This document shows positions 1 to 64,000 of a stretch of 64,000 nucleotides of DNA, one piece after another. Position numbers and translations under genes: made by a program. How positions within the stretch are numbered: the stretch's first letter is position 1; each line of letters starts with the position of its first letter. Under the pieces are notes generated by a model. That model was not told the DNA's origin and made no database searches. It worked only from the letters and a program-made list of their open reading frames with translations. Source of the DNA: Orobanche coerulescens (Eukaryota; Streptophyta; Magnoliopsida; Lamiales; Orobanchaceae); assembly GCA_033398695.1 (NCBI GenBank), contig CM065817.1:69118001-69182000 (forward strand), read 5' to 3'.

Positions 1-716
1 CCCGTTGTTTACTCTCGCGTAAAACGACGACCCTGAATAGATTAATAATTTAGAAATATCGCATTACCGATGATGGGAAGCCTAGTAACCGGGGGTATTC
101 ACATGAGCTGTTGTCTACTTTCGCGTAAAACGACAACCTTGACATGCGGGACTTGCTATTCGAGTTTTTTCTCCGCTGTAGAGGGGGACTTAGTAACTAG
201 AAGCATCCATGTGCCCCATGAGTGTCTTTTACGTCAAACGGTTCCCCGATACATGAGAATGGAAATCCACCCTAGGATCATCCCGATGAAATATCCCGAG
301 AGCCGAAACCTAGTGGTTAACTCGAATCATATTATTGATCATACATAGGGGAATGCTGTCCGAGGAGTAAGTTTAATAATGAAACTCTTGAAATTTTTGC
401 CACTAGACTGTGGGACTGGGCGAATTGGCTTGGTTAATCTAACCCTTCATATGGATGGTGGGTTAAATTCACGCTTGTTAATCTTTGAGCTTGATTTTCT
501 TCTTGAAAGATTGATTAGGACTGAAATTGGTTACTTTGTGGAATCAGTGTCCGGGACGTGACTCACTATTACGACACTTGTATTATTCTTTGAGATTTTC
601 AGGATAGTATTGATTAAGTTTTGCACTATGGATTTGCATGATTACTCACGATACATTTTGTTTAAAATTATAATTTTTTGCTTGAGGACAAGCAAAGGCT
701 CAAGTTTGGGGGTATT
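1..716 (+). mobile_element. 3' interior of an Athila/Tat-like LTR element
   Basis: This stretch is the non-coding 3' interior of an LTR element whose 5' part lies outside the window. It ends in a polypurine tract (about 700-716, core AAGTTTGGGGG) directly before an LTR starting with TG. That tract form is typical of the Athila/Tat branches of Ty3/gypsy. A diverged repeat of about 108 bp is seen near the start: the motif TCGCGTAAAACGAC occurs near 15 and again near 122. The short open frames at 70-348 and 379-561 show no recognisable domain and I do not regard them as genes. Confidence 0.7.
677..696 (+). promoter_or_regulatory. Hairpin 5' of the polypurine tract (AGGA loop)
   Basis: The arms TTTGCTTG (677-684) and CAAGCAAA (689-696) are perfectly complementary and enclose the loop AGGA. 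The polypurine tract begins four bases later. Hairpins with the same layout but different stems precede the tracts of other elements in this window (8112, 9291, 11638, 53666, 59703). Confidence 0.75.
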
Positions 717-1970
717 TGTTAGGCGTATTTTTATGCGCTTTTATATCATTATTTTATATCCATCTTGAGCCTAAATCAGCATAAATGAGCTTTTAATGCA
801 TTATTTTTATATGTTTTGCAGGAAATCGGAGTCCGGAAGCCAAAACGATGAAAAACGGGCGAAAATAGCAGTTTTTGGTCATGAGCCGGCACACAACAAG
901 TGAACCGCGGCACACGAAGACAACCAGCAAATAATGTACCCACTGTACTGTGTGCCGCGGCACACACAAAGTGAGCCGCGGCACAGAAAGCGCAAAAGAC
1001 GCCCTGGTTGTGTGTGGGAGAATTGGGCCGCGGCTTTTGGGCCGCTTGGGCTTTTGGGGTGTTGCGCCGAGAGGAGGTTGACGTGAGGAAAGGATTTGAT
1101 TTGCCTGGGAGAAAAAAAAAACTACTGGGGATTGAAAGAAAAGAAACAATATAAAAAAGGGCACAGCAATTGGGGAGCAGGTGAGTTTTCGGAAAAGGTA
1201 GAAATAAGATTGTTTTTCGGCGGAAGAAATAAAAGAAAACAAGGTGTAGATTTGTGGGGGCAACGACAAGACCACGGATCCCTACGGTTTTTCTGCATCT
1301 TAGTTTTTAGATTTATTCGAGTAGGATTTTGATTGTAGCCAATTTCATGACGGTTTGATTATTTATTATTATTTTGATTTACTTGTTATTCTATTGAATT
1401 GGATTCTTCTTACTGTTCTTAATGCTTTTTAATTGTCTGGCCAACAGTTAATTTGTTTTGAATGTCTTTATGGATTCGGGAGATGAAATTTAGGCATAGT
1501 TCTTGTTAGACGAATCATAATTTTCGTGAGATAGAAATATACTCATGCGAATTGTGAAGCCTGTTATTGTGGGAATTCTTGAACTATTTTAGCTATTAAT
1601 TATCTGATTCGAATAGGGATATATCGAGTTAGTAATTCGTAGTATTTTCTATCGACCTTGGGAAAGGCTTTAGAATAATTTAGGAATTCCTGACTTACAA
1701 TCAATTGAATAACAGTGAATTGAATCGAATAAATATCATTCCCGATTGTTTGAGGTGAAAATCAATATCCTACCCCTTATTAGTATTATTATTATTATTA
1801 GTAGTACTATTATTTATTTTCTGCAATTAGTTTAGATATAAACTCTATTTAATTGTTCTTTAAATAAAATTGTGAGTTGACTAAATTTTGGTACTTAGTG
1901 AAATCAGTCCTCGAGGGAACGATACTTTACTTATCTCTTTATTACTTGTTGACACCGTGCACTTGCGGCA
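717..1970 (+). mobile_element. 3' LTR of Athila/Tat-like element
   Basis: The LTR begins TGTTAGGCG right after the polypurine tract and most likely ends at ...CACTTGCGGCA, giving TG...CA termini and about 1254 bp. Its end resembles the end of the LTR at 4354-5991 (both have GTGCACTTGCG near the terminus). It contains a cluster of the palindrome GTGCCGCGGCAC with variants (about 888-985) and a TATA-like box at 1150-1157. The target duplication cannot be checked because the 5' LTR is outside the window. Confidence 0.65.
888..1157 (+). promoter_or_regulatory. Palindrome cluster and TATA-like box in LTR
   Basis: Several copies of a GTGCCGCGGCAC-type self-complementary motif lie between 888 and 985. 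A TATAAAAA box at 1150-1157 follows about 165 bp downstream. Together they look like a U3 promoter with a repeated upstream element; activity is inferred. Confidence 0.45.
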
Positions 1971-1973
1971 TAT

Positions 1974-2843
1974 TGTGAGGGATTTCCCCACAACATTGTT
2001 AATCCCGGGCTTGAATGCTCTTGCGAGATGTTATTAATAAGTATACTGTTGAGTACAAATATTAATGTTAGAATATATTACAATGAGTGTAAAGACTTCT
2101 AGTTACCTAAGTTGTAGAGTGTGTAGATTGCCGGAAGAACCAGATATGAAGCTCTGTGAGTTCTTGCTATTAATGTTCAGTGTATGAGAATGTATCTCTC
2201 TCTGTATATCTTTCACTGTATTCACAATGATGTGATTCTCCCTGCTGCCGTGTTATGAGCCTCCTATTTATAGGAGACGAGGTTGCTGGGACCTCTCCGG
2301 CGATCACAAGCGACTGCCGTTTTCTATATTATAATAAGATGGCCGATTGTCCCGTCACGTGGGGCTGTTCCCTTAAAGTCTGGGGCTGCTGCTGGCGGCC
2401 AGCTGTGTGAGCCAATGGGAAGCCTGCACGCGTCCTGAGTCGCTGTCCGGGGAGGACCCACTTTGTACCTTTCGGCGGCCCTGTCGGTAGGTGAGGTAGG
2501 TGACAAGCTGGGGTCAAAGGTCTTATCTGTCGGCGCCTTTTGTGGATCTGCACGTGGGTCTCCGTCCAAGATTCGGTCTTCGATGACTTTGACGGATGTT
2601 GGATTCATACGTGGCACGAGACGATCGTCTCTGGTTGGACATCATAGACGATTGCCAGATACCAAAAGATGATCACCGGATACCAAAAGACGATCGCCGG
2701 ATACCAAAAGACGATCGCCGGATATCAAAAGACGATCGCCGTGGGTGCCGACTGCTGGGTGTTTGCCCAGAGTATGTCTTCTATGGTTGGCCCTCAGATC
2801 ATTATGCCGATCACCATCGAGGCGTATTAATTGCCGCACAACA
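1974..2843 (-). mobile_element. Antisense solo LTR or LTR remnant, Tat-like
   Basis: This matches the antisense LTRs at 33042 and 36459 in order and wording: the GGGCTTGAATGCTCT block, the ACAATGAGTGTAAA block, a TATTTATAGGAGACGAGG promoter-like block, the GCACGCGTCC block and a GACGATCGCC-rich end. It ends at ...CCGCACAACA, equivalent to the CGACACAACA end of the intact copies. It is 0.87 kb against 1152 bp for the intact LTRs. No clean 5-bp duplication flanks it, so solo-LTR origin is likely but unproven. Confidence 0.6.
2655..2740. repeat. 21-bp tandem repeat, 4 units
   Basis: Four head-to-tail units of about 21 bp, consensus GGATACCAAAAGACGATCGCC, lie inside the antisense LTR remnant. 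The two middle units are identical. Each unit carries the self-complementary core CGATCG. Confidence 0.85.
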
Positions 2844-2845
2844 TA

Positions 2846-3205
2846 CCTATAATGTGTGCTCCCACTAACCATTAGTGTTCGACAGGCACTCTCCATGTCA
2901 AAGAACACATCATACAAGTCTTCACATAAACTTAACGCCCAGTCAAGTTCATCGACTTGCGAACGATTAAGTCTGTGAGCTATAAACCTTTCCATTGCCG
3001 ACCCCCTTATCTAATAAGGAGTGGAATGTTTTGCTCTCAAATACACGGACTAGTTTCTTTATATATATTTACAAGTTAGGAATGCCAGTAACTACCAGTA
3101 AATAAAGAAGCATCCATTGCCTTATATAAATAATTTACATAATTACAAGTACAATGCCCTCACTCAATCATCCTCTGAGTGGCATTCGAGGGCATACTCC
3201 CAACA
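2846..3205 (-). mobile_element. Antisense copia LTR fragment
   Basis: Read on the minus strand, this starts TGTTGGGAGTATGCCCTCG and continues through blocks shared with the copia LTRs at 29940 and 43172 (GAATGCCACTCAG, TACTTGTAATTATG, GCAAGTC near ACTTAATGCCC). It joins gypsy B RNase H sequence at 3206 without a visible target duplication. The left edge is approximate. It is far shorter than the 1.8-kb copia LTR below, so it is a truncated or different family member. Confidence 0.55.
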
Positions 3206-4353
3206 ACTGAAGCCATACAAAATGAATTACCCGACGCATGACTTAGAGCTAGCCGAAGTAGTACACGCCCTCAATATTTGGAGGCATTATCTTTATAGAG
3301 TTACTTGTAAGATTTTCACGGACCATAAGAGTTTGAAATATATCTTCACCCAGAGGGAATTAAACATGAGGCAGAGGCGCTGGTTGGAGTTAATCAAAGA
3401 CTACGACATGGAAATCTTATACCACCCCCGAAAGGATAATATCGTAGCTGATGCACTCAGTCGAAAAACTAGATAGGAAGTAATGTTATCCAGCTTAACG
3501 GTTCAACCCGAACTACAGCAAGCCATCAGGAGGAGTGGTATTGAAGTATGGGTACAACACAGTTATGGATAATTGTGCTCGATCAATATACACTCGTCCT
3601 TATTAAATGAGATACGTCTAGCACAAATGGAAGATCCCGAACTACATGCGATCAGTGCGGGAATCGAAAAGGGAAATGTTTCCAACTACAAGATCTAGGG
3701 GGACTTGGTGAGATTCAAGAATAGGATCTATATTCCACTGAATATTGAGCTGAAGCAAACTATACTGAGAGAAGCACACTCTGCTCCCTACTCTATTCAC
3801 CCCGGAGCAAGTAAAATGTACAAGGATCTGCGATAGATTTTCTGGTGGAAAAATATGAAACAGGAGGTGGCTAGATTCGTTGCTCGATGTATGACGTGCC
3901 AACAAGTTAAATTAGAACACCGCAGACCATCTGGAATCATGCAACCCTTACCCATTACGGAGTGGAAATGGGAAAGCATATCAATTAATTTTGTCACTAA
4001 GTTACCAACGGCGGTGGGAGGAAAGGACACAATTTGGGTTATCGTTGATCGATTAACGAAATCAGCGCATTTTATTCCAATTTAGGAAATGACCGGAACA
4101 GAGCAGTTAGCCACTATTTTCATCTGGGAAGTCGTGAGATTGGACGGCGTTCCCTCATCCATCATTTCGGATAGGGACACCAGGTATGTGTCCAGTTTTT
4201 GGAAAGCCATCCAAAAAGCTATGGGGACCTAGTTGCATTTTAGCACAGCCTATCACCCTAGGACGGATGGACAGACAAAGCATACGATACAAACCCTGGA
4301 AGATATGTTGAGGGCATGTGTGCTCGATTGGGGAAAAGATTGGGTTAAGCATC
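3206..4353 (+). pseudogene. Gypsy B pol fragment: RNase H and integrase
   Basis: This is the degenerate pol interior of a Ty3/gypsy chromovirus. RNase H is seen from 3206 ([31 protein letters not shown], ending VADALSRK near 3470). An integrase zinc domain (about 3770-3910: HPGASKMYKDLR, then CMTCQQVK) and the integrase core (3930-4353: WVIVDRLTKSAHF, SDRD, TDGQ) follow. In-frame stops occur at 3474, near 3570, near 3835 and at 4083. The first catalytic Asp position reads INFVT and the Glu position reads [10 protein letters not shown], so both acidic residues are replaced. The frame is cut at 4354 by the LOG-carrying element and continues at 10972. The reverse transcriptase upstream is missing. 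Confidence 0.9.
4349..4353. repeat. Target site duplication GCATC (left)
   Basis: GCATC precedes the 5' LTR and is repeated exactly at 10967-10971 after the 3' LTR. Removing the element and one copy rejoins the gypsy B integrase sequence, which confirms the insertion boundary. Confidence 0.95.
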
Positions 4354-5991
4354 TGATAAGTGTCAGTTTTATACACTTATCCATGGTTTGTATCGATAAA
4401 TTTCACCCATAATTGAGCTAGTCTACTCGTTTTTGCTTTTAATTAATTACTTTTTAATAATTTTATTTTTATCGGATGATGTAAATCTAGTCTTAATCGG
4501 ATTGAATTACTGATTTACTCAAGAAATAACATATTTATAAAATATTCTCTTTGTTGAGTTTGTATGTATTCATGTTATAGGGATTTCCGAGACGAGTTCG
4601 GCAGTCTTTCCGGATTCAAAATCAGAGTCATATATCAAAAGTTATCATCCGAAGAAGATTTGGGGCGAAAACGCAAAAGTCAGAAATTCTGGGCTAAAAA
4701 TGAAGTCTGAAACTCCTTACGGGCGTAACATCTAAAAGTTACGGGCGTAACTCACAAAGCAACTAATGTGAAAAAATCCGTAGCCATGTTACGGCCGTAA
4801 CTCCTCAATGTTACGGCCTTAAGTCCTCATAGTTACGGCCGTAACTCCTCAAAGTTACGGCCGTAACTCTTGACAGATTTTTGATCATTGTCTAATTTTT
4901 TATACTTTTGATCTATTATTGAGGGGATGGCTGGCATTGATCCGATCTAATGTAATAATGATGGAGTTTTGGAGCTATTAGATGACTTTAGGTGTATAAA
5001 TAGACCCCTTAGATCCATCATCCATCATCATTCATCTTATAATTTTTCCACTTTTTGTAATATTTTCTTTTTATGTGAAGAACACACTTGTGTTCTTGAG
5101 TGATTTGCGTAATAGTGGTATAACATATGTTGTTCAGAGAGTTTATTGCTTCTTTCTCCTTTATCTACTAAGGGAGTTAGGATCAATTCTTTCTCTTTTT
5201 CAACTAATAATGACCATTAAAGCTTGTATTATGTTTATTAAACCCTTCATGGGCTAAGTTGCTTAAGTTGGGATTATAAACAAGGTTAGTCATGTTATTT
5301 AAGTTTGTATAAAGATCTATTGTGAATTACTTATTATTTTGTGTGATTTTCATTGTTTTAACAATCTTTATTTATTTGGCCAATAAATGACGATATTTAT
5401 GGTCTTCATATGTTTCGAAAGAAAATATGTTTGATTAGATCAAATGATCTTCACTCTAAGTTGTTCTAGGGGATAGAAATATACCTCTAGACCTTAGATG
5501 ATTCTTTGAGTTATTTTCATAAATCCTAATGCTATGTATTGAAGCCAATCAACATAGAAATATAGTGGATTGATTCAATATATAAGGGACGTTTTATAGT
5601 TCGAAAGAGAAATCGTTTTTTTAAGGAAAATCGAATCTACACAACATAATAAGTAATTTCATGTTATGATCTCCTATACATCTTCTATAACTAATGATGA
5701 ACTAAGTTTGTAATCCCAACTATTTCATTTTATCTTTTATAAATCTATTATTAGTGCAATCTTTTATTTCCTTGAATATTAGAACTATTATTGCATTTTC
5801 TTTGTAATTGTCAAACTAAACTCTTTAATTGTGTGTTTCACTCATCTTAGTACCTATAAAAATAGACTAATAGTGTATAATTCAAATTATAACCAAACTT
5901 CCTCGTGGGATCGATAAACCGGACTCAAAAAGTCCACTTACTACTTGATACGATATCGTGCACTTGCGATAGTTACACTAAAGACGTGTCA
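4354..5991 (+). repeat. 5' LTR of LOG-carrying element
   Basis: It begins TGATAAGTGTCAG and ends AAGACGTGTCA. The LTR carries a cluster of the palindrome GTTAC-GGCC-GTAAC with the variant GGGC (about 4716-4868) and a TATAAATA box at 4995-5002. Its end has the GATATCGTGCACTTGCG block seen in Athila-like LTRs. Confidence 0.95.
4716..5002 (+). promoter_or_regulatory. GTTACGGCCGTAAC cluster and TATA box in 5' LTR
   Basis: Six copies of the 13-14 bp self-complementary motif GTTACGGSCGTAAC, some with one mismatch, lie between 4716 and 4868. A TATAAATA box at 4995-5002 follows. The same layout recurs in the 3' LTR (about 9694-9848 and 9973-9980), where several palindrome copies carry mutations. This is probably the U3 promoter and its repeated upstream element. 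Confidence 0.6.
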
Positions 5992-5997
5992 AGTTTT

Positions 5998-6016
5998 TGG
6001 CACCGTTGCCGGGGAA
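5998..6016 (+). other. Primer binding site, tRNA-Asp type
   Basis: TGGCACCGTTGCCGGGGAA lies six bases behind the 5' LTR. It is complementary, with one mismatch, to the 3' end of tRNA-Asp, the primer family reported for Athila-type elements. Confidence 0.8.
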
Positions 6017-6224
6017 GTATAAGTATTATATTTGAAATCTTACATTGTGAACTATTGTTATAGGATACATTTTCTCGACGTTGTAACTTAGTACTCAATT
6101 GTGTTTGTCCGGTCAAGTGGCGGATAACGGTACTCCGTGACTATTAAAGTCGGATTTTTCAGTTTCCCACAACAACTGATATTTGTATATATTTTCTCTT
6201 TTATTTTTATTTTATTTTTTTATC

Positions 6225-6770
6225 ATGGAAGAAATTTTGAATAATATTGAAAAAAGATTTTCCTTTCTGAGCAAAAAAGTAATTTTAAAAATCTACAAAG
6301 CAAGAATTGAAAGGATGAGGTTGCTTATGAATAAGAGCATACCTTTTGATATTAGATTCATAATTGAAGCCAAAGTGAGAATAGCAGGTGAATTCACAGA
6401 AATACCGACTAGATTTTTACCAGGGCTTGGAAAAAGTTCATATGCCAAGAAACGGCGAGCAAAAATGATAGTCGTTTGCTATAAATGTGCTAGATGGAAC
6501 TGTAATTTAAAATGTCGATCTTTAGGAATTCCATCTACAAACAGAGAAGATAAAATTCAATTCATTAAGGATGGTCTGAATAAAGAGAATTTAGATGATA
6601 TCGAAATTTCTCTTGACACGCATCCTAGTGGACTCGTACATTATAGAATTCGATGTTTGTGGAATAAATTCAAACCAGAATATGAACAACATCTTGGGAA
6701 TTTGACGTTAAAAGACCCTGTTTGCCAATTTGTAAGAAAATTGGATGGGAAGCTTCTCCCCGACTCATAG
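6225..6770 (+). CDS. Unknown 181-residue protein in LTR element
   Basis: An open frame of 181 codons is intact inside the LOG-carrying element, starting at the Met of MEEILNNIEKRF (an upstream in-frame Met at 6183 would add only a hydrophobic run of poor coding look). The protein is basic and lysine/arginine-rich. Near its middle is the cysteine cluster CYKCARWNCNLKC, which could bind a metal. There is no CCHC knuckle and no gag, protease or polymerase motif that I recognise. I cannot name its family. It may be a private accessory protein of this element family or a captured host exon. The ORF being open while LTRs differ by a few percent hints at selection or luck; the LOG copy downstream is broken. 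Confidence 0.55.
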   Translation: MEEILNNIEKRFSFLSKKVILKIYKARIERMRLLMNKSIPFDIRFIIEAKVRIAGEFTEIPTRFLPGLGKSSYAKKRRAKMIVVCYKCARWNCNLKCRSLGIPSTNREDKIQFIKDGLNKENLDDIEISLDTHPSGLVHYRIRCLWNKFKPEYEQHLGNLTLKDPVCQFVRKLDGKLLPDS

Positions 6771-7081
6771 AAGGCGTTTAGGCCGTTTCTGAACGTAAAA
6801 TCAGAGGAAGATGTGAGCCACAATTACAACTACTGTACATACACGTGAGTATCTTTAATTTTTGTCGTATGGTGAGATTTTCTAAATAAAAAAGGAGTGA
6901 TATGCAATAAATGCATTCATTATTCTATTGAGTAGTTGAAGCGCAATCAACGCAATCACAAACTTGTTAAATAATTTTTACCTTTTTTTTCTTCTATAAC
7001 TAAACATTGTGCTTGTTTCTTTTATTCATCCCTCAAACTTGTACTTTTCTCTTTTTCTCTCTAAAAATTTTCTTTTCAAAA

Positions 7082-7707
7082 ATGGAGTCATCATCTTCAA
7101 CAAAAAAATTTAGCACAGTCTGCATTTTTGGTGGAGCTAGTTATGGAAAAGAGGCATGCTTTCTTGATCAAGCCCACAACTTGGGTCGTACCTTAGGAGA
7201 AAAATGCATTCATGTAGTTTACGGAGGAGGAAGTCTAGGATTAATGGGACGAGTGCCTTCGCCTATATGGAAGGAGTAAGAGTGTTGGGAATAATTCCAA
7301 AACCTCTGGCTGAAAGTAAAATCACCGGGGCAACTATTGGAGATGAGTTTAGATCTGTAAATATGCAAGATCGCATAACTCACATGATAAATAATTCTGG
7401 CACCTTTATCACCCTTCCCGGTGGTTTTAGCACTCTTGAGGGACTTTTTCATGTGGTTACCAGAGCCCAGCTAAATGTTCATCAAAAACCAATAGGTCTG
7501 CTTAATATCAATGGTTTCTTTGATGGTTTACTATCTTTCATCGACTACTCTGCTGAAAAAGGTTTTATTTCCGAATGTGCTAAACGAATCATAGTCGTTG
7601 CAACAACACCAGAAGAACTAATCAAAAAACTCATTGAATTTGTTCCTCAACCAGATCCAGCTCTAGCTAAAATTGTCTGGATGGAAGATTTTACCGTGAG
7701 AAAATGA
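7082..7707 (+). pseudogene. LOG-like: Captured LOG-type cytokinin-activating enzyme gene, frameshifted
   Basis: The two overlapping reading frames together span about 208 codons, the usual LOG size. LOG enzymes (cytokinin riboside 5'-monophosphate phosphoribohydrolases) release active cytokinin bases in the cytosol. Matches run in order: VCIFGGASYGKE (Rossmann start), VVYGGGSLGLMG, VLGIIPKPL, ITGATIGDEF, NMQDRITHM, FITLPGGFSTLEG, RAQLNVHQKPIGLLNINGFF, FIDYSAEKGFI, ATTPEELIKKL and FVP. Start chosen at the Met at 7082, matching LOG N-termini. A single-base frame break lies near 7245, right after LMG. The signature PGGxGTxxE reads PGGFSTLEG, so Gly and the catalytic Glu are replaced, and the Arg-Lys of MxxRK reads Arg-Ile. 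There are no introns, whereas plant LOG genes are split into several exons, so it probably entered through an RNA copy. It lies between ORF1 and the 3' LTR in the same sense. Confidence 0.88.
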
Positions 7708-8111
7708 AAAGTGGATTCATTCCTCTACCTTTGATAACCCATATCGGACCTCTTGTATTTTTACTTTCTGTTGTGTATAAAAATCGTGCTAAATGATGGC
7801 AGCTTAAGGAGTTTCTTCTTGATCTCTTGACGCGCATCTATTCGCGATTTATGTATTGTTATTTTATTGCTGTAATTTTTATTTGTTCTTTTTATAAAAG
7901 CATTGATGGCACCGTAAGGCGACTCTTCGGACTTTCTTGAAGCGCATCTTAAAAATTGTGTTATACTTCCGAGTATATTTTATTTTCTTATGTTGTGTGC
8001 CTCGTATATTCATTCTCTTGCAGATTCTAAAAGGCGTTAGCTCAAGCATCAACTTTCATAACAGGGAGTATTCTGTTTTTCTCCTTGCTTTTTATTTTAT
8101 TATTTTTTTTT

Positions 8112-8149
8112 TAAAACTGAGGACAGTTTTATTTTCAAGTTTGGGGGTG
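8112..8149 (+). other. Internal hairpin plus polypurine-like tract
   Basis: The arms TAAAACTG (8112-8119) and CAGTTTTA (8124-8131) enclose the loop AGGA. TTCAAGTTTGGGGGTG follows at 8134-8149, identical over 16 bp to the terminal polypurine tract at 9313-9328. It may be a second (central) plus-strand priming site or the relic of an older element end. Confidence 0.65.
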
Positions 8150-8664
8150 GTTTGTTTAATTATTTTGGTGTGTTGGTATTCTGGTGTGTTTTGATTATTT
8201 TGGTTTTTCGCCTTAAATTTTTTTTAGTATATATATATATAGTATTCTGATTTGTGAGATTTCTAGATCTGGCCATAACACCAATAAGTTAGCTATATAC
8301 AAACTTCTAAAATCGTTTTAACCGGTAAAAAAATTATATATTCCAAAATTTTTGAGCCTTAATCTCTCTTTCCAAGCCTTGTAGTTATCATATAAAATCG
8401 AGTCATTCGTTACCTTGAGAAAAGAAGAATTAGTCGGTTGATGAAAAATAGAACTTAAATTTACTTAATTTATAGAGTTTTTGATTTTTCATGCTTAACC
8501 AATAAATGATTTTTTGCAAAAATTCTATTCCCTAAAAAAGTCATTGGTGAAAGGAGTCTAGTTGAAAAGGTGTTGAGCAGCAACAGCTGCCTAATTTTGG
8601 GGGTCCTGAAATTTTGAAAAAAATAAAGGACTAACTATTGTTGGTGCGTAGCTGCCGTCTCACA

Positions 8665-8868
8665 CGAAATGGAAATTATGTTGGTGAAAAGAGCTACATG
8701 TTAGCAAATAACGGTGTGAAAGCTATCACCTAAAAAATGGAAATTGTGTCGGTGAAAAGAGCTACACGTTAGCAAATAACGGTATGAAAGCTATCACCTA
8801 AAAAAAGATAGAAAATATGTTGGTAAAAAGAGCTACACGTTAGCAAATAACGGTGTGAAAGCTATCAC
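8665..8868. repeat. 68-bp tandem repeat, 3 units
   Basis: Three units of about 68 bp run head to tail. Each holds AAGAGCTACACGTTAGCAAA followed by AACGGTGTGAAAGCTATCAC with a few changes. They lie in the non-coding 3' interior of the LOG-carrying element. Confidence 0.85.
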
Positions 8869-9290
8869 TAAGGGATGTAGTTTATGAGCAGATTTGAATT
8901 AATTAGCGGCTGAATTTCAATACACTCAATTTCGTGAAAAATCATAATATTTGATGACGCCAATGAAATTCTTCTTCATATTGAGTCGAAAAATAAGCGA
9001 GTGATCGAGAGCAACCATTAAAGGGAGTCGTGTGTATCACGAGTGGGAAAGAAATAATCAACCTTTTGGGGGGAAAACCTTGCATTTTGGAATTACAAAA
9101 ATAAAACCGTGTTTTAACTTCAAAATCATTAGTAGATTTATTTTGAATCTTAATTCATTTATATCTACTGTATAAAGCTGGTTGTTGTGTATTAATGGTA
9201 TTTTGATCTCCGTTTCTCTTTTTATATGATTATTTTTCTTAATTTATGTGTGTATTAGTATTTTTTTTTTTGAGTGTGATTAATAAAGAG

Positions 9291-9328
9291 TCTTGCTCGG
9301 GACTAGCAAGAATTCAAGTTTGGGGGTG
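9291..9328 (+). promoter_or_regulatory. Hairpin and polypurine tract at 3' LTR
   Basis: The arms TCTTGCT (9291-9297) and AGCAAGA (9305-9311) enclose the loop CGGGACT. The tract TTCAAGTTTGGGGGTG (9313-9328) abuts the LTR. It is the plus-strand primer site of the element. Confidence 0.8.
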
Positions 9329-10966
9329 TGATAAGTGTCAGTTTTATACACTTATCTATGGTTTGTATCGATAAATTTCACCCATAATTGAGCTAGTCTA
9401 CTCGTTTTTGCTTTTAATTAATTAGTTTTTAATAATTTTATTTTTATCGGATGATGATGTAAATCTAGTCATAATCGGATTGAATTACTGATTTACTCAA
9501 GAAATAACATGTTTATAAAATATTCTCTTTGTTGAGTTTTTATGTATTCATATTGTAGGGCTTTCCGAGACGAGTTCGGCAGTCTTTCCGGATTCAAAAT
9601 CAGAGTTATATATCAAAAGTTATCATCCGAAGAAGATTTGGGGCGAAAACGCAAAAGTCAGAAATTCTGGGCTAAAAATGAAGTCTGAAACTCCTTACGG
9701 GCGTAACATCTAAAAGTTATGGGCGTAACTCACAAAGCAACTAATGTGCAAAAAGCCGTAGCCATGTTACGGCCGTAACTCCTCAATGTTACGGTCGTAA
9801 GTCCTCATAGTTACGACCGCAACTCCTCAAAGTTACGGCTGTAACTCTTGACAGATTTTTGATCATTGTCTATTTTTTTATACTTTTGGTCTATTATTGA
9901 CGGGATGGCTGGCATTGATCCGATCTAATGTAATAATGATGGAGTTTTGGAGCTATTAGATGACTTTAGGTGTATAAATTGACCCCTTAGATCCATCATC
10001 CATCATCATTCATCTTATAATTTTTCCACTTTTTGTAATATTTTTTTTTTGTGAAGAACACACTTGTGTTCTTGAGTGATTTGTGTAATAGTGGTATAGC
10101 ATATGTTGTTCAGAGAGTTTATTGCTTCTTTCTCCTTTATCTACTAAGGGAGTTAGGATCAATTTTTCTCTTTTTCAACTAATAATGACCACTAAAGCTT
10201 GTATTATGTTTATTAAACCGTTCATGGGCTAAGTTACTTAAGTTGGGATTATAAACAAGGTTAGTCATGTTATTTAAGTTTGTATAAAGATCTATTGTGA
10301 ATTACTTATTATTGTGTGTGATTTTCATTGTTTTAACAATCTTTATTTATTTGGCCAATAAATGACGATATTTATGGTCTTCATATATTTCGAAAGAAAA
10401 TATGTTTGATTAGATCAAATGATCTTCATTCTAAGTTGTTCTAGGGGATAGAAATATACCTCTAGACCTTAGATGATTCTTTGAGTTATTTTCATAAATC
10501 CTAATGTTATGTATTGAAGCCAATCAACATAGAAATATAGTGGATTGATTCAATATATAAGGGACATTTTATAGTTCGAAAGAGAAACCGTTTTTTTAAG
10601 TAAAATCGAATCTACACAACATAATAAGTAATTTCATCTTATGATATCCTATACATCTTCTATAACTAATGATGAACTAAGTTTGTAATCCCAACTATTT
10701 CATTTTATCTTTTATAAATCTATTATTAGTGCAATCTTTCATTTCCTTGAATATTAGGACTATTATTGCATTTTCTTTGCAATTGTCAAACCAAACTCTT
10801 TAATTGTGTGTTTCACTCATCTTAGTATCTATAAAAATAGACTAATAGTTTATAATTCAAATTATAACCAAACTTCCTCGTGGGATCGATAAACCGGACT
10901 CAAAAAGTCCACTTACTACTTGATACGATATCGTGCACTTGCGATAGTTACACTAAAGACGTGTCA
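9329..10966 (+). repeat. 3' LTR of LOG-carrying element
   Basis: It is 1638 bp, the same length as the 5' LTR, with scattered substitutions and compensating small indels (for example one extra GAT near 9453). It ends GACGTGTCA and is followed by the duplicated GCATC at 10967-10971. Confidence 0.95.
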
Positions 10967-10971
10967 GCATC

Positions 10972-11640
10972 TCGGGTTAGTAGAGTTTTCGTACAACAAC
11001 AGCTAGCACGTGAGCATAGGCATGGCACCATTTCAGGCTCTGTACGGACGAAGATGCAAGTCCCCGTTATGTTGAGATGATGCTTATGACACCGTGGCTA
11101 TCGAGTTAGATCTGATCAAAGAATCCATTAAGAAGATCTCGGTTGTTCGAAAACATATGTTAGAAGCGCAAAGCCGGCAGAAATCATATGCCGAGAACCG
11201 GCAGCGACCGTTGAAATTTACGGTCGGGGATCATGTTTGGGTCAAAGTATCGCCTATGCGAGGTGTCCGGCGTTTCGACCACTTGGGAAAGTATCCCAAG
11301 GTTCATAGGCCCGTTCGAGATATTGGACCGAGTTGGAAAACTTGCGTATTGATTAGCCCTGCCACCGCATTTAGATGGAGTGCATAATGTCTTTCACGTC
11401 TCCCAGTTAAGGAAGTATGTCTATGATCCGAGTCACAAACTCAATTTTGAAGAAGTGGAAATTTCTAATGATGCTACCTTTAGAGAAGTGCCGATCGCTA
11501 TCTTGGATCGGCGTATGAAAATGTTATGAAATAAAGTCATACCCCTTGTGAAAGTTCAGTGGTCGCACCATGGCATGGAAGAAGCAACTTGGGAGACCGA
11601 GTCGAGCATGAGGGAAAATTATCCCGAGTTGTTTTCTTAG
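10972..11640 (+). pseudogene. Gypsy B pol C-terminus with chromodomain
   Basis: This continues the gypsy B integrase behind the LOG element. It shows MAPFQALYGRRCKSPLC near 11030, then SRQKSYAENRQRPLKF and VGDHVWVKVSPMRGVRRF (11170-11270). The C-terminal chromodomain (about 11480-11640) reads ILDRR, VIPLVKVQWSHHGMEEATWE and ends at a TAG at 11638-11640. Frame breaks and stops (near 11017, 11076 and 11528) make it non-functional. The chromodomain places the element in the chromovirus clade of Ty3/gypsy; in that clade it steers integration towards modified chromatin. Confidence 0.88.
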
Positions 11641-11656
11641 TTTCGGGACGAAACTA
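11638..11656 (+). promoter_or_regulatory. Hairpin 5' of gypsy B polypurine tract
   Basis: The arms TAGTTTCG (11638-11645) and CGAAACTA (11649-11656) enclose the loop GGA. The stop codon of pol forms the first three bases of the stem. The tract AAGGGGGATGG (11661-11671) follows, then the LTR. Confidence 0.75.
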
Positions 11657-11673
11657 TTTTAAGGGGGATGGTA

Positions 11674-14040
11674 TGTAATACCATGGTATTTCATGCTTTA
11701 ATTACTGTGTATTTCATAAATTAAAATGCAATTTCTATCATTTGCGATATTGTCTTCTTGTATTATATGGTTTCATTAAAGTGCTATTGTGATATAATTG
11801 TGTGATGTGAATGGAACGGAGGTGATGTGCCTTGACGCCGTTAGAAAATTGTCGGTGCAAATATGATGGTGGCCAACGTCTTGTTCCCCGAGGAATTGTT
11901 GATGAGTGAAAAGGTAGTCACCCTGAGTTGGTTAAAATGTGATAATTGGCTAAGGGACTGAGTGACTAACGTATGCTTGATGACATGCATAACGTACGTT
12001 AGTTTAGAAGTATTACGTACGTTAACCCAACTTGGTTACGTACATAAAGGGAGAGTTGGTCTTCCGACCAGAATCTTTTCTTTTGACACGGATGGGGTAC
12101 TTTCAGTAGGCTAGAAGACAAACAAGTCAACTGCTCGTAACGTACGTTATCTGTCGAACTTAACGTACGCTGTGGCAGGGAAGCTTACGTACGTTAATAA
12201 CCCTACTATGTAATGAGTAGGGACATTCCAGGCAGTAGCCTCTGGTCGACCATTACGTACGTTATATAGGTAACACTACGTACGTAATGATCTTTACGTA
12301 TGTTAACCCATGAGCATTAACGTACGTTAAACACAATCGTGTGTTATAAATCTACACCTTCTCCTTCATTTCCCATGACCATTATACTTGTGCAACCTCT
12401 TGAAGAACCTTTCCAAGCCCCCTTAGACGATTTATAGCCTTCCAAACACTTGTATTGACATCAAGGAAGGGATTACTCAAGCTCCGGAGGAGGTTATCTA
12501 GGTCGATCGATCCATTCTTCATTCCTCCTCATTGGTCTTTGTTGGTTCGTCATTATTCCTCATTGTTCTTCCTCTATTAAGGTAAGTATATCAATCCTTG
12601 AGGTTATCTCTCCGATATTATTGTTATGCCTATTGGATTACGGGTATTTGGGTAGGTTTGTTAACTCCTGTAGACAATCTAATCAGATGAATTTGTAGTA
12701 ATCAAAACTATCGTTGTAAGTATATTTCATTCCCGAGCCTTAATTCATGTATCTTGTTGTAATAATCATATGCGAAATTCATATTTCAATCAACCTTGTA
12801 AACATGAACTTAAAGAATCAATTGTAGGGGAAATCGTGCAAAGAATCCATCCACCATATGCTAAACTCATTGAAATCCACCTTGATTATATAATTATCTA
12901 ATGTTAATTAACTAGATGGAGTCAAGCTTGGTAGTATTACCATCATAAAGAATCGACCATTAAAATTGTTGTGTGAAACGAAAACCCACCGAATAGAGAA
13001 CTCGGAGTAGAGAATTTAATTAGTAGGTTATGGAATTTAATTATGCTATACTCAATTTTTATCAACCGGAATAATGTGGGGGATAATCTTGTTGAGCAAA
13101 TTGTTATAACAATCGTTAATCAAAGGAGTAAACCATGTAATAACGCGTATTGCTATTGAGTTTAGAAATATGATACTAGTTTTGCGAAATCGAACTAAGT
13201 TAAGAATTCGATTAGGTAAGGAAATGGGAAACTAGTTTCATTCATATGAAATGTTAATCGAGGATTATGTGATTAGGTTGAACTCGATCAGACATGGAAG
13301 TTCAAATTATCGTAAGGCACTTACCGTCGGATTTAAGGCAAGTAAATCCTTGCTCGAGAAGTGTTAATTTTATTTACAATATTCATAATACATGAATGTG
13401 CCGTTGTGTGATGAATGTCAAACGCTTGTCTTTCTCTAGAAATTGTGTTACGAATGGGCCGATGTGTTGGGGATGAAACCTGAATGGTACCCGTGTGGAA
13501 ATGTGTTGAGGGATAAGACCTAAGATGGCACCCATGTTCCAGTGTATTTCTGTGTAGATACTTCTGTGACCCTTGGCTGCGACCTTGGGGTTTATGTGTA
13601 AAAGAGAAAGACAACATCGGCTATACTATGAATTATCATCTATATGTTATGTGGTACGGTGTTAATAAATCATGTATTTCATTGCGAAACACTGTTATTG
13701 ATTATCACTCTCTGACCTTTATTTGTCTGGCATGATTCGCCGTGCCAGTTAAATTTGTTGAATATGTGCAGGACATTCCCGAGGGTTCCGGTCAGGCTTG
13801 AACGACGTTGGAATAAAGTTCTGTTACCGCATGTTTAATTTGATTAACGAAAACTCTGTTTATGTAATAATCGTGTTTTGAATTATGTTTCTTCAAAGAC
13901 ATTCCGTTTCATGCTATGTAACCGTAGACTCACCCGTTTTATAATACCTTATTTAAAATATCAATTTCTTAAAATAGCCTTGTGGGTCCCACACGGGATT
14001 CACGGCACTGTAACGCCCGGGAAATTTTGGGGGTGTTACA
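11674..14040 (+). mobile_element. 3' LTR of gypsy B
   Basis: The LTR begins TGTAATACCATGG behind the polypurine tract and ends TTTTGGGGGTGTTACA, about 2367 bp. It carries a cluster of ACGTACGT-type palindromes (11969-12332), a TATAAATC box at 12345-12352 and a block near 13495-13610 that is also found, in the same sense, in the antisense giant LTRs at 44540-57472. The two are thus related families. The tandem duplication starting at 13127 includes its last 914 bp. Confidence 0.85.
11969..12352 (+). promoter_or_regulatory. TAACGTACGTTA cluster and TATA box, gypsy B LTR
   Basis: About a dozen copies of TTACGTACGTTA-like palindromes, some with one change, are spread over 360 bp. A TATAAATC box follows at 12345-12352, 16 bp behind the last copy. 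The core TACGTA is the A-box, a known plant bZIP binding core. This looks like a U3 enhancer; activity is inferred. Confidence 0.6.
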
Positions 14041-15464
14041 TAGTCGGTGCAAGTACTTGATAACAGGAATATGTATAACGTTCAATAAAAGAAATATCGA
14101 TGACTGATTATATTAGTATAGCAAGAAGAATGATATTCTCACCCGGTACCAGTGCCTCAACAGTATTGTGAAAACGATATCGTTGTGCAAAAATGCATCA
14201 ACAACATCACAATCCAAAAGCATAAGCACTACCATCTCACTCCATTATTCCAGAATAATACGTATATCACATTTCAAAAACGACATGGGCTATACCGATA
14301 TGAGGTTCGCACCCCATCGTAACCTAGAGCCCTTGTCAGGGAAGTCCCTGATTGTATAACCCGTCGAGTTATATGTGGTTCGCACCCCAACGTACCTCAA
14401 ATCCCTCGTCAGGGCAGTCCCTACTTAACCCGTCGAGTGATACGAGGTCCGCACCCCATCATATCCCAGAGCCCTCGTCAGGGCAGTCCCCGGCTTTACC
14501 CGACCACAAAACACAGTTTCACATTATTGGTATAACTTCAAAAATATCATATTCCAATCATATCTTTCACATTTCACAGCACGTTGTCACATAACTTTGA
14601 CGACGCAAGTCTCAAATCATTATCCAAAACTTTCAACAACTTTGCTTTTCAATCTCATTTGAAATAACTTTTCGAGGCATCCTCGATAAATCATTTATAA
14701 AATTATACCATTCTATAAAACAACAATCAAGTTCAGTCATCCAGTATTTGCTGAAAATCTTTCTCAAGTAATCTCAAAAACATTTTCGAAATCCTTTTTG
14801 AAAATATTAAATCGTTAATTCGATTGGAAAATCATTTCAGGATATCAATGTATAATTTCTGAATCAGATTATGAAAAAAATCATACGGAAATAATGGTTT
14901 ATACATATTTAATTGAAATTTATACATAAAGCGCAATCAAATACTTGCCTGGCAACTTTACAGACAAGATCGTTTCGAACGGTTTGTAATTGGGATTCAA
15001 AACTCTTAAATCTCCAGCATGCAACGAGGAATTCATGATAACCAGTAGTAGGGCTATTCATTCTAACCGAAATAACATCGAAAACCTTAATTGAATCCCT
15101 TAGGGGACTTTTATCGGACACTTCGCGGACGGTATCCGGTTACGATGATTCGAACAAAAGATTTAATTTTCGTTCCATTGGGACCGATAAGAACAGGCCC
15201 AGGATACTCGATATATAATCTTTTACGAATTCCAAAAACCAACTCATCAAGAATATAGGAAAATAAGTTTAGGGTTCAGGGCCAAATTACCTCCAATCCG
15301 GCGAAAACCGCTGAAATCGGCTGAAGAGGACTTGCTAATTTGATTCTCGGCCATTGATTACGCATTTAAACAGCTCGAAATTGTGCCGAAATGGAACTTC
15401 AAGGTGAGGGCCGAGGCTATCTGTTCCACCATGCTGAAATGCCATTAAAATGGCTGAAAAACGG
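14041..15464 (-). mobile_element. Antisense gypsy-like LTR, first part (copied at 16379-17802)
   Basis: This 1.4-kb AT-rich, non-coding stretch between the gypsy B LTR and the duplication joint is most simply the distal part of the antisense LTR whose start is at 18616. It holds three 70-bp repeats (about 14298-14507). No gene is seen; the short frames at 14168, 14352 and 14909 lie in repeats. The left edge of the LTR is not certain. Confidence 0.5.
14298..14507. repeat. 70-bp tandem repeat, 3 units
   Basis: Three units spaced 70 bp apart share GGTTCGCACCCC, GTCAGGGCAGTCCC and AACCCGTCGAG. The same array is present at 16636-16845 because of the 2338-bp duplication. Confidence 0.85.
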
Positions 15465-17802
15465 AGTAAACCATGTAATAACGCGTATTGCTATTGAGTT
15501 TAGAAATATGATACTAGTTTTGCGAAATCGAACTAAGTTAAGAATTCGATTAGGTAAGGAAATGGGAAACTAGTTTCATTCATATGAAATGTTAATCGAG
15601 GATTATGTGATTAGGTTGAACTCGATCAGACATGGAAGTTCAAATTATCGTAAGGCACTTACCGTCGGATTTAAGGCAAGTAAATCCTTGCTCGAGAAGT
15701 GTTAATTTTATTTACAATATTCATAATACATGAATGTGCCGTTGTGTGATGAATGTCAAACGCTTGTCTTTCTCTAGAAATTGTGTTACGAATGGGCCGA
15801 TGTGTTGGGGATGAAACCTGAATGGTACCCGTGTGGAAATGTGTTGAGGGATAAGACCTAAGATGGCACCCATGTTCCAGTGTATTTCTGTGTAGATACT
15901 TCTGTGACCCTTGGCTGCGACCTTGGGGTTTATGTGTAAAAGAGAAAGACAACATCGGCTATACTATGAATTATCATCTATATGTTATGTGGTACGGTGT
16001 TAATAAATCATGTATTTCATTGCGAAACACTGTTATTGATTATCACTCTCTGACCTTTATTTGTCTGGCATGATTCGCCGTGCCAGTTAAATTTGTTGAA
16101 TATGTGCAGGACATTCCCGAGGGTTCCGGTCAGGCTTGAACGACGTTGGAATAAAGTTCTGTTACCGCATGTTTAATTTGATTAACGAAAACTCTGTTTA
16201 TGTAATAATCGTGTTTTGAATTATGTTTCTTCAAAGACATTCCGTTTCATGCTATGTAACCGTAGACTCACCCGTTTTATAATACCTTATTTAAAATATC
16301 AATTTCTTAAAATAGCCTTGTGGGTCCCACACGGGATTCACGGCACTGTAACGCCCGGGAAATTTTGGGGGTGTTACATAGTCGGTGCAAGTACTTGATA
16401 ACAGGAATATGTATAACGTTCAATAAAAGAAATATCGATGACTGATTATATTAGTATAGCAAGAAGAATGATATTCTCACCCGGTACCAGTGCCTCAACA
16501 GTATTGTGAAAACGATATCGTTGTGCAAAAATGCATCAACAACATCACAATCCAAAAGCATAAGCACTACCATCTCACTCCATTATTCCAGAATAATACG
16601 TATATCACATTTCAAAAACGACATGGGCTATACCGATATGAGGTTCGCACCCCATCGTAACCTAGAGCCCTTGTCAGGGAAGTCCCTGATTGTATAACCC
16701 GTCGAGTTATATGTGGTTCGCACCCCAACGTACCTCAAATCCCTCGTCAGGGCAGTCCCTACTTAACCCGTCGAGTGATACGAGGTCCGCACCCCATCAT
16801 ATCCCAGAGCCCTCGTCAGGGCAGTCCCCGGCTTTACCCGACCACAAAACACAGTTTCACATTATTGGTATAACTTCAAAAATATCATATTCCAATCATA
16901 TCTTTCACATTTCACAGCACGTTGTCACATAACTTTGACGACGCAAGTCTCAAATCATTATCCAAAACTTTCAACAACTTTGCTTTTCAATCTCATTTGA
17001 AATAACTTTTCGAGGCATCCTCGATAAATCATTTATAAAATTATACCATTCTATAAAACAACAATCAAGTTCAGTCATCCAGTATTTGCTGAAAATCTTT
17101 CTCAAGTAATCTCAAAAACATTTTCGAAATCCTTTTTGAAAATATTAAATCGTTAATTCGATTGGAAAATCATTTCAGGATATCAATGTATAATTTCTGA
17201 ATCAGATTATGAAAAAAATCATACGGAAATAATGGTTTATACATATTTAATTGAAATTTATACATAAAGCGCAATCAAATACTTGCCTGGCAACTTTACA
17301 GACAAGATCGTTTCGAACGGTTTGTAATTGGGATTCAAAACTCTTAAATCTCCAGCATGCAACGAGGAATTCATGATAACCAGTAGTAGGGCTATTCATT
17401 CTAACCGAAATAACATCGAAAACCTTAATTGAATCCCTTAGGGGACTTTTATCGGACACTTCGCGGACGGTATCCGGTTACGATGATTCGAACAAAAGAT
17501 TTAATTTTCGTTCCATTGGGACCGATAAGAACAGGCCCAGGATACTCGATATATAATCTTTTACGAATTCCAAAAACCAACTCATCAAGAATATAGGAAA
17601 ATAAGTTTAGGGTTCAGGGCCAAATTACCTCCAATCCGGCGAAAACCGCTGAAATCGGCTGAAGAGGACTTGCTAATTTGATTCTCGGCCATTGATTACG
17701 CATTTAAACAGCTCGAAATTGTGCCGAAATGGAACTTCAAGGTGAGGGCCGAGGCTATCTGTTCCACCATGCTGAAATGCCATTAAAATGGCTGAAAAAC
17801 GG

Positions 17803-18616
17803 ATTTATACAAGAAGGAGCTTCTGGGTCGGTTTTAAGGGTGATATGATAATTTCGCCATGACCGACTGACATGCTTGTATTATTTTGACCATAACTTGT
17901 TAGTTCGTGCCTGAACAGCTCTCCATTCATTCCACTGGAAAGCTAACTCAATACAACACTATAGAATTTTAGAATTTTTGGGATTTTCTACAATATATGG
18001 TGACTGATCAAAGTCGATCCTTGCGCACAGCATCCTCAAGAAAGGTCCATGTTTATTTTTATTGCCTTGTGGTACTCTATTTATATTATGAATTGTCTAA
18101 TAATATATTACTCAAAACAAGAATTGTGAATCTTGAGGCTGATCAAATAATCCAGTCACAATTCGATCAGCGAGTCTAGAACGTTCCTCGAAACATTGAG
18201 AAACAACAAAAAGGTCATTGAGACGTTGAAGTGAATTCTTATGGTCTCATATTCAACTTTAAAGTATTCTAACAAGTACGATTGAATCTAACATTATTAA
18301 GATGACCCTTACTGATATCGCATGTCGAGTTCTCATCACTAGTCAGAATTATAGAGCAAAATATATGTTTAAGAAAAGTAATACATATGGGATCATGAGT
18401 CCTGCAACGAGGATAGTGCCAATCAATCACTAATCTAAAGATAACACGGAGGACGTCATATAATCGATACATGTCGATATTCAGAATCCCGAAAGTCGAA
18501 CGATAAGTTAAGAATGAAGAATGGCAACAGTTACAAGTTCAACAAAACGACAAAAGAATTCATAAAACGGGTCGAAAATTAGAAGTTATTTAGGGGTAAA
18601 AATCTGGGGTCTCACA
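17803..18616 (-). mobile_element. Antisense gypsy-like LTR, start part
   Basis: On the minus strand the LTR starts TGTGAGACCCCAGATTTTTA at 18616, next to a polypurine tract (plus-strand CCCTCTCCCCTT, 18617-18630). The block at 18508-18616 recurs at 21236-21343, the remnant of the partner LTR. The short frames at 17997 and 18269 carry no recognisable domain. Confidence 0.7.
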
Positions 18617-21235
18617 CCCTCTCCCCTTAAAAAGAAGTTTTGTCCCGAAACTTAGGATGTAATGGGAAGAATGGTACAAGTCTGTCTTACTGATTGATAA
18701 AACAATTTCAAACTCAAATCAAAGTAAAATCACAGGGAAATCATTGAGGGAGGTTTTTGAAGATGAAAATCAACATAGAAAATAAGTTTGAATATTATAC
18801 CCTGTACGTGTCGACTCCTCAGGCTGGATACAGGATATGACCATATCCCATAGACATCTTCGTCGTCAATCTTGTCTTTGAGGTTTACTCGACATCCATA
18901 CAAAATATGAATAAAAGAGGATGATTAATATCAGGATAAGAGTTGATTTCAATTAAAAGTTCCACCTGATATAAGAATTGGTTGGCTCTATATGTGAAAC
19001 GAGGAGGGCATTATATGCACAAAATGGAATATCGAGTGAAATGGGTCTAAATAATACATCATTTTTTCACTCAAACAATCAGATAACAAAATCCCAAGTA
19101 CGAATTTCCTCCTTATAGTTATACCCACATGTTCTTTTTAAAAGTTTCTAACAAAAGTATCAATTTCCCAAAAGAAAAGGTCCAACTATAAATGCTTTAT
19201 TTATCATCCTCTATTACTATTATTTTCCTAAGACAAATTAGGAAAGAATTTTCAATCTCGCTGTCTCGACTGGATCATCGCAGTTAAATTATCAAACCTT
19301 ACTTTGCATGATTAACTATAAGACTAGTTTCAAAAGGTCCAATTAAGGTTAAAATTCATTAGGTGACAGAGTTTGATTTTTGAAAGGAAAATTGAAGATC
19401 ACGTCCTTCACCAAAAATTTAAAAAAAAATCTTGCTATCGCCGTGAATATTGTATCTATTTTAATTTTATATAACAATTTACTCTTATTAAGATAGTATA
19501 TGCTTGCACAATATGCAGCGCTTGGGTTGCTTGTCTCATTTCTTGAGTAGGTCAAAAAGGTATAATCACAAACTCGTGGTAATCATATTAGATGTCAAGA
19601 TATGATAAAAATCTCTTATATATTAGTCATCGAAGCCAGCAAACTGAAAGAAACGAAGATGAATCAAAGAAAAGGAAACTGGCGGGAAGAAGCTAGCATT
19701 ATAATTCATAGATCTATTGTTCTGTTACGGCTGTAAGTAAAGATTCGTTACGGCCATAACACGTCTTCAGGATTATTCGGACAACTGATTGCCTTGCTCA
19801 CAACCGGTATCGAGTATAGTTAATATTTTCTACTCTCGAGCCTCATCACGTAACATCCGTGGCTAGTACAGCTTCGCCTCAACAATATCATCGTCTTCAT
19901 AGCTCGAATCATTTCCCCAAAAGTACTCGGTTCTCTTTTGATGATTCATGATTGCTTTATACTGTCCAATTGGTCCTCATCGTGGATTAAATCCTCACCC
20001 ACTACCTCAACGTTAGTAGAATTCAAAATCAATCTTTGTTCTATATACGCTCGGGCAATCGTGAGTCTTGCGATTCCCCATAATCTGATCTCTACCTGAC
20101 ATGACCATAATGAATGGTTATCAAGAAAATATGTCGTCTAGGTTCAACTCGACGCACACAAGACCAACGTATCAAAGAGAGGGTGGTACAATAACAAAAG
20201 CTGATCTTATCTTAAAGATTTCAATTAGGTACAAGAAAAAAAAACTGGCTTCTTAATAAAGATAAAAGAGAAGAATGTTTAAAGCACCGAAAGAGAATCA
20301 TCCGCAACGGGTTGGAATGTTAATATGTTGCATCTAGATTGGAGTGATGAGATCACAAAGCTCCAATTTTGAACACATTCTTATAGCTGTTACACATCAA
20401 CAACGTCACACGTAATCCGTGCTCAACCATTCACGTGACCCTTTTACACGTTGTAGCTATGATGCATCTCTTACTCCCAGTACCTGGGCTCGTATATTTG
20501 CTTTTCAGAAAGAAATCCACCTTTTTTTCCTTCACGTGTTATGTTTATACGTATATACCCCCATCGAGGAGTTCTTAGTGCATAAATCAATTTTCTATTT
20601 TAACTCTGAAAACACTCGGGTTAAAAAGTACAAAAACTCGCCGTTTACCATCGAGAAGTGCCGACATCTTCTCGAAATGATGCCATTTATTAATTCTCGT
20701 TGTTTCTGAAAAAAAAAAACTTAAAAGATATGTCTCATCAAAATCATGTTGTAAGATAACTTAGTCTGCATGACAAATCTGCACGTCATATATTCGAGTC
20801 CAAAATCCAAAATTAAGTTTACAGGCTTTCATAAGAATATCCAGATCAAAATTTCGGAATTAAATTTCTTTTTAAAAATGGCATGCTTAATATATTTTTT
20901 TTTTCCCAAAGGTTTTGAAAGCTTTTGTTGTTATCTTAAAAAAAGATGGTAATAACATGGGTTATAAAATATCCTATTCTCATTCAAATAAATACACGAG
21001 CCTAAGTACCGTTGAGCATTTCAACCCCACAGTTACTTCGCTATCTCGAAGATTTTGTCTTATCTCATTGAGATCTAGAATCTCCAGTCCAACGAGTAGA
21101 ATCTCGCAAGTATTGAATTCGAATAAAAGACCAACACGATATATTCCTATTCTCAAGGAATTTTACTCTTGATAACCACCACCATACGCCAGTATACACA
21201 AACTCCTCAAACGTATATGGAAGGAAAAATAATGA
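18617..21235 (-). mobile_element. Degenerate interior of antisense gypsy-like element
   Basis: About 2.6 kb between the two LTR pieces. It starts with a polypurine tract and the hairpin (18635-18653, loop GGA on the minus strand, one C-A mismatch in the stem). I find no gag or pol motif in any frame. Short frames at 19349, 20419, 20770 and 20915 look like chance. Two GTTACGGC-type motifs lie near 19730-19760. The element is non-autonomous or eroded beyond recognition by eye. Confidence 0.55.
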
Positions 21236-21343
21236 GAATGAAGAATGACAACAGTTACAAGTTCAACAAAACGACCAAAAGAATTCATAAAACGGGTCAA
21301 AATATATAGAAGTTATTTAGGGGTTAAAATCTGGTGTGTCACA
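21236..21343 (-). mobile_element. Truncated partner LTR of the antisense element
   Basis: Only 108 bp remain, matching 18508-18616 with a few changes and ending GGTGTGTCACA at 21343. The rest of this LTR is missing, so the element cannot be completed. Confidence 0.65.
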
Positions 21344-21750
21344 CTATTCCAGTGAGGTGCGGAGGCAATTAGCAGTGTGGTGTGGTGCGAGACAACAGGT
21401 TTTGATGTGGGAAGATGAGATTGAATATTTGAAGAGCCAAGGAGCTTCTAAAACTGGGAGTCAACTAGTTTACAGACTTCTTGTGGCTACTGCAGTGTAC
21501 TATATTTGGAAGGAAAGAAATAATCGAAGATTTAATTCTAAATCTAGCTCACCCAAGGAGATTGTTCAGCATTGCAAATTAATGATGATGATTCGAGGAA
21601 GAAGCAATGCTAAGGTCCTGAAGATTCTCACAAGATAGATGTGTTTTTTTTTGTACTGTTGGTTTATTGGGTTTGATATGTTTTCTTGATGTAAGGTGAG
21701 GGTTGTCACGTTTTGGTGAATTAATAAAATCTATTTACCAAAAAAAATAG
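21344..21750 (+). mobile_element. LINE (L1-type) 3' end fragment
   Basis: The open frame to 21638 reads like the C-terminal zinc-binding tail of a plant LINE ORF2 (LVYRLLVATAVYYIWKERNN, then RRF and an arginine-rich end). It is followed by about 100 bp of 3' UTR with AATAAAA at 21723-21729 and a short A-run near 21740. The 5' part is absent, either through ordinary 5' truncation or because the neighbouring LTR element interrupted it. Confidence 0.75.
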
Positions 21751-21855
21751 TAATGCATGACATTGACCACTTCCGACTAAGATGAATCAAGGCAGAGATT
21801 CTATTTTAGTGTTTATCTGGTTGTTGAAATAAATTAGTATGTCTATTATTGGCAG

Positions 21856-23160
21856 GGATATGGAATACCAAATTTAGGGACCACTTGCTACATTAACTCT
21901 GTTTTACAATGCCTCCTGACCATTCTATGAGGGTCTTAGCACTCATTATAGGTGCACTGTAAGTTGTAAGTACATGCGATTCTTGTAAATGCTCAGTTTA
22001 TTTCGTAGTATGTTAAGTGGTTAGGCATATTCATGTAAACACTCAGTTTATTTTGTAGGATGTTAATCGGTTAGGCTGATTCTTGTAATTTAAATTTGCT
22101 CTCTGATCCGCTTATTCACTGCTTTGGCTTTGGGAGGAACATATGCAGATCCCGAGGAACTCATCGATAACATATGCCGTATGATTTTTCTAATGTCTAG
22201 ATTATGCAAATTTCAGTCCATGACAATCAGAGTTTTCCTTTCAAGATTTTGTTTTTTGAATTGTGATTCTTTGCCTATATTTGTAGTCATTTCACCAAGT
22301 ATCAAAAAGGAAATACAGGGTGGTGCCCATGAGTTCCTTATGGTGTTATTGCGTATAGTGGAGATCCATGACAAAGATCTTGCACAAAACCTGACTAGGA
22401 AAGTATTTGGTGGCCGTCTTAAACGCGAGGCAAGACTTCATCACATTTTGCTTGTGATTTAAAGGAAGTCTCTAAGTTAAAATTAACATGGACTTGTTAC
22501 TTGTAGTTCTACTATCAAGAATGTCGTTTTTGTTACCGGGATCAAGAGAATGTACTTTACTTGTCAATTGATGTTGTGGAGCCTTATGCTTTGGAGAAGG
22601 GTCTCCAAACTGTCATGGAGGTAAAAGGACCTTGAAGCTGTAGCAACTGCAACGAGAAAGATGTCATCATACTGCAAAGGACTAAGTTGGATGAAGCTCC
22701 TCAAACTCTAATATTTTTGCTAAATACGGCAGGTTCCATGGGATATAAAAACTCCAAGCATGTATCATTTGAATTTCTGTTGGACTTGGGTGATTTTGCT
22801 CAAACAGATGTGAGTTTACTATTACTTTGATTGTTTGGTAGCTTTGATCGTGCTATGTTTTTTTCTCTAAGTCCCAATGTCTTGCAGGTGCCGCTTGCTT
22901 ACGAGTTCTACGCGGCTATCGTGCATGTCGGGAGGGAATCAATATTAGGCCACTACTATAGTTTTGGTCGAATATTTCCCAGTAGCTGGTTTAAATTTGA
23001 TGATGCTGAGGTGGTTTAGATATGTTGATGCAGTTTGTTCTTATAAGCTCTTCAATTTGGTTGCTGATACTTCTTCTTCTTCTTCTTCTTCTTTAGGCTA
23101 CACCAAGGAAGTTCTTGAATAAGTTGTATATACTCTGTTCTACAAAAAGAAGGGCACTCA
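21856..23160 (+). pseudogene. Ubiquitin-specific protease (UBP/USP) pseudogene
   Basis: USP-family deubiquitinases cut ubiquitin from proteins with a Cys-His catalytic pair. Exon-like blocks in order: Cys box GYGIPNLGTTCYINSVLQCL (21856-21958, behind TTGGCAG and before GTAAGT); PEELIDNI (about 22154); GGAHEFLMVLLR and FGGRLKR (about 22318-22430); LSIDVVEPYALEKGLQTVME (22562-22620, before GTAAAA); a CSNCNEKD zinc-like block with HVSFEFLLDLGDF (22640-22809, before GTGAGT); His box VPLAYEFYAAIVHVG, GHYYSF, WFKFDDAEV (22889-23016); and EVLE-stop-VVYTLFYKKKG (23098-23150, behind a TTC-run and TTTAG). The catalytic Cys and His survive. A frame slip after the Cys box near 21935 and a stop in the last block indicate a pseudogene. 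Introns are kept, so it is a decayed genomic gene or a DNA-level captured fragment. Confidence 0.82.
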
Positions 23161-23504
23161 CTGGTTCTCAGAAATCAAAGCATCAAAGAGGTCTACATGT
23201 TCTACTTTAGCTGCATCCAATATTTTTTGAGTTTTTTTTGGTACCTTATTGTTTCTAATTTCTATGTCAACTGGAAAAATCAAACATAGCCGTTCAACTA
23301 GTAATTGAACATGTCACTGTCAGTTGATGTGCAAGGTATTTAGCCATTTCCTCGCATTATATCTCTCAACCTTACAAAATAATTGTAATGTTCACATCCA
23401 AGTCAACCGCATAAAATATTGAAATTTTCATCCTTCATGTACTTCAATAATTGAAACGTAATCTCAGCTACAATGATTTGTAGCGCACGCACACACACAC
23501 ACAT

Positions 23505-23537
<33 letters not shown>

Positions 23538-24004
23538 GTTTCTAAATATCCATCTGATGGCCTAGCAATGATAATTTATGCCTACATTGATTCTTTCGGC
23601 CGACATCATGTTTCTTCTAGATAAAAATTGGTTTGGATGATTGTTGTATTAATTACTGGCTAGATATCTTTTAGGTGTGTACTTTATATCTTTTAGGTGT
23701 GTTATGTTTTCCTTTTTATATAAATTTATCATAAAAAAAGGAGGTATAAAAAATTGGGAGGACTTTACCACATGTTCTATTTTTTCCATCTACGTTCTTT
23801 GAGTTGAAAAGGAGTGAAAAATATTATCACATTAAATCTTCATCATAACTGATTTGACTAAATTGCACTTAAAGTTGCTCGCAATAGTACGAGGTCAAAA
23901 TTGGGCGGTAATTCAACCCAAGTCGTTTTCACAAGGCTAAGCAGGGAAATTATCATGTTACACACAAAATAACACGCGAACCAAAGGGGAGAAATCAAAA
24001 CACA
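23161..24004. other. Non-coding AT-rich spacer
   Basis: No gene is seen. It contains an AC/AT microsatellite at 23484-23537 and a short direct repeat TATCTTTTAGGTGTGT near 23667 and 23687. Confidence 0.7.
23484..23537. repeat. (AC)n(AT)n microsatellite
   Basis: A compound run of CA repeats with one interruption, followed by AT repeats. Confidence 0.95.
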
Positions 24005-24599
24005 GCTAAACTAGAACAAACAATATTAACGCGTAAATCAACCAAACAGAGACCAAGTAGGTGGAAGCTATAGGGTATTTTCATCTCATTGGGACCTCGA
24101 TAGCAAGTAAAACAATCAATTAATCAATTAACTTACACCAATTAAATAAACTAAGAGGGCACGAACCCTAGCCCATGAATTTATGTTCAGTTCCAAGAAA
24201 AACTAAATAATGCAAGATAATTAACAATAAGGGAATACGTTCCCAATTACTTCCTAATCCCAATTTAACCACAAACACGCAACAAAATCATCTATCTTGC
24301 ATTGTTCCCTAGTTGTTGTGTGTTTGTGTGTTTGTGGTTAAATTGGGATTAGGAAGTAATCGGAAACGTGTTTCCTAATTGTTAATTATCTTGCATCATT
24401 TAGTTTTTCGAGGAATCGAACTTAAATGCGTGAGCTAGGGTTCGTCCTCTCTTAGTTTACTAATTATTGTGAGTTAATTGATTAATTGATTGTTTTACTT
24501 GCTAGTGAGGTCCCACTGAGATGAAAATACCCTAGAGCTTCCACCTACTTGGTCTCTGTTTGGTCTATTTATGCGTTAGTATAGTTTGTTCTAGTTTAG
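24005..24599. repeat. Large inverted repeat (about 0.28-kb arms)
   Basis: The left arm (about 24005-24284) starts GCTAAACTAGAACAAAC and includes ACCAAGTAGGTGGAAGC. The right arm (about 24313-24599) is its reverse complement with scattered changes and ends GTTTGTTCTAGTTTAG. The spacer is only about 28 bp. RNA from either strand would fold into one long imperfect hairpin. No terminal duplication or transposase is evident, so it may be a foldback element or an inverted duplication. Confidence 0.85.
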
Positions 24600-24608
24600 A
24601 TATGTTTC

Positions 24609-24675
24609 TGTACTACCCGTATTTTTCAATCCTGTATTTTTACGATGCTAGCGACTCGCTTGTGCTCATTGATAC
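24609..24675 (+). mobile_element. Start of outer LTR, split by gypsy A
   Basis: TGTACTACCCGTATTTTT resembles the start of the gypsy A LTR (TGTAATATCCGCATTTTT), and GACTCGCTTGT is shared too. The sequence stops at 24675 where gypsy A begins and resumes at 61839. It is therefore a related LTR into which gypsy A inserted. Confidence 0.65.
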
Positions 24676-26828
24676 TGTAATATTCGTATTTTTTTTCTGG
24701 TATTTTTATTTTTGGTGTATTTTTCATTTTTAGTGACTCGCTTATAACCGTATTGATATTTCGAAAATATTTAATACTAGACTTTTTGTCACCCGAGCTT
24801 GTTTCGGACTTTGTTTTACTTAATTCTGCGTATAATGTTTTTTACGTCGCTATTTGGTTCGATTCTCGTAATCGTTGTTCGGAACCGCCGTTTCGGGGTT
24901 GCCGCAAATCCACCTCATGTTATTATGCATGTTAAGAGCTCTTGGTTGGTGTTTCGATCGTGTAACGTGTATTTCAGATGTTTTGGGCCGTTTTATAATT
25001 TTCCAAAGTTATGGGTAATTATGTTTGTCGTTATTTTCCGAACCTTCGGGTAGTTGGGAACTTACTTTCTTTTAGTGTTTAAGTTCGACATCTCAAACTC
25101 TTCGTAAGCATGCTTTTGTTTCATGTTTTTATCGTCTCGTGTTTTCGTCACACCCTTACTCGACAAACTGCCCGTATGGTGCTGGGGCATCTTACGTACG
25201 CTATGTGAAGAGCATTACGTACGTTAAGGCTTCTGGAGTATTACGTACGTAATGGCTCTTATCATAACGTATGTAATAGTCTATGTATGTTTGAGCAGAT
25301 TCTTGTGCCAATCTATTACGTACGTAAGCTTGGAAGGCTTACGTACGTTAAGCGGCTAACGTACGTTAGCTGCCCAGGGTTTACGTACGTTATCGTGGCC
25401 GGGGTTTAAATACCCAAGAGTTGACCGGTTTCGTCCATTTTTCTTCCTTCTTCTTCTCCTCCGTATTTTGGGCGATTCATAGGCGATTTCGACTGGGCAA
25501 TCATATATCTATCATCCTTCTTGAGTTCTTGGTGTATATTAACAACATCAACACTTGTTATTCGTCTCTGATCCGAGGTAAAAGTCTTGGAACCCTATCT
25601 TTGGGTAAATTGGGGGTTTTCAAGTATTTGTCCGATTTGCTTCATGTTGTATATGATTAATCGTTGTGTATCCCTTGTTTTCCCTACGAGTTCATGGTAA
25701 ATTTCATGGTATTTGTGAAATCGAGGGGGTTCGGTTGTGACCCGCCCTCATTGTTGCTTTTGTACGAATTTACATGAATCGTAGGTGGGTTTTCGGGTGT
25801 ATTCTGTTTTCGTATTCTTGTAGAATTAGTTGTGATTGTATTCTTCGAACCGTTAGGTTCGTGGTCGTTAGTTCCTAGCAAGCGTAGTTGATTTTCCCGT
25901 TCATTTCGTCGTCAATATTCTCAAGACAAGTGTTCTTGTGAAACCCTTATGCTTAACATGAAATGGTAATGTATATGTGTGTGATTTGCTCACTTCGGGA
26001 GGATCCGATGGGGCCTCGGAAGAATCTGTGATTTCGCTCCTGATTCACGAGCTTGTTTGGATAGCCAGTCCGGGAGGGTCCATAGAGGCCTCGGATGGGA
26101 CCAGTGGTATAGCCCCGGTCCTAGGCGAGTCATGTACCTGATTTTTAACTATGGCAAATCCGGAAAGGTCCATAGAGGCCTCGGATGGGATCAATGGTTT
26201 AGCCCCGATCTTAGGCGATTTTCAACTGTGATTATTGACTGTTTGTTTTCCGAGAAAAGACATGTCTTGTTTGGATTTTGAAACGATTTGATGCATGTAC
26301 TATGAAATGTGTAAGCGATTGGTTTGCCTTGATTACTTGTACTAGCATAATTGCTAACCCCTTTGGGGACCCGTTTTGGGGAATTTCGTGTCATGAAATT
26401 CAGGTTACGTTCAGCCGGTCGAGCGGGCACTGGAGTAGTACGAGGATGTTGGTCAGTCGGTCGAGCGGGCACTAGAGTAGTATGAGGATGCTGGCCAGGA
26501 TTGTTGACATGTGCGATTCGGTCCTTTTATTTTGGTTGTTCATTTTTAAACGTTTGTTTTTCGAACTTGTAAACTGCTAGATGGTACTCGCGAGTACTTG
26601 GGCGTTTAAATTTGGAAGAGGATTGTATACTAAATTTCATGTGTGATTTTCGATGATATCTGGTTTACTGGTTGTACCGGGTGTTTTATTTTAATTTACG
26701 TCTTGGTGATGTGTGTTTTCTCGCTAACCGAGATGGTTAGACGAGCGGTATAAATTAGTTAGCCTGGTGGGTCATACATAGGGGTTCATGGCGCTGTAAT
26801 ATACCCTAAATATCTTGGGGGTGTTACA
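24676..26828 (+). repeat. 5' LTR of gypsy A
   Basis: It starts TGTAATATTCG and ends CTTGGGGGTGTTACA, 2153 bp. It contains an ACGTACGT palindrome cluster (about 25190-25392), a TTTAAATA box at 25405-25412, a roughly 100-bp duplicated block (26060-26220; AGAGGCCTCGGATGGGA twice) and a short duplicated block with CGGTCGAGCGGGCACT (26415-26500) that is single in the 3' LTR. Confidence 0.93.
25190..25412 (+). promoter_or_regulatory. ACGTACGT cluster and TATA-like box, gypsy A LTR
   Basis: Nine or so TTACGTACGTTA/TAACGTACGTTA-like palindromes lie in 200 bp. TTTAAATA follows 13 bp after the last copy. The same arrangement, with more mutations, is at 60252-60450 in the 3' LTR. Confidence 0.6.
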
Positions 26829-26833
26829 GAAAA

Positions 26834-26845
26834 TGGTATCAGAGC
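26834..26845 (+). other. Primer binding site, initiator tRNA-Met type
   Basis: TGGTATCAGAGC lies five bases behind the 5' LTR and matches the complement of the 3' end of plant initiator tRNA-Met. Confidence 0.9.
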
Positions 26846-27062
26846 ACTAGGTTTATGGATACCTAGGCTTGTCGGTTAATTGGGTCTAGTCGTGTTTTTG
26901 CACATCGTCATCACATTGCCATCATCTCGGTACTTCCAGTGTTCGTAAGTTTTCCTTACTCGATTCTTTTATTTTCTCGTACCGTACTTTCGTTTCTTGA
27001 ACTGTGATTGTTTTTCTCTCATACTTATCATCGAGATGCTTTGGCTATCTCTTATCTTCAGT

Positions 27063-28796
27063 ATGGATACTGGGAGAGGTCGTGGACGCGGCCGGGGACG
27101 TGGGGCAGCCAGTGGGGCGACCATGTCACACTCTTCTGGAGTCGGCAGTACTGATGGTCGTCAGGTCCATACTGCTACTGGTAATGGCGCAGCTGGTAAT
27201 GGCGCCGACTTTGGTGTTGCAGCTGTGATGCAACAAATGGTGAACCAAATGGCTGCGATAGCCCAGGCAGGTCAAAACCGGACTCCGGCTCATGCTGCTC
27301 GGGCCGGAGCGGATTGTTGGCTTCAGGGTGTCACCAAGATGCATCCTTCTCAGCTTTCTGGGGCTTCAGACCCGATTGGTTGGGAGGGGTGGATCAAAGA
27401 GATGTCCAAGGTCTTTGTTGCCATAAATTGTCATGAGGATCGCAAGGTCCCAATCGCCCAGTATTTTCTCACTACGGACGATGCTGATTGGTGGGAGGCT
27501 GTCGGGCCTCAGTATCATGATGCTTCGTGGGCTGAGTTTAGAGACCTTATGGAAGCTAAGTATTGTCTGTGGCCAGTTCACCAGGCGTGGGTCCATGCTT
27601 TTTACGATGCTCAGCCTCTAGATATTCCGATTTCTCAGGCTATTGCAGATTTCAACCGGGAATTGGGCTTCGTGAAGGCCCAGGTTAAGGAGGAAAGTGA
27701 TAAGATTTGCCACTTTTCTAGGCGAATGAAATCGAGGATTCGTGATTACATGTCTGGGCTCGCCTGCACCACCCTAAAGGACTATCAAAGTAGAGCTCTT
27801 GCTTATGATATGTCTTTGACAGCCAGTGAGGCGGCTCGAGAAAGTAAGAAACAAAAATCCGTCGGTAACTTCTCGGGTCACAAGGGCGGAGTTCAGCAGA
27901 AGTCTCAGTCTGCTACTTTCCCTGCGGGCGGTTCGGCCTGTTTTTCTGGGGGCTTTCGGGGTTCCACCAGTGCCTCCACTCGAGAGATCAGATGCTTTAA
28001 CTGTGGCCAGCCGGGCCATAGGAACTGGGATTGTCCTCGTCCGTCGTTGACTTATCATACTTGTGGCCAGTCGGGCCACAAGGCCTCCTTTTGTGATCGT
28101 TCAGGGCAGACTCTCAGTGCCCAGGTTTCTTTCCCAGTGCCTAGGGAGCCGAGTGTGAACCAGGGGTTGTTTGCTCCGCAGTCTCCTCAAAGTGCCAGCC
28201 GAGGGAGAGGTCGGGGCCAACCCGCTAGAAGGGGAGCTTCCAGTGTCAGATCCGTTCATCCGCGTATGTATGAGATGAGGAGGGCTGATGATCCAGCGGC
28301 TACCGTGGTTACAGGTACCGTTCATATTCATCCTCATCCTGTCAGTGTGCTTTTCGATTCTGGTGCTACGCATTCGTTCATCTCTATGGAGTGTGTGCGT
28401 CGTTTGGGTCTTGACTGTATGTCGTCTTGTGAGCCTTTCATCATTAAACTTCCTAGCGGTGATAAGATCGTTGGTGATTGGGAGATCCGAGATTGTTCTG
28501 TTGTTATTTGTGAGAGGGCTTGGCTCTCTAATCTTATTGTTGTGCGTATTGAGGGTGAGGATTTGATTCTTGGGGATGATTGGCTCGAGCGGCATGGTGC
28601 GATCATGAACTACCATGCGAGGATCATCACCATGTTAGTCAAGGACGGCACCGAGCACTCTTTCGTGAGGCGAAAGAGGGAAAACCAGAAGTTCGTAATT
28701 AACGCCTTGAAGGCGGTGAGACTCCTGCGGAAGGGGTCTACTGGATATTGGTGTTACGCCTTGAAGGCGGAGGATGGTGGAGTCGAGCTTTCATAG
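27063..28796 (+). CDS. Gypsy A gag-protease polyprotein
   Basis: About 577 codons are open from the Met of MDTGRGRGRG; this start is preferred over the Met at 26997 because Arg-Gly-rich N-termini are common in this clade. Gag packages the element RNA into particles and the protease matures the polyprotein. Domains in order: Arg-Gly run (residues 4-14); capsid-like gag (about 75-270, with WWEAVGPQY); a CCHC zinc knuckle CFNCGQPGHRNWDC (about residue 310); a second, altered knuckle (HTCGQSGHKASFC); and an aspartic protease with VLFDSGATHSFIS (about residue 430). The frame ends at a TAG at 28794-28796 and continues in the same frame as reverse transcriptase, so this stop truncates an original gag-pol frame. 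Confidence 0.9.
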   Translation: MDTGRGRGRGRGRGAASGATMSHSSGVGSTDGRQVHTATGNGAAGNGADFGVAAVMQQMVNQMAAIAQAGQNRTPAHAARAGADCWLQGVTKMHPSQLSGASDPIGWEGWIKEMSKVFVAINCHEDRKVPIAQYFLTTDDADWWEAVGPQYHDASWAEFRDLMEAKYCLWPVHQAWVHAFYDAQPLDIPISQAIADFNRELGFVKAQVKEESDKICHFSRRMKSRIRDYMSGLACTTLKDYQSRALAYDMSLTASEAARESKKQKSVGNFSGHKGGVQQKSQSATFPAGGSACFSGGFRGSTSASTREIRCFNCGQPGHRNWDCPRPSLTYHTCGQSGHKASFCDRSGQTLSAQVSFPVPREPSVNQGLFAPQSPQSASRGRGRGQPARRGASSVRSVHPRMYEMRRADDPAATVVTGTVHIHPHPVSVLFDSGATHSFISMECVRRLGLDCMSSCEPFIIKLPSGDKIVGDWEIRDCSVVICERAWLSNLIVVRIEGEDLILGDDWLERHGAIMNYHARIITMLVKDGTEHSFVRRKRENQKFVINALKAVRLLRKGSTGYWCYALKAEDGGVELS

Positions 28797-29939
28797 ATTC
28801 CAGTCGTTAGTGAGTTCCTAGATGTTTTTCCTAACGAGTTGTCGGGGTTACCACCGGACCGTGAGGTTGAGTTTGCTATCGAGTTAGAGCCTGGTGCGGC
28901 TCCAATTTCGAATGCATCGTATCGCATGGCACCTTCAGAGATGGCTGAGTTGAAGAAATAGTTGAGTGAGCTTCTCGAGTTGGGGTATATTCGACTAAGT
29001 GCTTCGCCTTGGGGCGCACCGGTCCTGTTTGTGCGGAAGAAGGATGGTTCACTGCGTTTATGTATCGACTATCACGAGCTAAACAAAGTAACCATCAAGA
29101 ACAAGTATCCCTTGCCAAGGATTGATGACTTATTTGACCAGTTGCAGGGAGCTACGGTACTCTCGAAGATCGACTTGAGATCGGGATACTATCAGCTTCG
29201 GGTGAAGGAGTTCGATGTCCCGAAAACAACTTTTCGGACGAGACCGGAGAATTAGATAATCTTCCTGAACAAGACTTGCCCTTTGGGCTAACCACCGCGT
29301 CGGCAGTGTTCATGCAGTTGATGAACAAGGTTTTCATTGAGTATTTGGATAAGTGTGTCTTTGTCTTCATTGATGACGTCCTTATCTACTCGAAGAATAA
29401 GGAGGAGCATGCGCATCATCTGCATGTGGTGTTGGACGTTTTGAGGACCGATCGACTCTATGCGAAGTTCTCGAAATGTGAGTTCTGGCTGAAGGAAGTG
29501 ATGTTTCTGGGTCACATGATTTTAGCTGAGGGGGTCCATGTGGATCCACAGAAGATCGAGGCGGTGCTGGATTGGACACCGCCTAAGAATGTGAAGGAGG
29601 TCCGTAGTTTCTTGGGTTTGGCTGGCTACTATCGTAGGTTAATCAAGGGGTTCTCGAAACTGGCTCGTCCACTTACACAGTTGCTTCAGAAATTCGAGAA
29701 GTTCATCTGGAATGACGAAAGGCAGTCTAGTTTTGAGGAGCTGAAGAGGCGTTTGACTTCAGCCCCGATTCTAGCATTGTCGTGTGGCAACGATGGTTTT
29801 GTTGTCTATAGCGATGCTTCGGGTCAGGGTCTTGGGTGCGTGTTGATGCAGGACGACAAGACTATTGCGTATACATCGAGGCAGTTGAGGCCATATGAGA
29901 TCAACTACCCTACTCATGACTTGGAGTTAGCGGCAGTTG
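28797..29939 (+). pseudogene. Gypsy A reverse transcriptase and RNase H start
   Basis: Reverse transcriptase follows the gag-protease stop in frame ([21 protein letters not shown]), with another stop near 28960. Motifs: [45 protein letters not shown] (first Asp), [16 protein letters not shown], and the catalytic [10 protein letters not shown] at about 29368-29397. A stop at 29255 and a frame change before 29276 damage the block between them. The thumb and connection ([28 protein letters not shown]) lead into RNase H ([27 protein letters not shown]). RNase H is cut here by the copia insertion and continues at 57949. Confidence 0.93.
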
Positions 29940-31217
29940 TTTTAGGAATATGCCCTCGAATGCCACTCAGGGGATGAGAGAGTAGGGGCCTTGTACTTGT
30001 AATTATGGAATAATTAAATAAAAGGCAATACGATTCATTCACTATTTATTGTATTTCAAATGGATTCTTGATTTGGTAAATATTGAAGTGAAGTTCATGT
30101 ATATAAATCGAATATTCCATTCTCGTTATCGGATAAGAGAAAATGCACTGGAAGTGTTTAAAGTTTATTTATGTAAACCGTTCGCAAGTCAATAAATTTA
30201 AATGGGCATTAAGTTTTGAGTAAGACTTGTATAACTGATGCTAGGACGTGTTCATGTCTTAATAACATAGTTATAAGTATATTGGTGGGACCAGTATACT
30301 CGAACACGACTCATACTTGATTCAGTCACACGGTATTCACTCTCGGAGAGTCGATGACGAATCGAAAGGTTGTGATAGTATACGTGGATCTTTGACTTGA
30401 GGGTTCAGTAGAAGATGTGCCTGTGACGTTTAGTTTGTCATTAGAGTAGTTAAACTCATTTGCTTAATTGCTGAGTCAACCTCAAAGTGCGGACTATACG
30501 GGCGGGTAGCAGTCTTTACTGTACGCCAAGAACGGATTCTATCTCCTGTTAGTGAGCAGGCGAATGTCCTATACGGTTAATGGCAAATAAGATCATAAGT
30601 CTTTGGCCAAAGCATTATGATCTAGTCGTATTAGATACATAAGTAATCAGTCGGTTTTGATTTGCATTAACACATGTATAGAGTCTAGCCAACAGTAGAG
30701 CTTGATTTTACCGTGACCCGAAGACTTGATCGGGACATCTGATGAAGGGTCTATACGTATAGGGTATTCACGACATAATGGTTCTGGAATGATCCCTTCA
30801 TTCGTTCTCAGTCGGGATTTACAGTGCGGCCCGCTAGGCTGGCTAAGTGCTGCCCGCACTCATTGGTTCCTCCCAATGCCGGCTGAGACGGACCTACAGA
30901 GTCGTGCATCAGGAGCGTTGTCGGATAAATGTGAATTTATTATCTCTCTAATAATATTATATATTGGATATCTAATTATGATCTATTGGATAAATAAAAT
31001 AGCGGTCTTATGAATTGAAATTAAATTACCGGGTAATTAATTTAATTCATACATAATATTTCTTAGAGAAATATATTTATATTTGATATAATTAATTAAT
31101 TGGATTAATTAATTTATATAAATACATTGGTGAAAAAACGAAGTGTATTTAACGGAGTCGTTTGACGAACGTCCAGTACATGAGTCGAGTGACTGGGCCC
31201 GTTTCCTAGCATCTCCC

Positions 31218-32404
31218 TAGGGGTGAAAACGGACCGGATACGGGCGGATAGTGCTCTTCCCGTATCCTAACCCATATTTTTCTCTCGGATTCGGAGTCGG
31301 ATACGGGAAGGCCGGATATGGATACGAATTCGGATTATTCGGGATACGGACACGGGACGGATACAGGACGGATTCGGGTCGGATTCGAATAAATATAATC
31401 GGATAATACATGCCATACAAAAACCGTTTGGAAGTGATTGCAGCATATAAAAAAACTACCTACACAATATTTGCTAAAAGTTCTAATGCAAACTATAGTA
31501 ATTTTTTAAAAAATCGTTTCATAATAAGTTCCCTCATTTTTACTTATTCAGTCTCTCCCATAAAAAACATAAGCTCCATACTTAGCAAAGACTAAAGAGT
31601 GTTAATTTAATTGTTTTTAACAATTATTATAATATATATAATTGCCCCTCTTTTAAAATACATTTCATATGAAACAAATAGCTTATAAGTTAGTATTAAA
31701 GTGTTTGGCTAATACATTTCTTTTAAAAAATATTTTTTTTTCAGAAAATAATTTTTTTTCGAAATATAATTTCTTTCCAGAAAATATTTTTTTTTTATTT
31801 TTCGCAAAAAGTAATTTTTTTATTTTTTCAAAAAATATAAAAAATCCAGAAAATAATTTTATTTTTCCGAAAAAATAATATATTTTTTCCAAAAAATAAG
31901 TTTTTTTGCGAAAAAATAATTTTTCTCCCAAAAATATTTTTTTAATTTTTTTCGAAGAAATAAAAAATTTCCATAAATAATGTTTGTTTCGAAAAGATAA
32001 TTTTTTCCAAGAAAATATTTTTTTTTATTTTTTTGAAAAATAATATATTTTTCCGGAAAATACTTTTTTTTTTTGAAAAAAATATTTTTTTCTTGAAAGT
32101 TTGAAAATTTATTACACGAAGTCCAAAAGTATTATATATATATAAAATAAAGTATATTTAAAATTTAAAAATATGGATATCCGGATTTATTATCCGGATT
32201 GGTATCCGGATAATATCCGATAAAATATGGGAAAACTCGGATACGGGCGGATATTGCATTATCCGAATTCGAACCCGTATCCGAATTCAACTATCCGGAT
32301 TCGTATCCGAATCCGACCGGATACCTATTTTTCATCCCGAATTCGATCCCGATCGGATATGGCTCCGTATCGGGCGGGAAATATCCACCCAGTTTTCACC
32401 CCTA
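31218..32404. mobile_element. Non-autonomous hAT-like DNA transposon
   Basis: It is bounded by inverted ends TAGGGGTGAAAAC... and ...GTTTTCACCCCTA and by the 8-bp duplication CATCTCCC (31210-31217) / CATCTTCC (32405-32412). The empty site is visible in the copia 3' LTR near 44401. An 8-bp duplication and such ends are typical of hAT elements. Both subterminal parts are packed with GGATACGGG / ATCCGGAT-type repeats in mirrored orientation, as in hAT transposase-binding regions. The core (31600-32160) is an AT-rich quasi-repeat of T-runs and GAAAA. No transposase is encoded. Confidence 0.88.
31730..32100. repeat. AT-rich quasi-tandem repeat in hAT core
   Basis: Repeated short blocks of the type TTTTTTCCGAAAAAATAAT with variable T-run length. 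The open frames here (31669, 31683) are low-complexity Lys/Phe/Asn strings and not genes. Confidence 0.75.
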
Positions 32405-32962
32405 CATCTTCCACATGTAGCCCCCCTTCCTCTCTCACATGGTGTTGCTTTTTGTCATGCATGTGGTGATGTTTTTCTTACATGGTGTCAAGTAAGTTGT
32501 GATTTAGGTTGATATTTTAAGTATCTCAATAATGAGATGTGTAATTATATAATTTGAGATTTTCAACTCCATCACATATCTCCTGCACTATTCTGGCCGA
32601 GAGCACTATAGAGAGAGGGAGATTTTTTTTTTTTTGTTCTTCATCTTGGAGGTGAAAGAATATCAAGAAAAATAAGAGAAAAAAAATTCATATAGTAATT
32701 CCTAGCCGTGTTCTACCAATAACGGATTGCTATATATTTTTCCAGTCAAGATCGGTGTTTGGGACGATGGGATTTCGTGCTCGTGCTCAGGTTCGTGAAC
32801 AACATCAACTAACAAAGATATTATCAAAGGCTTCAAGGGTATGGGACTTCGAACCTTTTATCTTCGTTGTTTTCATTTTCGTATATACGTTACTTGATCG
32901 ATCTGTTTGGGATTCGTTCTTATTTTCGCTCTGTATTTCATTTTATTTCCGGAATCCCAACA

Positions 32963-32979
32963 GTAGTATTGGAGAGAGG
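32963..32979 (+). other. Degenerate copia primer binding site
   Basis: GTAGTATTGGAGAGAGG sits directly behind the LTR where copia elements usually have GTGGTATCAGAGC; several bases differ. Decay is the simplest explanation. Confidence 0.55.
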
Positions 32980-33041
32980 TCAATGATACCGTATATATGA
33001 TTATTTGTGCCTTTTGAATGCTATTGGTTGTTAATGATTTA

Positions 33042-34193
33042 TGTTGTTGCCCAAAATATTTATCCAAAGATTAATACTGCTGGAAGACGGACAACAAACA
33101 ACAATATGCGGGAGCATTTCCGAGAGAATATTAATAAACACTAGATTTGCCGGGTTTGTCAGGCCCGGGCTTGAATGCTCTCGCGAGATGTTATTAATAC
33201 AAATATTCATGGATACAAGTATTAATGTGAGAAATCTAAGTACAATGAGTGTAAAAAGACTCTGTTAATCCGGCTCTTAAGCGAAGCTCGGTGTTCTTCG
33301 TCCCTGCCGATCGTCTGCTTGATGAGAGAGGCCGAGAGAAGTAAGTACTGAAAGATAACTGTTGACAAGAGTTGGAGAAAGCCAAGTGCTGTGTGTTGAT
33401 TCTGTGATGTGTACTGAAATCACGATAATACAGAGAGTTGGCCGAGTGCAGGGAGCCTTGTATATATAGGGGCAGCGGTGCCTTGTCCTCTGGCGGGCGA
33501 TCGCCTTCCGGCCATTATAATAATGGGGCGATCGTCTGCCGGCCAATATTTTAATGGGGCGATCACACGGACTGTCGGCCTAAAGTCCAAGGTAGATGCT
33601 GGCAGTTTGCCTAAAGTCCAAGGCTACAGCCGGCAGCCAGCTGGGCGGTCCAATGAGGAGCCAGCACGCGTCCGGAGTCACTGTCACATGCGGCCCTACT
33701 GATAACTTTCGGCGGGCCTGTCGGCTGGTGGATGGATGCTGACAGGCCGTGGTCAGTGATCCGTGAATTGCGGATCTTGTCCCGGCTCTTGCACGTGGTG
33801 TCTGTCCTGAGGCTTGGCCTTTGCCGACTGGATGGCTATCGGCATGATGCGGTCGTCTCTAGTTGGTCACTGAGGGTCGTCATCAGCCAATCGCTGAGGG
33901 TCGGCATCGGTCGGTCACCAAGGGTCGGTCGGCAGGTGCCGAGAGATGATCGTCCGCTTGTCGGTCGCCAGGAGTCGTTCGCCGAGTACCGAGAGACGAT
34001 CGTATTTGATGTCGATCGCTCGGCATCGGGACTTGTCCTGGGACCTTCGGTTGACCGATTTATCTTGTCTGCTGGGCTAAGGCTTGGCCGCCTGGTCACT
34101 GGTCGGCAGTTCTGCCTCGGCTGCTTGGCAGTGGCTAGGTCGCCCGATCTCCGAGGCGATCGCCGGTCGGAGAGTATAATTCTCGACACAACA
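33042..34193 (-). repeat. 3' LTR of gag-only element (minus sense)
   Basis: 1152 bp with TG...CA ends. A TATATATA box at 33461-33468 is flanked on its upstream (right-hand) side by several GGCGATCGCC/CGATCG motifs. The frames at 33732 and 33836 lie entirely in the LTR and recur in the partner LTR; they are not treated as genes. Confidence 0.95.
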
Positions 34194-34206
34194 ATTGCCC
34201 CCCAGC

Positions 34207-35103
34207 TTGCTCCTATGTTGAAGACATGGGGCGAGGTGGTTCTTGCTGGCGATCGTGTAAGATGAGGACGGGCGATCTTGCTGAGCTGACTTTGGGTTCG
34301 GACTTGGGCTATCATGGTCGATTGGCTAGCTATCTTTCGGTCTTGTACCTGCAAAAAACAATATTGGACGATCCCTCTCAGAAACTTGATGGTTTCGTTT
34401 GTTTGGGGAATCGTGCACAGTCGCGGAGTTCGATGGACCGATTCCATGACCGTGTCTTGGTGCGCGAAGACATTGAGTGTCTCGTGACTCACTTTATTAT
34501 GAGGGTCCTCTCAGTTGCGCGCCGCCTCGTATTTAAACGAATGGCGTGCGGTCTTGGTCTAGAGGAGTCCTTGCGCGGGGCAGCGTCGGATGAATCAACT
34601 CCACCTCCGCGGCTTGTTAGCTCTGCTTCCACCTCGGCCCACCATGAAGATGGCGAACCTCGACGGTGTACGTTGACACGGGGGTTGTGGCACGTGTCGC
34701 ATTGTCCGGGTTCACCATGTTAGATGATGATCCTTTGAGGGCGCGCGATCTTGTCCACTGATTAATTTTGGAGGGCCCTCAGACTACGCCGGCCTCGTAT
34801 TTAAACGAAGGGCGGGCGATCTCGGCCGAAAGGGACCTTGCATGGCCGAAGCAGCCGGTTCCACCGACTACCAGGACCATGGCTTTATGATGTGCGGTGG
34901 AGGTGATCTTATGCCTTAGTCCGTCATGTTAGATGCTGGACTGTAGATGGCGATCGTGTCCTCCGGGTTGCTGATGATGTAGCGTGATGATCGGCGATCG
35001 GGCTGGAAGACTGGCGATCGTCGCTCGGCAGTCGATCGCATTATTCGTAGGTTGATAACGGCGATCGGGCGGGAGATCGTCGTCCGGGCGCCGATCGCGC
35101 TGC
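34207..35103 (-). other. Non-coding 3' interior of gag-only element
   Basis: About 0.9 kb between the gag stop and the polypurine tract. It contains a diverged direct repeat of roughly 260-bp spacing (GCCTCGTATTTAAACGAA near 34528 and 34791) and many GGCGATCG motifs near 34960-35100. No pol motif is seen; the plus-strand frame 34226-34723 has no domain. Confidence 0.7.
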
Positions 35104-36369
35104 TCACAGGCTAAGAAGAAACCTTTGCCTGGCCAGAAAATCTGCGGCTCTAGCCCGGAAGGCTGCGTAGGTCGTAGGTTGGTTCTTCGTGAGATGCCTG
35201 AACATAGGCGAAAAGCCCTGAAATCCTCCTAGGACCGCGTAGAGGGCGGTCTCATCGCTTACGGGCTCGCCGTTGAGGATGATCACGTCTACCCGGTCGA
35301 TGTAGTCCGAGTCGGACTCTTCTTCTCCCTGCTTGATTTGCATCATGCGAAGAGGACCTTCTGGCCGGACGACCCTGGTGGTGAAGTACTCCGTGAAGAC
35401 GTGCGCCAACTGGTTAAAAGAGCCAATGGACCGAGGTGGCAATAAGACGTACCACCTGTGGGCGAGGTCGTCCAGCGTCAGAGGGAACATTCGGCACCTG
35501 GTCGCGTCTGATGCCCCACACCCGGTCATGTAGATGTTGAACTTGCTCAGGTGTGTTTGGGGGTCCGATCGCCCCTCGTACAAGGGTGTTTGAGGAGGAG
35601 CGATCTTGTGCTGCACAGGGGCAAGCTCGATGTCGATTGCGAGCGGCTCGCTTGGCTCGGTGATCGTCTTCATGGCGCCTGCCCTGGATTCCAGGAGCGC
35701 CTTCATGTCATCGAGTTGACGTTGCATCGCAGCTATCGCCGTGGCTCGGTCGCTTGCTGATCGGCTTTGGGAGCGGGAGCCGAGGCGATCGTGTACCGAT
35801 CTCCGGACTCCGCTGCTGCCGACCTTGGCTATTTGGCGAGGGGGAGCCAGACGGCTGGGCTGCCTTCTGGGAGTCGGGTAGGCCGAGCTCCTGGTGACGA
35901 ACTCAAACTCCGTCGTCTCGTAGCCGGGCCCGACCGCCTGGCCGCCAAGACGGTCACCGCCTGTGCGATCGAAGATAGAGGTGCCCCGGCAGGCGAGCGC
36001 CTCTTCTTGCGGACGAGAGCCTCCTGGCGATCGCTCGGCCAGTAACGCCTTGAGCTTCCGCTTGGACTTCCGGCGGATGGCCGAGGGGGTGATAGCGGGA
36101 GGCGCGTTGAGAGCACTCCGTCGCTCCTGAAGGACGGCTATGGCCTCTTCGATCTGTTCATTGGTTCGGAACTGATCGAGCGAGAGGCTTGGGCCGCCGT
36201 CCAGGGACGGGATCGAGCGTCTCTGACCGCGGCGACTACCTTCCACCATCGGCTGTGGCTCGGAGTGGGACGGAACGAGGCGTCTGGCCGGCTGGCCAGC
36301 GGCTTTCTTCGACGCGGAGGCGGAAGACATGATTTCTGAAAGATTTCTTTGAAGCACAGTGAGTGTCAC
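35104..36369 (-). CDS. Gag protein of Tat-like element
   Basis: An intact 421-codon ORF; a start at the internal Met (MSSASASKKAAG, about 36330) is equally possible. The N-terminal 230 residues are Ser/Arg/Pro-rich and probably disordered. Residues 250-415 match the retrotransposon gag capsid domain (pattern PLYEGRSDPQTHL, CGASDATRCRMFPLTL, AHRWYVLLPPRSIGSF, FTEYFTTR, QGEEESDSDYIDR). There is no CCHC knuckle before the stop at 35104, so it is shorter than a full Tat gag. It would form particles only together with a helper. The full-length frame suggests recent activity or selection for gag in cis. Confidence 0.88.
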   Translation of the reverse strand: MTLTVLQRNLSEIMSSASASKKAAGQPARRLVPSHSEPQPMVEGSRRGQRRSIPSLDGGPSLSLDQFRTNEQIEEAIAVLQERRSALNAPPAITPSAIRRKSKRKLKALLAERSPGGSRPQEEALACRGTSIFDRTGGDRLGGQAVGPGYETTEFEFVTRSSAYPTPRRQPSRLAPPRQIAKVGSSGVRRSVHDRLGSRSQSRSASDRATAIAAMQRQLDDMKALLESRAGAMKTITEPSEPLAIDIELAPVQHKIAPPQTPLYEGRSDPQTHLSKFNIYMTGCGASDATRCRMFPLTLDDLAHRWYVLLPPRSIGSFNQLAHVFTEYFTTRVVRPEGPLRMMQIKQGEEESDSDYIDRVDVIILNGEPVSDETALYAVLGGFQGFSPMFRHLTKNQPTTYAAFRARAADFLARQRFLLSL

Positions 36370-36458
36370 TTCAAGTATATGCCCCGAGAACAGTGAGTGT
36401 TCTTCGAGACGGTAGGAATAAAAATTTGAGGGTTAGATCCCCTTATTCTAGCGCCAAT

Positions 36459-37610
36459 TGTTGTTGCCCAAAATATTTATCCGAAGATTAATACTGCTAG
36501 AAGACGGACAACAAACAACAATATGCGGGATCATTTCCGAGAGAATATGAATAAACACTAGATTTGCCGGGTTTGTTAGGCCCGCGCTTGAATGCTCTCG
36601 CGAGATGTTATTAATACAAATATTCGTGGATACAAGTATTAATGTGAGAAATCTAAGTACAATGAGTGTAAAAAGACTCTGTTAATCCGGCTCTTGAGTG
36701 AAGCTCGGTGTTCTTCGTCCCTGCCGATCATCTGCTTGATGAGAGAGGCCGAGAGAAGTAAGTACCGAAAGATAGTTGTTTCCAAGAGTTGGAGAAATCC
36801 AAGTGCTGTGTGTTGATTCTGTGATGTGTACTGAAATCACGATAATGCAGAGAGTTGGGCGAGTGCAGGGAGCCTTGTATATATAGGGGCAGCGGTGCCT
36901 TGTCCTCTGGCGGGCGATCGCCTTCCGGCCATTATAATAATGGGGCGATCGTCTGCCGGCCAATATTATAATGGGGCGATCACACGGGCTGTCGGCCTAA
37001 AGTCCAAGGTAGATGCTGGCAGTCTGCCTAAAGTCCAAGGCTACAGCCGGCAGCCAGCTGGGCGGTCCAATGAGGAGCCAGCACGCGTCCGGAGTCACTG
37101 TCACATGCGGCCCTACTGACAACTTTCGGCGGGCCTGTCGGCTGGTGGATGGATGCTGACAGGCCGTGGTCAGTGATCCGTGAATTGCGGATCTTGTCCC
37201 GGCTCTTGCACTTGGTGTCTGTCCTGAGGCTTGGCCTTTGCCGACTGGATGGCTATCGGCATGATGCGGTCGTCTCTAGCTGGTCACTGAGGGTCGTCAT
37301 CGGCCAGTCGCTGAGGGTCGGCATCGGTCGGTCACCAAGGGTCGGTCGGCAGGTGCCGAGAGATGATCGTCCGCTTGTTGGTCGCCAGGAGTCGGTCGCC
37401 GAGTACCGAGAGACGATCGTATTTGATGTCGATCGCTCGGCATCGGGACTTGTCCTGGGACCTTCGGTTGGCGGATTTATCTTGTCTGCTGGGCTAAGGC
37501 TTGGCCGCCTGGTCGCTGGTCGGCAGTTTTGCCTCGGCTGCTCGGCAGTGGCTAGGTCGCCCGATCTCCGAGGCGATCGCCGATCGGAGAGTATCATTCT
37601 CGACACAATA
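36459..37610 (-). repeat. 5' LTR of gag-only element (minus sense)
   Basis: 1152 bp, nearly identical to 33042-34193, with TATATATA at 36878-36885 and the same GGCGATCGCC motifs. The last C of the terminal ACAACA (plus sense) has changed to T. Confidence 0.95.
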
Positions 37611-37615
37611 ATTTA

Positions 37616-39235
37616 GAATCATTATTGGTATAATCGTAGATTTTAAATTGTTCGTTGTAACGTCACGTTTTGGAAACAAGCTGAAAAAACGAGCCGAATG
37701 GAATCGGACTCGACAAACTGTGGTCGCCGAGTCATCGCTGTGCAGCACTGGCGGTGGTGGCCGGACAGGTCGCCTCGCCGCCGGACAACAAGAGTGTGTG
37801 ACTCGCTCAAACAGTCACCCCTCGACCCCTTTTTCGGGCTCCGTTTGTGGTGTGGGCCCATTCCAACTTGTACGGGACTTCGTTTAGTCTCTGTATTATG
37901 TTATAATATTTTCCCACATTTAAATTAGATTTAATTTGATTAAAATGAATATTTGGAATATTATTTTAAATGGAAAAGATATTAAATGAAAATACTATTT
38001 TTAGCCGGATTACTTCGAACGAATTGAAATGATGATTATTAGTATTAATTGGATTAATACTATTAAAATTGAATAAATTAATTTTCATATCGATTGGATT
38101 AATACATTAATTGATTATTTAATTTTAATGCCATATATTAATTGGATTAATATAGTAGAAATTGAATAGATTAATTTTATAGATTAATTGGATTAATTTA
38201 TATTAAAATTAATTGCTTATTCTCATTGCTGTTACATATTGTATGGAATCCTTATGTAATGGTGATATAGCTCGTGGACTTAGTTTTGATTTGTTCGATT
38301 CGATTGGGTTGTAAAGGCCGTTTTGAGCCTATTTATTTTTACTAGAAAATTTGTATAATAGGTTGTATTTTTTCTATGATGTAATTATTTTTTTAGCTAT
38401 GACGAAGACCGAAGACAACCGACCGAGAAGACGAAGAATAGAAGACTATTTTATTTTTCTTTATTGGGTCATTCGCTTGGCCCAATACTTGGGAAAAGGT
38501 TCATGAGCTATATGTTGGTAGTAACTAGGTTGCTATTTACTGTTTTTCATTTTGAATGATTGACACACAAACACGCTTATAAATGAATTAATGTGCAAAG
38601 TGTAACATTAATCACGAAATTCTCCCGACAACAAACAGACTAAGTTTGAAAAAGGTTACGAGGTTTTCTACCCTCCATCAAACTCGTAGAAAATAGATAC
38701 CCATACTGGTGTGCTATACTTCCGAGTTATCGGGGTAGTACATTTGGTAGAGGTTGAAAAGTTCTTGAGTGCATTAGATGCCTTCGGTTGGTGATAAATT
38801 TCGCCCCTAGAAACCTGATAGGTTGTCGGGTGAGATTCAATAGTCAAACTGATAGACGTTGATGGTCAACAACTTAGATAGTCTGGATTGCCAAGAAACC
38901 TGATAGGTTGAGGGCATGAAGACTAGGAGTAAAAGAAGATCAAATCATCCGTTGTACGGGTTGGTGTTAGACACCACTTTACAGAAATTAATTGGAAAGA
39001 AACCTGATAGGTTGCGTCTGTTAAAAAATCGTAAAGAACTTGATCACCACTAAGAAGTCGATCTTACCATGACTTCCGGATTATAACATGGGAGTGTATA
39101 ATTTTGATAAAATTAATGGGAGCCGAGACAAGAATTATACAAGCCCTTAAATTCTATACTCGGTCATAATAAAACAAGTCGCTGATTCAATCTTGTCTAA
39201 ATCTATGCAGATAAATGAAACTATATCTCTCTAAA
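37616..39235 (+). other. Copia leader, non-coding
   Basis: The 5' leader of the copia element continues here after the gag-only insertion. It contains a GC-richer block (37680-37870), an AT-rich quasi-repeat of ATTAATTGGATTAAT units (about 38035-38215) and three exact copies of AGAAACCTGATAGGTTG (38809-38825, 38894-38910, 38998-39014). No gene is seen. Confidence 0.75.
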
Positions 39236-40228
39236 ATGGCTAAGAACCCACTTGCAATATTACTTGAAAAGAATCTCCTAACTAGCCCCAACTTTGTTGA
39301 CTGGTTGCGGAATCTGATGATTGTACTCAACATGGAGTCTATGGGATACGTCTTGGAGGCGGACATTCCACCGACTCCAATCCGGACTAGGGGTAATCAG
39401 GAAGAGATTGACGTCCATGAAAAATGGGTCAAGAATGACGTGTTGGTCTGTGGCTTTATGATAGACTCAATGACTAATGAGCTGCAGAGAGCACACGAGA
39501 AAATAACTTCTGCTAGGCAGATTCTCTCACACTTGACTGAACTTTATGGAGAGCACAGTAGGACTGCTAGATATGAGATATCAAAGCAGCTATTCAGTGC
39601 TGGGATGAAGGAAAGAGAGAAAGTGGGAGACCACGTCCTCAAGATGATTTCCATGTTTGAGAGGCTCGAGGTGCTCAACTTTAATATGGATTTATCTCTT
39701 CAAATTGATCTCATCCTTAAATCTCTGCCCGACTCCTTCATGCAGTTTGTAATAAATTTCAACTGTAATGAGATTTCATGCACATTAGCTAGGCTAATGA
39801 ATAAACTGGTGACAGCACAGTCTAATATGAAGACTAAACCGAAGGATGCTGCTCCTGTGATTTCTTCTGGGCCTCGGGGGTCCATAAACAAGAAGAAAAA
39901 GACCTACGAGCAGTATAAACCCAAGAAAGGGGTGCAGAACGGAAAGGGCAAGGCCCTAAAGGTTCAAAAGGTAGGCGGTCCAAAACCTACGGACAAATAT
40001 CTTGAATGTGATAAGCTGGGCCACTGGCGTAGGACTTGTCCTAAGATTAATGGCGCATCAGGTACGGAACTTTTTGTTTTTGAAACCAATTGTTTCGCTA
40101 CTGTATATTCTGCTTCATGGATTCTGGATTCAGGTGCTACTTCTCATATTTGTACTATAAATCAGGATCTAGAACGAAGTAGGCAGCTTGAAGCTGGGGA
40201 AGTAATGATCACTGTCGGAAGCGGATAA
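39236..40228 (+). CDS. Copia gag-protease part
   Basis: About 330 codons from the Met of MAKNPLAIL. It reads as a copia gag (UBN2-type; NFVDWLRNLMIVLNME, then ILSHLTELYGEHS and RYEISKQLFSAGMKEREKVGDHV). A knuckle-like YLECDKLGHWRRTC at residue 264 lacks its first Cys. The copia protease WILDSGATSHIC follows at residue 300. An in-frame TAA at 40226 truncates the protein inside the protease; the same frame continues behind it. Confidence 0.88.
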   Translation: MAKNPLAILLEKNLLTSPNFVDWLRNLMIVLNMESMGYVLEADIPPTPIRTRGNQEEIDVHEKWVKNDVLVCGFMIDSMTNELQRAHEKITSARQILSHLTELYGEHSRTARYEISKQLFSAGMKEREKVGDHVLKMISMFERLEVLNFNMDLSLQIDLILKSLPDSFMQFVINFNCNEISCTLARLMNKLVTAQSNMKTKPKDAAPVISSGPRGSINKKKKTYEQYKPKKGVQNGKGKALKVQKVGGPKPTDKYLECDKLGHWRRTCPKINGASGTELFVFETNCFATVYSASWILDSGATSHICTINQDLERSRQLEAGEVMITVGSG

Positions 40229-43057
40229 AGTGTCGAGGCAACCGATATTGGATCACACCTACTGGGTTTAGAATCCAGTTTTATTTTGACGTTAGATGAA
40301 GTACTTGTTTTGCCCGAGGGGCATAAAAATATTGTATCCATCCCAGTCTTGGACCGGAAAGAATTTTGTTTCTTCATTGGCAATGGTAGTTGTAAAATTT
40401 ATTTTCGAAATAAATTGGTTGGCACAGCTACATTGTTGAATGATTTATATCATCTGAACTTACAAAATAAAACAGCAGTGAACACTATAACTAGGAAACG
40501 TGGCAGACAAGATACTAATCAAGCTCTTAAGTGGCACCTTAGACTTGGTCATGTTGGTCAGACCAAGGTTCAGAAAATTAAGAAAGATGGACTTTTTAGT
40601 CCACTGGGTGTAGAACTCTATCCAAGTTGTGAATCTTGCCTTAGAGGCAAAATGACTAAGTCCCCCTTCACAGGGACATTTGAAAGGGCTGCTGAAAAAC
40701 TTGGGTTGGTACATACCGATGTTTGTGGTGCTTTAGAAGCGGCCCAAGATGGATATCAATATTTCATAACGTTCACAGATGATCATACTAGGTATGAGAT
40801 TGTGTACTTAATGAAACATAAATCCGAAGCCTTTAATAAATTCAAAGAATTTAAGGCACTAGTTGAAAAATAGACTGGATGTCATATCAAAGCACTTTCG
40901 TCGGACCGAGGTGGCGAATATATGAGCATAGAGTTTGATGAGTTCCTTAAGGAATATGGAATAGTTTCACAATTCACGCCGCCAGGAACCCCACAGTTAA
41001 ATGGTGTTTCAGAAAGGAGAAATCGGACTTTGTTTGACATGGTCCGCTCCATGTTTAATTACACTGATTTACCAATTTACCTATGGGGGTACGCCTTACT
41101 TACCGCTACCTATATCCTAAATAGATGTCCTTCCAAATCCGTTCCTATCTCTCCGCATGAGATGTGGAAGGGTAGGAAACCAACTCTTAATCACATAAGG
41201 ATTTGGGGATGTACAGCCTATGTCAAGAAGTCTAAGGTGGACAAACTGGAAGCGATGTCCATCAAGGGACGTTTCATTGGATACACAGAGGACTTGATAG
41301 GTTATCTATTCTATATTCCAGAAGACCATAGGGTCGTTGTGGCTTTACAAGCGCATATCATTGAGGATGAGTTAAGGTGGATCGGGTAGAAATATCTCTT
41401 TGGCAGGGCATAATGAAAATCCTAAGGAGACATCTGATCAGGGATCAGGAACCGAACCTATTGTAACACAAACCTCCACTCCGAAGGTCTGATAGGGTGT
41501 CTCACTTACCTGAGAGGTATGGACATACACATGTCGGGGAACTGGGTCTCCACGATGCACCTGATAGCCGTGAGGACGACCCTATCACCTATGACCAAGC
41601 GATAGTGGATGTAGACTCCGATAAATGGCAAGAAGCAATGGAAGCTAAGATAGACTCGTTGCTTACCAATCAGGTCTAGACTCTAGTATATCTACCAACT
41701 GGCATGAGGACTATTGGAAATAAATGGATCTATAAAAGAAAGACTGATGGGGATGGCAAGGTTGACGCCTAAAAGGCCAGACTTGTGGCAAAGGGTTATA
41801 CCCAAAGGGAAGGGATCGATTATCATGATACCTTTATCGCTCGTAGCTATGATAAAGTCGATTCGCATGATGCTTGACATTGCTGCCTATTACGATTATG
41901 ACATATGGCAAATGGATGTCAAAATGGTATTTCTAAATGGATACCTCGAGGAGGAAATCTATATGGAACAGCTTAAGGGTTTTGTGTCCAAATCTAATAT
42001 TCATAAGGTGTGTAAGCTGCAACGAGCCATTTATGGGCTGATGCAAGCTTCTCGGAGTTGGAACCTTCAATTTGATGAAGCAGTCAAGGATTTTGACTTC
42101 GTGCGAAATGAGAAGGAATGATGTGCTTACAAAAGGGTCAGTGGGAGCAACATTGCGTTCTTAATACTATATGTTGATGATATTCTACTTATAGGAAATA
42201 ACGTAGCAATGCTCAGCACTGTGAAAGATTGGCTTTCTAGAACGTTCTCCATGAAAGACTTGGGAGAAGCTTCCTATATTCTAGGGATCCGTCTTTACAG
42301 AGATAGACCGCGAAGAATAATAGGACTTTCCCAAGCCCTCTATATAGATAAAATCGTGAGAAGATTCAAGATGGATGAATCTAAAAGAGGGTTCCTTACC
42401 ATGAGACATGGAATTCATCTCACCACGATGATGTGTCCTCAAAGTGAGGAAGACAAGAGAGAGATGAGTAAGGTACCCTATGCCTCGGCAGTTGGTAGCC
42501 TCATGTACGCTATATTGTGTACGAGACCAGGCTTAGCCTACGCTGTGAGTATGGTAAGTCGATTTCAAGCAAACCCAGGAAGGGAACACTGGAGTTCCAT
42601 CAAGAACCTTCTTAAGTACTTGAGAAGAACTAGACATATGGTTCTTACTTACGGTGGTGGAGAACTGAAGGTAATTGGATTCACCGATTCTGATTTTCAA
42701 GGAGACAATGAGGACTCTAAGTCGACATCTGGGTATTTGTTTACTCTCAATGGAGGAGCAGTATCTTGGAGAAGCTCCAAGCAAACCGCTACTGTAGGTT
42801 CCACCTACCAAGCAGAGTACCAAGCTGCCTCAGAGGCTAGCAAAGAAGCATTTTGGATACAGAAGTTTCTACAAGAACTTCAAGTGGTGCTTAATGCGGA
42901 GCTGCCTATATCACTATTCTGTGATAAAGATGGAGCTGTCACCCAAGCCAAGGAGCCGAGGGATCACCACAACACCAAGAATATAGAGAGAAAGTATCAC
43001 ATCGTTCGAGAGATGGTCGAAAAAGGATATGTTTCGTTTCAAAGAGTAGACTCATAA
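40229..43057 (+). pseudogene. Copia pol: integrase, reverse transcriptase, RNase H
   Basis: Integrase: HLRLGHVGQTK, then CESCLRGKMTKSPF (zinc domain), VHTDVCG, FTDDHTR, SDRGGEY and PPGTPQLNGVSERRNRT (40530-41030) show the acidic residues. Stops at 40871-40873 and 41387-41389 interrupt it. Reverse transcriptase: WQEAMEAKIDSLL, stop at 41677, GNKWIYKRKTDG, LVAKGYTQREGIDYHDTF, a frame change near 41835, then WQMDVKMVFLNGYLEEEIYM, a stop at 42119, and the catalytic YVDD at about 42170-42181. RNase H: DSKSTSGYLF, WRSSKQTATVGSTYQAEY and KNIERKYHIVREMV run to 43057. At least five breaks make it inactive. Confidence 0.92.
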
Positions 43058-43171
43058 GACAATGTCTCTGACCCGCTGACTAAGCCATTATCTCAGGCCG
43101 TCTTGGAAAGACATCTGAAGAACATGGTTATTGGATACCATGATGTGTGGCATTGAGTGCAAGTGGTAGAT

Positions 43172-44539
43172 TGTTAGGAATATGCCCTCGAATGCCACTC
43201 AGGGGATGAGAGAGTAGGGGCATTGTACTTGTAATTATGGAATAATTAATAAAAGGAAATACGATTCATTCACTATTTATTGTATTTCAAATGCATTTTT
43301 GATTTGGTAAACATTGAAGTGAAGTCCACATAAATAAATCGAACATTCCATTCTCATTATTGGATAAGAGAAAATACACTGGAAGTGTTTAAAGTTTATT
43401 TACGTAAACCGTTCGCAAGTCAATAAATTTAAATGGGCATTAAGTTTTGAGTAAGACTTGTATAACTGATGGTAGGACGTATGCATGTCTTGATAATATA
43501 GTTATAAGTGTATTGGTGGGACCAGTATACTCGAGCATGACTCATACTTGATTCAGTCACACGGTATTCACTCTCGGAGAGTCGATGAAGAATCGAAAGT
43601 TTGTGATAGTATACGTGGACCTTTTACTTGAGGGTTCAGTAGAAGATGTGCTTGTGACGTTTAGTTTGTCATTAGAGTAGTTAGACTGATTTGCTTAATT
43701 GCTGAGTCAACCTTAAAGTGCGGACTATACGGGCAGGTAGCAGTCTTTACTGTACGCGAAGAAAGGATTCTATCTCCTGTTAGTGAGCACGTGAATGTCC
43801 TATACGGTTAATGGCAAATAAGTTCATAAGTCTTTGGCCAAAGCATTCTGATCTAGTCGTATTAGATACATTAGTAATCAGTCAGTCTTGATTTGCATTA
43901 ACACATGTATAGAGCCTAGTCAACAGTAGGGTTTGACTTTACCATGACCCAAAGACTTGACCGGGACATCTAATGAAGGGTCTATATGTATATGGTATTC
44001 ACGAGATAATGGTTCTGGAATGATCCCTTCATTCTTTCTCAATCGGGATTTACAGTGCTGCCCGCACTCATTGGTTCCTCCCAATGCTGGTTGAGACGGA
44101 CCTACAGAGTCGCGCATCAGGAGCGTTGTCGGATAAATGTAAATTTATTATCTCTCTAATAATATTATATATTGGATATCTAATTATAATTTATTGGATA
44201 AATCAAATAGCGGTCTTATGAATTGAAATTAACTACCGAGTAATTAATTTAATTCATAAATAATATTTCTTGAGAAATATATTTTATATTTGATATAATT
44301 AATTAATTTATATAAATACATTGGTGATAAAACGGAGTGTATTTAACGTAGTCGTTTGACGAATGTCCACTACACGAGCCGAGTGACTCGGCCCGTTTCC
44401 TAGCACCTTCCACATGTTGCCCCCCCCCCCCCCCACCTTCCTCTCTCACATGGTGTTGCCTTTTGTCATGCATGTGGTGATGTTTTTCTCACATGGTGCC
44501 AAGTAAGTTGTGGTTTAGGTTGATATTTTAAGTATCTCA
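43172..44539 (+). repeat. Copia 3' LTR, first part
   Basis: It starts TGTTAGGAATATGCCC behind a purine-rich tract (AGTGCAAGTGGTAGAT). It is split at TCTCA (44535-44539), the duplicated target of the antisense array, and resumes at 57473. A run of about 15 C lies near 44420, where the 5' copy has far fewer. Confidence 0.92.
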
Positions 44540-45419
44540 TGTAACACCCCCAAAACCAACCGGGGAAATTACAGCGCCATGGTCTCCGCGGCGGAACCCA
44601 CAAGGCTAAAAATCATTTTCGCAAATGTTTCAAACACGCCAAAGAGGCAAAGACGGTAATATTTTAAATACTCAAATATTTTTCAAAGCATAGTTCCCAA
44701 ATACCGTCATAAAATACCATTTAAAAGTACAATGCAAGGATACCAAAAGGTCATTTTGAAAGTGTACACGAGCTGGTAAAATACCGAAAGCCATTAAAAG
44801 ATAAACACACAGCGGATATAACATAGTAGGAAATATATTTGCAGCGGAATCATAACAATCAGAAAAGAATACTCGTCCCCAAAACCATGCCATAGCCAGT
44901 ATCACCGGGAAGATCATCCCTTCACGACCGCTACTAGCTCGATCTCCGAGTACCTAAAAAATAAAGCCACGATGGGGTCAGCCACAATACTCAACAATGA
45001 TAACGATAAAATCAACATAAACAATTACATATCAATGTAATTACTAGGTAAGAATATTTCCAGTGTAATCTTACCGTAGTAACCTTACCAATTCGTGGTA
45101 ACTAATATAAAATCAACCCTTACCTCAAATCACACCTCGCATTCTCAAGTGACGAAAGAGTTCAAAAATAACCATCTGTACTGTATTCAAAACGATACCA
45201 AGATTCTCAAACATAAATATATCTCCAATATGAAATAACTTGACCATGTCCAATTCTGTTCGCAGGATCGCACAATCGAATCCCAATTCCGGTAAATCCG
45301 ATTATGCATGATACATTTGTAGATCAACTGCCCTCAAACGATGACAAGTCCCGGATATCGATACAAGGTATGAATGCTCACACAATCAATAATAATAAAC
45401 AACCAATGCATCAAAAAGA

Positions 45420-45866
45420 GAATATCATTGACATGATAACTCTACACAAGATCGACAAAGGACCAATCACGAACGAGAATATTGTCGATGTTGTAAACTC
45501 CAACAAGATCGATAAAGATCAACAACGACCGAGAATACCAATGACAAGGTATACTCCAAACAAGATCAATGGAGGATCAATAACGAATGAGAATACCAAC
45601 GATATGGTAAGCTCCAACGAGATCAATAAGGATCAATAACGAACGAGATTACCAATGATATAGTGAACTTCAACGAGATTAATAAGAATAAATAACGAAC
45701 GGGATTACCAACGATATAGTGAACTCCAACGAGATCAATAAGAATCAATGACAAACGAGGATACCAACGATATAGTGAACTCCAACGAGATCAATAAGAA
45801 TCAATAGCGAACGAGAATACCAACGATATGGTAAACTTCAACAAGATCAATAAAGAACCATATGGC
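45420..45866. repeat. About 57-bp tandem array, 7-8 units
   Basis: Units of about 56-57 bp with the pattern CTCCAACGAGATCAATAAG ... AACGAACGAGAATACCAACG ... are repeated head to tail. Equivalent arrays lie in the other LTR copies at about 50155-50600 and 54917-55362. Confidence 0.85.
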
Positions 45867-48084
45867 CAGATATACGAGAGAGAATAAAATCGTCAACCCC
45901 ATACAAATCACATATACGGGATCTCGAAGACAAACCCGACTATCGAACATATCCGACCATACAAGGACTATGAACGACCAATAAATACGACTCAAGATGG
46001 GCATCACAATACGCCTGATCCGGAAATGTGTCCGTGCACAAGCCACCCACGAGTATCGATCGAATACACGTCTGTCTCGTGCGTAATCAGACTCACGAAG
46101 TACGTCTTGTGTGCACAACTCAATGTGAGGTTGAACCAACACATGACATCACGTGCCCGCCCTAAAAATCCTACACATGACCGATCAGTACGTATCTGAC
46201 TACAGATATGTCACGATACAACATGAAAATGAAACTCGAAGAAATGCATATCCAACAAGGATCAGAAGACTTCCCAAATGAGCAATGATAGCTCGACCAC
46301 AAAGGACCGACTGGACCACAATGTCATATCCCCATCAGACAACGGTTCACAGAATGCTCAACAATACATATAATATTAGCACATAAACTCCCAAGGCCAC
46401 AGCCAAGGGTCACGGAAACATCTACACATGAATACTCCGAACCGTGGGTGCCATATTCTGGTCTCATCCCTCAACACATTACATGTAATCACAAAATACC
46501 CCAAGGTCGCAACCAAGGGTCACAGAAGCATCTACACAGAAATACTCCAGAACGTGGGTGCCATTTAGGTCTTATCCCTCAACACATCGGTCCAACAATT
46601 ACGGTTCAAAGAAAGAGCACATCACAATATACCAAACAATGATGCACACTCATTACATGAAACGTCAACACATACACATGTACAACAATGCAACAGGATA
46701 ATTATCATAATTCAGCAATACTAAATTACCTCAAAGCGGGAGACTATAACCTTTCCACGACCAACATCCTTGAACGAATACACAGTTATACGAATAGTCC
46801 GGAACGAAGTACAGTTCATCACTATCAACAATCCACTACCTCGAGATCAATGTCGGCACAGTAAAATGTCCTCGATATCCAACATTTCATATAATAGACC
46901 AAAGATAATTCACACCTCCGTTTCCATTAGACATCTTTAAATCATATGTATTATGATTTATCCTAGTCCAAGCATAATATACATACCATCATCCCGACAA
47001 TTCATATTCATAATATCATTTCTATATGAATCGTAAATGAAATGAAATCTAAACCATTTATTAAACATTATGAACTGAGCAAGCATAACTTGCCTTGATA
47101 CTGATACGACGAAGCCGTTACCAATCCCACCGTCTTCATCTACAAGCTCCTCAGCCCCAACAAAGGCGATCCATGTATTCTCCAATCTCAAGCACAGCAC
47201 AACGGTTAAATCTACGATCGCTTATTACAACCTAATGCAATAATCAATCAACAACACGCACGATAACAATCAACAACTGATATAATCAACCAATCAGACT
47301 CACTGTTCCATGATACCTCGATCATATACGAAACCAAACCGTTCAATTCATAAAATTACGAATATAAGTCATAGTTCGATAATCGATCAATTCTAACAAG
47401 TGTCTCAACATTCTCAATTCCTACTTCAATCTTAATTACGGATGAACAAGGTTCATCCTTGTAAATTCATAGTAAAAACCAATTTTCGATTATCATCATA
47501 ATAATATCATCAACTCATAATCATATTCGTACTTCCTATACGGATATTACACCAACAATCACATAACTCATTTCTAGATATGAATATTCCATATTCATAT
47601 CCAAAATACCAACACCTTACATATGTTCATCATATAGTTCAAGAATTCCTCAAGAACATGAATTAATCATATCCAATTAACATCACTTATTTATAATCAT
47701 CAAGATATCATAGTCCAATATGTTATCTAACCTCTAATATATCAAACTCCCCTCATATTCCGATCAATACATACATATCATCATCTCCTCCAACATACAC
47801 TTCATATATCATCAAGAATCACAACAATACTACCATATTTATCGTCATACGAAGCAAACAATGGTAACAACATCAAGAATCCAAAATAAGGTGTATTGTT
47901 GATCAACATACCTCAAGAACACAATCAAACACATCAAGAATCCATAACATCTTCATATCTCTAGCTCCAAATCCATGTCCTCAAGTCCCCAATCTGTTTG
48001 GAATAGCTAAAATCGGTCTCGGAGGGTTGAAGGGTGAAGAAATGATATGAACATCTCCAAAAATGCTAAAGGGACGGGTCTCAC

Positions 48085-48545
48085 ATATATATATAACTTC
48101 AACCATTACATACGCTAAGTAATCAACCTAATGTACGTAATCTCCTTTACGTACGTTAACTGACCTTGTTAACGTACGTAACACTATTCCAGGGGCTACT
48201 GCCTCAATTCGTGGCATGCATTACGTACGTAATTTCCTTACCGTAGCGTACGTAATGTAGTTGTTGACTTGCTACAGTGCTATACTTGTTTACGTACGTA
48301 CTGGGCTGACCTTAACGTACGTAAAGCTCGATGCTCACCTGTCCACATCCGCGCCGAAAGCTGCCGACACCGGGCCCACCTACCGACTACAGCTCGAACA
48401 TGTTCGATTCTCTTCATAACATACGTTATGTGCTCAACCTAACGTACGTTAAGCTCGCTTGGTTACGTACGTAAGCTCCTCTGCTTAGCGTACGCTATTT
48501 TTGTACCTTTACGTACCTAAGCCCCTATGCTTAACGTATGTAATG
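48085..48545 (-). promoter_or_regulatory. ACGTACGT cluster with TATA run, giant LTR copy 1
   Basis: More than ten TTACGTACGTAA/TAACGTACGTTA-like palindromes and variants lie between 48115 and 48545. On the minus strand a TATATATAT run (about 48085-48096) follows the cluster, giving the same promoter layout as in the gypsy A and B LTRs. The equivalents in the other copies are at about 52800-53285 and 56655-57105. Confidence 0.55.
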
Positions 48546-48898
48546 GCTTTTATACTTAGCCATTTCTGCTTTTGTATCCCGTCTCAATATACCGAACACG
48601 TACACACGACATACTGAAACATATACTCGTTCTGATAACATTCTCATACGATACATCTGATGTACAATACCCTCAAATGCAATCGTCGACCAAGTACGAA
48701 AATTATACAAATACTCATACAGTATACCCGACATCGAAAGACATATCAAGCATGTAATATCCTAGAACTAAAAATAACCTCAATAGACATACTGGCACAA
48801 CTGTCACAGTTCCCAAAATTACTCATCTATACTGCATCGGTCCCACTCTGTACAGTACAACTCAGATAAAACAATGCGAAAAAATCATAGCAAAATTC

Positions 48899-49271
48899 CT
48901 CCCACTTAAATAAGTTTCCTCCTCGAAACTTAACATCTTGTCATAATCAATATCTTAAATCATGCCACCATGCTCAAATAATCATCATCAAAACCAAATA
49001 ACTGAAAGAACATACTTACAGGTCCATGAAGTCGATGATCTCCCGTGATACTAGCATACGACTCCCATACAAAGCCTCAACACAATAACAACATGCCGGC
49101 ATCGCAAATATAGAGATTTTGAAAATATCTCAAAAATTTGGAACCTCCAAAAATGAGTTTGACTCACAAGTCAAAAAAATTATTTTCAAAAGTCACGCTA
49201 CTACCGCACCGGTAGAGCCACATAACACACATGCCCGGGTTTTACGAAAGTCAAGCTCCGATACCATTTTC
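48899..49271 (-). other. Tiny interior 1 of the array
   Basis: 373 bp. On the minus strand it starts with the primer site TGGTATCGGAGC (about 49252-49263) and ends with the hairpin (48911-48932; one base change breaks a pair) and polypurine tract. No ORF of note. Confidence 0.85.
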
Positions 49272-52200
49272 TGTAACACCCCCAAAACCAACTGGGATAT
49301 TACAGCGACGTGGGCGCCACGGCGGAACCCATAAGGCTAAAAATCATTTTCGCAAATGTTTCAAACACGTCAAAGAGGCAAAGACGAAAATATTTTAAAT
49401 ACTCAAATATTTTTCAAAGCATAGTTCCCAAATACCATCATAAAATACCATTTAAAAGTACAAGGCAAGGATACCAAAAGGTCATTTTGAAAGTGTACAC
49501 GAGCTGGTAAAATACCGAACGCCATTAAAAGATACACACGCAGTGGATATAACACAGTAGGAAATACATTTGCAGCGGAATCATAACAAGCAGAAAAGAA
49601 TACTCGTCCCAAAAACCATGCCATAGCCAGTATCACAGGGAAGCTCATCCCTTCACGACCGCTACTTGCTCGATCTCCGAGTACCTAAAAGATAAAGCCC
49701 ATGACGGGGTCAGCCACAATACTCAACAATAATAATGATCACATCAACATAAATAATTACATATCAATGTAATTACAAGGTAAGAATATTTCCAGTGTAA
49801 TCTTACCGTAGTAACCTTACCAATTCGTGGTAACTCATATCAAATCAACCTTTACCTCAAATCACACCTCGCATTCTCAAGTGACGAAAGAGTTTGAAAA
49901 TAACCATATGTACTGTATTCAAAGCGATACCAAGATTCTCAAACATAAATATGTCTCCAATATGAAATAACTTGACCATATCCAATTCTGTTCGCTGGAT
50001 CGCACAATCGAATCCCAATTCCGGTCAAACCGATTATGCATGATACATCTGTAGATCAATTGCCCCGAAATGATGACAAGTCCCGGATATCGATACAAGG
50101 TATGAATGCTCACACAATCAATAATAATAAACAACCAATGCATCAAAACGAGAATATCATTGACATGATAACTCTACACAATATCGACAAAGGACCAACC
50201 ACGAACGAGAATATCGTCGATGTGTAAACTCCAACAAGATCGATAAGGATCAACAATGACTGCGAATACCAATGACAAGGTAGACTCCAAACAAGATCAA
50301 TGGAGGATAAATAACGAACGAGAATACCAACGATATGGTAAGCTCCAACGAGATCAATAAGGATCAATAACGAACGAGATTACCAACGATATAGTGAACT
50401 TCAACGAGATTAATAAGAATCAATAACAAACAAGATTACCAAAGATATAGTGAACTCCAATGAGATCAATAAGAATCAATGACAAATGCGGATACTAACG
50501 ATATAGTGAACTCCAACGAGATCAATAAGAATCAATAACGAACGAGAATACCAACGATATGGTGAACTTCAACAAAATCAATAAAGAACCACACTGCCAG
50601 ATATACGAGAGAGAATAGAATCGTCAACCCCATACAAATCACATATACGGGATCTCGAAGTCAACCCGACTATCGAACATATCCGACCATACATGGACTA
50701 TGAACGACCAATCAATACGACTCAAGATAGACGTCACGATACGCCCGATCCGAAAATGTGTCCGTACACAAGCCACCCACGGGTATCGATCGAATACACA
50801 TCTGGTATGTGCCTAATAAGCCTCACAAAGTACATCTCGTGTGCACAGCTCAATGTGAGGTTGAACCAACACATGAGATCATATGCCCGCCCTGAAAATC
50901 CTACACATGACCGATCAGTACGTATCTGAATCCATATATATCACGATACAGCATGACAACGAAACTCGAAGAAACACATATCCAACAAGGATCAGAAGAC
51001 TTCCCAAATGAGCAACGATAGCTCGATCATGAAGGACCGACTCGACCACAATGTCATATCCCCGTCAAATAACGGTTCACAGAATGCTCAATAATGCATA
51101 TAATATTAGCACATAAACTCCCAAGGCCGCAACCAAGGGTCACAGAAGCATCTACAAAGGAATACTCCGGACCATGGGTGCCATATTCTGGTCTTATCCC
51201 TCAACACATTACATGCAATCACAAAATATTCCAAGGTCGCAACCAAGGGTCACGGAAGCATTTACACAGGAATACTCTGGAACATGGGTGCCATTTAGGT
51301 CTTATCCCTCAACACATCGGCCCAAAAATTACGGTTCGAAGAAAGAGCACATCATAATATACCAAACAATGATGCACACTCATTACATGAAACATCAACA
51401 CACACATGTACAACAATGCAACAGGATAATTATCATAATTCAGCAATACTAAATTACCTCAAAGTCGGAGACACTAATCTTTCCACGACCAACATCACAG
51501 TTATACGAATAGTCCGGAACGAAACAAAGTTCATCACTATCAACAATCCACTACCTCGAGATCAATGTCGGCACAGTAAACTGTCCTCGATATCCAACAT
51601 TTCATATAATAGACCAAAGATAATTCACACCTCCATTTCCACTAGACATCTTTAAATCATATGCATTATGATTTATCCCAGTCCAAGCATAAGATACATA
51701 CCATCATCCCGATAATTCATATTCCTAATATCATTGCTATATGAGTCGTAAATGAAATGAAATCAAAACCATTTATTAAACATTATGAACTGAGCAAGCA
51801 TAACTTGCCTTGATACTGATACGAAGAAGCCGTTACCAAACCCACTGTCTTCATCTACAAGCTCCTCAGCCCCAACCAAGGCTATCCATGCATTCTCCAA
51901 TCTCAATCGCGGCACAACGGTTAAATCTACGATCGCTTATTACAACCTAATGCAAAAATCAATTAACAACACGCACGATAACAATCAACAAATGATATAA
52001 TCAACCAATCAAACTCACTGTTCCACGATACCTCGATCATATACGAAACCAAACCGTTCAATTCATAAAATTATGAATACAAGTCACAGTTCGATAATCG
52101 ATCAATTCTAACAAGTGTCTCAACATTCTCAATTCTGACTTTAATCTTAATTACGGATTAACAAGGTTCATCCTTGTAATTCATAGTAAAAACCAATTAT

Positions 52201-52793
52201 CGATTATCATCATAATAATCTCATCAACTCATAATCATATTCATACTTCCTATACAGATATTACACCAACGATCACATAACTCGTTTCTAGATATGAATA
52301 TTCCATATTCATATCCAAAATACCAACACCTTATATATGTTCATCATATAATTCAAGAATTCCTCAAGAACATGAATTAATCATATCCAATTAACATCAC
52401 TAATTTATAATCATCAAGATATCATAGTCCAATGTGTTATCTAACCTCTAATCTATCAAATTCCCCTCATATTCCGATCAATACATACATATCATCATCT
52501 CCTCCAACATACACTTCATATATCATCAAGAATCACAACAACACTACCATACTCCTCGTCATAGGAAGCAAACAATGGTAACAACATCAAGAATCCGAAA
52601 TAAGGTGTAGAGTTGATCAACATACCTTAAGAATACAATCAAACACCTCAAGAATCCATAACATCTTCATATCTCTAGCTCCAAATCCATGCCCTCAAGT
52701 CCCCAATTTGTTTGGAAGAACCAAAATCGGTCTTCGAGGGTTGAAGGGTGAGGAAATGATATGAACATCTCCAAAAATGCTAAAGGGACGGGT

Positions 52794-52831
<38 letters not shown>

Positions 52832-53649
52832 ACTTCAACCATTACGTACGCTAAGTTATCAACCTAATGTACGTAATCTCCTTTACGTACGTTAACTGAC
52901 CTTGTTAACGTACGTAACACTATTCCAGGGGCTACCGCCTCAATTCGTGACATGCATTACGTACGTAATTTCCTTGTCGTAGCGTACATAATGTAGCTGT
53001 TGACTTGTTACAGTGCTATACTTGTTTACGTACGTACTGGCTGGCCTTAACATACGTAAAGCTCGATGTTGACTCGCTTCTTCACATCCGTGCCGATAGT
53101 TGTCGACACTGGGCCCACCTGCCGACCACAGCTCGGACATGTTCGATTCTCTTCATAACGTACGTTATGTGCTCAACCTAATGTACGTTAAGCTCCCTTG
53201 GTTATGTACGTAAGCTCCTCTGCTTAGCGTACGCTATGTTTGTACCTTTACGTATGTAAGCCCCTATGCTTAACGTACGTAATGGCTTTTATACTTAGCC
53301 ATTTCTGCTCCTATTTGCCGTATCAATACACCGAATACGTACACGCGACATACTGAAACATATACTCGTTCTGATAACATTCTCATATGATACATCTGAT
53401 GTACGATACCCTCAAATGCAATCGTCGACCAAGTACGACAATTATACAAATACTCATATAGTATATCCGACATCGAAAGACATATCAAGCATGTAATATC
53501 CTAGAACTAAAAATAACATCGATAGACATACTGCTACAACTGTCACGGTTCCCAAAATTATTCATCCATACTGCATCGGTCCCACTCTGTACAGTACAAC
53601 TCAGATAAAACAATGCGAAAAAATCATAGCAATATTCTAGGGTATTACA
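49272..53649 (-). repeat. Giant LTR copy 2 (middle, most complete)
   Basis: 4378 bp, from TGTAACACCCCCAAAACC to CTAGGGTATTACA in plus orientation. It has all blocks of copy 1 plus an (AC)n(TA)n run near 52796-52831. Confidence 0.93.
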
Positions 53650-54037
53650 TATCCTCCCACTTAAATAAGTTTCGTCCTCGAAACTTAACATCCTGTCATA
53701 ATCAATATCTCAATCCCGAAATATCTTAAATCATGCCACCATGCTCAAATAATCATCATCAAAACCAAATAACTGAAAGAACATACTTACAGGTCCGTGA
53801 AGTCGATGATCTCATGTGATACTAGCATACGACTCCCATACAAAGCCTCAACACAATAACAACACACCGGCATCGCAAATATAGAGATTTTGAAAATATC
53901 TCAAAAATTTGGAACCTCTAAAAAGCAGTTTGACTCACAAGTCAGAAAAATTATTTTCAAAAGTCACGCTACTACCGCACCGGTAGAGCCACATACATGC
54001 CTGGATTTTACGAAACCCAATCTTCGATACCATTATT
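53650..54037 (-). other. Tiny interior 2 of the array
   Basis: 388 bp. It has the primer site TGGTATCGAAGA on the minus strand (about 54021-54032), a non-coding middle, the hairpin at 53666-53687 and a polypurine tract at about 53651-53663 (plus CCTCCCACTT). Confidence 0.87.
53666..53687 (-). promoter_or_regulatory. Hairpin 5' of polypurine tract, 9-bp stem, AGGA loop
   Basis: On the minus strand TAAGTTTCG-AGGA-CGAAACTTA forms a perfect 9-bp stem directly upstream of the polypurine tract. Confidence 0.8.
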
Positions 54038-56662
54038 TGTAACACCTCCAAAACCAATCGAGGATATTATAGCGCCGTGGGCCCCGCGGCAGAACCCACA
54101 AGGCTAAAAATCATTTTCGCAAACGTTTCAAACACGTCAAAGAGGCAAAGACGGCAATATTTTAAATACTCAAATATTTTTCAAAGCATAGTTCCCAAAT
54201 ACCGTCATAAAATACCATTTAAAAGTACATGGCAAGGATACCAAAAGGTCATTTTGAAAGTGTAAACGAGCTGGTAAAATACCGAAAGCCATTAAAAGAT
54301 ACACACACAGCGGATATAACACAGTAGGAAATACATTTGCAGCGGAATCATAACAACCAGAAAAGAATACTCATCCCAAAAACCATGCCATAGCCAGTAT
54401 CACCGGGAAGCTCATCCCTTCACGACCGCTACTAGCTCGATCTCCAAATACCTAGAAGATAAAGCCCGCGATGGGGTCAGCCACAATACTCAACAATGAT
54501 AATGATCACATCAACATAAACAATTACATAACAATGTAATTACAAGGTAAGAATATTTCCAGTGTAATCTTACCGTAGTAACCTTACCAATTCGTGGTAA
54601 CTCATATCAAAGCAACCCTTACCTCAAATCACACCTCGCATTCTCAAGTGACGAAAGAGTTCGAAAATAACCATTTGTACTGTATTCAAAACGATACCAA
54701 GATTCTCAAACATAAATATATCTCCAATATGAAATAACTTGACCATGTCCAATTCTGTTCGCTGGATCGCACAATCGAATCCCAATTCAGGTAAAACCGA
54801 TTATACATGATACATCTGTAGATCAACTGCCCCGAAATGATGACAAGTCTTGGATATCGATACAAGATATGAATGCTCACACAATCAATAATAATAAACA
54901 ACCAATGCCTCAAACGAGAATATCATTGACATCATAACTCTATACAAGATCGACAAAGGACCAACCACGAACAAGAATATCGTCGATGTGGTAAACTACA
55001 ACAAGATCGATAAGGATCAACAACGACCGCGAATACCAATGACAAGGTAGACTCCAAACAAGATCAATGGAGGATCAATAACGAACGAGAATACCAACGA
55101 TATGGTAAGCTCCAACGAGGTCAATAAGGATCAATAACGAACGAGATTACCAATTATATAGTGAACTTCAATGAGATTAATAAGAATCAATATCGAACGG
55201 GATTAACAACGATATAGTGAACTCCAATGAGATCAATAAGAATCAATGACAAATGAGGATACCAACGAAATAGTGAACTCCAACGAGATCAATAAGAATC
55301 AATAATGAACGATAATACCAACGATATGGTAAACTTCAACAAGATCAATAAGGAACCACAGGGCCAGATATACGAGAGAGAATAGAATCGTCAACCCCAT
55401 ACAAATCACATATACGGGATCTCGAAGACAAACCCGACTATCGAACATATCCGACCATACATGGACTATGAACGACCAATCAATACGACTCAAGATAGAC
55501 GTCACGATACGCTCGATCTGGAAATGTGTCCGTGCACAAGCCACCCACGGGTATCAATCGAATACACGTCTGGTCTCGTACCTAATCAGTCTCATGAAGT
55601 ACGTCTCGTGTGCACAGCTCAATGTGAGGATGAATCAACACATGACATCACGTGCCCGCCCTAAAAATCCTACACATGACCGATCAATACGTATCTGACT
55701 CCCGATATGTCACGATACAACATGACAACGAAACTCGAAGAAACACATATCCAACAAGGATCAGAAGACTTCCCAAATGAGCAATGATAGCTCGATCACG
55801 AAGGACTGACTCCACCACAATGTCATATCCCCGTCAAATAACGGTTCATAGAATGCTCAACAAGGCATATAATATTAGCACATAAACTCCCAAGGCCGCA
55901 GCCAAGGGTCACGGAAGAATCTACACAGGAATACTCCGTACCATGGGTGCCATATTCTGGTCTTATCCATCAACACATTACATGCAATCACAAAATACCC
56001 CAAGGCCGCAACCAAGGGTCACGGAAGCATCTACACAAGAATACTCCGGAACGTGGGTGCCATTTAGGTCTTATCCATCAATACATCGGCCCAACAATCA
56101 CGGTTTAAATAAAGAGCACATCACAATATACCAAACAATGATGCACACTCATTACATGAAACATCAACACACACATATACAACAATGCAACAGGATAATT
56201 ATTATAATTCAGCAATACTAAATTACCTCAAAGCAGGAGACACTAACCTTTCCACGACCAACATCCTTGAACGAATACAAAGTTATAAGAATAGTCCGGA
56301 ACGAAGTACAGTTCATCACTATCAACAATCCACTACCTCGAGATCAATGTCGGCAGAGTAAACTGTCCTCGATATCCAACATTTCATATAATAGACCAAA
56401 GATAATTCACACCTCCATTTCCACTAGACATCTTTAAATCATATGCATTATGATTTATCCCAGTCCAAGCATAATACACATACCATCATCCCGACAATTC
56501 ATTTTCATAATATCATTACTATATGAATCGTAAATGAAATGAAATCAAAACTATTTATTAAACATTATGTACTGAGCAAGCATAACTTGCCTTGATACTG
56601 ATACGACGAATCCGTTACCAATCCCATCTCTAAAAATGCTAAAGGGACGGGTCACACACACA

Positions 56663-56720
<58 letters not shown>

Positions 56721-57472
56721 ACTTCAAGCATTACATACGCTAAGTAATCAACCTAATGTACGTAATCTCGTGGCATGCATTATGTACGTAATTTCCTTGC
56801 CGTAGCGTACGTAATATAGCTGTTGACTTGCTACGGTGCGATACTTGTTTACGAACGTACTGGGCTGACCTTAACATACGTAAAGCTCGATGTTGACTCG
56901 CCTATCGACATCCGCGCCGAAAGCTGCCGACACCGGGCCCACCTGCCGACCATAGCTCGGACCTGTTTGATTCTCTTCATAACGTACGTTATGTGCTCAA
57001 CCTAATGTACGTTAAGCTTGCTTGGTTACGTAGATAAGCTCCTTTGCTTAGCGTACGCTATGTTTATACCTTTACGTACGTAAGCCCCTATGCTTAACGT
57101 ACGTAATGGCTTTTATACTTAGCCATTTCTGCTCTTGTCTGCCGTCTCAATATACCGAACACGTACACGCGACATACTGAAACATATACTCGTTCTGATA
57201 AAATTCTCATACGATACATCTGATGTAGATACCCTCAAATGCAATCGTCGACCAAGTACGACAATTATATAAATACTCATACAGTATACCCGACATCGAA
57301 AGACATATCAAGCATGTAATATCATAGAATTAAAAATAACCTCGATAGACATACTGGTACAACTGTCACGGTTCCCAAAATTATTCATCCATACTGCACC
57401 GGTCCCACTCTGTACAGTACAACTCAGATAAAACAATGCGAAAAATTCATAGCAAAATTCTAGGATATTATA
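54038..57472 (-). repeat. Giant LTR copy 3 (right, with deletions)
   Basis: 3435 bp. Compared with copy 2 it lacks about 0.9 kb at about 56625 (the interval equivalent to 51845-52775) and a shorter piece near 56769. It carries an expanded (AC)n(AT)n run (56653-56720). It ends GGATATTATA, one base off the usual ATTACA. Confidence 0.9.
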
Positions 57473-57948
57473 TCTCAATAATGAGATGTGTAATTATATA
57501 ACTTGAGATTTTCAACTCCATCACATAGCTCCTGCACTATTCTGGCTGAGAGAACTATAGAGAGAGGGAGATTTTTTTTTCATTTTTGTTCTTCATCTTG
57601 GAGGTGAAAGAATATCAAGAAAAATAAGAGAGAAAAAATTCATATAGTAATTCCTAGCCGTGTTCTAGCAAGAACGGATTGCTATATATTTTTCCGGTCA
57701 AGTTCCGATGCGTGGTGACGTAGAGGCATCATATTTTCGATGTTTGGGATGAAGGGATTTCGTGCTCGTGCTCGGGTTTGTGAACAACATCAACTAACGA
57801 AGATATTATCAAAGGCTTCAAGGGTATGGGACTTTGAACCTTTTATCTTCGTTGTTTTCATTTTTGTATATATGTTACTTGTCGATCCTGTTTGGGATTC
57901 ATTTTTATTTCCGCTGCGTATTTCGTTTTGTTTCTAGAATCCCAACCA
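57473..57948 (+). repeat. Copia 3' LTR, second part
   Basis: It resumes with TCTCAATAATGAGATG and matches 32521-32962 of the 5' LTR to its end AATCCCAACCA. Confidence 0.92.
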
Positions 57949-58163
57949 TTTTTGCGCTCAAGATTTGGCGTCATTATCTCTTTGGCTCTCCATGTCAGAT
58001 CTTTACCGATCATAAAAGTCTGAAGTATATATTCACTCAGCGGGAGTTGAATATGAGGCATAGGAGGTGGTTGGAGTTGATTAAGGATTATGACCTCGAA
58101 ATCCTTTATCATCCGGGCAAGGCGAACATCATTTCGGAAACCAGATACGTTACGGACAATTGA
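57949..58163 (+). pseudogene. Gypsy A RNase H, second part
   Basis: [35 protein letters not shown] and [13 protein letters not shown] continue the RNase H cut at 29939. The usual VADALSRK end is replaced by a different string before a stop at 58161, with a frame change into the integrase. Confidence 0.92.
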
Positions 58164-59483
58164 GATACTTACATCTCAATCTGAACTTCGGCGTGATTTG
58201 ATCGAGTTGGGTGTTGAAATTTTGTTGCCAGGAGTTGTCGGGCAACTTTTTGCTTTAGAAATTTCGTCGCCGCTGAACGATGAAATTAAACTAAAGCAAT
58301 TGGAGGACCCGATGATTGCTCAAATCCGAGAGAATGTCCTTAAGGAAAAGTATCCTGGATTTGTTATTCACGAAGATAGTGTGTTGAGATTCCAGAGTCG
58401 GCTTTGTATGCCAAACGATTTGGATTTGAGGCAGAGTATTTTACGTGAGGCCCATGCTACGCCTTACCGGGTTCATCCTGGTTCGAGTAAGATGTACAAG
58501 GACCTAAGGAAGAAATTTTGGTGGAATGATATGAAGGAGGGGGTCGCACAGTTTGTAGCGAGATTTTTGACTTGTCAGCAGGTCAAAATCGAGCATCTGC
58601 GACCATCCCGGTTGTTGCAGTCGCTTCTCATTCCGGAATGGAAGTGGGAAGACATTTCGATAGACTTCGTCACGAGCTTGCTGAGGTCGAAGTCTGGTAT
58701 GAATATGGTTTGGGTAATTGTAGATCGTCTGACCAAGTCGGCACATTTTCTGGGCATCAAGGATACTTGGGGTCCGGAAAAGTTGGGTCGCGTATTTATT
58801 ACGCAGATTGTGAGGCTTCACTATACTCCGAAGTCTATTATTTCAGATCGTGATGGTCATTTTGTATTGCATTTCTGGCAGGCGGTACATAGGGCTTTGG
58901 GTACTCGTTTGCGTCTGAGTACTTTTTTTCATCCTCAAACGGATGGGCAGTCGGAGCGCACTATCCAGACATTTGAGGATATGTTGCGTGCTTGTTCTCT
59001 CGATTGGAGCAGTGATTGGGATAAGCATTTGCCATTGATCAAGTTCACGTACAACAATAGTTGCCATGCATCGATCAAGATGGCACCGTATGAGGCGATT
59101 TATGGGCAGCGATGTCGATCGCCAATTTATTGGAACGAAGCATCCGATAAAGTCGGGACCGAACCGGATATCACTTTGGAGACAAGGAGGAAGGTGGAAT
59201 TGATTTGGGAGAGGATGTTGATAGCTCAGAGTCGATAGAAATCCTATGCTGATGTTCGGCGTCGACCTTTGGAATTCGAGGTGGGAGACCACGTTTTGCT
59301 AAAGGTGTCGCCGACGAGGGGAGTTTACCGCTTTGGGAAGAAGGGAAAGTTGATTCCGAGATTTATTGGGTCCTTTGAGATTCTAGAGAGGGTTGGCGAG
59401 TTGGCGTACCATTTGGCGTTGCCTCTGACTTTGAGTCACGTCCATAGCATTTTTCATGTTTCCCAGCTGAGGAAATATGTTCA
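58164..59483 (+). pseudogene. Gypsy A integrase
   Basis: Integrase joins element DNA to the chromosome. The zinc domain reads HATPYRVHPGSSKMYKDLRK and ARFLTCQQVK; the first Cys of the CxxC pair is Phe. The core shows WEDISIDFVTS (Asp), WVIVDRLTKSAHF, IISDRDGHF (Asp), and HPQTDGQSERTIQ (Glu), so the DDE triad is kept. A TAG at 59236-59238 splits it from the C-terminal part (SYADVRRRPLEFEVGDHVLL, KVSPTRGVYRFGKKGKLIPR). The frame shifts near 59480 before the chromodomain. Confidence 0.92.
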
Positions 59484-59687
59484 GATCCTAGTCATGTCAT
59501 CGACTATGGTGAGATCGATATCGCAGAGGATATTACCTTCGAGGAGTGTCCCTTGAAGATTTTGGAGCACCGTGAGAAGCGACTAAGGCATAAGACCATT
59601 CCGTTGGTCAAGGTGCAGTGGTTGAGACATGGTGTCAAGGAGGCAACTTGGGAAACCGAGGATAGCATGCGTGCTAGGTACCCCTAG
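59484..59687 (+). pseudogene. Gypsy A chromodomain
   Basis: About 67 codons in a frame different from the integrase: LKILEHREKRLRHK, IPLVKVQWLRHG, VKEATWETEDSMRARYP, then TAG. This is a plant chromovirus chromodomain, which reads histone marks. The preceding frame shift disconnects it from the integrase. Confidence 0.88.
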
Positions 59688-59702
59688 TTGTTTGTTTCTT
59701 AA

Positions 59703-59737
59703 GTTTCGGGACGAAACCTGTTTTTAGAGGGGGAGAA
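59703..59737 (+). promoter_or_regulatory. Hairpin and polypurine tract of gypsy A
   Basis: GTTTCG (59703-59708), loop GGA and CGAAAC (59712-59717) form a stem. The tract AGAGGGGGAGAA follows and abuts the 3' LTR. Confidence 0.8.
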
Positions 59738-61838
59738 TGTAATATCCGCATTTTTTCTTTTTTTTGGTATTTTTCATTTTTGGTGTATTTTTCGTTTTTA
59801 GTGACTCGCTTGTAAATGTATTGATATTTCGAAAATATTTAATACTGGACTTTTGTCACCCGAGCTTGTTTCAGACCTTGTTTTACTCAATTCCGCGTCT
59901 AATGTCTTTTTCGTCGATTGGTTCGATTCTCATAATCATTGTTCGGAACTGCCGTTTCGGGGTTGCCGCAAATCCACCTTATGTTATTATGCATGTTATG
60001 AGCTCTTGGTTGGTGTTTTGATCGTGTATCGTGTATTCCGAATATTTTGGGCCGTTTTATAATTTCCCAAAGTTATGGGTAATTATGTTTGTCGTTGTTT
60101 TCCGAACCTTCGGGTAGTCGGGAACATACTTTCTTTTAGTGTTTAAGTTCGTCGTCTCAAACTCTTCGTAAGCGTGCTTTTGTTTCGTGTTTTTATGGTC
60201 TCGTGTTTTCGTCACACCCTTAATCGACAAACTGCCCGTATGGTGCTGGGGTACCTTACGTACACTATGTGAAGAGCATTACGTACGTTAAGGCTTTTGG
60301 AGTATTACGTACATAATAGTCTATGTATGTGTGGACAGATTCTTGTGCTAATCTATTATGTACGTAAGCTTGGAAGGCTTACGTACGTTAAGCGGCTAAC
60401 GTACATTAGCTGTCCAGGGCTTACGTACGATCGGGGCCTGGGTTTAAATACCCAGGAGTTGACCGATTTCATCCATTTTCCTTCTTCTCCTCCACGTTTT
60501 GGGCGATTCATAGGCGATTTTGGGCGATTTCGACTAGGCAATCAGCTAGCTATCGTCCTTCTTGAGTTCTTGGTGTATATTAACAACACCAACACTTTTT
60601 CTTTGTCTCCGATCCGAGGTAAAACTCTTAGAACCCTATCTTTGGGTAAATTGGGGGTTTTCAAGTATTTGTCCGATTTGCTTCGTGTTGTTGATTAATT
60701 CATGTTGTTTATGATTAATCTTTGTGTATCCCTTGATTTCCCTACGAGCTCATGGAAAATTTCGTGGTATTTGTGAAATCGATAGGGTTCGGTTGTGATC
60801 TACCCTCGTTGTTGTTTTCGTACGAATTAACATGAATAGTAGGTGGATTTTCGGGTGTATTCTGTTTTTGTATTTGTGTAGAATTGATTTTGATTATATT
60901 CTTCGAATCGTTAGGTTTGTGGTTGCCGGTTCCTAGCAAGCTATTTGATTTTCCCGTTCATTTCATCGTCAATATTCTCAAGGCAAGTATTCTTGTGTAA
61001 CCCTTATGCTTAAGATAAAATGGTAATGTATCTTTGTGTGATTTGCTCACTCCGGGAGGGTCCGACGGGTCCTCGGAAGAATCTGTGATTTCACTCCTGA
61101 TTCACGAGCTTGTTTGGATGGCCAGTCCGGGAGGGTCCATAGAGGCCTCGGATGGGACCAGTGGTTTAGCCCAGGTCCGAGGTGAGTCATGTGCGTGATT
61201 TTTAACTATGGCCAGTCCGGGAGGGTACATAGAGGCCTCGGATGGGACCAGTGGTTTAGCCCCGGTCCTAGGTGATTTTCAACTGTGATTATTGACTGTT
61301 TGTTTTCCGGGAAAAGGCATGTCTTGTTTTGATTTTGAAATGATTTGATGCATGTACTATGAAATGTGTAAGTGATTGGTTTGCCTTGATTACTTGTACT
61401 AGCGTAATTGCTAACCCCTTTTGGGACCCGTTTTGGGGAATTTCGTGTCATGAATTTCAGGTTTATGTTCAGCCGGTCGAGCGGCACTGGAGTAGTACGA
61501 GGATGCTGGCCAGGGCTATTGCCATGTGCAATTCGGTCCTTTTTTTCAGTTGTCCATTTTTAAACGTTTGTTTTTCGAACTTGTAAACTGATAGATGGTA
61601 CTCGCAAGTACTTAGGCATTTAAATTTGGAAGAGGGATTGTATACTAAATTTCATGTGTGATTTTCGATGATGTCTGGTTTACCAGTTGTGCCGGGTGTT
61701 TCATTTTAATTTGCGTCTTGGAGACGTGTGTTTTTAACCGAGATGGTTAGACGAGCGGTATAAATTAGTTAGCCTGGTGGGTCCCGCGTAGGGATCCACA
61801 GTGCTGTAATATGGCCTGAATATCTTGGGGGTGTTACA
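59738..61838 (+). repeat. 3' LTR of gypsy A
   Basis: 2101 bp starting TGTAATATCCGCA and ending CTTGGGGGTGTTACA. It differs from the 5' LTR by many substitutions, by fewer ACGTACGT copies (about 60252-60430) and by a single CGGTCGAGCGG block. TATA-like TTTAAATA lies at 60443-60450. Confidence 0.93.
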
Positions 61839-62399
61839 GATATATTTTGGAGACATTTTGTTCTGCACTTTTTGTCATTCGAGCGAGTTTTGATATTGTT
61901 TCGGATTAATCGGCATATTATCGCGACTTTTCCACATTTGGATTTGATTCTTGTAAATCTTACTCAAAACTGTTCTTTTGTCAATCCTACAAGTTCATTT
62001 AACACTTGTGGTCGCGTTGTGAACTTCGGAATTGTTATTCGATCTTATGTCGTGATTTTTCAGACATTTGGGGCCGTTTCATAATATCCCAAAGTTTTGG
62101 GTATTCGCTCACATGCTTGTTTATACCTACCTTCGAGTTGTCAGAATCGCATGTCTGTTTAACGCTCTTGTTAATTGTTGAGAACTCTTTGTAAGCATTA
62201 CGTCGCATTTTTCGAGTCGTCGCTTTTTGAGGTCATTCCGGACTGGTCGGACAGCAGAATGGAATCTGCTGCCGGAATGCAGGTTATGGCCGTAATGGCC
62301 AGTGCATTATGTACGCTATCTTGGCAGTATTACGTCCGCTATTCGCTTTCCGTTGCGTATGTTATCGTATGTAGAAAATCGGGCAGAAGTTCTGGAACA

Positions 62400-62496
62400 C
62401 GTTTACGTACGTAATGTACGAGCTTTTACGTATGTTAACTCGTTAACGTACGTTAAGCTTATTAGCTTACGTACGTAACGCGGTCCAGTTATATAA
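62400..62496 (+). promoter_or_regulatory. ACGTACGT cluster and TATA box, outer LTR
   Basis: Four TTACGTACGTAA-like palindromes lie in 80 bp and TATATAA follows 12 bp downstream. Confidence 0.55.
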
Positions 62497-63459
62497 TCTG
62501 TGGGACGAGTTTTAAGAAGTCATTTCGACTTCTTACACCTCCATCCGTCGGGTCTGATCTTCTAGGGCGATCTGGGACGATTTTCATCACCAAGCTTCAT
62601 CTTGGTGCGTCTCCTTCATGTTATCAACACTATCTCACTTGTTTTCTTGTTGGATCGGGGTATTTTCTTCTTAGAATCCTAGTTGAGTAATTTTGGGGGT
62701 TTTTCCTTGATTCCTTGATTTAATCCGAAGTTGATGAATCGGTTATGTAATTCTTGTTGTTTTGGTTGTGATCTACGGATCAGAATTCCGTTTATCGTCT
62801 TCGTTTCACCCAAAGAATGATTTTGATTCCCTTAAGAAAAACCCTTGAACGCTCGATTGTTATTGTTGTTCCAGGCGAGTTAGAGTCAGGTTTTGAAGAG
62901 TATCATTGATTCATTGAGGAGTTATTCTCGTAATGTTCCGGAGTTGCCACTTGCTCGCTGAAATTGGAAGCTTCGTGGTTGTTCGGTTGCGTCCATTCGT
63001 TGTTTCATTCGCTCGTGGTTTTGAGGCAAGCCCAAACACTTCCTGTTTCATAGATGGAATGGTTGGTAATTGGCTACATGTGCAATTTGAATGATTTTAA
63101 TGAACTTTCAAAATAATCGACATATTCTCGATAAAGGTTTTCCTTCAAAATCAACTCGTGCGTTTGTAAATGAATGTGTCGTCCTGGAAATGGATATTAG
63201 TGTTGTATTTTGGATTGCCTTGTTTTCGTGTGGTACCATTATCTGCGGCTATATCACTTGTGGACTTAAAGTTATATTCTTTCGGCAAGGGGTGTGTGTG
63301 TGTGGATAGGTGTGCTTATTGGTGAGTACGTGATGTCGGGTGACATTGGTTGTGACTCCTTTGAAAGGAGGTTGAGTCGTTCGGTATTGTTGTGAAAGTG
63401 TATTTTCTTGTTGATATGTGATTATTGTAATTTGGTTGTATGTTGAGTGTGACCATAGG

Positions 63460-63870
63460 GTTATCCAATCGGGTATATCTCGAGGAGACTCCAAGGTTCG
63501 TGGCTTGCTATCCCGATGCCAGGATAACTTATGGGTGTATATTTGGACGTGTTACATACTCGTCATGGGTTGTCCAAACCAGGTACACCGTTGTGAGACT
63601 CCGAGGTTCGTGCTTGCTAGCACGATGCCAGGATAACTATTGGGTTATCCAAACCGAGTACGTCATCACGAGACTTTGAGGTTCGTGGCTTGCTAGCCCG
63701 ATGCCAGGATAACAATGAATGTATGTTATATGTCCGTTGTGGAATTCTAATCTTTGAATTGCTCGCGTAACTGTTGTCATGATGATGGGTGACCCCGTTT
63801 ATTTACCATTGGTTTATTCACTCGGGTAGGCGAAGAAGCTCCGAGGTTAATGCTTGTTAGCATGAGACTA
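63460..63870. repeat. Tandem repeat, 4 irregular units, in outer LTR
   Basis: Units share GGGTTATCCAA, GAGACTCCGAGGTTCGTG, CTTGCTAGC and GATGCCAGGATAAC. Three are clear at 63460-63715 and a fourth, more diverged one lies near 63820-63870. Confidence 0.75.
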
Positions 63871-64000
63871 GAATAACCTTTGAGCATATGATTGATATGG
63901 ACGATTGGGTCGTGGACCCCGTGTTTCGTGATCTGAATTGTATTTTGGAAAATAATCTTTGAAGCAGTGTCCCTAAGTGATTTTCGATGAGTTGAAGATC

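Follow-up and report, generated by a model that had tools for sequence, protein, structure and literature searches.

A probable gag-pol-deleted, Athila-like retrotransposon of Orobanche coerulescens with a virus-type CRP gene and a LOG gene

In a 64,000-nucleotide stretch of the Orobanche coerulescens genome (hereafter the window), we delineated an LTR retrotransposon that looks like a gag-pol-deleted derivative of an Athila-like lineage and contains two extra genes, an open CRP gene with viral relatives and, downstream of it, a broken LOG gene. Our overall account, which we consider probable, is that CRP and LOG constitute an accessory pair of this lineage on which selection has acted, with a function that we infer from their relatives. 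Two LTRs, a target duplication, a primer site and a purine tract together characterize the element as an LTR retrotransposon (Table 1). The original prediction of a complete LTR pair was accurate, the LTRs having TG...CA termini, as was that of a perfect 5-bp target duplication. The putative primer binding site is presumably similar to the complement of the tRNA-Asp 3′ end. The predicted lack of gag-pol was borne out among the four internal ORFs scanned with Pfam, none of which matched either gene, and an Rfam search returned nothing reaching gathering scores.

Table 1 Features of the window element and its flanks
Feature	Position	Strand	Remarks
Target site duplication, left, GCATC	4349-4353	.	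identical to 10967-10971
5′ LTR	4354-5991	+	97.07% identity to 3′ LTR, K2P divergence 0.026
Putative primer binding site	5998-6015	+
Conserved non-coding block ahead of CRP	6111-6142	+	almost identical in L009
CRP gene, open, 181 codons	6225-6770	+	Carla_C4 1.1e-5, 25.7 bits vs 20.9; alignment A1
Conserved block past CRP stop, three predicted hairpins	6768-6835	+
LOG, part one of broken frame, 65 codons	7082-7279	+
LOG, part two, other frame, 167-codon ORF	7204-7707	+	LOG similarity from about the 20th codon
Internal purine tract	8137-8149	+	resembles tract at 3′ LTR
Three head-to-tail copies of a ~70-base unit, 3′ non-coding part	8650-8868	+	similar units in related copies
Polypurine tract	9316-9328	+
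3′ LTR	9329-10966	+
Target site duplication, right, GCATC	10967-10971	.	matches 4349-4353

The open CRP frame had been overlooked in the original prediction. Profile comparisons indicate homology between its product and the zinc-finger proteins with which carlaviruses and allied RNA viruses bind nucleic acid. The window CRP passes the Pfam gathering score for Carla_C4 (PF01623) and falls just under that for Viral_NABP (PF05515; 22.3 against a cut-off of 23), for which the copy at locus L030 scores 26. Across alignment A1, comprising 85 of 121 CRP rows (the window and P0121-P0240), Viral_NABP was matched by 80 of 85 members and Carla_C4 by 79 at E ≤ 0.01, with best E values of 1.1e-8 and 5.8e-8, respectively, while any other Pfam family matched at most two. 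The element proteins share with the flexivirus CRP/NABP families a basic segment and, after it, a cluster of four cysteines, but differ in being 181-182 residues long, in their conserved C-terminal half and in being retrotransposon-encoded; the cysteine spacing is longer in the viral proteins.

Alternatively, the CRP could be non-viral, namely a plant or gag-derived zinc-finger protein convergent with, or the source of, the viral family. The viral matches of the window CRP are largely confined to its basic part and its cysteine cluster (residues 62-96 or 38-120), structural similarity is weak, and transfer between virus and element may have gone either way; nevertheless, the agreement of two viral Pfam families across nearly the whole alignment, with next to nothing from other families, makes this alternative rather unlikely. 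In the weak Foldseek search, plant-virus silencing suppressors or nucleic-acid-binding proteins occupied nine of the first 11 rows and 11 of 19 overall; nothing among viral structures reached E ≤ 0.001, and the predicted model was poor (pLDDT 67.7, pTM 0.30). Three matches from a PDB profile search (E 0.31-0.77) were treated as chance. A tblastn scan of IMG/VR with the CRP alignment yielded no relative, and the sole match in the genome contig collection was L009, a plant-like contig, from another plant, within a bacterial MAG.

Conserved non-coding blocks border the CRP gene on both sides. The block ahead of it, which in L009 is located between pol and CRP, folds in an ordinary manner (z −1.24 in the window, 0.53 in L009). 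For the block past the stop codon, z was −1.16 in the window and −2.35 in L009, and two base pairs of its hairpins are altered on both sides in L009, a result reached by 21 of 500 shuffles. Since the support for these hairpins comes from one distant sequence, RNA structure past the CRP stop is suggestive only.

The LOG sequence of the window is intronless and in the sense direction, as predicted, and is recognized by Pfam Lysine_decarbox (PF03641; 7.3e-30, 104.3 bits against a cut-off of 27) and by the At2g37210 structure 2a33 (1.5e-37), but the gene itself is not intact. Its first frame ends after 65 codons, and compared with open copies the sequence has a 4-base gap, which puts the remainder in a different frame; moreover, the PGGxGTxxE catalytic stretch reads PGGFSTLEG, departing from the motif, and an early stop ends the second frame ahead of the usual tail. 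A preserved frame, which the original prediction implied for this copy, is not what it holds. The window LOG piece falls just under the TIGR00730 cut-off (94.2 against 96.35; P0016 scores 165.6), and the equivalog NF058542 (cut-off 300) was reached by none of the five LOG proteins scanned.

LOG nevertheless proved to be a constant component of an LTR family with many copies, in line with the expectation that other members would carry it. Its position is shared by all 25 window-type copies read; L001, L005, L007 and L008, each being either the window itself or a repeat of one of L027-L029, were excluded from the counts, as was L009, which comes from another plant. Several window-type copies bear target duplications of their own, with exact 5-bp duplications in four of eight further copies having two nearly full LTRs, which supports spread of the element once LOG had been captured. 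The 3.65-Gb assembly contains at least 150 LOG matches, all 150 scored spanning the protein and 124 of them stop-free, as counted by eye in a sample picked by similarity. CRP matches lie upstream of LOG in 11 of the 12 other LOG loci read, CRP being absent from the stretch read of the twelfth, L035. As CRP is full length in only three of 11 copies chosen for open LOG, and not seen in the stretch read of L035, individual copies do not consistently retain both genes. We also attempted to link CRP and LOG through equal contig sizes and discarded this approach: sizes of 8723, 4511 and 2128 are common to both sets of rows, yet the shorter 734, 905, 1006, 1018 and 1386 are as well, so chance matches occur in such a test.

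Protein comparisons revealed signs of constraint, suggesting that the family has kept both the CRP and LOG sequences under purifying selection. Between two subfamilies, dN/dS was 0.25 for LOG (300 pairs) and 0.22 for CRP (253 pairs). The PGGxGTxxE motif is present in 107 of the 120 rows that make up the P0103 list; the query is counted among them, and the remaining members are ~60-83% identical to it. Cellular plant LOGs (At2g37210, At5g11950) share the fold family and, in intact copies, the catalytic motif; the retro-LOGs differ from them in being intronless, in standing apart in the tree and in an [LI]xLxL tail, found in 103 of the 120 rows of the same list of non-Orobanche LOGs and preceded by basic residues in 100 of these 103. 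Cellular LOGs are not known to have an LxLxL-like tail.

These ratios also bear on the possibility that CRP and LOG are passive passengers, captured once and copied along without benefit to the element. Only five of 25 window-type copies have a full-length LOG frame, the other 20 being broken; the 4-base gap is common to the window, L026 and L012; LOG dN/dS rises to 0.52 among window-type copies; and, among the 56 Orobanche LOG rows with 205 or more residues, the catalytic motif is kept in only 35 and lost in 21. Given these mostly broken frames and the recurrence of a broken version, window-type copies do not depend on LOG in cis. Against passive carriage, however, stand the low between-subfamily ratios of both genes, the predominance of stop-free LOG matches within that similarity-picked sample and the retention of the motif in the diverged P0103 list. 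We accordingly judge it decidedly unlikely.

The accessory-pair reading is further supported by fuller relatives. Four open-LOG loci were read upstream, and in three of them gag-pol frames lie ahead of CRP and LOG, with Pfam domains for gag, RT, RNase H and integrase in L033, gag and integrase in L030, and integrase in L031; the extra ORFs follow pol in sense orientation in these loci and in L009, whereas pol is missing from the window copy. From this order, CRP plus LOG seem to be a long-standing accessory pair within an Athila-like lineage. A second deletion type, gag-protease plus LOG, occurs in L011 (with Pfam support) and L027. The label Athila-like Ty3/gypsy is provisional, given from the layout and from features known for that lineage; no chromodomain was reported in the scanned ORFs of L009, L030, L031 and L033, which comprise broken frames and part of the pieces. 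Like the Athila lineage (Ty3/gypsy, non-chromovirus OTA), the family has sense extra ORFs after pol, a purine tract and a tRNA-type primer site; extra ORFs reported for Athila are env-like or Athila ORF-1/Transposase_32 (PMC6317226, PMC11728184), as opposed to CRP plus LOG here. With regard to the predicted spread by a helper, gag-pol for window-type copies was likely supplied from elsewhere, but the window LTR has no match in L030-L033, which are thus at most candidate helpers.

The original prediction that a short, non-autonomous element had itself recently captured LOG from host mRNA accords with a window element that has LOG and no gag-pol, but was contradicted by the gag-pol, CRP and LOG loci arranged in that order in the same genome, and the second deletion type likewise speaks against it. 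Moreover, in a tree of 53 of 230 LOG proteins and three solved chains, retro-LOGs of Lamiales, Malvaceae, Populus and Sapindales separate from the Arabidopsis LOGs, the cellular LOGs included (90/85). We rejected this capture as very improbable. The intronless sequence could also reflect a later, independent processed-pseudogene insertion of LOG in one copy, a reading of negligible probability that we rejected because LOG is flanked by the same family sequence in all 25 window-type copies, and CRP precedes it in nearly all other loci read.

Accessory domains in LTR elements have precedents, such as Bs1, an LTR element carrying a host gene. The abstract of Steinbauerova et al. 2011 is said to report two Athila-like elements similar to LOGL4. 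The original prediction knew of no described LTR family carrying LOG; this is contradicted by section 12 of PMC9289625, which, citing Steinbauerova 2011, places LOG cargo (YgdH domain) in Gypsy elements of Citrus and Populus. These resemble the present family in having a LOG-type extra domain in plant Ty3/gypsy, but that section makes no mention of a virus-type CRP, the gene pairing or Orobanche. PMC9289625 also describes orchid Gypsy elements with a 2-ODD (m6A demethylase) domain, where a plant LTR family has likewise retained an extra domain; the gene is a different one, and no virus-type partner is mentioned in the section. Our literature search found no report of CRP, or of a CRP and LOG pair, in such elements. 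Where the extra ORFs of plant LTR elements come from, and what they do, is described as largely unknown in PMC7264820 and PMC11728184.

We propose that fuller relatives have the order gag-protease-RT-RNase H-integrase-CRP-LOG, with CRP and LOG occupying the post-pol slot that env-like ORFs take up in other Athila elements. LOG would be a captured plant cytokinin-activating enzyme, and deletion derivatives such as the window element would be copied with gag-pol from elsewhere while their LOG decays. From the relatives of the two genes, we infer silencing suppression plus cytokinin activation: viral CRPs act as silencing suppressors, and one is a transcription factor causing hyperplasia (PMC12172455). 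The element CRP may thus bind nucleic acid and dampen silencing of the element, while LOG may raise active cytokinin in the same cells; dividing, meristem-like cells, in which new insertions can be passed on, would be favoured.

Relatives of CRP and LOG were found in other eudicots, Populus appearing in both lists. Some plant genes annotated as LOGL10 or hypothetical LOG, including ones in Populus and Orobanche, may be retrotransposon ORFs. The family presents a case of a hormone gene sharing a single mobile element with a gene family of RNA viruses; both extra ORFs bear marks of constraint and have recognizable relatives whose activities can be tested, and one genome supplies at least 150 LOG matches for study. 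More tentatively, and as a possibility that we would not favour, an old plant retrotransposon lineage may carry a two-gene host-manipulation cassette, an RNA-virus-type silencing suppressor or transcription factor together with an EAR-like-tailed cytokinin enzyme, that renders cells permissive. If so, the basic LxLxL (EAR-like) tail of LOG could direct the enzyme to nuclear co-repressors, and cells would be permissive, dividing and poorly silenced, as with gall-forming pathogens, which would promote inheritance of new copies; in broomrapes the family has become abundant, and this could in addition shift the hormone balance of the parasite itself.

The element at 4354–10966 carries the complete LTR pair and the 5-bp target duplication of the original prediction (table). 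A K2P distance of 0.026 between its 5′ and 3′ LTRs, at a substitution rate of 1.3e-8, gives an age of about 1 million years. By eye, the flanks (4200–4353 and 10972–11100) read like one interrupted Gypsy integrase-like frame; the element is therefore probably nested in another retrotransposon. Elsewhere in the window, the 2.34-kb doublet is either a recent tandem duplication or an assembly doubling.

Features of the element and of the surrounding window
Feature	Coordinates	Identity or length	Remarks
LTR pair	4354–5991 and 9329–10966	97.07% identical	TG...CA ends
Target duplication			GCATC on both sides of the element
Primer-site-like stretch and purine tract			within the element
CRP gene	6225–6770	181 residues	Pfam Carla_C4 25.7 bits (cut-off 20.9)
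Head-to-tail copies	13122–15465 and 15460–17803 (13122–17803)	2.34 kb, 99.96% identity	
Large repeats	44540–51844 vs 49272–56626 (44540–56626)	93%	
Shorter tandem units	near 45.4–45.9, 50.1–50.6 and 54.9–55.4 kb		inside 44540–56626

The predicted LOG (cytokinin-activating enzyme) coding sequence stood as to its family, but not as an intact gene. By similarity, it certainly belongs to the LOG family (profile match 7.3e-30; At2g37210 match 1.5e-37), but a 4-base gap shifts it into another frame after 65 codons, the PGGxGTxxE motif reads PGGFSTLEG, and the stop precedes the usual C-terminal tail. The same gap (window about 7240–7250) is common to the window and two other copies, L026 and L012; hence, either the broken version was itself amplified or the spot is prone to slippage.

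A second gene, overlooked in the original prediction, encodes a virus-type cysteine-rich/nucleic-acid-binding protein (CRP), which scored just under the Pfam Viral_NABP cut-off (22.3 against 23 bits). A protein search returned 309 relatives, the 120 listed including Orobanche, Xanthoceras, Acer and Populus. Aligning 85 of the 121 available CRP sequences revealed 9 invariant columns, with 80 of the 85 matching Viral_NABP and 79 matching Carla_C4 (E<=0.01). The AlphaFold model was weak (pLDDT 67.7, pTM 0.30), and the 19 viral structures that a search with it matched all had E above 0.001, the best value being 0.44. Judged by name, plant-virus silencing suppressors or nucleic-acid-binding proteins, which we take to be flexivirus proteins, made up 11 of these 19 matches and 9 of the top 11. 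According to PMC12172455, CRPs of viruses act as silencing suppressors, and that of chrysanthemum virus B as a transcription factor inducing hyperplasia.

Architecture, copy spread and homology of the family were established; in the window's assembly (3.65 Gb), a search with the element scored 34 of 15,700 candidates. The predicted presence of LOG in other family members was confirmed, the same family stretches flanking it in all 25 window-type copies read (window included), but its frame had not stayed intact across copies, being full length in only 5. CRP was nearly whole in 23 and ran for 181 codons from its ATG in 9 of these, including L017 with a shifted stretch; in L012 and L023, it extends beyond the usual stop. 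In the other two copies (L011 and L027), gag-protease frames are fused to the last part of CRP, with Pfam gag and protease found in L011. Among eight copies besides the window with two nearly full LTRs, exact 5-bp duplications flanked L017, L021, L022 and L024, and the flanks of L010, L013, L016 and L023 mismatched at BLAST-defined ends; LTR K2P in such copies ranged from 0.023 to 0.037.

With the LOG protein P0016 as query, we scored 150 of 14,293 candidates, a total reflecting a loose first look rather than copy number. All 150 matches, a sample biased to similar, open copies, began at residue 1–3 and finished at 217–218; 124 were stop-free by eye, and the assembly's best LOGs were 82–86% identical to the query. 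Four such loci were read 8–9 kb upstream. Three (L030, L031 and L033) have gag, RT and integrase frames followed by CRP and then LOG; the fourth, L032, has different sequence upstream of LOG. Pfam supported gag (1.4e-19), RVT_1 (1.9e-16), RT_RNaseH (4e-35) and rve (1.9e-16) in L033, integrase domains in L031, and gag (2.4e-21) and rve (9.9e-13) in L030, with RVT_1 under its cut-off. The frames of these loci are partly broken, and none of the four stretches (L030–L033) matched the window LTR; they are therefore relatives rather than proven helpers.

In a further locus, L009 (1–3330), integrase directly precedes CRP (61%), and LOG was not found in the remaining 1 kb; CRP-only elements may therefore exist. 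L009 is a plant-like contig (DAIEQH010000041.1) with a plant-type Gypsy integrase, filed under a Candidatus Nomurabacteria MAG, probably through contamination of the bacterial record. A 32-base block preceding CRP is near-unchanged between the window and L009, and a conserved block behind the CRP stop contains three predicted hairpins, in which 97.8% of 139 cells pair and two pairs, both in L009, changed on both sides. Such blocks may control downstream gene expression.

Both genes evolved under constraint between subfamilies. On aligned codon columns, with pairs non-independent through common history, dN/dS between window-type copies and 12 LOG-open copies was 0.25 for LOG (300 pairs) and 0.22 for CRP (253 pairs), and pN (0.062, 0.065) lay below the 0.147 distance of the non-coding stretch separating the genes. 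Among window-type copies, the values were 0.52 (300 pairs) and 0.30 (253 pairs); among the LOG-open copies, they were 0.28 for LOG (66 pairs), lowered by selection of the set for open LOG, and 0.32 for CRP (55 pairs of 11), which was full length in only 3 of the 11.

The original prediction knew of no described LTR family with LOG cargo; such cargo is already known in Gypsy elements, since PMC9289625 describes Gypsy consensuses from Citrus and Populus that contain the YgdH domain typical of LOG proteins, and cites Steinbauerova et al. 2011 to the same effect. Among the open-licence PMC papers that our searches listed, we found no report of the virus-type CRP or of the CRP–LOG pair. We propose that the short element would be copied with gag-pol in trans, and that CRP, as a nucleic-acid-binding suppressor, and LOG, as a cytokinin activator, would benefit it.

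The best matches of the window LOG were in Orobanche hederae, minor and gracilis (769 hits, 120 listed), where one cluster had 328 members and another 244; CRP and LOG also occupy adjacent locus tags (OROMI_020768/020769, OROMI_009435/009434). The catalytic motif was present in 52 of the 75 listed relatives of at least 205 residues and in 35 of the 56 Orobanche sequences among them; Orobanche tails mostly end in FLSL. A search with a second LOG protein, P0103 (8000 candidates scored, 7892 significant), listed 120 sequences including the query, with relatives in Xanthoceras, Diplodiscus, Reevesia, Populus and Paulownia; 107 had the catalytic motif and 103 had [LI]xLxL within the last 13 residues, preceded in 100 by at least three K/R. 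Contigs of equal length among the CRP and LOG matches hint at CRP–LOG linkage in other plants, although chance coincidences occur too.

In a midpoint-rooted tree of 56 sequences, 53 retro-LOGs, a label for grouping with retrotransposon-borne LOGs rather than for a location demonstrated row by row, were set apart from two Arabidopsis LOGs and one bacterial LOG (90/85, branch not starred). Orobanche joined Rehmannia and Paulownia, then Reevesia; because only two cellular plant LOGs were included, a closer donor is possible. Three Populus proteins named 'probable ... LOGL10' (P0263, P0295, P0339) cluster with the retro-LOGs, and LOG gene-family counts of plant genomes may therefore include retrotransposon ORFs.
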